From Bacillota bacterium (GTDB lineage: Bacteria; Bacillota; SHA-98; Ch115): a stretch of 39,078 nt of DNA. The notes under the pieces are model-generated. The model was not told where the DNA came from. It searched no databases and was given only the letters and a program-made list of their open reading frames with translations. The position numbers and the translations under genes were made by a program. Of this stretch, positions 1 through 39,078 are shown piece after piece; the stretch's first letter is position 1, and each line of letters begins with the position of its first letter. Location: NCBI GenBank assembly GCA_012842565.1, contig DUSO01000186.1, positions 1 to 39,078 of the forward strand, given 5' to 3'.

Positions 1-2
1 CT

Positions 3-161
3 GAAGTTGAATCAGCCGTAATCCAGGAAGTATTGAGAGAGGTCAAGGGCCACAAGGCTGAAGCAGCCCGGCGGCTCGGCATCAGCAAGACGACGCTCTG
101 GAGAAGGTTAAAAAGCATGCCTGAGCTTCCCGAAGCAGCCACGTCTAGGGTCTCACCTTAA
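3..161 (+). CDS. C-terminal tail of a Fis-type HTH (sigma-54-dependent-like) transcriptional regulator, 5' truncated by window edge
   Basis: Frame 3 reads EVESAVIQEVLREVKGHKAEAARRLGISKTTLWRRLKSMPELPEAATSRVSP*; the KAEAARRLGISKTTLWRRLK motif is a typical Fis-family C-terminal HTH. Confidence 0.75.
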   Translation, partial: EVESAVIQEVLREVKGHKAEAARRLGISKTTLWRRLKSMPELPEAATSRVSP

Positions 162-262
162 AGTTATATTTCACCATGAACTACACAGCGTGTGACGAGC
201 ATGCGCCAGCATAGCGATAGGACCGGGGCATCCCACCGCGAGACGATGGGAGGAGGAGAACG

Positions 263-1340
263 ATGTTCAAGGCGATTATGATACATCCAGAGGATAACGT
301 GGCAACCGTGGTGAGTGATGTGGATGAGGCTACCGAGATAGAGGTCTATTCCGACGCGGGAAGCCGGCGCCTTGTAACGAGGCAAGCTATACCCTTCTGT
401 CATAAGGTAGCTATCAGACCCATTCCGAAGGGCGGGGATGTTATAAAGTACGGGAAAATCATAGGACGGGCGACAAGGCCTATTTATGAAGGTGAACTCG
501 TACACCTGCACAATGTTGTTGGAACGCGGGTTCAGGCCGGGGATACGAAATCATGTGCTGGTAATGTCTACGGTTTTGTGTGCGGGGCCCGTCCCCACAA
601 AGGTTGCCGAACAGGTACATGGCGTTGTCCCCCTGGTCCACCCCTGGTGCAACATAACGAAGGAAACCTTCCCCGTGCTTTCAGGGATTGGTAAGCACCC
701 CAACGTTGCTGCGGTTATTGTCATCGGCCTTGAATGCGAGGATCTCAACCATGAAGAACTAGCGGCCGAGATAGCGAAGTCCGGAAAGCCATGCGAGGCC
801 TTAAGTGTCAGGAGATCGGGCGGGACCTTGAAAACCGCCGCGGAGGCCGCCAGGATTGCTGAGGCTATGGTTCGGAGGGCTTCCAGGGCTAAAAGGGAGC
901 CTTTTGACATAGGTGAGAGGAGAAATCCCTGGGGGCCATCTCTAAGACAGGAAGCCACCCCATAAGCGGCGTCTTGAAGTATGCAGAACCGCCCTACAAC
1001 AGAGGCTTATACCTCATGGACAACGTCGGGACGCTTGCCGGTGACGTAGCGACCCTGGTAGGGCTTGCGGCCGCCGGTGCGCAGGTGCTACTCTTCACTA
1101 CCGGAAGGGGCTCCGTGGTGGGAACGCCGATTGCTCCAGTGGTCAAAGTGTGTGGGAACCCCGAAACCTGGAGCCTCATGGAAGACAACATGGATGTCAA
1201 TGCGGGGTTGGTCATCAGACGGGCGCTGTTGTGCAAAGTCTCTGCGATCTAAGGTCGCGCGCGACTGCAGCAGGGTTTCATCTTGAAATGCAATTTCTCT
1301 GTGAACTACTCATGGACCCTGCTCTGGTAGTCCCGAAGAC
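263..1340 (+). pseudogene. UxaA/altronate dehydratase-family gene, degraded (frameshifts plus internal deletion)
   Basis: N-terminal SAF-like part in frame 2 (MFKAIMIHPEDNVATVV...GELVHLHNVVGTRVQAGD), then large-domain start in another frame (RPGIRNHVLVMSTVLCAG...), then C-terminal part back in frame 2 (SHPISGVLKYAEPPYNRGLYLMDNVGTLAGDVATLVGLAAAGAQVLLFTTGRGSVVGTPIAPVVKVCGNPETW...DVNAG). The expected central segment is missing. Confidence 0.7.
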
Positions 1341-1500
1341 CATCTAATTATAGTGGGACTAGTGAGGCCGAGCCTCGTGATCGTCACGAGCACTACGTGG
1401 TACACATTTTGCGTCCAACCCGTTTCCAAGAAGTCGCCCATGGCGGCCCGCGGTCGCCACCATCGATGAAAACGCGCCGGGCATTTTTGGGGTAGTTGCC

Positions 1501-1560
1501 TACGGCGCCCAGGGACGGCACCACCGGAGGACGGAAATGGGGAGAGCCCATTTTCAGGAT
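1501..1560 (+). repeat. Copy 1 of a ~60-bp dispersed element upstream of tctC
   Basis: tacggcgcccagggacggcaccaccggaggacggaaatggggagagcccattttcaggat; about 47/60 identical to the reverse complement of 12699-12758 by hand alignment. Confidence 0.7.
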
Positions 1561-1722
1561 AGACTGTAAATCCAAACTATGTACGGGTGAATTACGTAGT
1601 CTGGAGACCATCTGGCCCTGGGGTCAAGAACGGGGGTGAGAGGCGCCAGGAGACTCTCTTTTCGGGGGCAGTCCCGACTTTCCTTTCAAAAAGGTTCAAG
1701 AAGTCGCGAGGAGGGTGAAAAG

Positions 1723-2700
1723 ATGCGTCGCGGGCGGATAATCACACTTTGTGTGGTAATTGCCATCATGATAATGCTATCCATGTCGGTACTCGGCCAC
1801 GCAGCCCTTCAAAAGCCAGCCAATTATCCCAAGAAGCCAATTCACTTCATCGTGACATTCTCAGCGGGGGGCGGTACCGACGTAGGCTTCCGCATTCTCT
1901 GCCAGTATGCGGAGAAGATAATAGGGGTCCCGATCGTAGTGGTCAATAAGCCGGGTGGAGGCGGCGAAGTCGGAATGGTGGAATTAGTACGTTCCAAACC
2001 CGACGGATATACTATCGGGAACTTTAACTCGGCTCATACAACTATACTCGCCCTGCGTGAAGCCAAATATTCTCTGGATGACGTCGAACCCATCTGTCTG
2101 GCCGTCTCGGACCCGAGGCTGTTTATCGTAAGAGCCGACGACGACAGATTCAAGACCATCGAAGATTTCCTGGAATATGGCAGGAAGCACCCTGGAAAGC
2201 TCACCGTCGGGACCTCCGGGGCAGGGACTACCGGGCACTTCCAGATACTTGCCGTCAACAAATTTGCAAATACCTCGCTACAGCCAGTTCACTACGGGGG
2301 CGCAGGCGAATCCAAGGCGGCCTTCCTCGGAAAACACATCGATGCCATCACCCAGACTGTGGGCGAGATTCTCACCACCTTTGAAAAGGGGCAAGCAAGA
2401 GTCCTGGCCGTGCTTGCCGACGAAAGGATACCCGAGTTTCCGGATGCGCCAACCCTGAAAGAAAAGGGTATAGACCTGGTCATGGCATCCAACAGGGGGA
2501 TCGCCGCTCCCAAGGGTACCCCAAAAGAGATCATCAATTATCTTGCAGAAGCATTCAAGGAAGCCATGCAGGACCCCAAGTATATCGCGGAAATGCAGAA
2601 ACTCGGCCTGCCTATCAAATACCTTGGCCCCGAAGAGTTTAGAAAGCTGAATCAGAAAGAGTACGAAGTATATAGTGCAATAGCCAAGGAACTGAAATAG
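1723..2700 (+). CDS. tctC: Tripartite tricarboxylate transporter substrate-binding protein (TctC/Bug family)
   Basis: Signal peptide followed by YPKKPIHFIVTFSAGGGTDVGFRIL...VNKPGGGGEVGMVELVRSKPDGYTIG; RBS gaggagggtg before ATG at 1723. Confidence 0.9.
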   Translation: MRRGRIITLCVVIAIMIMLSMSVLGHAALQKPANYPKKPIHFIVTFSAGGGTDVGFRILCQYAEKIIGVPIVVVNKPGGGGEVGMVELVRSKPDGYTIGNFNSAHTTILALREAKYSLDDVEPICLAVSDPRLFIVRADDDRFKTIEDFLEYGRKHPGKLTVGTSGAGTTGHFQILAVNKFANTSLQPVHYGGAGESKAAFLGKHIDAITQTVGEILTTFEKGQARVLAVLADERIPEFPDAPTLKEKGIDLVMASNRGIAAPKGTPKEIINYLAEAFKEAMQDPKYIAEMQKLGLPIKYLGPEEFRKLNQKEYEVYSAIAKELK

Positions 2701-2783
2701 CTAACGACGAGATCCTATGACCTTGTAAGCCTGGCCACGAGGGGGATTATTGTATCCCTCTCGCGGCCCGTGGAGGTGTCATC

Positions 2784-3263
2784 GTGATGGGCAGCTCCAA
2801 CATCGACATCATGAGCTCATTGAGCCTTCTCGCGTTTGCAGGTCTTTTGTATATACTTAGCGGTGATTTCCCTCACGCGGCCGCCGGTTACCCACATGCG
2901 CTCCTGGGCCTACTGGCAGGGCTCGCTATCATCCAGCTTGCCACAGCAATCGTCAGGCGAAAGCGCCAGGCCCTTTCTTCCAAGGCTCCCGCCAGCGGGG
3001 ATAACAGGGCCGCGGCTCCTAAGGGCCTCCCCGCGAGAGTGCTTCTCACGGGCGTTTCGATAATTGGATATGTGGCCTTGATCCCGGTACTGGGATACGC
3101 AGTGTCTACCCTTGTCTTCCTTCTTGGACTGATGTGGCTGCTTAACCCCAAGCACAGTGTCCTATGGGTTTATGCGGGCGTGGCCGTGGCGTCGACTGTT
3201 GTCCTCTATATCAGTTTTGGGCGTTTCCTAAGCGTGTGGCTCCCCAAGGGGATACTTTTTTAA
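2784..3263 (+). CDS. tctB: Tripartite tricarboxylate transporter TctB family small membrane protein
   Basis: Hydrophobic ~159 aa protein with four predicted TM segments between tctC and tctA. Confidence 0.8.
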   Translation: MMGSSNIDIMSSLSLLAFAGLLYILSGDFPHAAAGYPHALLGLLAGLAIIQLATAIVRRKRQALSSKAPASGDNRAAAPKGLPARVLLTGVSIIGYVALIPVLGYAVSTLVFLLGLMWLLNPKHSVLWVYAGVAVASTVVLYISFGRFLSVWLPKGILF

Positions 3264-3296
3264 GGAGCATTTCATCGACCAAGGGGGTTTGGTTAC

Positions 3297-4805
3297 ATGG
3301 CAGGCGCACTTACCTGGATACTTGCAGCTATGTCCTGGCAGAATCTCCTTGCGGGCTTCCTAGGAGTAGTGCTCGGCGTCATATTCGGGGCCTTGCCTGG
3401 ATTTACCGCAGCCATGGGCGTGGCTGTGCTCATGCCCTTCACCTTTGGGCTCAGCCCGACCACGGGACTCATGTTACTCGCAGGCATATTCTGCGGGGCG
3501 ATTTATGGAGGCTCCATCAGCGCAATACTGATCGGCACCCCCGGCACTCCGTCAGCAGCCGCGACAGTCATCGACGGATTCGAAATGGCACGTAAGGGCC
3601 AGGCGGCTGACGCCTTGCGCGAAGCCATTGTTGCATCCTACATCGGCGGCACGTTTAGCGCAATATGCCTGGCTTTCATCGCCCCTCCGCTTGCCCGGTT
3701 TGCCCTGAAATTTGGCCCTCCGGAATACCTGCTCCTCGCCATTTTCGGACTTACAATCATTGCTTCTATCGCGGCAAAGTCCCTGCTAAAGGGCATAATC
3801 GCCGGGGTGCTCGGACTGATCCTGGGAGCCGTCGGGATGGACCCACTCCTTGCATATCCGCGCTGGACTTTTGGCATACCTTCACTGGTATCGGGTGTAG
3901 GGCTCGTCCCGGCCCTCATCGGCCTCTTTTCAATTCCGCAGGTACTCTCAATGGTAGGTGACCCTGAAACCAGAATAAAAGAATACAGCGGCAAGGTCTC
4001 GGGGCGGCGCTGGCCCACCTTTAAGGAGCTAAAGGAATTCTCGCCGATCTACCTGAGGTCGTCACTCATAGGGCTATTTATAGGGGCTTTGCCGGGGGCG
4101 GGGGGAAGTATAGCTGCATTCCTGGGCTATAACGAGGCGAAGCGTTTTTCCAAGCACCCGGAGAAGTTCGGGACCGGCATAAGGGAAGGAGTCGCCGCTG
4201 CCGAAGCTGCTAACAACGCCGTCACCGGCGGTGCACTTATTACGATGCTCACGCTTGGAGTTCCAGGAGATTCAGTCACTGCAATCATGATGGGTGCGTT
4301 ACTGGTCCATGGGTTACGTCCCGGCAACGAGCTATTCACGGCGTCGGCCCACGTCATATACCCGTTCCTCGTCGGCCTGATTATAGTCAACCTCATGATG
4401 CTCCTTGTCGGAATCTACGCTGCCCCCTATGCGGCGAGGGTGACGAAGACACCTGTAAGCATGCTGGCGCCGATAATCGTGGCATTGTGCGTCATGGGGG
4501 CATATGCGGTAAACAACGATATTATGGACGTATGGGTGATGCTCTTCTTCGGGGTAGTGGGGTATCTCCTAAAGTGTGGGGGCTATATTACAATTCCCAT
4601 AGTACTTGGAGTGATATTAGGGCCGATACTTGAGTCGAATCTAACCCGGCTCCTCACCATCACCCAGGGCCAGAACATCCTTATGTATGTGCTGAGCCGG
4701 CCGATTTCTGTAGTGCTCCTATTAATGATCATAGCCTCCCTTGCATGGCCTGTAATACAGCTCAGATCAGTAACCGCAAGAAGAATAGCCGAAGTCGCTG
4801 ATTGA
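3297..4805 (+). CDS. tctA: Tripartite tricarboxylate transporter TctA large permease
   Basis: 502 aa; GALPGFTAAMGVAVLMPFTFGLSPTTGLMLLAGIFCGAIYGGSISAILIGTPGTPSAAATVIDG is the TctA signature. Confidence 0.95.
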   Translation: MAGALTWILAAMSWQNLLAGFLGVVLGVIFGALPGFTAAMGVAVLMPFTFGLSPTTGLMLLAGIFCGAIYGGSISAILIGTPGTPSAAATVIDGFEMARKGQAADALREAIVASYIGGTFSAICLAFIAPPLARFALKFGPPEYLLLAIFGLTIIASIAAKSLLKGIIAGVLGLILGAVGMDPLLAYPRWTFGIPSLVSGVGLVPALIGLFSIPQVLSMVGDPETRIKEYSGKVSGRRWPTFKELKEFSPIYLRSSLIGLFIGALPGAGGSIAAFLGYNEAKRFSKHPEKFGTGIREGVAAAEAANNAVTGGALITMLTLGVPGDSVTAIMMGALLVHGLRPGNELFTASAHVIYPFLVGLIIVNLMMLLVGIYAAPYAARVTKTPVSMLAPIIVALCVMGAYAVNNDIMDVWVMLFFGVVGYLLKCGGYITIPIVLGVILGPILESNLTRLLTITQGQNILMYVLSRPISVVLLLMIIASLAWPVIQLRSVTARRIAEVAD

Positions 4806-4834
4806 GAAAAACCCGCCCGGGTTTACCGGGCGGG
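4806..4834 (-). terminator. Rho-independent terminator for the minus-strand operon (possibly bidirectional, also serving tctA)
   Basis: Perfect 9-bp stem cccgcccgg(4812-4820)/ccgggcggg(4826-4834) with 5-nt loop; on the minus strand followed by a T-run (aaaaa on + at 4807-4811). Confidence 0.8.
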
Positions 4835-4858
4835 AATGTCTAGGGACCCTGGAGGGCG

Positions 4859-5920
4859 TCATGATTCCTTGCAGGGTCCCTTTATATTATACTTCCGGCC
4901 GATGTCTTCAAGATCGTGGAGAACCTCTTCGCTGAGCGGAATACCATTTTTCTCGCGAATCTTCTCCGCCTCCAGCTCGATCTCTCCCGGAAGATATATC
5001 TTTTCGATCCCGGGAGCCCTCCTGACGGCTTTGACCCGGCTGATCATCGAGTCCACCCGTCGTTTGAATTCGCTTACAGGCGCGAACGAGGAGATGTCTA
5101 TGGCGCAAAATGAGTGCCCTGTGCCTGACGGTCCCGACAAATCTACCAGGGGCTTAACGCTACCAAGCTCGACTGCACCGGTCAGCACCCCACATAATAT
5201 CTCCACCATCAATGCCCACCCGTAACCCTTCGGGCCCCCTATCGGGTAAAGGCTCCCAGCGAGCGCAGCGACCGGGTCATCGGTTGGGGTCCCATCGGGG
5301 CCTATGGCCCAATCCAGGGGTATCTTCTGGCCCTTCCTGGCGGCGAGCCTTATCTTGCCACGTGCCACCACCGTCGCCGCCATGTCAAGTACGAGAGGAT
5401 ATCCATTCCCCGATGGCACGGCTATAGCTACGGGGTTTGTCCCGAGGAGAGGGTCCAATCCTCCCCAGGGCGCCATGGCAGGGGAGGCATTACTCCAGGC
5501 GATCCCGATCATGTCATGGGAAAGCGCCATCATGGCATAGTAGGCTGTCATTCCAAAATGGTTGGAATTACGTGCTCCCACAAATCCTATTCCCGTCGCC
5601 TTTGCTTTCTCAATGGCCATACGCATCGCATGACTCCCAACGACCTGTCCCAGGCCATTTCCGCCATCTACGAGTGCCGTAGCGGGAGACTCCGATATCA
5701 CCTCGATCCTGGTCACGGGATTCATGACTCCTGACGCAAGCCTGTCAACATATGACTTGAGCCTGGAGACTCCGTGCGAATCAATGCCCCGAAGATTGGC
5801 CCTCACAAGACAATCAGCGGTAAGCGCAGCATCCGGACCCGGCACCCCGGCGGCAACGAGCACATCGCGACAGAAGTCAAGAAGTTCTCCGGCCATAACC
5901 ACGTATGCACTCATCGACAT
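4859..5920 (-). CDS. Ldh2/malate-L-lactate dehydrogenase family oxidoreductase
   Basis: 353 aa; RANLRGIDSHGVSRLKSYVDRL, ARNSNHFGMTAYYAMMAL, GTNPVAIAVPS, GGPKGYGWALMVEILCGVLTGA are typical of the MDH2/LDH2 family. Confidence 0.9.
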   Translation of the reverse strand: MSMSAYVVMAGELLDFCRDVLVAAGVPGPDAALTADCLVRANLRGIDSHGVSRLKSYVDRLASGVMNPVTRIEVISESPATALVDGGNGLGQVVGSHAMRMAIEKAKATGIGFVGARNSNHFGMTAYYAMMALSHDMIGIAWSNASPAMAPWGGLDPLLGTNPVAIAVPSGNGYPLVLDMAATVVARGKIRLAARKGQKIPLDWAIGPDGTPTDDPVAALAGSLYPIGGPKGYGWALMVEILCGVLTGAVELGSVKPLVDLSGPSGTGHSFCAIDISSFAPVSEFKRRVDSMISRVKAVRRAPGIEKIYLPGEIELEAEKIREKNGIPLSEEVLHDLEDIGRKYNIKGPCKES

Positions 5921-5949
5921 TACCCTCCGTTCATAGCGGTTCGTGGACC

Positions 5950-7356
5950 CTATGAGTTAATGCTCTCTGAAACAGCCTGGCATAAAAATGAGACATCCTC
6001 GACATCTTCGATATTCATGATGCGTTCGGCAATGGCGGTCAACCGCCCGCAACTGATACCGGCATTACGGCCAAGATCCATGAATTTTACCTTCACATCA
6101 TCCTCGCTCAGTGGTTTTTCCGGGTCCCCCTTCCTATAGTCCTCGCGTCGAGTCAATTCCCGACCGTCCTTCGTCACGATTCGGATGATGGATGTTCGTT
6201 TGGCGGGGAATTCCTCATCAAGGGCGGGGTCCCGGCGCACGCGGATGCGCTCCATCACATGACGGATGTCAGGGCTTTGTAAGACTGACGGTTCAAATAG
6301 CCTGGATGTTACCTCACCAAAGGCTAAAGCCACAGCAACGCAGTACCGGAGGCTGAATTTTGCCTCGTAAGGGGTCTTTGGATCGTCGTTACCTGCTACA
6401 TCTACAGCCGCTGAGTAGGTGGAGAGATCCACCTCTGCGATATCTTCAGGACCCAGATGCTCTTCCCTCGCGAGGTACAGTGCCGCGTCTATTGCGGAGT
6501 GGGTGTGACCGCATGACGGGTAAAACTTAAAGGTGACCTTCAGGATATTGTGCTCGTCCCCCAGGCCGCGAGTAAGGGCATCTTCGTCAATACTATTAGA
6601 TACAACTCTGCAAAAGCCCCTGAGCCCCATAAGTGGCTCCTGGGGCCCATTAAAACCCGAGGCAGCCAGGAAGGCGGCCAGGGCGCCGTTCAGGGCCGCT
6701 TTTCCCGAATGCAACGGCTTGCCGTCTGTCTGTTCGATGATAGTTTGCGCAAGGCCAGCAGCCTGGGTCGCTGCCAGGCCGAGGGCATGTATCGTCTGCG
6801 TCTCATTTAGCCTAAGGAGAATTGCTGCAGCAATGGCAGCGCCGAGAGTCCCTACGGTCCCGGTCGTATGCCAGAACCTATAATGAGAGGGGTTTATTGC
6901 CTGGGCAATTCTGGTGGAGACTTCGTAACCGCCCACGATAGCCACAATTAGCTCGCGACCGCTACTATGGATTTTTTCGGCTACCGCAAGGGCGGCAGCG
7001 ATTGTGGGGGCTCCTGGATGATAAATGCCCTCCCTGAATATGTCATCGGACTCGGCCAGATGGGCCATGCTCCCATTTACCAGACAAGCGTTCAGCCACG
7101 AAGTTCTATCACCAAAGGCGATGATGGTTGCGTCCGGATGCCCTCCCAGCGACGCGGCAAGTTCTCTCAGCCTCAATGCCACTGCTTCATTCCGGGCGGC
7201 AAACACAGCTCCCATCCAGTCGAGAAGGCAGCGTTTCGCGGTACATCTTACGTCTCCGGGAAGGTCTGCATACGTTAGCGTTGCCGTATACCTTGCTATT
7301 ACCGGTGAGATCACCTCTATCACCCCGCCTGACTCCCGAGGATACGTAAGCCACAT
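5950..7356 (-). CDS. MmgE/PrpD family protein (2-methylcitrate dehydratase-like)
   Basis: SPVIARYTATLTYADLPGDVRCTAKRCLLDWMGAVFA..., HTTGTVGTLGAAIAAAILLRL, KFYPSCGHTHSAIDAALYL. The ORF extends to 7479, but the conserved part begins shortly after M at 7356. Confidence 0.9.
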   Translation of the reverse strand: MWLTYPRESGGVIEVISPVIARYTATLTYADLPGDVRCTAKRCLLDWMGAVFAARNEAVALRLRELAASLGGHPDATIIAFGDRTSWLNACLVNGSMAHLAESDDIFREGIYHPGAPTIAAALAVAEKIHSSGRELIVAIVGGYEVSTRIAQAINPSHYRFWHTTGTVGTLGAAIAAAILLRLNETQTIHALGLAATQAAGLAQTIIEQTDGKPLHSGKAALNGALAAFLAASGFNGPQEPLMGLRGFCRVVSNSIDEDALTRGLGDEHNILKVTFKFYPSCGHTHSAIDAALYLAREEHLGPEDIAEVDLSTYSAAVDVAGNDDPKTPYEAKFSLRYCVAVALAFGEVTSRLFEPSVLQSPDIRHVMERIRVRRDPALDEEFPAKRTSIIRIVTKDGRELTRREDYRKGDPEKPLSEDDVKVKFMDLGRNAGISCGRLTAIAERIMNIEDVEDVSFLCQAVSESINS

Positions 7357-7389
7357 GGCCTGACTTCCAAGGATACGCAAACCACATGC
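7328..7389. repeat. Two-copy 31-bp tandem repeat at the 5' end of the prpD-like gene
   Basis: cctgactcccgaggatacgtaagccacatgg (7328-7358) and cctgacttccaaggatacgcaaaccacatgc (7359-7389). Confidence 0.85.
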
Positions 7390-7630
7390 CACCGGCCTCC
7401 AAAATCGCCGCTCTCCAATGTGAGAAACCAGCACCAATGACCTGACCGTGCGGTCATAGGTCCCACCGTGGCGGAACAACCTTTCAAAATGAAATACCTG
7501 AGGCCCAGGTTACAGTGTGAAACACGGTAAAGGGATGGGGTGCCCTGTCCCGGATATCTGAATACGCCGGCCTCTCACCACGCGCGGAAGGACCAGGCGG
7601 GGGACTGCCACAGGACTATTCTCGGCACAA

Positions 7631-7648
7631 CTGTTGCTACAGCAACAG
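7631..7648. promoter_or_regulatory. Perfect palindrome, candidate operator in the divergent prpD-like/rraA-like intergenic region
   Basis: ctgttgct-ac-agcaacag: 8-bp arms, 2-bp spacer, 17 bp upstream of the likely rraA-like start at 7666. Confidence 0.45.
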
Positions 7649-7665
7649 ACAAAGACTACGTTGAC

Positions 7666-8367
7666 ATGCGAGGGAAGCATATGACCGCAGATTTTCACGG
7701 AAAACCGGGCTTCGGCTATTACGAGGATATCCCCCGTCCCCCCAAGGCGATCCTGGAAAGGCTGGCCAGGTACTCGACGGCCAATCTCGCCGATGGTATG
7801 AATGGCTTCGGAGCAATGGACCACCAAATTAAGCCAGTCACCCCGCAGCGCAGGCTTGTCGGCCCAGCAATTACTGTCCGCGTAAGGCCGGGTGACAACC
7901 TGATGGTCCATAGGGCCATTGCCCTTTCGAAACCCGGAGATGTCATTGTCGTGAGCGCCGGCGGGCAGTGCCTGAATGCGGTCTGGGGAGAGCTTATGAC
8001 TGCCGCCGCTGCGAAGGCCGGGATCGCAGGGGTTGTGGTCGACGGGGCCGTTCGAGATGTCTCAAAAATCGCCGAGTACCACCTCCCCATCTTCGCAAGA
8101 GGCGTCATTCCTTGCTCATGCGACAAGGACGGCCCCGGCGAGATCAATGTCCCGGTGGCCTGTGGAGGTGTCGCAGTAAACCCCGGTGACATCGTAGTCG
8201 GGGATGACGACGGAGTCGTAGTGATAATCCCCGACCTGGCCGGGGCGATCATGGCAGCTGCCGACGCCAAGCTCCTCTATGAGGCCCAACGGATAAAGGA
8301 GATCAGAGAGGGCAGGATTTCTTCAGCCAAGATCGAAGAAACACTCCGAAACAAGGGGGTATCATGA
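7666..8367 (+). CDS. RraA-like protein / HMG-CHA aldolase family
   Basis: STANLADGMNGFGAMDHQIKPVTPQRRLVGPAITVRVRPGDNLMVHRAIALSKPGDVIVVSAGG...GVVVDGAVRDVSKIAEYHLPIFARG is characteristic. Confidence 0.9.
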   Translation: MRGKHMTADFHGKPGFGYYEDIPRPPKAILERLARYSTANLADGMNGFGAMDHQIKPVTPQRRLVGPAITVRVRPGDNLMVHRAIALSKPGDVIVVSAGGQCLNAVWGELMTAAAAKAGIAGVVVDGAVRDVSKIAEYHLPIFARGVIPCSCDKDGPGEINVPVACGGVAVNPGDIVVGDDDGVVVIIPDLAGAIMAAADAKLLYEAQRIKEIREGRISSAKIEETLRNKGVS

Positions 8368-8368
8368 A

Positions 8369-9325
8369 ATGTCGCTACGTCTGGGGTTCATTGGCTTTGG
8401 GGAGGCTGCGTTCCATATTGCCCAGGGTTTAAGGGAAGAAGGGTTCACTACAATCTCGGCCTATGATAAATTCTGGAATACAGAGCCTTATGCGACTCAG
8501 ATCTCACGGCGGGTACAGGAATCGGGCGTCGAGCTTCTCCATAACCTACCCGATCTCGTCAGGGCTTGTGACATGATTATCTCAGCCACCTCCGGCAGGG
8601 TGGCTGCCCAGGTAGCTCAAGAAGCGGCCCCGTTTCTAAGACCCGGTAAGATATTCGTAGATGTGAATGCGGCATCCCCAAAGACCATGGAGGACGTCTC
8701 ATCAATAGTCGAACCCACAGGCGCCAGGTTCGTCGACGTAGCCATGATGGGTCCCCTCCCTGTATACAAACATAGGGTGCCGATGCTCGCATGCGGCTCT
8801 GGAGCAGACGGTTTCCGGGAGCTCCTTTCACCTTACAAGATGAGAATACAGGTGGTCGGCCGGCACCCCGGCATGGCATCTGCCATTAAGTTATTCCGGA
8901 GCATATTCATGAAGGGCATCGCAGCCATCCTCATCGAGACCCTGGTGGCGAGCCGCCGCTTCCAGGTCGAATCTTTGATTATGGACAGTATCCGGGAGAC
9001 CATGGAGGAGACATCTTTTGCAAACCTGGTCAATAGGTTTGTCTGCGGCACCGCCATACATTCAGACAGAAGAGTCCACGAGATGGAGGACGTGATAGCG
9101 ACCCTTGATTCCCTCGGGATCGATTCCGGGATGTCCAGGGCGACAAAGGAGAAGCTGGCCTGGGTAAACGCCCTGAGATTGAAGGATACCTTCGGGGGCG
9201 AGACACCTTCGAGTTACCAAGAGGTTTTGGACGCCATCGACAGGGCATCGAGACCGTCAGAAAATCGGCGCCAAGAGGGCCGGATTGGAGCGCCCGGGAG
9301 GGTGGAACCGTGGGTAGGACCATAG
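8369..9325 (+). CDS. NAD(P)-binding 6-phosphogluconate/3-hydroxyacid dehydrogenase-like protein with DUF1932-type C-terminal domain
   Basis: MSLRLGFIGFGEAAFHIAQGLREEG Rossmann start; FVDVAMMGPLPVYKHRVPMLACG; C-terminal helical region. Confidence 0.85.
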   Translation: MSLRLGFIGFGEAAFHIAQGLREEGFTTISAYDKFWNTEPYATQISRRVQESGVELLHNLPDLVRACDMIISATSGRVAAQVAQEAAPFLRPGKIFVDVNAASPKTMEDVSSIVEPTGARFVDVAMMGPLPVYKHRVPMLACGSGADGFRELLSPYKMRIQVVGRHPGMASAIKLFRSIFMKGIAAILIETLVASRRFQVESLIMDSIRETMEETSFANLVNRFVCGTAIHSDRRVHEMEDVIATLDSLGIDSGMSRATKEKLAWVNALRLKDTFGGETPSSYQEVLDAIDRASRPSENRRQEGRIGAPGRVEPWVGP

Positions 9326-10566
9326 CCCAAAAGATCCTTATGAGACATTCAGGCACGCAGGCGGAGGTAGGAGAAATCGTTGTGGCCCGGATCGACCTGG
9401 CTATGGGCCATGACGGGTCAGCCCCCCTTGCGATAGAATTCCTGAAAAAACTGGGCGCTAAAGGGGTGTTTGATCCTGCGCGAGTTGTATTCGTGATCGA
9501 CCACTATTGCCCGAGCCCCAACGAGCGAGTGTCAGCCCTGCACGCAATGATGAGAGAGTTTGCAGGCGGCGGGCAGTGTACCCTCTATGACGTTGGCGAG
9601 GGAATTTGTCACGAGGTCATTCCTGAGAAAGGCCACATACTGCCGGGCGAACTTGCCGTGGGAGGGGACTCGCATACCTGCACCTATGGTGCTCTGGGCG
9701 CCTTTGCCACCGGGATCGGGTCCAGCGATCTTGCCGCGGCGGTATACACCGGAAAGCTCTGGTTCAGGGTACCCCCTACCATCAAGGTCGTGGTGGAAGG
9801 ACATCTTGCGGACGGGGTATTTGCCAAGGACCTGGCACTTCACATAATCTCAAGGGTTACGGCCAATGGAGCTACCTACCGCGCCATCGAGTTTGAAGGG
9901 GAAGGTATCCGGTCGCTCGATATCTCCGGCAGGCTCACGCTCTGCAATATGGTGGTGGAGATGGGCGCCAAAGCCGGGATGGTGGCCCCGGACGATAAGA
10001 CTCTCGAGTGGATTTCAGGCCGGGCTTCACGGGACTTCGAGCCCGTTTATCCCGACCCGGATGCCACGTATGAGCGAATTGTAGAGATTGATGCATATAC
10101 AATTGAGCCGCTCGTGGCCATTCCGCACAGGGTAGATTCAGTAGCACCGGCTCGTACTCTTAAAGAAATCCCGATCCACCAGGCTAACCTGGGATCCTGC
10201 ACCAATGGGCGCCTGGAGGACCTGAGAGTGGCGGCAAAGGTGCTCTCAGGCCGGCATGTGCATCCGAACGTGAGGCTCATCGTAACCCCCGCTTCTCGCC
10301 CTGTTTACCGCATGGCGCTGGAGGAAGGCATCATTAAAACCCTGCTCGACTCAGGTGCGGTCATCGTGCCGCCGAGTTGCGGGTGGTGTATCGGTGCCTG
10401 TAACGGGATACCATCCCCAGGCGAGAACGTGATCTCAACGGCCAACCGGAATTTCAAAGGACGAATGGGCAATCCTCGAGCCAATATTTACCTTGCATCG
10501 CCAGCAACTGTAGCTGCATCATCGGTGGCAGGCCGTATCACAGACCCCCGCCCTTACCTGGAGTGA
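9310..10566 (+). CDS. Aconitase-family 3-isopropylmalate/2,3-dimethylmalate-type dehydratase large subunit
   Basis: MGRTIAQKILMRHSG..., GDSHTCTYGALGAFATGIGSSD, NLGSCTNGRLEDLRVAAKVL, PPSCGWCIGACNGIPSPGE, STANRNFKGRMGNPRANIYLASPATVAASSVAG; the Fe-S ligating cysteines appear intact. Confidence 0.92.
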   Translation: MGRTIAQKILMRHSGTQAEVGEIVVARIDLAMGHDGSAPLAIEFLKKLGAKGVFDPARVVFVIDHYCPSPNERVSALHAMMREFAGGGQCTLYDVGEGICHEVIPEKGHILPGELAVGGDSHTCTYGALGAFATGIGSSDLAAAVYTGKLWFRVPPTIKVVVEGHLADGVFAKDLALHIISRVTANGATYRAIEFEGEGIRSLDISGRLTLCNMVVEMGAKAGMVAPDDKTLEWISGRASRDFEPVYPDPDATYERIVEIDAYTIEPLVAIPHRVDSVAPARTLKEIPIHQANLGSCTNGRLEDLRVAAKVLSGRHVHPNVRLIVTPASRPVYRMALEEGIIKTLLDSGAVIVPPSCGWCIGACNGIPSPGENVISTANRNFKGRMGNPRANIYLASPATVAASSVAGRITDPRPYLE

Positions 10567-10572
10567 TTTTTC

Positions 10573-11067
10573 ATGATCTTTGCCGGAACCGCCCATAAGT
10601 TTGGCGATGACATCAACACCGACTACATAATCCCGGCTAGACGGAAAAGAGATACCATAGACCATGCCGAGCTCGCCAGGTACCTGATGGAGGATATCTC
10701 GCCGGGGTTCCCTGATCGAGTTCGTCCGGGCGACTTCATCGTTGCCGGCCACAACTTTGGCTGTGGATCATCGAGGGAAGCAGCACCCCTGGTGATAAAG
10801 GCAGCCGGGATCGCGGGAGTCATAGCAAAGTCCTTTGCCAGGATATTCTACCGTAATGCCATAAACGTCGGCCTCATTGCCCTTGAGTGTGACACGGACC
10901 TCATACAAGATGGCGACCTGATCAGCGTCGATCTTTCATCTGGGACCATTTCCAGAGGGGATCTTCAGATAAAGGCACAGCCGTTACCAAAGGTGATGCT
11001 CGACATCCTAAAGGCAGGAGGGCTCCTAGACTATCTAAGAGAGCGCCGGGACTTCATCACCACATGA
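10573..11067 (+). CDS. Aconitase-family 3-isopropylmalate/2,3-dimethylmalate-type dehydratase small subunit
   Basis: GTAHKFGDDINTDYIIPARRK..., FIVAGHNFGCGSSREAAPLVIKAAGIAGVIAKSFARIFYRNAINVGL. Confidence 0.93.
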   Translation: MIFAGTAHKFGDDINTDYIIPARRKRDTIDHAELARYLMEDISPGFPDRVRPGDFIVAGHNFGCGSSREAAPLVIKAAGIAGVIAKSFARIFYRNAINVGLIALECDTDLIQDGDLISVDLSSGTISRGDLQIKAQPLPKVMLDILKAGGLLDYLRERRDFITT

Positions 11068-11078
11068 CATGCCCGGCC

Positions 11079-11882
11079 TTACCTCCCCCTGCTCCACGGC
11101 ACGAGTGCCCTCTCGATCCTCTGTAGGACGAGAGTAGACCCGAGGCCCAGGACACAGAGAACAAGTATGCCAGCCATAAGCTTGGTGGTGAGCATCAGGT
11201 CGCCGGCATAGAGGATGAGGTAGCCGATGCCAGCCGTCGCCGCGACCATCTCGGCGGACACCACGAGGAGCAGCGACATCCCGGCGGCGAGCCTTATGCC
11301 CGCCAGGATAACCGGCAGGGCGCTCATGAGAACCACCTTCTGGATGACCTGCAGGCGGTTGGCGCCAAGGCTGCGAGCTGCGGATATCAAGAGGGGGTCT
11401 GCGCCCTTTACGCCCGCGATGGTATTAATGCACACGGGGTAGAAAGCGCCCACCGCGATGATAGCTACCTTGGATGATTCTCCGATTCCGAGCCAGAGAA
11501 TTATGAGCGGCAGGAGGGCGATCTTTGGGATCGGGTAGGTCAGCGAAAGAAGCGGGTCGATGAGCGCCTCCATCACGGGCGAAAGGCCCACGGCCAGCCC
11601 TACTAGGATGCCCATCCCGCACCCCAGGAGAAACCCCCAGATTATCCGCTTTAGGCTGAGCCATATGCTCATCAGAAGCTCCCCTGAGAGCAGCATCCTC
11701 GTAAACTCGACCAGGATAGCAGAGGGCGCAGGGAGGTAGAGGCTTTCCACCAATCCAAACCTGCACATGGCCTCCCAAAGAAGGATGACAATGACAATGG
11801 ATAGGATGCTCAAATAACCGCGAGTCCCTTCGCGCCCCCCCTTTACTGTGCTCTTGTCGTATACGACAATATCCGAAGCCAC
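11079..11882 (-). CDS. ABC transporter permease (SsuC/TauC/nitrate-type)
   Basis: PIPKIALLPLIILWLGIGESSKVAIIAVGAFYPVCINTIAGVKGADPLLISAARSLGANRLQVIQKVVLMSALPVILAGIRLAAGMSLLLVVSAEMVAATAGIGYLI. Confidence 0.93.
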   Translation of the reverse strand: MASDIVVYDKSTVKGGREGTRGYLSILSIVIVILLWEAMCRFGLVESLYLPAPSAILVEFTRMLLSGELLMSIWLSLKRIIWGFLLGCGMGILVGLAVGLSPVMEALIDPLLSLTYPIPKIALLPLIILWLGIGESSKVAIIAVGAFYPVCINTIAGVKGADPLLISAARSLGANRLQVIQKVVLMSALPVILAGIRLAAGMSLLLVVSAEMVAATAGIGYLILYAGDLMLTTKLMAGILVLCVLGLGSTLVLQRIERALVPWSRGR

Positions 11883-11883
11883 C

Positions 11884-12684
11884 TCATATCTCCTCTTTCA
11901 TGGCCACCCTGGCTTCATCGCGCAGGAGCCCCCATACTTCGTCGCAAAACTTGAGAAATGAGTCCTCTGAAAGGAGGCCTTCTTCCCTGGGTCGGCCGAA
12001 ATCCACGTCGATGATCTCTCTCAGCCTTCCCGGCCTCCGGGAGAGCACCACTATGCGATCTGCTAAGAATGCCGCCTCCTGGATATTGTGGGTAACATAT
12101 ATCACCGTCTTCTCAGTCTTTTCCCAGATCCTCAAGAATTCCACCTGCATTATGGACCTGGTCTGGGCATCCAGGGCCGAAAGGGGCTCATCCATCAACA
12201 GGACATGCGGGTTCACGGAAAGGGCCCGGGCTATCCCGACCCTCTGCTTCATTCCCCCCGAGAGTTCTGCAGGATACTTCTCCTCAAATCCCAGGAGGTC
12301 CATCAGCCTTATATATTCCATGGCGATGTCGCGTCTTTCTCCAGGAGGCACCCCCCTGACCTCCAGCCCAAACTCGACGTTTTTGAGCACCGTCCGCCAG
12401 GGGAAAAGCGCAAACTCCTGAAACACTACGCTGGTGAGGGGCCTAACGGCATCGATGCCCCCCTCGAATATGACCCGGCCCGAGGAAGGAGGCACGAGGC
12501 CGGCGATAATGCCGAGAAGCGTCGACTTCCCACAACCGCTCGGGCCGATTATCGCCACAAACTCCCTGTCGTCTACCGTAAATGATATGTCCCTCAGTGC
12601 TTCAACTACCGGGGCGTTACCCCTGCCATTGGCGCCGGGCCTTCTTGTAAAAGTCTTTGAAATACCATCTACAATTACCCGCAA
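11884..12684 (-). CDS. ABC transporter ATP-binding protein (SsuB/TauB/nitrate-type)
   Basis: Walker A GPSGCGKST, signature LSGGMKQRVGIARAL, Walker B HVLLMDEPLSALD; TTG start at 12684. Confidence 0.95.
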   Translation of the reverse strand: MRVIVDGISKTFTRRPGANGRGNAPVVEALRDISFTVDDREFVAIIGPSGCGKSTLLGIIAGLVPPSSGRVIFEGGIDAVRPLTSVVFQEFALFPWRTVLKNVEFGLEVRGVPPGERRDIAMEYIRLMDLLGFEEKYPAELSGGMKQRVGIARALSVNPHVLLMDEPLSALDAQTRSIMQVEFLRIWEKTEKTVIYVTHNIQEAAFLADRIVVLSRRPGRLREIIDVDFGRPREEGLLSEDSFLKFCDEVWGLLRDEARVAMKEEI

Positions 12685-12698
12685 AGTATAAGGCTCCT

Positions 12699-12758
12699 AT
12701 CTCGAAAATGGTCTGTATACATTTCCGCCCTCCGGTGGTGCCTGCCCTGGGCGGTGTG
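12699..12758 (-). repeat. Copy 2 of the ~60-bp dispersed element, between the SBP and ATPase genes
   Basis: Reverse complement aligns with 1501-1560; core cccaggg..ggcaccaccggagg.cggaaatg...ccatttt is shared. Confidence 0.7.
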
Positions 12759-12787
12759 GACGACTTACCGGGAAGGTACAAGCCCCC

Positions 12788-13819
12788 CTATTTCAATTGC
12801 TTTGCCGCCTCTTCCACAAAGCTCATATCGGTGAACTTCTCAAGGGGCACGACGGTCTTGCACAGGCCGTTCTTCACGTACCACTCCTGCTGCGCAATAA
12901 GGTCCGGAAGGTACAGCCTGCCGTCCCTGTCAATATATGATAGGGACCGCTCTATGCTCTTGCGATCCTGCCCGATGTACTTTGCTATTATATCGATTAC
13001 CTCGTCATAGTGGGCACCGCGCGGCTTCGCAAGGCAGGCGTCATAGTAATAATGAAGCGCCTTTATGTATGCCTTCATGAATCTGACGCCAAGCTCACGG
13101 TTGTTGCGCATCTTTTCGGAATAGAACACCCCAACCACCTGATTCGTGAGCTTGTCGCCCACCCAAAAGAGGACCTTGCCCCAGCCTTCTTCCTCAGCCA
13201 CCGCTCCCCACGGCGGCGAGAGGATGACCGCCGGCACCGTGCCCTTTCGCACGGCGTCAATCATTATCGGCATGGTCCGGAGTGGCGTGAGCTCTACATC
13301 CTTGAGGCTCATGCCTTCCTGCTCCAAAAGCTTGCCTATCTGGTAGTGAAAGGTCGAACCCAGGGTGCTCAGGCCTATTTTCTTGCCCTTGAGGTCCTTG
13401 AGCGACCTTATCGTGCCGCTATCGTAGAGGGCCTTGTTAACCACGAGCGCATTGAGCGGATAGCCCGGGCGCTCCATCCCCCGGTCGGCGACCAGGTACA
13501 TCTTGGCTCCACTTGCAACGGAATTATAGAAGGTGGCGGTAATCCCCGTCGCGCCTACGTCCAGGTCACCGCTCGCAACGGCCACCGAAACAGGCGCCGC
13601 CGCAGTGAACCATTCGACTTTGACATCAAGCCCTTCCTCATCGAAATACCCCTTCTCAAGGGCGATGAATATAGGGGCGCTCCCGACCAGCTTGAGAGTG
13701 CCCAGCTTGACTACGGGTTTCGCTGCAAACAGGATGCCGCCTCCGAAAATCAAGAATGAGGCTAAAAGCACGTATAGCCATGGGTTTAGAAAACGTAAGC
13801 TTCTCCGGTATGAACGCAT
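12788..13819 (-). CDS. ABC transporter substrate-binding protein (NMT1/SsuA-like)
   Basis: VVKLGTLKLVGSAPIFIALEKGYFDEEGLDVKVEWFTAAAPVSVAVASGDLDVGATGITATFYNSVASGAKMYLVAD. Confidence 0.92.
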   Translation of the reverse strand: MRSYRRSLRFLNPWLYVLLASFLIFGGGILFAAKPVVKLGTLKLVGSAPIFIALEKGYFDEEGLDVKVEWFTAAAPVSVAVASGDLDVGATGITATFYNSVASGAKMYLVADRGMERPGYPLNALVVNKALYDSGTIRSLKDLKGKKIGLSTLGSTFHYQIGKLLEQEGMSLKDVELTPLRTMPIMIDAVRKGTVPAVILSPPWGAVAEEEGWGKVLFWVGDKLTNQVVGVFYSEKMRNNRELGVRFMKAYIKALHYYYDACLAKPRGAHYDEVIDIIAKYIGQDRKSIERSLSYIDRDGRLYLPDLIAQQEWYVKNGLCKTVVPLEKFTDMSFVEEAAKQLK

Positions 13820-13959
13820 GAGACCATCTCCTTTCCTATACTACCAAGCTACTTCGATAAAGCGCTCCTGCGGGAGGAGGCTCTGCCGGGTGACCCCGCC
13901 ATAGGCTATATGTCTTTTGGCTATTCGACACCGTTTAACGATTTCCTGCTGGGAAACTA

Positions 13960-14092
13960 ATGCTGCTTACACAGCCTGGCACCTTGATCATCCGCATGTC
14001 GATAGAGGATCTCGCGCAAGCCGAGATCCAGGCACGTAGACAAGCGCAAGCTGTGGTTCGTTTCCTCAAGGCCTATGTCCAAGGTTTTGAAT
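13960..14092 (+). pseudogene. Fragment resembling an FAD-dependent oxidoreductase (PF12831-like)
   Basis: GTLIIRMSIEDLAQAEIQARRQAQAVVRFLKAYVQGFESA resembles the 'EDL..AE..GRRQA...VRFL...VPGFE.A' segment of that family; no full-length frame on either side. Confidence 0.4.
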
Positions 14093-14170
14093 CCGCTCTG
14101 GGGTGGTGCCATCATCTGAAAAGCCCACAAGGTTATAGGTCACATCAATGTACCCTTCAGTTGAGGTATC

Positions 14171-15742
14171 TCAGGAGGGTATCTCCAGCGCATCCCCCAC
14201 CTCGATTCTATCGGCGTCGCGTATGCCGTTCAGCTGCACTATGGCCTCTACTGTGACCCCGTACTGCCGGGCGATGAGCCACAGTGTATCGCCCGGGCGC
14301 ACTATATGGATGCGGCGCATCACGGGAGGCGCAACCACCGCTTCCGGCGCCTCCGGCACGGTGACCTCCACAGGCGCCCTGACTACGGCGGGGACCCGCC
14401 TTACCTCTGTCACGAGCACCCATGTCTTGAAGACGATCCTCACATCCACGGTCCTCGGGTCGATGGCCTCTGCAGTCACCTTCACGACGTCCACATCGGC
14501 TATCGCCGACATGCCGAACCGGATTCCGGGGATCAATACCGATGTGAAGAACCTCACCACGCTCTCGGCCGCATATACCGGCTGGCCCGGGAGTGCGGCT
14601 ACATAGAGAACAGTCACCTTCAGGTCGCCCTCAATGATCACCAGGTCATCCTTCACCAGTACCTTAGTTATCCTCGGCCGTGCAGTAGCTTCGATCACGC
14701 GAGATATACTGGGATTCCCTGCCGGTATTGTGACCGTCGTTTTGAATACAGAGCTTTCCTGTCGCTCAGCGACGATCTCCTGCGCCAGGAACTCCCTCGG
14801 GACAAGGATCTTTTCAGGTACCGGCTCAAGCCTGGCGATAAACTCTATTTCGCGCCGGATCACTACGGTGGCGCTCAAGGCCACAATGGCTCGTATCCTG
14901 AGCCTCCTGGGCTCGATTATGTCAACTGAAACATGTTCTACACGCGAGGTGACGACGGCAATCATCCCCGGGTCCACCCCATCAATCACAATGAATCCGG
15001 TAAAGGGTATGTCGCCCTCAACGGCATGGACCGGCTGGTCGGGCAGTGCGCCGACATAGAGTACCGTGGCGCTGACAACGCCCCTCACGATTACCTTATT
15101 AACGATAGCCTCCGCGCTGGTCACCCGGCTTGCAGCGTCTACATGGACTATGGTCCTGGCAGGGGGCTTTTCAGGCGGGATGATGATGTCTCCTTCGACA
15201 ATTGCCTGACCTTGCCCCCTAAGAAGAGCCTCCTCGAGGGCTATCTTCCTCTTGGTTACTGTCGGGACCGGGACGATCTCCCTCGGCACCTCCAGGGCAA
15301 CCTCGACGATCTCCTCACGGATTACGATGACGTGAAACTCGAGGAGCACGCTCGCTTCTACCGTCCTGGGCCCCACAACCCTGTAACTCCCGAATTGAGC
15401 TGTAACGGTAACCTCGGCTACCATTCCCGGCAGGGCGCCGGAGATGTTGACGAATTCTGTAAACGGTACGGACGCCTCAAAAAAGTGAACCGGCTGCGTG
15501 GGCAGGGCTGCCACATAGAGAATATTGAAAGATACCGTGCCTTCGATGATCACCGTGCCGGGTATCATGGTGACCTTGGTGATCACAGGAGACTCCTCTG
15601 CACTCAAGACCGAGGCTATGTCCGGCTTATTCTGCGGCACCGTGAGAGTCGCGGTTACGACAGCGCTGGACCTCACATCCGCCACGACATATTGAACCTT
15701 CACGCGCCTTCGCCGGAAATCAGATACCACAATGTCAGACAC
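14171..15742 (-). CDS. Multi-domain SPOCS (DUF3794) protein with C-terminal LysM (SipL/SpoVID-like architecture)
   Basis: Three repeats of the pattern '...VIIEG.V...LYVAALP.QPVH..E....F..F..I.G..PGM...V...VE..S......' plus C-terminal RIHIVRPGDTLWLIARQYGVTVEAIVQLNGIRDADRIEVGDALEIPS (LysM). Confidence 0.9.
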   Translation of the reverse strand: MSDIVVSDFRRRRVKVQYVVADVRSSAVVTATLTVPQNKPDIASVLSAEESPVITKVTMIPGTVIIEGTVSFNILYVAALPTQPVHFFEASVPFTEFVNISGALPGMVAEVTVTAQFGSYRVVGPRTVEASVLLEFHVIVIREEIVEVALEVPREIVPVPTVTKRKIALEEALLRGQGQAIVEGDIIIPPEKPPARTIVHVDAASRVTSAEAIVNKVIVRGVVSATVLYVGALPDQPVHAVEGDIPFTGFIVIDGVDPGMIAVVTSRVEHVSVDIIEPRRLRIRAIVALSATVVIRREIEFIARLEPVPEKILVPREFLAQEIVAERQESSVFKTTVTIPAGNPSISRVIEATARPRITKVLVKDDLVIIEGDLKVTVLYVAALPGQPVYAAESVVRFFTSVLIPGIRFGMSAIADVDVVKVTAEAIDPRTVDVRIVFKTWVLVTEVRRVPAVVRAPVEVTVPEAPEAVVAPPVMRRIHIVRPGDTLWLIARQYGVTVEAIVQLNGIRDADRIEVGDALEIPS

Positions 15743-15801
15743 TTTACTGCCCCCCTCACCCTCAAGCTTCCTCTACGCCATGGAGCGCTATATCCTGTAA
15801 A

Positions 15802-15832
15802 GAAGGGTGTCGACGGCGATACGACACCCTTC
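15802..15832 (-). other. Strong intergenic stem-loop between two SPOCS genes
   Basis: gaagggtgtcg(15802-15812)/cgacacccttc(15822-15832), perfect 11-bp stem, 9-nt loop. Confidence 0.7.
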
Positions 15833-15918
15833 ACCTGCCATTCCTGCCATCCTGCCGGCCGCTCACGGCGGCACCCGGTCCCTCGCGGCGCCTGCTCCCT
15901 CCATCTGCCAGTCCGGTC

Positions 15919-17328
15919 TTACCAGTCCAGCCATCCCTCCGGCGTGCTGACATCGGTGACGACGTGTTTTTGGACTATCTTTGTAACCTTGACAAAGAGG
16001 TCCAGGATCATATCTATAAGAACCTCGTTGGTCCCGCCATATGGCAGCTCTCCTACTGGCACCATCTGAACGTTTACAAAGGAGACGGTGGGGTGCACCT
16101 GGACATCCATGCCGGGTGCCGCACCGGGTATATCAACATACTCGGTAAACTCTATCCGCTCCTCCATGTGGTGTACGGGCTGTGCTGGTTCCGCCGCCAC
16201 ATAGACGATCTGGACGACTATGGTACCCTGCACGATGACCTTATTAGGCAGGGCTTCGACATTTCGAATCTCGACCCTGGTGTCAAAGACGCCGAGTACC
16301 TTCTGCACATTGGGCTTGCCCGCCGGGACCATCATCTGCCGCCGAATGTTGACCTGCCTTAATGCCTCCCCCACGACCTCACTCATCCGCACGAGCCGGG
16401 TTTCCAGCTTGATGGGCACCTTATCGGACCGGACATCGATTACCACCCTCAGCTGCTCGACCTGGGTGACCTTGACAAAGAGCCTCAGGATTATCTCCTG
16501 CAGCAGGGTGGTTGGGCTGGTCATTGTCGCCTGGGCGAATTCGACCGTGGGGAATACCTCCACTGTCATGCCGGGAAGTGCGCCGGGCACATCGATAAAG
16601 CTTAGGAACCGCACAGTCTGGTGCATGTGGTGTACAGGCTGGTCCGGCAAGGCGGCTACGTAGATTATCTGTGTCGTTATGGTACCCTCGACTATTACTT
16701 TGTCAGGAATGACCCTGGTTTCTGTAAATCTGACCTCCCAGCCGACGATGCTGAGGATCTTCTGCATTTCGGGCTTTCCTGCGGGCACCGTTAGCGTCTC
16801 GCGCAGGTTGACCTGGGCGAAATTCTCGCCCATCACGTGTTCGACCTTGGCCAGCTCCTTTACGACCTTGGCCGGGATACTCTTGAACGACACATCCGTT
16901 ACCACATCCAGCTGAACTAGCTGGGCAACCTTGGCGAAGATCTCGAGGATGATCTCGATCTCTATGGTCCTCGGGCCCCTCATAACGGCATTGACAAAAT
17001 CCACCCGCGTCCTGACCAGCACTGTCATGCCCGGCTCCGTGCCCGGCACATCCACAAACTGCATAAAGTTGATTGTCTGGCTGGTATGGTGCACCGGCTG
17101 GTCGGGCAGAGCGGCTACGTAGATTATCTGGGCCGTGGCTGTCCCCTGTACGATGACTTTATTGGGAATTGGGGTCCCGGTGGCCGACACGGTCACATTT
17201 ACGACGCTCAATATCTTCTGAATGTCCGGTTTTTCTGCGGGTATGTCCGCAACTGACCGCAGAACGGCCCTGGTCCTGTTTTCGCCGACGACCTCGTAGA
17301 GTTTGAGCCGTTCCTTCTTCAACACCAT
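15919..17328 (-). CDS. Triple-SPOCS (DUF3794) protein without LysM
   Basis: Three repeats: NKVIVQGTATAQIIYVAALPDQPVHHTSQTINFMQFVDVPGTEPGM, DKVIVEGTITTQIIYVAALPDQPVHHMHQTVRFLSFIDVPGALPGM, NKVIVQGTIVVQIVYVAAEPAQPVHHMEERIEFTEYVDIPGAAPGM; ends ...VSTPEGWLDW*. Confidence 0.9.
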   Translation of the reverse strand: MVLKKERLKLYEVVGENRTRAVLRSVADIPAEKPDIQKILSVVNVTVSATGTPIPNKVIVQGTATAQIIYVAALPDQPVHHTSQTINFMQFVDVPGTEPGMTVLVRTRVDFVNAVMRGPRTIEIEIILEIFAKVAQLVQLDVVTDVSFKSIPAKVVKELAKVEHVMGENFAQVNLRETLTVPAGKPEMQKILSIVGWEVRFTETRVIPDKVIVEGTITTQIIYVAALPDQPVHHMHQTVRFLSFIDVPGALPGMTVEVFPTVEFAQATMTSPTTLLQEIILRLFVKVTQVEQLRVVIDVRSDKVPIKLETRLVRMSEVVGEALRQVNIRRQMMVPAGKPNVQKVLGVFDTRVEIRNVEALPNKVIVQGTIVVQIVYVAAEPAQPVHHMEERIEFTEYVDIPGAAPGMDVQVHPTVSFVNVQMVPVGELPYGGTNEVLIDMILDLFVKVTKIVQKHVVTDVSTPEGWLDW

Positions 17329-17400
17329 TCTCTTGTCTCCCCCCTCGTATGCAAAGAACTGGGTCTTAAAAATGACTGGTCTTGCAGACGTACTTCATTA

Positions 17401-17428
17401 CAATATATGCGGGACACGGGTCGCTGTG
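17401..17428 (-). promoter_or_regulatory. Candidate sigma-K-type promoter upstream of the LysM-less triple-SPOCS gene
   Basis: Minus strand CAC - 16 nt - CATATATTG (sigma-K consensus mAC-N16-CATAnnnTA; final A mismatched). Confidence 0.4.
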
Positions 17429-17433
17429 ACTCG

Positions 17434-17462
17434 AAATGGGAGGCCCGCGAGACCTCCCATTT
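17434..17462 (-). other. Strong intergenic stem-loop between SPOCS genes
   Basis: aaatgggagg(17434-17443)/cctcccattt(17453-17462), perfect 10-bp stem, 9-nt loop. Confidence 0.7.
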
Positions 17463-17555
17463 CACAACGTGCTGGCGGGAATGCTGCCCATCCGTCCGTG
17501 AGTGGCGGGCGGATGTACCATCCTTCTGCCTGTCATCCTTTTGCCGGCGGGTGCA

Positions 17556-19151
17556 TCATCCCTTCGGGGGCGGGCAGACCGGGATCTGTAGCACCTGACC
17601 GACCTGGATCATGTTGGGGTCGGCGATCTTGTTCGCCTGTACTATTGCCTCGACGGTCGTGTTATACTTCCTCGCGAGCGACCACAGTGTGTCGCCCGGT
17701 TGCACAGTCACAAAGGTCATTGTGGGCGTAGGGCACGGTACCTCCGGCGGCGTGACTATTACCACGTCGATCACTATGTTGAGCTGGACCGGCTCTGTGA
17801 CTTTGACCGTCACAGAAACAAGGAGCCTGACCTGGAACGACCGGTCGTCGATGACCTCGAACTCGACGTGCTCCACAAGGGCGCGCACCTCAGCCGTCAT
17901 CTCAGGTTCGGCGCCAGGGATTTCGACATATTGCGTGAACTTGACCTGGTGGTCCATATGGTGGACCGGCTGGTCGCCCTCGGCTGTCTGGGCGACGTAG
18001 AGTGTCTGGAGCCTTATCGTACCCTCGACGATGGCCTTGCCGGCTATGATCCTAGTCTCCTCGACCTTGACGCTCTCATCGATACGAATTATCCTGTCGA
18101 TATTCGGCTTTTCTCGCGGGACCTGGAGGCTCTCTTTGAGCATCACCTGCGCCGTATCCTCACCGACTACATCCTGTACCTTGAGGAGCCGCTTCTCAAC
18201 GTCCACCACAACGGTCTTGGATGTGACATCGGTCACTACTTCCATCTGTTTCGTTGCGGTCACTTTGACAGTGATCTTCACGACCGCATCGATACTGATG
18301 GTCCTTGCGTCAATAAGGTCGTAATCTATGGTCTCCTGCTCGACTGTCACCTGGACGTGCATACCGGAGCGGGCTCCAGGTACCTCGACCACATGCGTAA
18401 ACCTCAGCTTGGCCTCCATGAAGTGCACCGGCAGCCGCGTTACTCCGGAGGTGTCTCCTACTGCAGCCGCATACATGACGTTGACATCCACAGCACCTTC
18501 CACGACAACCTGGTCATCGAGAATCTGCACGTCTGTCAACCTTGTACGGCCCTCAACTGAGATCACCGACTGGATATCCGGTTTCTCTTCCGGTACCGCT
18601 ACCCTCTCAGTGACAACCACCTGAGAAGCCTGCTCCCCAACGACGTCTTCGACCTTGAGGAGTTCCTTGGTCACCTTGAGGTCTTCGGGCCCTTTTACGT
18701 CAGTTACTACTTCAAGCTGCTCGGTCTTGGTCACCTTGGCAAAAGCGCGGACCAGCACCTCGACCCGGATGGTGTGCGGGTCGACCAGTTCGTTGGCCAC
18801 ATGCTCCGCCCGCACGTCGATCTGGACGTTCATTCCAGGCTGGGTGCCGGGTATCTCAGCCACCAGCTCGTACGATACCTCCTGCTCCAGCAGCTGGACC
18901 GGCTGGCTTCCGGCGGCGGTGATCCCCACATAGAGCGCGCGAACGTCAACCTTGCCCTCTATGATCACCTTGTCTTTGATGATCTCGTAGGCTGATGTCT
19001 TGAGGGTGGCATCGACGCTCACAACCTTCTCGGCGGTTGGGGCACCGGTGGGAATCTTTATCATTTCGCGGAAGACCTTGCGGACAGTCGTTTCTCCAAC
19101 GACCTGCTCGACCTTGAGCAGCTCTTGCTTGAGCTCAAGACCAACGGCCAT
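17556..19151 (-). CDS. Multi-domain SPOCS (DUF3794) protein with C-terminal LysM (SipL/SpoVID-like architecture)
   Basis: Three SPOCS repeats (DKVIIEGKVDVRALYVGITAAGSQPVQLLEQEVSYELVAEIPGTQPGM, etc.) and C-terminal MTFVTVQPGDTLWSLARKYNTTVEAIVQANKIADPNMIQVGQVLQIPV; best RBS (gggggagagg) precedes ATG at 19151 (ORF extends to 19172). Confidence 0.9.
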   Translation of the reverse strand: MAVGLELKQELLKVEQVVGETTVRKVFREMIKIPTGAPTAEKVVSVDATLKTSAYEIIKDKVIIEGKVDVRALYVGITAAGSQPVQLLEQEVSYELVAEIPGTQPGMNVQIDVRAEHVANELVDPHTIRVEVLVRAFAKVTKTEQLEVVTDVKGPEDLKVTKELLKVEDVVGEQASQVVVTERVAVPEEKPDIQSVISVEGRTRLTDVQILDDQVVVEGAVDVNVMYAAAVGDTSGVTRLPVHFMEAKLRFTHVVEVPGARSGMHVQVTVEQETIDYDLIDARTISIDAVVKITVKVTATKQMEVVTDVTSKTVVVDVEKRLLKVQDVVGEDTAQVMLKESLQVPREKPNIDRIIRIDESVKVEETRIIAGKAIVEGTIRLQTLYVAQTAEGDQPVHHMDHQVKFTQYVEIPGAEPEMTAEVRALVEHVEFEVIDDRSFQVRLLVSVTVKVTEPVQLNIVIDVVIVTPPEVPCPTPTMTFVTVQPGDTLWSLARKYNTTVEAIVQANKIADPNMIQVGQVLQIPVCPPPKG

Positions 19152-19206
19152 CTCCTCTCCCCCTTCCTGCACAAATTAGCAAAAGTAGACAGCCACTTTT
19201 CACTTA

Positions 19207-19234
19207 TACTATATGCGTGGTCTTGCGAAAAGTT
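19207..19234 (-). promoter_or_regulatory. Candidate sigma-K-type promoter upstream of the SPOCS-LysM gene
   Basis: Minus strand AAC - 16 nt - CATATAGTA, matching mAC-N16-CATAnnnTA; located ~55 nt upstream of the ATG. Confidence 0.5.
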
Positions 19235-19253
19235 CATAGGGAATTGGCCCGGT

Positions 19254-20375
19254 TTAGCGGACCAACTCCCGTAGCTCGACCGTACAGCTCCCACGGCTGA
19301 GGACAGTCCGCGAGCCGAGGACGGCACCTTCGAGACAGCATCCGCTGCCCACATCAACCCTCTCGCCTAGGATACACCATGTGAGCCTTGCTCCGTCCCG
19401 TATTTGTACATGGTCAAGGACTATCGAGTTAACGATTCTCGTCTCCCGGCCTACCTCCACGTCATGGCCGATCACAGTCCAGGGTCCCAACCTGGTATAA
19501 GCCCCGATTGAGGCCCGGTCCCCGATCAAGACGGGGCCCCGGAGCTCCACACTCTGATGAATGCTCGAATTCTTACCTATCCTGATCCCCCGCCCAAAGC
19601 GCCTTCCCGGAGGAACTACGTCCAGCCGCATATCGAGAATGTCCCTGTGGGCCTGAATGTACTTGGGCAGGGTGCCAATGTCTTGCCAGTATCCCTCTAT
19701 ACGGTAACCATATATCTTTCTCCCCTCGGCCAGGAAGACAGGGAACAGGTCTCTCTCGAGAGATACTTCGGCCTTGCTCTCTGAGGGATCCCTTTCTCTT
19801 CCGAGCCTCTTTACCTGCTCCGAGATTCTGGAGAGGCCATCGGGCTCTATGATATAGATTCCTGCATTGATCGTATTGCCCTCCACCTCATCCCACCCCG
19901 GCTTTTCCAGGAATCTCACGACCCTCTGCGTACCGTCGGTGAGTATGAGTCCATATGCTGTGGGGTCAGGTACCTCGGCCATTGCAATGGTTATGTCACT
20001 GCCTTTTTCCAGGTGGAATTCCAGCATCTTGCCAAGATCCACATCTGTCAGAACATCCCCGTTTACCACTACCACGCGCTCATTCCCGACAAGAGAGGAG
20101 CACCTCGAGACCGCTCCCCCGGTTCCAAGGGGCCTATCTTCAACCGAATACTCAAAAGACAACCCCCACCTCTTCCCGTTGCCCAGCGCCTCCTTGAACC
20201 TCTCGGCCATATAGTTGAGGCTCAATATCACCTGCTCGATCCCGGATTTTCTCAGGAGGTCGAGCTGGTATTCGAGAAAAGGCCGGTTGGCCAGGGGTAT
20301 TAACCCCTTAGGGCATGTATATGTCAACGGCCGGAGGCGCGTACCCTTACCCCCGGCCAGTATCAGCGCCTTCAC
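19254..20375 (-). CDS. NDP-sugar pyrophosphorylase (mannose-1-P guanylyltransferase / glucose-1-P nucleotidyltransferase family) with left-handed beta-helix C-terminus
   Basis: MKALILAGGKGTRLRPLTYTCPKGLIPLANRPFLEYQLDLLRKSGIEQVILSLNYMAE; hexapeptide-like C-terminus (IGDRASIGAYTRLGPWTVIGHDVEVGRETRIVNSIV). Confidence 0.93.
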   Translation of the reverse strand: MKALILAGGKGTRLRPLTYTCPKGLIPLANRPFLEYQLDLLRKSGIEQVILSLNYMAERFKEALGNGKRWGLSFEYSVEDRPLGTGGAVSRCSSLVGNERVVVVNGDVLTDVDLGKMLEFHLEKGSDITIAMAEVPDPTAYGLILTDGTQRVVRFLEKPGWDEVEGNTINAGIYIIEPDGLSRISEQVKRLGRERDPSESKAEVSLERDLFPVFLAEGRKIYGYRIEGYWQDIGTLPKYIQAHRDILDMRLDVVPPGRRFGRGIRIGKNSSIHQSVELRGPVLIGDRASIGAYTRLGPWTVIGHDVEVGRETRIVNSIVLDHVQIRDGARLTWCILGERVDVGSGCCLEGAVLGSRTVLSRGSCTVELRELVR

Positions 20376-20526
20376 GTATCAACACCCCCCGGCATTCACC
20401 TCCTGTGGGGGTGTCGGACCTTTTAGGCCGGTCCGTACGCCGGCCGGGATACGTCAGCCGGGATACACCGGCCCGGGAGCCTATCCACAGCCAGCCCCCG
20501 GGCTCAACCTGTCCCCCGCCCACCAG

Positions 20527-21486
20527 TCAGGCCGGTCTTACCCTTTCCCTCCAGTAATTGAGGAGGTCCCTTAGAGTATTTTCAAAAGGGATCTCCGGAG
20601 CGTAGCCCGTCCTCTCTGCAAACTTGCTATAATCTCCCAGGAGAATTGGGACATCTGACGGGCGCATACGTCCCGGGTCCTGTTCAATCTTGACAGTCAC
20701 CTTAGAGAGGCCGAGCAGCATGTCAAGGACCTCCGATATCTTGTAGCACTTGCCGCTCGCGATGTTGTAAACCTCGCCTGGTTGACCCTTGTCGAGGCTG
20801 AGCCAGTAAGCTCTCACCATGTCCCGCACGTCCGTAAAATCCCGTCTCGCCTCCAGGTTACCCACGCGGATTACCGGTTCGCGCAAGCCCCATTCGATCT
20901 CGGCGATCTGCCGCGCGAAGTTTGAGGTGACAAATACCTCCCCCCGCCGGGGGCCGGTATGGTTGAATCCCCGGGTCCTTACGATTTCCAGTCCATAACT
21001 ACGAAAGTATTGATAGCCCAGGAAATCCTGCGCTATCTTACTCACCGCATATGGGCTCTGGGGCCTGAGCGGATTCGTCTCCCTTATCGGCACCTCGTCC
21101 TCGTAGACCAGGCCATATTCTTCCGACGAACAGGCAATCTGTATCCTCGGCTTTATGCCCAGCCTGCGAACGGCCTCAAAGACGTTTAATTCGCCAATGA
21201 TATTGTTCATGAGGGTATCATACGGTGAAACCCATGACGACGGCACAAAGCTCTGGGCGGCCAGGTGGAATATGAGGTCCGGCCTTGCCGCCTCTATGGC
21301 CGTCTCAACCGCCGATGCATCAATGAGGTCGCACTCCACAAGATGGAGCTTGCTTCGAATGCCTTCTATATTCTCAGTGCGGCTACGCCACCTGGTGGTG
21401 CCCCATACCTCGACTCCCATGGCGAGGAGGAATTCGGCCAGGTGACTGCCGGCAAACCCCGTTATGCCCGTAACAAGAGCCCTCAT
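20527..21486 (-). CDS. NAD-dependent epimerase/dehydratase, GDP-mannose 4,6-dehydratase/GDP-6-deoxymannose reductase-like
   Basis: MRALVTGITGFAGSHLAEFLLAMGVEVWGTTRW...PDLIFHLAAQSFVPSSW..., SPYAVSKIAQDFLGYQYF (YxxxK present). Confidence 0.9.
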   Translation of the reverse strand: MRALVTGITGFAGSHLAEFLLAMGVEVWGTTRWRSRTENIEGIRSKLHLVECDLIDASAVETAIEAARPDLIFHLAAQSFVPSSWVSPYDTLMNNIIGELNVFEAVRRLGIKPRIQIACSSEEYGLVYEDEVPIRETNPLRPQSPYAVSKIAQDFLGYQYFRSYGLEIVRTRGFNHTGPRRGEVFVTSNFARQIAEIEWGLREPVIRVGNLEARRDFTDVRDMVRAYWLSLDKGQPGEVYNIASGKCYKISEVLDMLLGLSKVTVKIEQDPGRMRPSDVPILLGDYSKFAERTGYAPEIPFENTLRDLLNYWRERVRPA

Positions 21487-22865
21487 TGGGATTCCCTCCC
21501 CATGCGCGCCCTCACCTTGAACCCTTCTCTGATGGTACTCCATATCAGCGGATCCTCCGGCCCAAGGTAGTATAATGCCAGGCCGCCCAGGTGGTATTTG
21601 TGCACCAGGCTAACCTTGGCTCGGACGCTTACGGCATTTTCAAAGAATACGCGGTGTGTGACCCGGCACGAACGGTAGCGGAAGCTCGGTGCAAGAGCCT
21701 CCTCGTCCATGATTACCTCGGGCTTGAAGACACTCAGGAGGGCGGATATCTCTTCATATGAGACAAGCGACGCCTTCGAATCCGGGAGGGGGGCCTCACG
21801 GCGCAATTCCGGCCAATCGTAGCCGTAGGTAGGCACCGTCAGTATCGTCTTCCAGCAAGGCACCCATTGCATATATTTCCTGATTGCTTCCCTAACCCAT
21901 CCGATGGACGCGATAGGGCCGGGCTTTCCTTCTTTATTATGCTGGTCGAATGTCAGAAGGATCACCTGGTCGGCTACACGGCCAACCCCTTCGTAGTACG
22001 CGGCCGGCAACTCGTCCAACCCTTCCACTGGTAGCGCCGCCAGTAGGCTCTTGTCAACCCGGTGGAGGTGACCCGCTATGTTTGAGACAAAGGATAAACC
22101 CCGGTACCAATCCTCAGGGGCTACCGACGTTAAACAGAGCACAATGCCGGAAGCCTTCAGCCTGTTGGCCAGCTCCAGCAGGCCCTTTACGGCTGCTTCT
22201 CTTGCCTTTTTGGAGGACAGAAACGCTCGAACGGCGTCAGCCTCCGGTATGCCGACGTCGGCTATGCTCACTGCGGGCATGACATCTACCTCATGCAGCA
22301 TTGCAAGCGAGACAGCCTTGTCTTGTAAGTGGCTGTGAACGAGGCCCGTAGTATCAATCCCGACCCACATGGGCGAGAGGATCGTAATACTCTTGATGTT
22401 CCTCTCGAGCGAAAGGTATGGTGAGATGGAGCCGTGGTCATGGCGATAAAATGCTATGACCGACCTGATGGGTATTATAAGTCGCTGGGATCTATAGGGC
22501 CTGGATTCTACGGGAAGATGATTGGCCTCGGCGACCAGGGTCACCGGCACCTGGTATTTCTGAGATACCATTGACAGAGTCTCTTTGGGCCCTGTGACGT
22601 GAGTAATTCTGGGAAGGGCAAACTTGCTCAAGAGCGCCGCGAATACCTGCGGGCCCGCAACGCCGTCCTGCCGTAACCCGTGTGCGGCCTGAAATTGCTT
22701 GACCGCGTCCCCTGTCAGATAGCCGAAATAGCCGTCCGGTTCCCCTGCTTCATAACCCAGGAGATTCAGCCTTGCCTGGAGGCAGGCCACATCGTCACCT
22801 TGCATACCCTGACGCAGAATTCGCCTCCCCAGGATACTGCGTTCTGGCTTATTACCTGAGGCCAT
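21483..22865 (-). CDS. Peptidoglycan-binding + LysM + GH18-like (spore-cortex/germination YaaH/YdhD-like) protein with degenerate active site
   Basis: RQGMQGDDVACLQARLNLLGYEAGEPDGYFGYLTGDAVKQFQAAHGL (PG_binding_1), VSQKYQVPVTLVAEANHL (LysM-like), VILLTFDQHNKEGKPGPIASIGWVREAIRKYMQWVPCWKTILTVPTYGYDW (GH18 YaaH-like). ORF extends to 22904; ATG at 22865 overlaps the upstream stop. Confidence 0.8.
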   Translation of the reverse strand: MASGNKPERSILGRRILRQGMQGDDVACLQARLNLLGYEAGEPDGYFGYLTGDAVKQFQAAHGLRQDGVAGPQVFAALLSKFALPRITHVTGPKETLSMVSQKYQVPVTLVAEANHLPVESRPYRSQRLIIPIRSVIAFYRHDHGSISPYLSLERNIKSITILSPMWVGIDTTGLVHSHLQDKAVSLAMLHEVDVMPAVSIADVGIPEADAVRAFLSSKKAREAAVKGLLELANRLKASGIVLCLTSVAPEDWYRGLSFVSNIAGHLHRVDKSLLAALPVEGLDELPAAYYEGVGRVADQVILLTFDQHNKEGKPGPIASIGWVREAIRKYMQWVPCWKTILTVPTYGYDWPELRREAPLPDSKASLVSYEEISALLSVFKPEVIMDEEALAPSFRYRSCRVTHRVFFENAVSVRAKVSLVHKYHLGGLALYYLGPEDPLIWSTIREGFKVRARMGRESQ

Positions 22866-24627
22866 CGGATTCACCATCCATGCAAGAGCTCCCAGAAACT
22901 TCAACGTCGTGGTCTATTCTATTCGAGCCTGGAATTATTGGTGATTGAGCCCTGGGAAGGGTAAACCAGGAGAGAATCGGCCGGACAAGAAGAACCCTCC
23001 TGACAAGACCGAGGATCGCGTTGACCAGCCCTATCCCTACTCGGCGGGGCCCTATCCCTACTCGGGGCGGGGCCGTAGCAGGCCGGGGAGATGCATCAGG
23101 GAGCGTGACTACATCATGTGGTGCGGCCGCATTATATGGGACCACAGCCATTCCAGGCGGCAATGTGGCCCCGCCTGGCGTCGGGGCACTGCCAGGCGCT
23201 GAGACTCCATGGGGCCATGGTGCTTCGGATGACTCCGGAGCTCCGCAGGACGCCGGGGCACCCCCCGATGACAACGTTGCCTCCCGCAGCCGGGTGACCC
23301 CCAGGTCCAGCCTGACAAGGACGGTGGTGTGAAAGCCCGGTATCCCCGGGTCAAATTCCCGGTCCACCGGCACAGGTTCCACGTATACCCAAATATGATG
23401 AGATAGGTGATCAGGCTGGCTGACCTCATAACCACCCTCACGGCCCTCCCCATGGCCGTCCCCATACGGCACGAGTCGTATAAGCCTCTGTTCGCCGGTG
23501 ATCGAGCGTAAAAGCCCGTCTTGAAATGCGCAGTAGATTTCCTGGGAAATACTACCCGAAACAAAGAGACCCCCATGCGTCCGGTGAGCTTCGAATACGC
23601 TGGCTTCAACGTGATGAGTCGTGACAAGCGGCACACCGTACGACTCCAGGTCAACCGGCGGCTGTAGTATGGAGATGGGGACCTCCTGGTGGGTTACGAA
23701 TTCCAGGCTTTTCTCCCACATCAACTCATGCACCAAGAACTTGTCAGAAGGGATGGGGTTGGAGCCACCGGGAGACATGGCACCCTCAGGCGAGACTGTA
23801 AGGTCATATACGGCCTCCCGCCATGGAAGCCCTGCGGTGTACTCACCTGTCAGAGCCCCCCAACTATAGAATGTGCCCTCGGGGTCCGCCTCCAGGGCGC
23901 CCGGAATCACGGCGCGCATCGAGCCCGGCGACATCCCCGGATCCCGCGGCTCTGTCGCCGCCGGCGCAGGAATGGCGGCATAGCAGATGTTCCAGAGATT
24001 TATTATGACCGGGCAGGCAAGGTGCAGGGTAGATACCAGCCTATCATAGTAGAAGGCAGGCTCTCCAAAGTCGACGGTTCCTATAACCACTGTTTGGTGA
24101 ATACCGGCGTTGCCGTCGCTACCCCCACGGCCGCCATCGACACCTGGCCCCCGGAGGGAAACGCCCGTAGGTACGAGATCGCTGAATCGTATCTCTCGTG
24201 TTTCCAACCCGATCGCCCCATCATCCCTCACAGCCTCGACCCTCAGGGTGGCACTATGTTCGATGAACAGCGCCAGGGAAGAAGGCCCTGCCGGAGATAT
24301 TGAGGTCCGGCCGGGAAAGAGCCGGACCGCGGCCACCTCGAGCACGCCATGACCTACCCGCTGGTCCTTATGATGGGTCCCCCGGTCCTCATGACCAGCC
24401 CGCTGGTCCAGATGACGTGGCCACTGGTCCCGATCAAGCGACCATTGGTCTCCATAACTCGGCCGACGATCAAGGCGAAGCGAGGTCTCCCAGACTGCGC
24501 GCCTTTCTATGCGCCATAGGATTCGCGGTAGGGGCAGGACGCGTGCCGGACCTTCACGGTAGCCCGGGCGTTCGCGGCGGCTTAGGCACTCACGGCGGCT
24601 TGGGCCTTCATGGCAGCCTGACATCAA
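22852..24627 (-). CDS. Large repeat/low-complexity protein with a divergent SPOCS-like domain
   Basis: GGLFVSGSISQEIYCAFQDGLLRSITGEQRLIRLVP...VYVEPVPVDREFDPGIPGFHTTVLVRLDLGVTRL resembles a SPOCS module; Gly/Ala/Pro-rich C-terminus; N-terminal heptad-like repeats. True start uncertain. Confidence 0.55.
   Translation of the reverse strand: MMSGCHEGPSRRECLSRRERPGYREGPARVLPLPRILWRIERRAVWETSLRLDRRPSYGDQWSLDRDQWPRHLDQRAGHEDRGTHHKDQRVGHGVLEVAAVRLFPGRTSISPAGPSSLALFIEHSATLRVEAVRDDGAIGLETREIRFSDLVPTGVSLRGPGVDGGRGGSDGNAGIHQTVVIGTVDFGEPAFYYDRLVSTLHLACPVIINLWNICYAAIPAPAATEPRDPGMSPGSMRAVIPGALEADPEGTFYSWGALTGEYTAGLPWREAVYDLTVSPEGAMSPGGSNPIPSDKFLVHELMWEKSLEFVTHQEVPISILQPPVDLESYGVPLVTTHHVEASVFEAHRTHGGLFVSGSISQEIYCAFQDGLLRSITGEQRLIRLVPYGDGHGEGREGGYEVSQPDHLSHHIWVYVEPVPVDREFDPGIPGFHTTVLVRLDLGVTRLREATLSSGGAPASCGAPESSEAPWPHGVSAPGSAPTPGGATLPPGMAVVPYNAAAPHDVVTLPDASPRPATAPPRVGIGPRRVGIGLVNAILGLVRRVLLVRPILSWFTLPRAQSPIIPGSNRIDHDVEVSGSSCMDGESDGLR
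23029..23070. repeat. Two-copy 21-bp tandem repeat
   Basis: ccctatccctactcggcgggg (23029-23049), ccctatccctactcggggcgg (23050-23070). Confidence 0.75.
24357..24482. repeat. Degenerate 21-bp tandem repeat, about six units
   Basis: Units such as cccgctggtccttatgatggg / tcccccggtcctcatgaccag / cccgctggtccagatgacgtg / gccactggtcccgatcaagcg; encodes heptads with a DQ core on the minus strand. Confidence 0.7.
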
Positions 24628-24675
24628 TACCCCCCTGGTACAAATGCTTACGCGTCTACCCCGCCGACCTGCCCA

Positions 24676-25680
24676 CTAACTCAGGATTTTTTCATAGGCC
24701 TTGAGCGTTTCCCTGGCCGCCCTCTCCCATGTGAACTCCTGGAGGACCAGCTCCTGGAGCAAGAGCTCCTTGGGCGATGCATAAGCGGCAAGGACCGCCT
24801 CTCGAATGCTTTTGATATCCCCTGGATCGCAATACCAGGCGTAATTCCCGAAGTATTCGACTGCGGTGCCCCGGTTTGTGGATACGACGTTGCAGCCGGC
24901 GGCCGCGGCTTCGAGGCTGGATAGACCGGGGGTATCATACCAGCTCGGTAGCGCGTGCACCTTGGCCGCAGCATAGGCACTTGCCAGCTTTGCCTGGGGC
25001 ATCTGAGGGAGGAAGACCACATCCCCGGAGGCTATGGCCCGACATGCCTCTAGGTAGAAGGGGTCATTTATGGGGCCTATCAATACCAGCTTGAGCCCTG
25101 TACCGTTCAGGGCCTTGATGAGGGAAAGCTGGTTCTTGCGGGGAGAAATACGCCCGACGCATAGAACCATATCACGGAGCCCGTACTCAGCCTCAAATTG
25201 TCCGGGACCGGCATCCTTAAAGGCCGGGTCAACTCCGTTGGGTACTATATGGTAGCTGGGGCGGATTGCAAAATCCCTGCTGAGGATGTTCATCTCTGCC
25301 CAACCATTGGGCAGGATAATATCAGCCCATCTTAGCACCTCCGATCTAAGCGCGTGATCTTTCCGCCACCACTGTAGTAGCTTCTCGCGCTGAACCGTCT
25401 CCCCGTTTAAGACGTACTCTTCGATATTCCAATAAATTGGCGTGAGGGCTATGGGTTTACCCTGGTCAACGGCGTTCTTACATTGCAAATAAGTTTCTTG
25501 TACGCGGCTTATGTTGAAGAAATGAACCAAATCGAAGGCATCGAGATACGGGCTTAACTCAGTGCAGTGCTCTACCTCGATCCCCAGTGCCCCTAATGCC
25601 CGTATGGTCTCTATGACCTGGACGGTATCGCCTGCTGGGAGCCTAAGCAAATCAGGGCGGCTCTGGACGAGCACGCGCAT
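24676..25680 (-). CDS. GT4-type glycosyltransferase family protein
   Basis: RVLVQSRPDLLRLPAGDTVQVIETIRALGALGIEVEH..., LCVGRISPRKNQLSLIKALNGTGLKLVLIGP, PSWYDTPGLSSLEAAAAGCNVVSTNRGTAVEYFG. Confidence 0.9.
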   Translation of the reverse strand: MRVLVQSRPDLLRLPAGDTVQVIETIRALGALGIEVEHCTELSPYLDAFDLVHFFNISRVQETYLQCKNAVDQGKPIALTPIYWNIEEYVLNGETVQREKLLQWWRKDHALRSEVLRWADIILPNGWAEMNILSRDFAIRPSYHIVPNGVDPAFKDAGPGQFEAEYGLRDMVLCVGRISPRKNQLSLIKALNGTGLKLVLIGPINDPFYLEACRAIASGDVVFLPQMPQAKLASAYAAAKVHALPSWYDTPGLSSLEAAAAGCNVVSTNRGTAVEYFGNYAWYCDPGDIKSIREAVLAAYASPKELLLQELVLQEFTWERAARETLKAYEKILS

Positions 25681-25771
25681 GAGCTACCCCTCCATTCGCA
25701 AGCTGGCGTTCGAGGACCGGGGTTCCCGGTAACGTACTGAAGGTGCCCCTTTAATAAGATGCCCGGGGGGT

Positions 25772-25836
25772 GCTCCTCCCGGCTCTTGCCAGCGCCTTTC
25801 CCCTCGGTGAAGTCGGTCGGTGAAGCCGGGAGGAGC
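25772..25836. repeat. 13-bp perfect inverted repeat between truncated SPOCS gene and glycosyltransferase gene
   Basis: gctcctcccggct (25772-25784) / agccgggaggagc (25824-25836), 39-nt spacer. Confidence 0.7.
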
Positions 25837-25854
25837 TCCTCTTGATCTGTCCTG

Positions 25855-26194
25855 TCACGCGACCACACCTGTGGCTACCCTGATCTGTTCATGCTGGGTG
25901 ACCTTCACGTCTATTCTCACGATCACCTTTTCCATGAAGCTGCCCGTAGTGGGGTCAAACTCCCATACGACGTTCTCTACATACGAATGGTCCTGCTGCT
26001 GCATGCCCTCTACTACGGGCCGATTTGGATTAATCGGCGTAACCTCAACCATCTCGCTAAACGGCAGGAGCTCAGACAAGTGGTGCACCAGGTTGTCAGT
26101 ACCGACGTAGAACACCTGTTTCTGCACCGCCCCCTGCACTATGACCTTACCATTTTTTACAATTGAGGTAACGTCGGTGACGGGAGAAGTTACT
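25855..26194 (-). pseudogene. N-terminally truncated single-SPOCS (DUF3794) protein
   Basis: In-frame RAVTSPVTDVTSIVKNGKVIVQGAVQKQVFYVGTDNLVHHLSELLPFSEMVEVTPINPNRPVVEGMQQQDHSYVENVVWEFDPTTGSFMEKVIVRIDVKVTQHEQIRVATGVVA; the N-terminal half of the SPOCS fold is absent and the only start is an internal GTG at 26139. Confidence 0.6.
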
Positions 26195-26580
26195 GCCCTC
26201 TATTGGCAGCTAATCTCACATCCGGGAGGTTAAGCAACTTGACAAGAGAGGGATCTGAAATAGCCGCGTCTGATCCCCAGATAGTAGGGCGCCAGAGATG
26301 CCATCCTGCCACCCTATCCTCTTCCTGGGGGGACTACGGATAAAAAGATTCTAAAATGCCTGGATACAGTTCGCATCGTCAAGAATTTTTTTCTAACCTT
26401 AAGGAGGATTCTAGCTGATTACAGCGAAAGAGTTAAGTAACCTAACTAACAGGATAGGAACGTATAACGATGAATCACTAGACAGAGTATCGTTTGGTAT
26501 AAGCTTTACGAGGACCACGATGTGGTGACTTTGACTTTAAGTTTCAAAGAGCAATCTATGAAGAGACGAGGGCGAGGGTA

Positions 26581-27768
26581 ATGATTGGTGAGAAGTGGAC
26601 TGGTCTAAGGAATGGGAAATTGGTTACGCCGAAGCGAATTTACGAAGATGGTATACTTGTGATCGCCCCGGATGGCCGTATCGCGGGAATCGGTAATATT
26701 ACCGAAGTGAGGGTCCCTTTGAAAAATGATGTTGAATGGATCGATGTTGAGGGGGGAATAATCGCCCCCGGGTTCATAAACCTGCATGTCCACGGAGTCG
26801 CAGGTAAGTCTTGTTTTGAGACAGACTATGAGTCTATTAATTATGTATCCTGCAATCTAGCTAAAGAAGGGATCACTGCATATTGTGCTGGAATGATCGG
26901 AGATACAACTGAGGTAATGATTGAACGAATCAAGGGAACTCGGTCGGCCATGGAGAGAGGAGTCGAAGGCGCAGAATTGCTAGGTTCTTTCTTGGAGGGT
27001 CCTTACATTTGTGAGCAATATAAGGGAGCCGCTCCGCTTAATCGCATCCGCAAGCCTGACCTCATTGAGTTCGAAAAATTCCTTCAAGTGGGTGCTGGTT
27101 CAGTGAAGATGGTCACCATCGCCCCAGAGTTGGAAGGGGCCTTAGAGGTAATAGCATTCGCGAATAGGAACGGGGTGGTTGTATCTCTCGGTCATTCAGC
27201 CGCGACGTATGATCAGATGTTGGCCGGAATTGAAGCAGGGGGACGCCACTCTACGCATACCTATAATGGCATGCGCGGGCTGCACCATCGGGAGCCAGCT
27301 GTTGTAGGCACTATTATGGCGGATGAGAGGATCACAGGGGAATTGATTGCTGACTGTGTACATGTTCATCCTGCAGCCATGAAGATACTGATCCGCGTTA
27401 AGGGATATGATAGGGTTTGTCTTATTACCGACGGGACCCCTCAATCGGGACTTCCAGATGGAGAGTACATATCCGAATATGGTGCAGAGTTAATCGTGAA
27501 AGATGGAACTGTTAAGCAGAAAGATGGCACGATTGCAGGTAGCGTTACTCCGATGAACCTCGGAGTGAGAAATCTTATCGAAAAGGTTGGTCTTTCCCTT
27601 CCTGAGGCAATATGGATGGCGGCGACCACCCCTGCAGAGGTTCTCGGGCTTTCTCACCGTCTTGGAACCCTTGAGGTAGGAAAGGATGCGAATGTGGTAG
27701 TTCTTGGCGAAGATTTCACCGTTCAGAGGACCATTGTTCACGGTAAGACAGTCTATCAGCGAAAGTAG
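26581..27768 (+). CDS. nagA: N-acetylglucosamine-6-phosphate deacetylase
   Basis: GGIIAPGFINLHVHGVAGKSCFETDYE..., LGSFLEGPYICEQYKGAAP, VSLGHSAATYDQMLAGIEAGGRHSTHTYNGMRGLHHREPAVVG, LITDGTPQSGLPDGEY. Confidence 0.93.
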   Translation: MIGEKWTGLRNGKLVTPKRIYEDGILVIAPDGRIAGIGNITEVRVPLKNDVEWIDVEGGIIAPGFINLHVHGVAGKSCFETDYESINYVSCNLAKEGITAYCAGMIGDTTEVMIERIKGTRSAMERGVEGAELLGSFLEGPYICEQYKGAAPLNRIRKPDLIEFEKFLQVGAGSVKMVTIAPELEGALEVIAFANRNGVVVSLGHSAATYDQMLAGIEAGGRHSTHTYNGMRGLHHREPAVVGTIMADERITGELIADCVHVHPAAMKILIRVKGYDRVCLITDGTPQSGLPDGEYISEYGAELIVKDGTVKQKDGTIAGSVTPMNLGVRNLIEKVGLSLPEAIWMAATTPAEVLGLSHRLGTLEVGKDANVVVLGEDFTVQRTIVHGKTVYQRK

Positions 27769-27810
27769 ATGTATGACATTTATGAGGTCGTATAGAAGGA
27801 GCGGGTGTGA

Positions 27811-28764
27811 GTGTTAACAGGGAAACCGTTCGTAATCGGTGTTGATGGGGGTGCTACCAAGTTAGATATAGCCTTTGGAGATCTCGATGGAGGGCTTCTC
27901 CATCATGCGCGGCTTAAGTCCGGCTACAGCCGTGAAGGTGAAGGATTTTCGTGGAGTGATACAGTTTACGGGGCCCTCTGCCGAACGTTGCATGATCTTG
28001 GAGGAGATATCTCCGATTGTCGTGCCATCTGCTTGGGCCTTGCGGGTCTAAATACCGAAGCCCAGGCAGAGGTGATTAGGGACGAGCTCATGCGAAGGTG
28101 CGCGGTTCCCCAACTGGTCGTTAAGGAGGATTCTGAGATAGCGTACTATGCTGCTACTAAAGGGAGGCCGGGGATTGCTGTCATAGCCGGTACCGGTTCT
28201 GTTGCATATGGTAGAGGATTGAACGGCGATTTTACAAAACTTGGTGGCCATGGACCTTTGGTAGGAGATGAGGGGAGCGGTTATGATATAGGCCGCCGAG
28301 CCGTATCACATGCGATAAAAGCATATGAAAGGCGAGAAGAACCTACATGTTTAATCGAGGATATCCCCAGGGAGTTAGGTCTCAAAGATATGCTTGATGT
28401 ACGAGCGTGGGTGTATCAGGCTCCGAGGAAGTCTAGCGAACTAGCCTCTCTAGTCCCAGTGGTCTATACGGCGGCTAAGAAGGGGGACAAAGTCGCAAAG
28501 GAGTTACTAGAGTTTGCCGGAATCGAACTTGCTAAGTTGGCCTTGGCTACCGCTGATCATTTAGAGTTAGATGAACCTTTAATAGTGGGAATCGGTGGAG
28601 TGATTAGCAATGTCAACTTCGTATTCGAGAGTTTCCGGTCAACGATACTTGCAGCGAGACCTAAGGCCCAAGTGAAGGTTACGGAGGATAAACCAGTATA
28701 TGGTGCACTTTTCCTTGCCCGTCATGCGGCCTCGCAGAAACTATGTGTTGGCCGATCTGTATAA
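27811..28764 (+). CDS. BadF/BadG/BcrA-type ATPase, N-acetylglucosamine kinase-like
   Basis: FVIGVDGGATKLDIAFGDLDG..., GIAVIAGTGSVAYGRGLNGDFTKLGGHGPLVGDEGSGYDIGRRAV. Confidence 0.88.
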   Translation: MLTGKPFVIGVDGGATKLDIAFGDLDGGLLHHARLKSGYSREGEGFSWSDTVYGALCRTLHDLGGDISDCRAICLGLAGLNTEAQAEVIRDELMRRCAVPQLVVKEDSEIAYYAATKGRPGIAVIAGTGSVAYGRGLNGDFTKLGGHGPLVGDEGSGYDIGRRAVSHAIKAYERREEPTCLIEDIPRELGLKDMLDVRAWVYQAPRKSSELASLVPVVYTAAKKGDKVAKELLEFAGIELAKLALATADHLELDEPLIVGIGGVISNVNFVFESFRSTILAARPKAQVKVTEDKPVYGALFLARHAASQKLCVGRSV

Positions 28765-29098
28765 TCGAGGTCGGAAGGACATGGAGAATTGGCTAGAGGT
28801 GAGTGTACGACTTGATGGCCGAATGTCGATACTACTTGAATTCAATCTCAGATCGCTCTCGCTTTAGGAGTCGCCGCAACCCGTCATTGGGGAGGTGAAT
28901 TAGATTCTGTGTAAAGATAAATCTAAGACTGCAGATGACCCGGCTTTAGATACGAATGGGGAGGCGATCCTCGTTCAATTATTGGGTTCCCTGGTTTAGT
29001 ATTTGATCAACGTAGAAACATTGGCGATTCGCCCCTTTCTTGTTGGAATAGCCAACTAGGGGGGAAAGAGTTCGCAAAGAGACTTGGGAGGGAGAAAC

Positions 29099-30172
29099 AT
29101 GCACAACAAAAAGGTACGTGTGGGGGTTATCGGTAGCGGATTTATGGGCCGTGCACACTCAATCTGTTATGGGCTAACTGGGCAAGCGGAACTAGAGGTT
29201 ATCTGCTCCAGAACGGCCGAACGTGCTGAGGCGGTAGCAAAGGAATACGGTTATAGGCGATGGACGACTGATTGGCAAGATGTCGTTAACGATCCCAATA
29301 TAGATCTAGTGGATATTACTGTACCTAATTATCTACATAAAGAGATAGCCGTTGCCTGTGCAAGAGCGAAGAAGGATTTTGTGATTGAGAAGCCTTTAGC
29401 AAGAAACGTAAAAGAGGCCGACGAAATCATTAGGGCAGTGGAGGATAGTGGCGTAAAGGCGTACTATGCTGAGGACATGCGTTACGCACCTAACTATTGT
29501 AAGGCCAAAGAGATTATTGAACAAGGAGGCATCGGACGCCCGTTTATGATTAGGGTGCACGAAATGCACGACGGGCCGTTCCATGCTAAGTGGTTCTGGG
29601 ATGCGGAGCTTACGGGTGGTGGAGTTGTAATAGATGTGGGGATTCACGGCCTCTATGTCATGGAGTGGTTGATGGGAGCCAAGATTGTTAGCGTTTTTGC
29701 CCAAACTGATGTTCTCAAGTGGCATGAATACTGTAAGAATGGTGCTGAGGATAACGCAGTTATTCTCTTCCGATTTGATAATGGTGCGGTAGGGGAGATG
29801 GTGAATAGCTGGGCCATTTCCGGTGGTATGGACACTGGTGCTCAAATCTTTGGTACCTCCGGCAATATCTATCTCGACGCCGGCCGAACTGCCGGGGGAA
29901 TGCTTTGTTTCAGTACGGATGGTTATGGAAAGTCTCTTGAGGAAAAAAAGTCTGATCGACCTCATCCTATGCCCACCAGGGGATGGCATTTTCCGGTGGT
30001 AGATGAGTGGAATCTTCACGGACATGCGCCGGAGATTCGTGAGTTTGTGCGCGCTAAGTTGGAGAATCGGACTTCCGTGACCTCTATCTATGATGGCCGA
30101 CGGGCTCTAGTGGTGGTTGAAGCGATTTACGAGTCTGCGAAGTCCGGAAGGCCGGTCAGCGTAGGAGCGTAG
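29099..30172 (+). CDS. Gfo/Idh/MocA family oxidoreductase
   Basis: VRVGVIGSGFMGRAHSICYGL...DLVDITVPNYLHKEIAVACARAKKDFVIEKPLARNVKEADEII. Confidence 0.92.
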   Translation: MHNKKVRVGVIGSGFMGRAHSICYGLTGQAELEVICSRTAERAEAVAKEYGYRRWTTDWQDVVNDPNIDLVDITVPNYLHKEIAVACARAKKDFVIEKPLARNVKEADEIIRAVEDSGVKAYYAEDMRYAPNYCKAKEIIEQGGIGRPFMIRVHEMHDGPFHAKWFWDAELTGGGVVIDVGIHGLYVMEWLMGAKIVSVFAQTDVLKWHEYCKNGAEDNAVILFRFDNGAVGEMVNSWAISGGMDTGAQIFGTSGNIYLDAGRTAGGMLCFSTDGYGKSLEEKKSDRPHPMPTRGWHFPVVDEWNLHGHAPEIREFVRAKLENRTSVTSIYDGRRALVVVEAIYESAKSGRPVSVGA

Positions 30173-30339
30173 CGCAAATTGACTCAGTCGATGGGCCGGA
30201 GAGGAAAGTTGTAGGGCAATGCTGGCCGGTAAGGTAATCATAACGGCCACCTAACTACCGGAACCTACTCAACGAAAGGATGCAGTAGGGGCAATGATAG
30301 CCGAAAATGTGCGGCGATAACTTGAGAGGAGGATATAGC

Positions 30340-31524
30340 ATGGCTCGAGAGGATTACAGCCAAGGTCCGATGGCACGGCTCTTTGAAGGTGCAGAGAAGA
30401 CATCTTTCGGAGAAGGGTATAACATGGGTTTCCTGATAAGGGGGATCCCGGATTACCTGCGCAATTTGGCTAGCGACGAGGCTTTTCGCCGTACCTGTGC
30501 TAATGTGGCCAAGCATTTGGCTGGCGGTGACGTGAATCGCGTGGTGGTTACAGGATGTGGTACGTCGTTTCATGCTGCATTGGGGCTGCTCGATGCCATT
30601 AGGCAGTTTACTCAGATTCCCGGGACAGCCATTACGCCATTTGAAATAGTCAATTATCCTGCTTCCGATCTCAGCCGGGGAACCTGTGTGTTGAGTTTTT
30701 CACACTCGGGACGTGCAAAGATCTCTGTTGACGCGACTCGTACCGCTAAATCCAGAGGTTGTAGCACGGTGGCGTTCACGAGTCTACCCGGTTCTCCCCT
30801 AGAGAGGGAATCCGATTTCTCAGTGGTAATTCCGGGAGGCCGGGAACCGGCCTTACCCAAAACTAAAAGCTACGTCTGTGCATTGTGGACGATCTACCGG
30901 CTTGTAATTGATATCAGTCGGGCCATGAAAACCTTGGATGAGAGCGAGCTAAAGGCCCGAGAGGCAGACATTGCATCAGCCGCCGACGAGGCTGATAGAG
31001 TGATTCTGGCAATGGATGCGGCTATGGCGGAACTCGCTAAAGAACTTTCTAATTGCCGCGAGGTCATCTTTATTGGTGCCGGTCCAAATTATCCGACTGC
31101 GATGGAAGCGGCGTTGAAATTTCAAGAGACTAATTACACAACAAGTCAGGGTGAGGAACTTGAGGAGATGGCACATGGTCCCCTTGCAGAACTAGACGAG
31201 GCATCAGTACTTGCGATCATTGCTCCGAAGGGTCCGTCTGTCGATCGTGCTATCGACTTGGCAAAGGCAGCCAAGCTTACGGGTGCGCGGGTTGTGGCGT
31301 TCACTACTGACGACAAATCTGAACTAGCGAAAGTGGCTCAGTATTCATATGCGCTGGAGGAGCACATATGTGAAACATTTTCTCCGCTTCTTTATATTCT
31401 CCCATTATACCTATGGAACTATCATCTTGCTTTGGTGAAGGGTACCAATCCCGACCTTTGCCGGTGTGATGAACCAAAGTACAAAGAAGTGATGGATATA
31501 GTTTTCCCCCCGGGAACGCATTAA
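30340..31524 (+). CDS. Double-SIS-domain sugar isomerase/deaminase (AgaS/GlmS isomerase-domain-like)
   Basis: VVVTGCGTSFHAALGLLDAIRQF, CVLSFSHSGRAKISVDATRTAKSRG, FIGAGPNYPTAMEAALKFQETNYTTSQGEELEEMAHGPLAELDE. Confidence 0.88.
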   Translation: MAREDYSQGPMARLFEGAEKTSFGEGYNMGFLIRGIPDYLRNLASDEAFRRTCANVAKHLAGGDVNRVVVTGCGTSFHAALGLLDAIRQFTQIPGTAITPFEIVNYPASDLSRGTCVLSFSHSGRAKISVDATRTAKSRGCSTVAFTSLPGSPLERESDFSVVIPGGREPALPKTKSYVCALWTIYRLVIDISRAMKTLDESELKAREADIASAADEADRVILAMDAAMAELAKELSNCREVIFIGAGPNYPTAMEAALKFQETNYTTSQGEELEEMAHGPLAELDEASVLAIIAPKGPSVDRAIDLAKAAKLTGARVVAFTTDDKSELAKVAQYSYALEEHICETFSPLLYILPLYLWNYHLALVKGTNPDLCRCDEPKYKEVMDIVFPPGTH

Positions 31525-31582
31525 CAGCCTATGGCAGGCTATATAGGCTTTGTGATCTTGCCGGCGTCTAAAAAGCCAAGGA

Positions 31583-31669
31583 GATATCCCAAACTCCGCG
31601 GAATTTGAAGTAGCGGCTCCGTGCTGCATCGTGGTAGAACGGAGCACGGAGCCGCCATGTTAGGATATC
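31583..31669. repeat. Nested long inverted repeat (cruciform-capable)
   Basis: Inner perfect 13-bp arms gcggctccgtgct (31613-31625)/agcacggagccgc (31643-31655); outer 7-bp arms gatatcc (31583-31589)/ggatatc (31663-31669). Confidence 0.75.
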
Positions 31670-31689
31670 ACAGGAAGTAGACGTCTAAA

Positions 31690-32320
31690 AGAGGCAACAA
31701 GAAAGATGCGACAACTGAGGTACGGATCTCATGGGAAGTGGAAGTCAGTCTAGAAGGGGACACGTCAGAAAGCCAAATAGGGGCTGCTAGCCCTATATGT
31801 GGAAGCAGGACTCGAGATCTCGGATGCACTGTTTGAAGAGGAAGTGGAAAAGAAGATCGGCGAGAAGGGCAAGCACAACACCAGGCGGTGTGGTTTTCGG
31901 CACAGGCATGAGAAACCAGGGAGGTAACCTTGGGTGGGCGCAAAGTCAAGGTCACAAGGCCTCGGGTGCGCACGGTTGACGGGAAGAAAATAAGGCTTGA
32001 GGCATACGAGTGGTTTAGAAATGACGGCATCCTGGCGCGCTATGCGCTCGCGAAGGCCCTGCATGGTCTATCGACGCGTAACTATGCTTTCGCGCTCGAA
32101 GGGATAGGTAATGGAGTCGAGGAAGCGGGTGTTTCCAAGAGTACAATCAGCTGGCGTTCTGCCCGGATGACAAAGGATGCGCTCAATAAACTCTTGATAA
32201 GTCCCCTGGACGATCTGGACATCGCGGTTGTATATATCGGCGGGATGGTTGTGGTGAGGCAAAAAGTGGTCTGCGCTTGGCGTGGACATCGATGGTAAGA
32301 AACATCCCGCGATGAGCCGC
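31690..32320 (+). pseudogene. IS256/Mutator-type transposase remnant
   Basis: Spread over frames: LLALYVEAGLEISDALFEEEVEKKIGEKGKHNTRRCGFRHRHEKPGR, then VGGRKVKVTRPRVRTVDGKKIRLEAYEWFRNDGILARYALAKALHGLSTRNYAFALEGIG...SKSTISWRSARMTKDALNKLLISPLDDLDIAVVYIGG, then ALGVDIDGKKHPAMS; C-terminal catalytic half missing. Confidence 0.8.
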
Positions 32321-32419
32321 AAAAATTCTTTTTGGATCAAGAAGGAGTTTCGTTTAAGCTGTCGAATTTAGTTAGTAAAATATATTAAAAAAACTTAGTG
32401 GTGGGCCTTAAGCCCATAA

Positions 32420-33691
32420 ATGGCAGAGTTACGAGGTGCCATGAGTAGAAGAAAGTTGATGCCAACAGGTAAACCCAAAGTTATAGCTGCGGTAAATCAA
32501 TCGATTGTTCTTGATTTAATCAGGAATGAGAGTCCAATTTCCCGTGCGGAGATTGCTAGAAAAACCCGACTCAGTCGTCCAACAGTCTCCAAAATTGTCG
32601 ATGGATTAATTGCAAAAGGCCTGGTTTATGAGATCGGCCAAGGAGCTACTGAGGGTAGATCCGGAAGGAGACCAATTGTGTTGCAATATAATTCCAGGGC
32701 TGGTTTCGTGGCCGGAGCCGACCTGGGAGCGGAAAAAGTTGTTGTAGCTGTAGCCGATCTCCAAGGAAACATAATATCAGAAGTAAGGCGAGATCGTGAT
32801 CCCAAATCCGGCGGAAACCATCTGTTGCGCTCGCTTATGGATGCATTTCGTGAGGCGTTAGCACAGGGGGAAATCGACAGGAAAAAACTTCGCGGGATTG
32901 CGATTGGAGTACCAGGTGTAACTGACGCAGAAAAGGGCGTGGTTATCTTATCCAGAGATTTCGGTCAGGAAAATCTTCCTCTTGGAAGGATCTTCGCAGA
33001 AGAATTTGGCCTTATGACTTTCGTGGAAAATGACGTCAACCTTGCCGCTCTAGGTGAGGCACGATGGGGGGTTGGGAGGAAGTATAAAGATATCGCTTAT
33101 ATTAGGGCTGGCAGGGGAATAGGTGCGGGTATAATAATTAACCGTCATCTTCACCGTGGCTCAAGGGGATTAGCTGGAGAGATTGGCTATATGGGTGTTG
33201 CAGAAGGTTGCCTTCAATACAGGAAGCAGGGACTAACATCGGTGGGTTACCTAGAATCAATAGCATCGATTAGCGCTGTGATAACAAATATGATTGCTGA
33301 AGCCGAGAGGGACGAAACGGCATTGGTGCGAGAACTCACAAACGGAAACCCAGAACTAATTGCCATGGGCACGGTATTCAAAGCTGCGGAAGAGGGGAAT
33401 GACACGGCAAGACGACTCCTAGATAGAGCCATTACCTATTTAGGTATCGGGGTGGCAAATCTTATCTCTGTCTTAGATCCTGAGATAGTCGTAATAGGTG
33501 GCGAGATTTCATTGGGTGGCGAAAAAGTGCTGGAACGCCTACGGTCAGTCGTCGATTCGCTTACCTTCATGTCGCCTCCGATTATGTTTTCAAATCTCGG
33601 GGAAAATGCAGTAATAATGGGGGGAATCTCACGAATTCTAGATTACGTTCATACAGGTCCTAGTATTATGTTAGCTGCATCCAGGAAGTAA
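32420..33691 (+). CDS. ROK family transcriptional regulator (NagC/XylR-like) with N-terminal wHTH
   Basis: NQSIVLDLIRNESPISRAEIARKTRLSRPTVSKIVDGLIAKGLVYEIGQG... then ROK kinase-like domain GFVAGADLGAEKVVVAVADLQG. Confidence 0.93.
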   Translation: MAELRGAMSRRKLMPTGKPKVIAAVNQSIVLDLIRNESPISRAEIARKTRLSRPTVSKIVDGLIAKGLVYEIGQGATEGRSGRRPIVLQYNSRAGFVAGADLGAEKVVVAVADLQGNIISEVRRDRDPKSGGNHLLRSLMDAFREALAQGEIDRKKLRGIAIGVPGVTDAEKGVVILSRDFGQENLPLGRIFAEEFGLMTFVENDVNLAALGEARWGVGRKYKDIAYIRAGRGIGAGIIINRHLHRGSRGLAGEIGYMGVAEGCLQYRKQGLTSVGYLESIASISAVITNMIAEAERDETALVRELTNGNPELIAMGTVFKAAEEGNDTARRLLDRAITYLGIGVANLISVLDPEIVVIGGEISLGGEKVLERLRSVVDSLTFMSPPIMFSNLGENAVIMGGISRILDYVHTGPSIMLAASRK

Positions 33692-33790
33692 ATGAGCCTG
33701 AAGATTCTTGATCTGACCAACTTGGAGACCATGTCATACGATCGTCGAGGCTCGTCTAACTGCTGCCCTGCGGTGAAAGGGTGTTGAGAG

Positions 33791-34597
33791 ATGAGGATAG
33801 CATGTAGCTCATGGAGTTTTAGATCACAGATAGTCCGAGAAGGTCCTGAGGTAGGTCTAAGGAATTTTGTCGACCAACTTGTAGATTTGGGAATCAGGGG
33901 AGCAGAGTTTCTCGAAAGCCACTTAGGTGAGCAATCTCTAGAACGTATCATAGGGCTGGCAAAGTACTGTAATACAAGGGGGATCGAAATTCCGACCATC
34001 GCGCTGGAAAACGACTTCTCATGGATTGATAGCACTCACCGTACGGCCCAGGTTGCGAGGGTCAAAAGGTGGATCCAGATTGCTTCAGAAGCACAAATTC
34101 CTTATCTAAGGCTCTTTACTGGGGAAAAGAAGCCCAAAACGGATATCACTCTCCAGAAGCGGCTTGTCCTCGAGTGCCTCAGCGAGTGCGCCTGCGAGGC
34201 CTCACGATGTGGGAATGTAACGCTTGCCGTTGAGAACCACGGAGTCCACGCAGTATACTCGACCCCTCACGATATGTTAGAGCTACTTCGTGACGTGAAC
34301 TCCGAATATGTGAAATTGTGCCTAGATCCATATAACTTTTACTCAGTCAACTTAGGGGAAGAAACAATCTATGAGGGCGCAAAACTCCTAGTCCCTCTTG
34401 CCGTCCATACACATGCCCTTATAAACGAATTTGGCGAGGATGGACGTGCAACGAATATGGATTTGGATAGGATTATGACGATCTATAAGGACGCCGGCTA
34501 TGAGGGCTACATATCAATCGAATACTATGGAGAATCGGAACCGTATGAGCCGGTCCGCCTTGCAGCGAAGCAGATCCAGCGATTCATTCGGGGCTAG
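33791..34597 (+). CDS. Sugar phosphate isomerase/epimerase (xylose isomerase-like TIM barrel)
   Basis: MRIACSSWSFRS...LVDLGIRGAEFLESHLG, NVTLAVENHGVHAVYSTPHDMLELLRDV, GYEGYISIEYYGESEPYEPVRLAAKQI. Confidence 0.9.
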   Translation: MRIACSSWSFRSQIVREGPEVGLRNFVDQLVDLGIRGAEFLESHLGEQSLERIIGLAKYCNTRGIEIPTIALENDFSWIDSTHRTAQVARVKRWIQIASEAQIPYLRLFTGEKKPKTDITLQKRLVLECLSECACEASRCGNVTLAVENHGVHAVYSTPHDMLELLRDVNSEYVKLCLDPYNFYSVNLGEETIYEGAKLLVPLAVHTHALINEFGEDGRATNMDLDRIMTIYKDAGYEGYISIEYYGESEPYEPVRLAAKQIQRFIRG

Positions 34598-34643
34598 GCC
34601 AAGGCTATGAGAAGCAAATCATCTCAAGGAGGCAAGAACAGTT

Positions 34644-35720
34644 ATGGAGAGAAAGGTCAAGGTAGGGATTATAGGTTGTGGCTTCATTGCTAATGCCCAT
34701 TTTCTTGGTTACCGAAGTAACCCTTGTGCCGATGTAGTGGCAGTGGCAGATTCTGTAGCTAGTGCGGCGGAGAAATTCGCGCAAAGATATGGGATTCCAA
34801 AGTGGTACTCTAACATGGAGCAATTGCTAGAAGAGGGGGGGGTAGAAGCGGTAAGTATATGCACGCCTCATCCTTCCCATGCTGAAATAGCGGTGATGGC
34901 TGCGCAGCGCAAGAAACACATCCTTGTGGAAAAACCAATGGCGTGTAACCTCGATGAAGCAGAAGAAATGATAAAAGCAGCTAACGAGGCTAATGTGAAA
35001 CTTATGGTTGCCTTTGTAAACCGCTTCGTTGCACCATTCAGAGAAGCAAAACAACTTATCGACGCGGGGGCTCTCGGAAATATAGTTATGCTTAGGTCAC
35101 ACCGGTGGGGCTGGATCCCTTGGTCGGAATGGTATTATGATCCCAAGGGCGGAGGGGGGTTGCTTCCTGACCGATTCTGCTACGGTGTAGACTTTGCGCG
35201 ATGGCTTACTGGAAGCGAGATTGACGAGATATTTGTTTATGGGGATGCGATGGTCCATACCGAAGCTAGGAAAAAATTTGGTCGAGATTTCATTGATAAC
35301 GCAAAAATTCTTATGAAGATGAAAAACGGTGTAATAGCATCAGCTGAAGAGTCATACTCATGCCGGTTCGGGTACTACGAAAGGGTTGAAGTGCTCGGAA
35401 GCGATGGGCTGATAATTGCAGATCCATTTAAGCATGATATGCTTACGTTGTTTACCACGAAGTCTAACACGGAGGCTTCGTTCTTTGAAGGGCTCCCATA
35501 TTCGCCCGGCTGGAATTGGCCCGATATGGTCCACTTCCCTTTAAAAGAGAAGGTATGGGGCAGCTTCGCAGCCGAGACGAAACATTTCATCGATTGCATA
35601 CTTAATGACCATGAGCCTTTAGTGACAGGCAAAGACGGCAAAGCAGCGATTGAGGGTGTACTTGCGGCTATGGAATCATATAGAAAGGGCGAGCCTGTAA
35701 AGTTACCCTTTAATATCTGA
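34644..35720 (+). CDS. Gfo/Idh/MocA family oxidoreductase (second paralog)
   Basis: VKVGIIGCGFIANAHFLGYRSNPCADVVAVADS...AVSICTPHPSHAEIAVMAAQRKKHILVEKPMACNLDEAEEMI. Confidence 0.93.
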   Translation: MERKVKVGIIGCGFIANAHFLGYRSNPCADVVAVADSVASAAEKFAQRYGIPKWYSNMEQLLEEGGVEAVSICTPHPSHAEIAVMAAQRKKHILVEKPMACNLDEAEEMIKAANEANVKLMVAFVNRFVAPFREAKQLIDAGALGNIVMLRSHRWGWIPWSEWYYDPKGGGGLLPDRFCYGVDFARWLTGSEIDEIFVYGDAMVHTEARKKFGRDFIDNAKILMKMKNGVIASAEESYSCRFGYYERVEVLGSDGLIIADPFKHDMLTLFTTKSNTEASFFEGLPYSPGWNWPDMVHFPLKEKVWGSFAAETKHFIDCILNDHEPLVTGKDGKAAIEGVLAAMESYRKGEPVKLPFNI

Positions 35721-36014
35721 GCGGAGGGTATGTCTTGGCGGTTTAATGTCCATCCTGTATAGCTGAGACCATAAGAGGTCGGATTGATATGGAAGATATA
35801 GCAGGGTTCCGTATCTACGTGGCTCGATCGAAGTTTGCATAGCTGCAGGCCGCAGTGGAGAGATTCAATGGGGGGAGGCGTGAAGGAAAATGAGGGTTCG
35901 GTTTAGCCTAGGGCTCTAGAGGGAATGAATATGGGTATTTGCCGGTCGTAAATCAAGAGTTCTGTAGTCTCCTGTTTCCAACATATAGAATCTTCAAAAA
36001 TTGGAGGGAACGAT

Positions 36015-37298
36015 ATGAACTCGGTAAAAAGAGGATTCCTCAATCTAGCGATTCTGACCGGGGTTTTAGCAATTACGTGTGTCGCGACTGCCTTTTCATG
36101 GGCAGCGGGGAGGGAGTTTGAAGGAGTCAAGCTTACTTATGTGACCACTTCTCCCATGGTAACATCTAATCTTGACAAGGAATTTGAGAAGCAAACTGGG
36201 GCAAAAGTTGAGGTTACGACAGTTGCATGGCCGGACCTCCATACGAAACTCGTCACCACTTTTTCGGCTAAGTCTCCGAACATAGACCTTTTCATATTTC
36301 CCGATGAGTGGACCGAGGAATTTGGCAAAGCTGGCTGGTATGTTCCGCTCGAAAGATACCTAGACTCAGCAGAAAAAAGCGATATCTCTCCTGCTTACAT
36401 TGAGCTTTATGCGTATCGAGGGCACCTAGCGGGCTTTCCCATAATGGCAATGCCGATGCTACTCTTTTATAACGAAAAAATGTTATCGGACGCAGGATTC
36501 AAACCAGCGGCGACCTGGCAAGAACTCAAGGAACAATCCATCGCAATGCAAAAGGCAGGAATCTGCAAATACGGTGTCACCTGGCCCCTCCTTTCAGGAG
36601 ATGATATGAGCTTTGATACTTTCCATACCTTGCTGTTAGCGAACGGTGGTACTTTATTTGACAAGAGTGGAAACCCTGCATTCAACAGCGAAAAAGGACT
36701 AGAGACATTGCAATTTATTGTTGATTCTCTTTATAGCTCGAAATTTGCAAGCCCAACATCCATCCAAGTTGAGAAACTCGAAAGCCTAAACCCATTTATG
36801 GCCGGGGAGAATCCGTATAACCTTAACTGGCAGTTTATGTACGGTATGACAACTTCAAGCCAAACTTCTGCCATATGGAAGTACTCAAAGTGCACTACGG
36901 TCCCTTCTAGGCCGGGTGTTGCAAAGACTGGGATTATCGCTGGTGCCGCGCTCGGAATCAATCCATATTCCAAGCACAAGGAAGCTGCTATTGCGTATGC
37001 TAAGTTCATATTTGCGAAGGAAAATGCACTTAGGAATTTCAAAGAGAAAGGCTGGCTACCGGGGTGGAGGTCGTTCTACAAGGATCCGGACGCTCTAGCC
37101 ACCGATCCGCAGCTGCCGATTTATTTAGCACAGATTGAGAAGAGCGCGGTACGGCCGAAGATAACCTGGTACACAGAATTTGCCGAACTGATGAGGCTAG
37201 AGTTATCTAGGGCATGGTTACGTGAGTGCACGCCCAAGAAGGCACTAGAGGCAGCTGAACAGAAAGTCAAGGCAAAAATAGCTCAATACGAAAAATAG
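36015..37298 (+). CDS. ABC sugar transporter substrate-binding protein (family 1)
   Basis: Signal peptide; EFEGVKLTYVTTSPMVTSNLDKEFEKQTGAKVEVTTVAWPDLHTKLVTTFSAKSPNIDLFIFPDEWTEEFGKAGWYVPLERYL. Confidence 0.92.
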   Translation: MNSVKRGFLNLAILTGVLAITCVATAFSWAAGREFEGVKLTYVTTSPMVTSNLDKEFEKQTGAKVEVTTVAWPDLHTKLVTTFSAKSPNIDLFIFPDEWTEEFGKAGWYVPLERYLDSAEKSDISPAYIELYAYRGHLAGFPIMAMPMLLFYNEKMLSDAGFKPAATWQELKEQSIAMQKAGICKYGVTWPLLSGDDMSFDTFHTLLLANGGTLFDKSGNPAFNSEKGLETLQFIVDSLYSSKFASPTSIQVEKLESLNPFMAGENPYNLNWQFMYGMTTSSQTSAIWKYSKCTTVPSRPGVAKTGIIAGAALGINPYSKHKEAAIAYAKFIFAKENALRNFKEKGWLPGWRSFYKDPDALATDPQLPIYLAQIEKSAVRPKITWYTEFAELMRLELSRAWLRECTPKKALEAAEQKVKAKIAQYEK

Positions 37299-37482
37299 TA
37301 TGTAGCAGAACCGGTACCTCAGTGGATCGCATCTTAGACAAGGGATATAAGGTTGGATTTCTGGAGGCCCGGGAGTGGATACCCAGAGAGGAGGCATTAG
37401 CCCATGTCCCGGGCCCCCATGCAGATAAGGTCGAGATGAGATATGCCGGTGTGAGACCGGAACTAACGGGGGGACGTCAACT

Positions 37483-38370
37483 ATGCCGCGCACAGAAAAT
37501 AAAGTACTTCCATGGTTGCTTATCAGTCCTGCGGCGGCCATAGTTTTCTGTGTGATGTTCTATCCTCTTATGTACTCGTTCTATATTAGTCTGCACAATC
37601 TAATGCTTAACCAGCCGGAGGCAATGGAGTTTATCAGATTCGGCAACTACCTACGCTTGCTTAACGACCCTTTATTTCTAAGATCAATGGGGCTGACTCT
37701 GTATTTCGTGGGGCTATCAGTTTTCCTGCAACTTATAGTGGGAATGGCAATGGCTTTGGTTCTGAATGAGCCCCTTAAGGGGCGGGGATGGGTAAGAGCA
37801 CTCTTGGTGCTCCCCTGGGCATTGCCGGGCACTGTGGTCGGCGGGATTTGGCGGTGGATTTATCATGCCGACTATGGGCTTATAAACGGACTCCTAAGAA
37901 TACTCGGGGTTCTTAAGGGTAGCTTACTTTGGCTTGGCCCGGGGATGGCGTTGAATGCCGTGGTATTCGCTGAGGTTTGGCGAATGGCTCCGTTCGCTGG
38001 TCTTATGCTCCTTGCTGGCCTCGCCACTATCCCGAGACAGCTCTACGATGCGGCGAGGGTAGACGGGGCAACTGGATGGCAAATCTTCTGGTATATAACG
38101 CTCCCACTGCTTAAACCAACTATCGGAATAATTCTGGTAATGCGGACCATGTTTGCCTTCCAAAACTTAGAGCTCGTTTACGTTCTTACAAAAGGTGGAC
38201 CAGGGACGCAAACCTATTTGCTGCCATACTATATGTACACAGTAAGCTTTAATCAACTACAAGCGGGTTATGGATCCGCCATGGCTTATGGAATAACCAT
38301 ACTGATAGCGCTTGTGTGCGGAATTTATCTGCTGACTCTGTCCTTGTCTGAACGTAGGGTGGAAGCCTGA
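37483..38370 (+). CDS. ABC sugar transporter permease (MalF/UgpA-like)
   Basis: WLLISPAAAIVFCVMFYPLMYSFYISLHN..., EVWRMAPFAGLMLLAGLATIPRQLYDAARVDGATGWQIFWYITLPLLKPTI (EAA-type loop). Confidence 0.93.
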   Translation: MPRTENKVLPWLLISPAAAIVFCVMFYPLMYSFYISLHNLMLNQPEAMEFIRFGNYLRLLNDPLFLRSMGLTLYFVGLSVFLQLIVGMAMALVLNEPLKGRGWVRALLVLPWALPGTVVGGIWRWIYHADYGLINGLLRILGVLKGSLLWLGPGMALNAVVFAEVWRMAPFAGLMLLAGLATIPRQLYDAARVDGATGWQIFWYITLPLLKPTIGIILVMRTMFAFQNLELVYVLTKGGPGTQTYLLPYYMYTVSFNQLQAGYGSAMAYGITILIALVCGIYLLTLSLSERRVEA

Positions 38371-38446
38371 ATGTGATAATTTGTATGAAGGCATCCAAAA
38401 TGGCTGGGAACATTAATTATGATGGATAGGCTTGGAGGATGACAGA

Positions 38447-38986
38447 ATGCGCAGAATAATGATGAGAGTATTGCTCTACCTTTTGCTCGTAGGCATTGGT
38501 TTGTATATTGCTATACCCTTTGTCTGGACATTTCTGTCAAGCGTAAGATATGCTCGCGAACTCTATGCTTACATACCAACCTGGATTCCCAGACCACTAA
38601 CATTCCATAGATATATAGCCATTTTCACTGGAAGAGAAGCGTTACAGGCGTCGCCGGGGCAGATTGTGGGAACCGAAACGTTAAGGGCCTTTAGGACCGG
38701 CCTGTGGAATAGTATGTTGGTGTCAACCGGAGTTACCTTAATCTGCTTGATTGCTGGTTCTCTCGCGGCATACGCTTTTGCAAGGCTCAACTTTAAAGGC
38801 AGAGACAAGATTTTCGCTGTCTTTGTCATGCTCCGCTTCCTCCCCGTCCTAGTACTAGTTATACCCCTTTACATAATGATGCAACAGTTAGGCCTTTTGG
38901 ATACGAAGGTATCTTTGCTTCTTGCGTATTGCTCCTTTACCCTTCCACTTGTAACCCATATTTCGCAGGTAGCGTCTTCCAGTTAG
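38447..38986 (+). pseudogene. ABC sugar transporter permease (MalG/UgpE-like), 3' truncated
   Basis: Reads to PLYIMMQQLGLLDTKVSLLLAYCSFTLPLVT then diverges (HISQVASSS*) before the EAA loop (expected ...W.L.GFF..IP.ELEEAA.IDG). Confidence 0.75.
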
Positions 38987-39078
38987 CCATTTTTTAGGCC
39001 CACTGTCTGAGTGGGCTCTTGTCACACATATATGTCCGTGCTAAAACCTGCCAGCCTAAGCAGGCGGGCTGGTCTTGA

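Follow-up and report, generated by a model that had tools for sequence, protein, structure and literature searches.

Apparent expansion of the yabG–sipL locus into a five-protein SPOCS family suggests a lineage-specific outer spore layer in a class of Bacillota

In C. difficile, SipL (CD3567) consists of three DUF3794/SPOCS modules followed by a LysM domain, through which it binds SpoIVA (PMC6436350). Its gene is sigma-E-dependent (PMC3789822) and lies near yabG (CD3569), under mother-cell control. In B. subtilis, SpoVID, which combines a SPOCS domain with a LysM domain, links the coat to SpoIVA, and the outer coat contains another SPOCS protein, CotE, that has no LysM. The cortex-lytic YaaH/SleL enzymes have a LysM–GH18 architecture. 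The B. subtilis sps locus encodes dTDP-rhamnose and CMP-legionaminic acid routes (PMC7439481).

The locus described here, on the minus strand of a 39,078-nucleotide stretch of a Bacillota assembly from a lineage of uncultured anaerobes (GCA_012842565.1, contig DUSO01000186.1; hereafter the window), resembles the C. difficile system in its SPOCS–LysM architecture, in its expected SpoIVA partner and in its association with yabG. However, while a single SipL has been studied in C. difficile, the present locus has four further SPOCS proteins and a glycan block. Both this block and sps, which is devoted to spore glycan, pair nucleotide-sugar enzymes with glycosyltransferases. Unlike sps, the present locus employs a GMPP-like nucleotidylyltransferase, an RMD-like reductase and up to six glycosyltransferases, physically joined to SPOCS scaffold genes. 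Taken as a whole, the locus is probably best explained as an ancestral yabG–ykwD–sipL locus that expanded to encode a spore-envelope scaffold with a dispensable glycan decoration.

The SipL orthologue and the class-wide cluster

Three adjacent genes, SL1 (14171..15742), S3 (15919..17328) and SL2 (17556..19151), each encode three SPOCS modules, as the initial annotation had recognized. The Pfam scan gave three PF12673 matches in each, with whole-protein E values of 1e-55, 1.4e-56 and 6.7e-58, respectively. The start of SL2 is placed at a conserved ATG at 19151 within the ORF 17556–19172. The SipL architecture, three SPOCS modules and then a C-terminal LysM, is found in SL2 (LysM E value 8e-19) and SL1 (7e-15) among the three tandem ORFs; S3, with a repeat unit of ~153 residues, lacks the LysM and returned only SipL/SPOCS matches. 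Ten of the 15 PF12673 matches in the genome fall in the window, nine in the tandem ORFs and a broken one at 26023–26160, and the same search was negative in all 14 unrelated control genomes. For every gene of the locus but one, identity to the nearest relative is far lower at third codon positions (0.32–0.46) than at first and second positions, and these are therefore real coding genes; the exception, at 22852–24627, shows the weaker contrast of a fast-evolving gene (0.48/0.57/0.35).

The gene order in class relatives is yabG – NAL1-like – ykwD – five-glycosyltransferase operon – S4 – S3b, followed by GT4 – divergent SPOCS – pseudo-GH18 – SDR – NTP – SL2 – S3 – SL1. YabG and YkwD thus flank the expanded cluster, and the genes for glycosyltransferases and nucleotide-sugar enzymes form a block in the interval from ykwD to sipL. 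The SL2–S3–SL1 segment is intact and in order in all 15 class relatives inspected. Elsewhere in the phylum, other families have only yabG – NAL1-like – ykwD – one SipL at this locus, with all four genes present at nine loci in six families. Because that one SipL is orthologous to SL2, the class is a lineage that enlarged the ancestral yabG–sipL locus, adding a glycan block as well as four SPOCS proteins. In the tree, SL2, S3, SL1, S4 and S3b each form a fully supported clade (100 for SL1 and S3), inside which family, order and genus groups recur; SL1, S3, S4 and S3b are separate from SL2, and these four, together with a divergent SPOCS protein, are fixed in the class. The locus is most likely the sipL-side terminus of a spore-envelope cluster that has been passed on vertically throughout the class. 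In the host genome the break in this cluster falls within S3b, and yabG and ykwD lie on another contig, C3.

The initial annotation had counted SL1 and SL2 alike as SipL-like paralogues. By synteny, architecture and tree position, SL2 is instead assigned as the canonical SipL orthologue, and the paralogue, on the same comparisons, is SL1. SL2 is 60–90% identical across 12 relatives, and an alignment search with it returned 11 loci, all from uncultured MAGs or assemblies (Bacillota/Clostridia). Its likeness to SpoVID is confined to the LysM region, with 26.9 bits on TIGR02907 against a cut-off of 169.85. To our knowledge, SpoIVA is nearly universal in spore-formers, and the host genome encodes it in single copy on contig C110 (TIGR02836, E value 8e-228), along with sigma-E and YabG. 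CotE (PF10628) was found in 0 of 17 class genomes, the host genome included. The spore-envelope assignment is upheld by the conserved yabG synteny, the presence of SpoIVA, a sigma-E/K-like promoter and the five-glycosyltransferase operon in relatives.

SL1 and the LysM-less SPOCS proteins

The LysM domains of both SL2 and SL1 retain the GDTLW aromatic residue. The residue equivalent to C. difficile I463, in a mapping inferred from the text of the published work, is Met in SL2 and Arg in the window's SL1. Since Arg at I463 abolished the SpoIVA pull-down with C. difficile SipL, SL1 may not bind SpoIVA. We had also considered the replacement of Trp by Tyr/Phe as a reason for such a loss, but dropped this argument because the W475F variant works in C. 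difficile, which leaves the Arg as the sole hint.

The AF2 model of S3 has a pLDDT of 89.6, and a single SPOCS module of S3 was modelled with a pLDDT of 95.8 and a pTM of 0.81. Fold searches with the three-module model against the PDB, and with the single module against the PDB and viral models, yielded nothing at E <= 0.001. A single-protein scan of the genome contigs with S3 found no relative.

The three SPOCS proteins first noted in the window belong to a larger array of five plus one divergent member. Contig C135, beyond the window, carries S4, with four SPOCS modules, and most of S3b, a membrane-anchored protein with three. Seven class copies of S3b were scanned, and all have the N-terminal TM segment, as does the copy in G035. 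One alternative is that S4 and S3b, which have no LysM, are structural components of an exosporium-like layer resembling that of CsxC, which in C. sporogenes belongs to the exosporium (PMC4942563), rather than coat morphogens. S4 matches the CsxC family (NF045794) weakly, with 35 and 41 bits, and in the tree S4 and S3b fall together with SPOCS proteins from other families that likewise have no LysM (98). We regard this as unlikely, given that the scores are far under the family cut-off (35.2 versus 135 bits) and that a high cysteine content is reported for CsxC, while S4 contains none and the portion of S3b on C135 contains two cysteines.

The initial annotation ended the locus with a truncated SPOCS gene. 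The partial SPOCS match in the ORF 25855–26196 is real (5e-9), but it is not a gene of its own: it represents what is left of the 3' part of S3b (25855..26165), which is broken at about 26165 and comprises the last SPOCS module and the stop, 88% identical to residues 576–679 of the intact S3b of G001, and a functional short protein was accordingly rejected. The 5' part is on C135 (L009 2831–4207), and ~107 residues are missing between the two parts. In B. subtilis, spsM undergoes a developmental rearrangement. No recombinase was recognized beside either break of S3b and the flanks do not match each other, so an spsM-like event was rejected; the break is left as a rearrangement, a deletion or a mis-assembly.

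The glycan block

The sugar-nucleotide gene NTP (19254..20375) encodes a predicted sugar-1-phosphate nucleotidylyltransferase, mannose-1-P guanylyltransferase-like with a hexapeptide domain, in line with its first annotation as an NDP-sugar pyrophosphorylase (PF00483, 1e-48, plus hexapeptides). Its best NCBIfam match, NF052502, scores 263.7 bits, under the cut-off of 440, and several subfamily scores are equally weak, so that a substrate is not assignable from them. The neighbouring SDR (20527..21543), 74–75% identical among orthologues within the cluster, had been described as GDP-mannose-dehydratase-like. The superfamily assignment holds (8e-84 in the Pfam scan), but SDR scores 183 bits on TIGR01472, the GDP-mannose 4,6-dehydratase family, against a cut-off of 415, and its best structural match is 2pk3 (E value 1e-86), the GDP-6-deoxy-D-lyxo-4-hexulose reductase RMD. 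It is a predicted nucleotide-sugar reductase/dehydratase, closer to RMD than to GDP-mannose dehydratase. A true GMD to feed an RMD was looked for, and none is present.

As annotated, the next gene (21483..22904) encodes a degenerate GH18 protein with PG_binding_1 (1e-18), GH18 (1e-10) and sub-threshold LysM matches. It shares the LysM–GH18 architecture of YaaH/SleL (best PDB match 4s3k, E value 1e-24), but carries an extra PG_binding_1 domain, and the catalytic DxxDxDxE motif is gone from all 11 aligned class orthologues (the window and ten relatives). REP (22852..24627), a fast-evolving low-complexity protein whose orthologues share 24–35% identity, has no Pfam match itself. Its description as repeat-rich and divergent SPOCS-like is nevertheless fair for its one such region, because the G002 orthologue passes the SPOCS cut-off (35.9 versus 23.6 bits). 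The GT4-type glycosyltransferase was correctly named (24676..25680; PF00534, 2.7e-19). Its orthologue adjoins S4/S3b in the class and in two other families, and the five-glycosyltransferase operon lies upstream of S4 in G001 and G003.

The link between sugar and SPOCS genes stands as conserved synteny, but not as an obligatory partnership, because genus g5 has lost the sugar genes and retained the SPOCS genes: GT4 is absent genome-wide there, and a close SDR is missing as well. The glycan block is therefore separable from the scaffold genes. The same genus fits ordinary tandem duplication, in which S3, SL1, S4 and S3b, all SPOCS proteins of duplication origin, would be redundant copies of SipL that add neither a layer nor a role, with the sugar genes as mere neighbours. 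We find this quite unlikely, since the five paralogues stay distinct throughout the class and differ in architecture (LysM, no LysM, TM anchor, four modules), GT4 and SDR remain in the block in the genera other than g5, and GT4 keeps its S4/S3b-like neighbours in two other families, accompanied by SDR in one.

RMD-like enzymes take part in S-layer glycan synthesis in Aneurinibacillus. With 2pk3 as the nearest structure of SDR, and with no promoter element found for GT4, SDR or NTP in the sigma-pattern search, the block could make a vegetative capsule or S-layer glycan merely beside sporulation genes. This too seems improbable: the block, placed between ykwD and sipL, shares their strand and is separated from pseudo-GH18 and SL2 by gaps that are short or overlapping, and the sps locus of B. 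subtilis is a comparable sporulation-specific glycan locus (PMC7439481).

A proposed spore envelope and its promoters

Under the favoured expansion of the yabG–ykwD–sipL locus, mother-cell sigma factors would switch the cluster genes on, and SL2 would dock at the forespore by binding SpoIVA through its LysM and recruit the coat through its SPOCS repeats. S3 and S4, without LysM, would be scaffold proteins of outer layers with a role like that of CotE, the N-terminal TM helix of S3b would hold the scaffold end on a membrane, and SL1 and pseudo-GH18 may attach to SpoIVA or cortex peptidoglycan. The glycosyltransferases, NTP and SDR could produce a polysaccharide, perhaps with a 6-deoxyhexose, that decorates the outer layer and would be dispensable for the scaffold. 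These comparisons suggest that the usual single spore-coat anchor gene became a five-protein family building a lineage-specific outer spore layer. A bolder form, which we hold only tentatively, is an own outer layer from duplicated SipL modules, in which SpoIVA-bound, soluble and membrane-anchored SPOCS proteins replace CotE beneath a dedicated polysaccharide coat, and in which the SPOCS repeat would be a beta fold that no solved structure closely resembles.

In this locus, duplication has turned the SipL node into several proteins with differing anchors (LysM, transmembrane or none), which bears on how outer layers are built without CotE/SafA in Clostridia-like groups. Genus g5 provides a natural experiment, with the glycan genes gone and the scaffold genes remaining. 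The synteny rule yabG–NAL1-like–ykwD–sipL offers a way to recognize the true SipL in genomes with several SPOCS proteins, and the cluster supplies a named gene set to seek in spore proteomes.

Two sigma-E/K-like promoter elements were located in the window. The one upstream of S3 (17401..17427, AC-N-CATATATTG) is weak, because it was not found in the upstream regions of the relatives' S3. The one upstream of SL2 (19207..19233) reads ACTTTTCGCAAGACCACGCATATAGTA, and the GCATATAGTA element precedes SL2 in every relative displayed. The stricter sigma-E/K pattern, composed after the sequences had been viewed, occurs in 11 of 15 SL2 upstream regions versus 0.01 expected in shuffles. Within the cluster this pattern is clear only for SL2, and appears in part for S4, S3b and, in genus g5, GH18.

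SPOCS proteins of the window and their neighbourhood

A Pfam search agrees with the initial annotation on three adjacent proteins with three SPOCS (SipL, PF12673) modules each, namely SL1 (14171-15742) and SL2 (17556-19172), which end in a C-terminal LysM, and S3 (15919-17328). The neighbouring genes that it named are also real by Pfam and family models and by coding constraint: against the nearest relative, codon positions 1 and 2 of the window genes are far better conserved than position 3, the sole exception among the genes compared being a fast-evolving one for a divergent SPOCS protein (22852-24627), where the contrast is weaker. The whole host genome (2.55 Mb, 97.8% complete) holds 15 SPOCS matches, 10 in the window and 5 on the 4.3-kb contig C135.

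Homologous regions were fetched from 15 relatives of the same family, order and class, and the order SL2–S3–SL1 is kept in all of them, so the proposed spore-envelope neighbourhood is indeed conserved. Upstream of this trio, most relatives encode a sugar-1-phosphate nucleotidylyltransferase (NTP), a nucleotide-sugar reductase/dehydratase-like protein (SDR), a GH18-like protein, the divergent SPOCS protein, a glycosyltransferase (GT4), S3b (three SPOCS) and S4 (four SPOCS). Beyond S4, the relative G001 has a five-gene glycosyltransferase operon (GT4, GT2, GT4, GT4, GT4); next come the genes for a YkwD/CAP protein, a NAL1-like protein and YabG, the sporulation protease (TIGR02855, E 1e-100). G003 carries the same operon, and in G002 and G003 the cluster is divided at two places.

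A gene first described as a truncated SPOCS gene (25855-26165) does encode SPOCS sequence but does not stand alone, since its 88% identity to residues 576-679 of the G001 S3b makes it the S3b 3′ end. C135 contains the 3′ end of the last glycosyltransferase gene, a complete S4 and the 5′ portion of S3b; between this portion and the window piece, about 107 residues are absent. Contig C3 holds the host YabG, NAL1-like and ykwD genes, and the window is therefore a partial cluster. The split reflects either a true rearrangement or a fragmented assembly. The 127 bases at the C135 end recur at the beginning of C133, whose genes are unrelated. Here C135 (L009 4180-4308) runs into a short repeated element, present also in C133 (L076 1-127), which abuts the S3b break; C182 has a 60-bp copy (97%; L077 2853-2912), not far from an ORF reading like Cas1.

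SL2 as SipL and the origin of the array

SPOCS-bearing genomes of the other sampled families in the phylum mostly have few matches, compatible with one protein. A single SPOCS protein follows yabG–NAL1-like–ykwD in nine loci from six families, and ykwD is its neighbour at 14 of 15 such loci. In many families (single-SipL loci; L039 10734-11747), the gene that separates yabG from ykwD/sipL encodes a NAL1-like protein with a weak PF25608 match. In a quick tree, whose deep branches are not reliable, SL2 forms a short-branched clade close to the single SipLs of other families, while SL1, S3, S4 and S3b form four more fully supported clades, each echoing the family, order and genus grouping of the hosts. 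In C. difficile, SipL combines three DUF3794 domains with a LysM (PMC6436350), and its gene lies two locus tags from yabG (CD3567/CD3569). Synteny, tree position and architecture thus identify SL2, at the sequence level, as the canonical SipL; of the two "SipL-like paralogs" proposed initially, only SL1, with its own clade, keeps that description.

In the class, a block separates ykwD from sipL, and sipL is followed by S3 and SL1. Because the shorter arrangement is commoner, we infer that the class gained these genes, and not that other lineages lost them. SL2–SL1-like tandems occur outside the class in three genomes (G054, G212, G282), and S4/S3b-like pairs accompany GT4 in G035 and GT4 plus SDR in G040, so parts of the arrangement are older than the class. 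In G059, yabG and ykwD are immediately followed by two tandem triple-SPOCS proteins (L097 8244-11496) in which no LysM tail was recognised, apparently an independent duplication at the same locus. In the SPOCS cluster of G054, from another family, a GvpL/GvpF gas-vesicle family gene (L078 7229-8026, E 2e-55) lies between two SPOCS genes.

Sugar genes and the GH18-like protein

Genomes of the genus g5 retain S4, S3b, the GH18-like protein, SL2, S3 and SL1. In their clusters neither the glycosyltransferase operon between ykwD and S4 nor NTP was found, and the seven whole genomes yielded no GT4 relative (0/7) and no close SDR, with one distant 32% match. The sugar genes are thus gained or lost as a set, and the scaffold genes do without them. 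The idea of a dedicated glycan survives in that these genes are built into the cluster of most relatives, but not as an obligatory partnership.

The SDR, initially called GDP-mannose-dehydratase-like, belongs to that superfamily, but among solved structures its closest relative is a reductase, RMD (2pk3), not a dehydratase. RMD makes GDP-D-rhamnose in Aneurinibacillus; the SDR product may or may not be the same, as a genuine GMD was not found in the host genome. The GH18-like protein (21483-22904) resembles YaaH/SleL, but none of the 11 orthologues keeps the catalytic acid motif, and by sequence it is a peptidoglycan-binding pseudo-enzyme.

Sporulation context and possible assembly

The host genome encodes SpoIVA, sigma-E and YabG; CotE was not found in it nor in any class relative searched. 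Every relative whose SL2 upstream sequence was displayed has a promoter-like element there that ends in GCATATAGTA and fits the mother-cell sigma-E/K consensus. As a fixed pattern it occurs in 11 of 15 SL2 upstream regions, where dinucleotide shuffles give an expectation of 0.01; it was drafted after the sequences had been viewed, and the evidence is its cross-species conservation, not the count. The C. difficile sipL is sigma-E-dependent (PMC3789822).

The analysis establishes which genes are present, their order, their conservation and their domains; SpoIVA binding, layer and sugar we infer. By analogy with C. difficile, the LysM of SL2 would bind SpoIVA. S3 and S4, without LysM, could be scaffold proteins in a role comparable to that of CotE, another SPOCS protein ("SpoVID-CotE-SipL", PMC10867305). 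S3b would contribute a membrane tether; scans of seven class copies and of the G035 protein each showed an N-terminal transmembrane segment. SL1 and the pseudo-enzyme might provide LysM/peptidoglycan-binding attachment, and the glycan would decorate the outermost layer. All the protein families are already known, and their combination and its history are a new variation on them; the non-subscription literature searched yielded no description of a multi-SPOCS array or of a link with glycan genes.

A single SPOCS repeat (16414-16881, model m0420448c236a) is modelled as about 153 residues with six long strands (pLDDT 95.8, pTM 0.81). No structural match at E <= 0.001 was found among PDB and viral models, and the repeat may have a beta fold with no close counterpart among solved structures.

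Two further clusters occupy the window. The first (4859-13819) is organosulfonate/hydroxy-acid-like, with sulfolactate-dehydrogenase-like, PrpD-like and RraA/aldolase-like genes, a LeuCD-type hydratase pair and a sulfonate/taurine-type ABC transporter; of these, only the hydratase pair and the RraA-like protein score over their subfamily cut-offs. The second (26581-38986) is for amino-sugar catabolism and comprises a NagK-like kinase, two Gfo/Idh dehydrogenases, a GlmS-isomerase-like SIS protein, a ROK regulator, an IolO-like epimerase, a sugar ABC transporter and NagA, which is over its cut-off.
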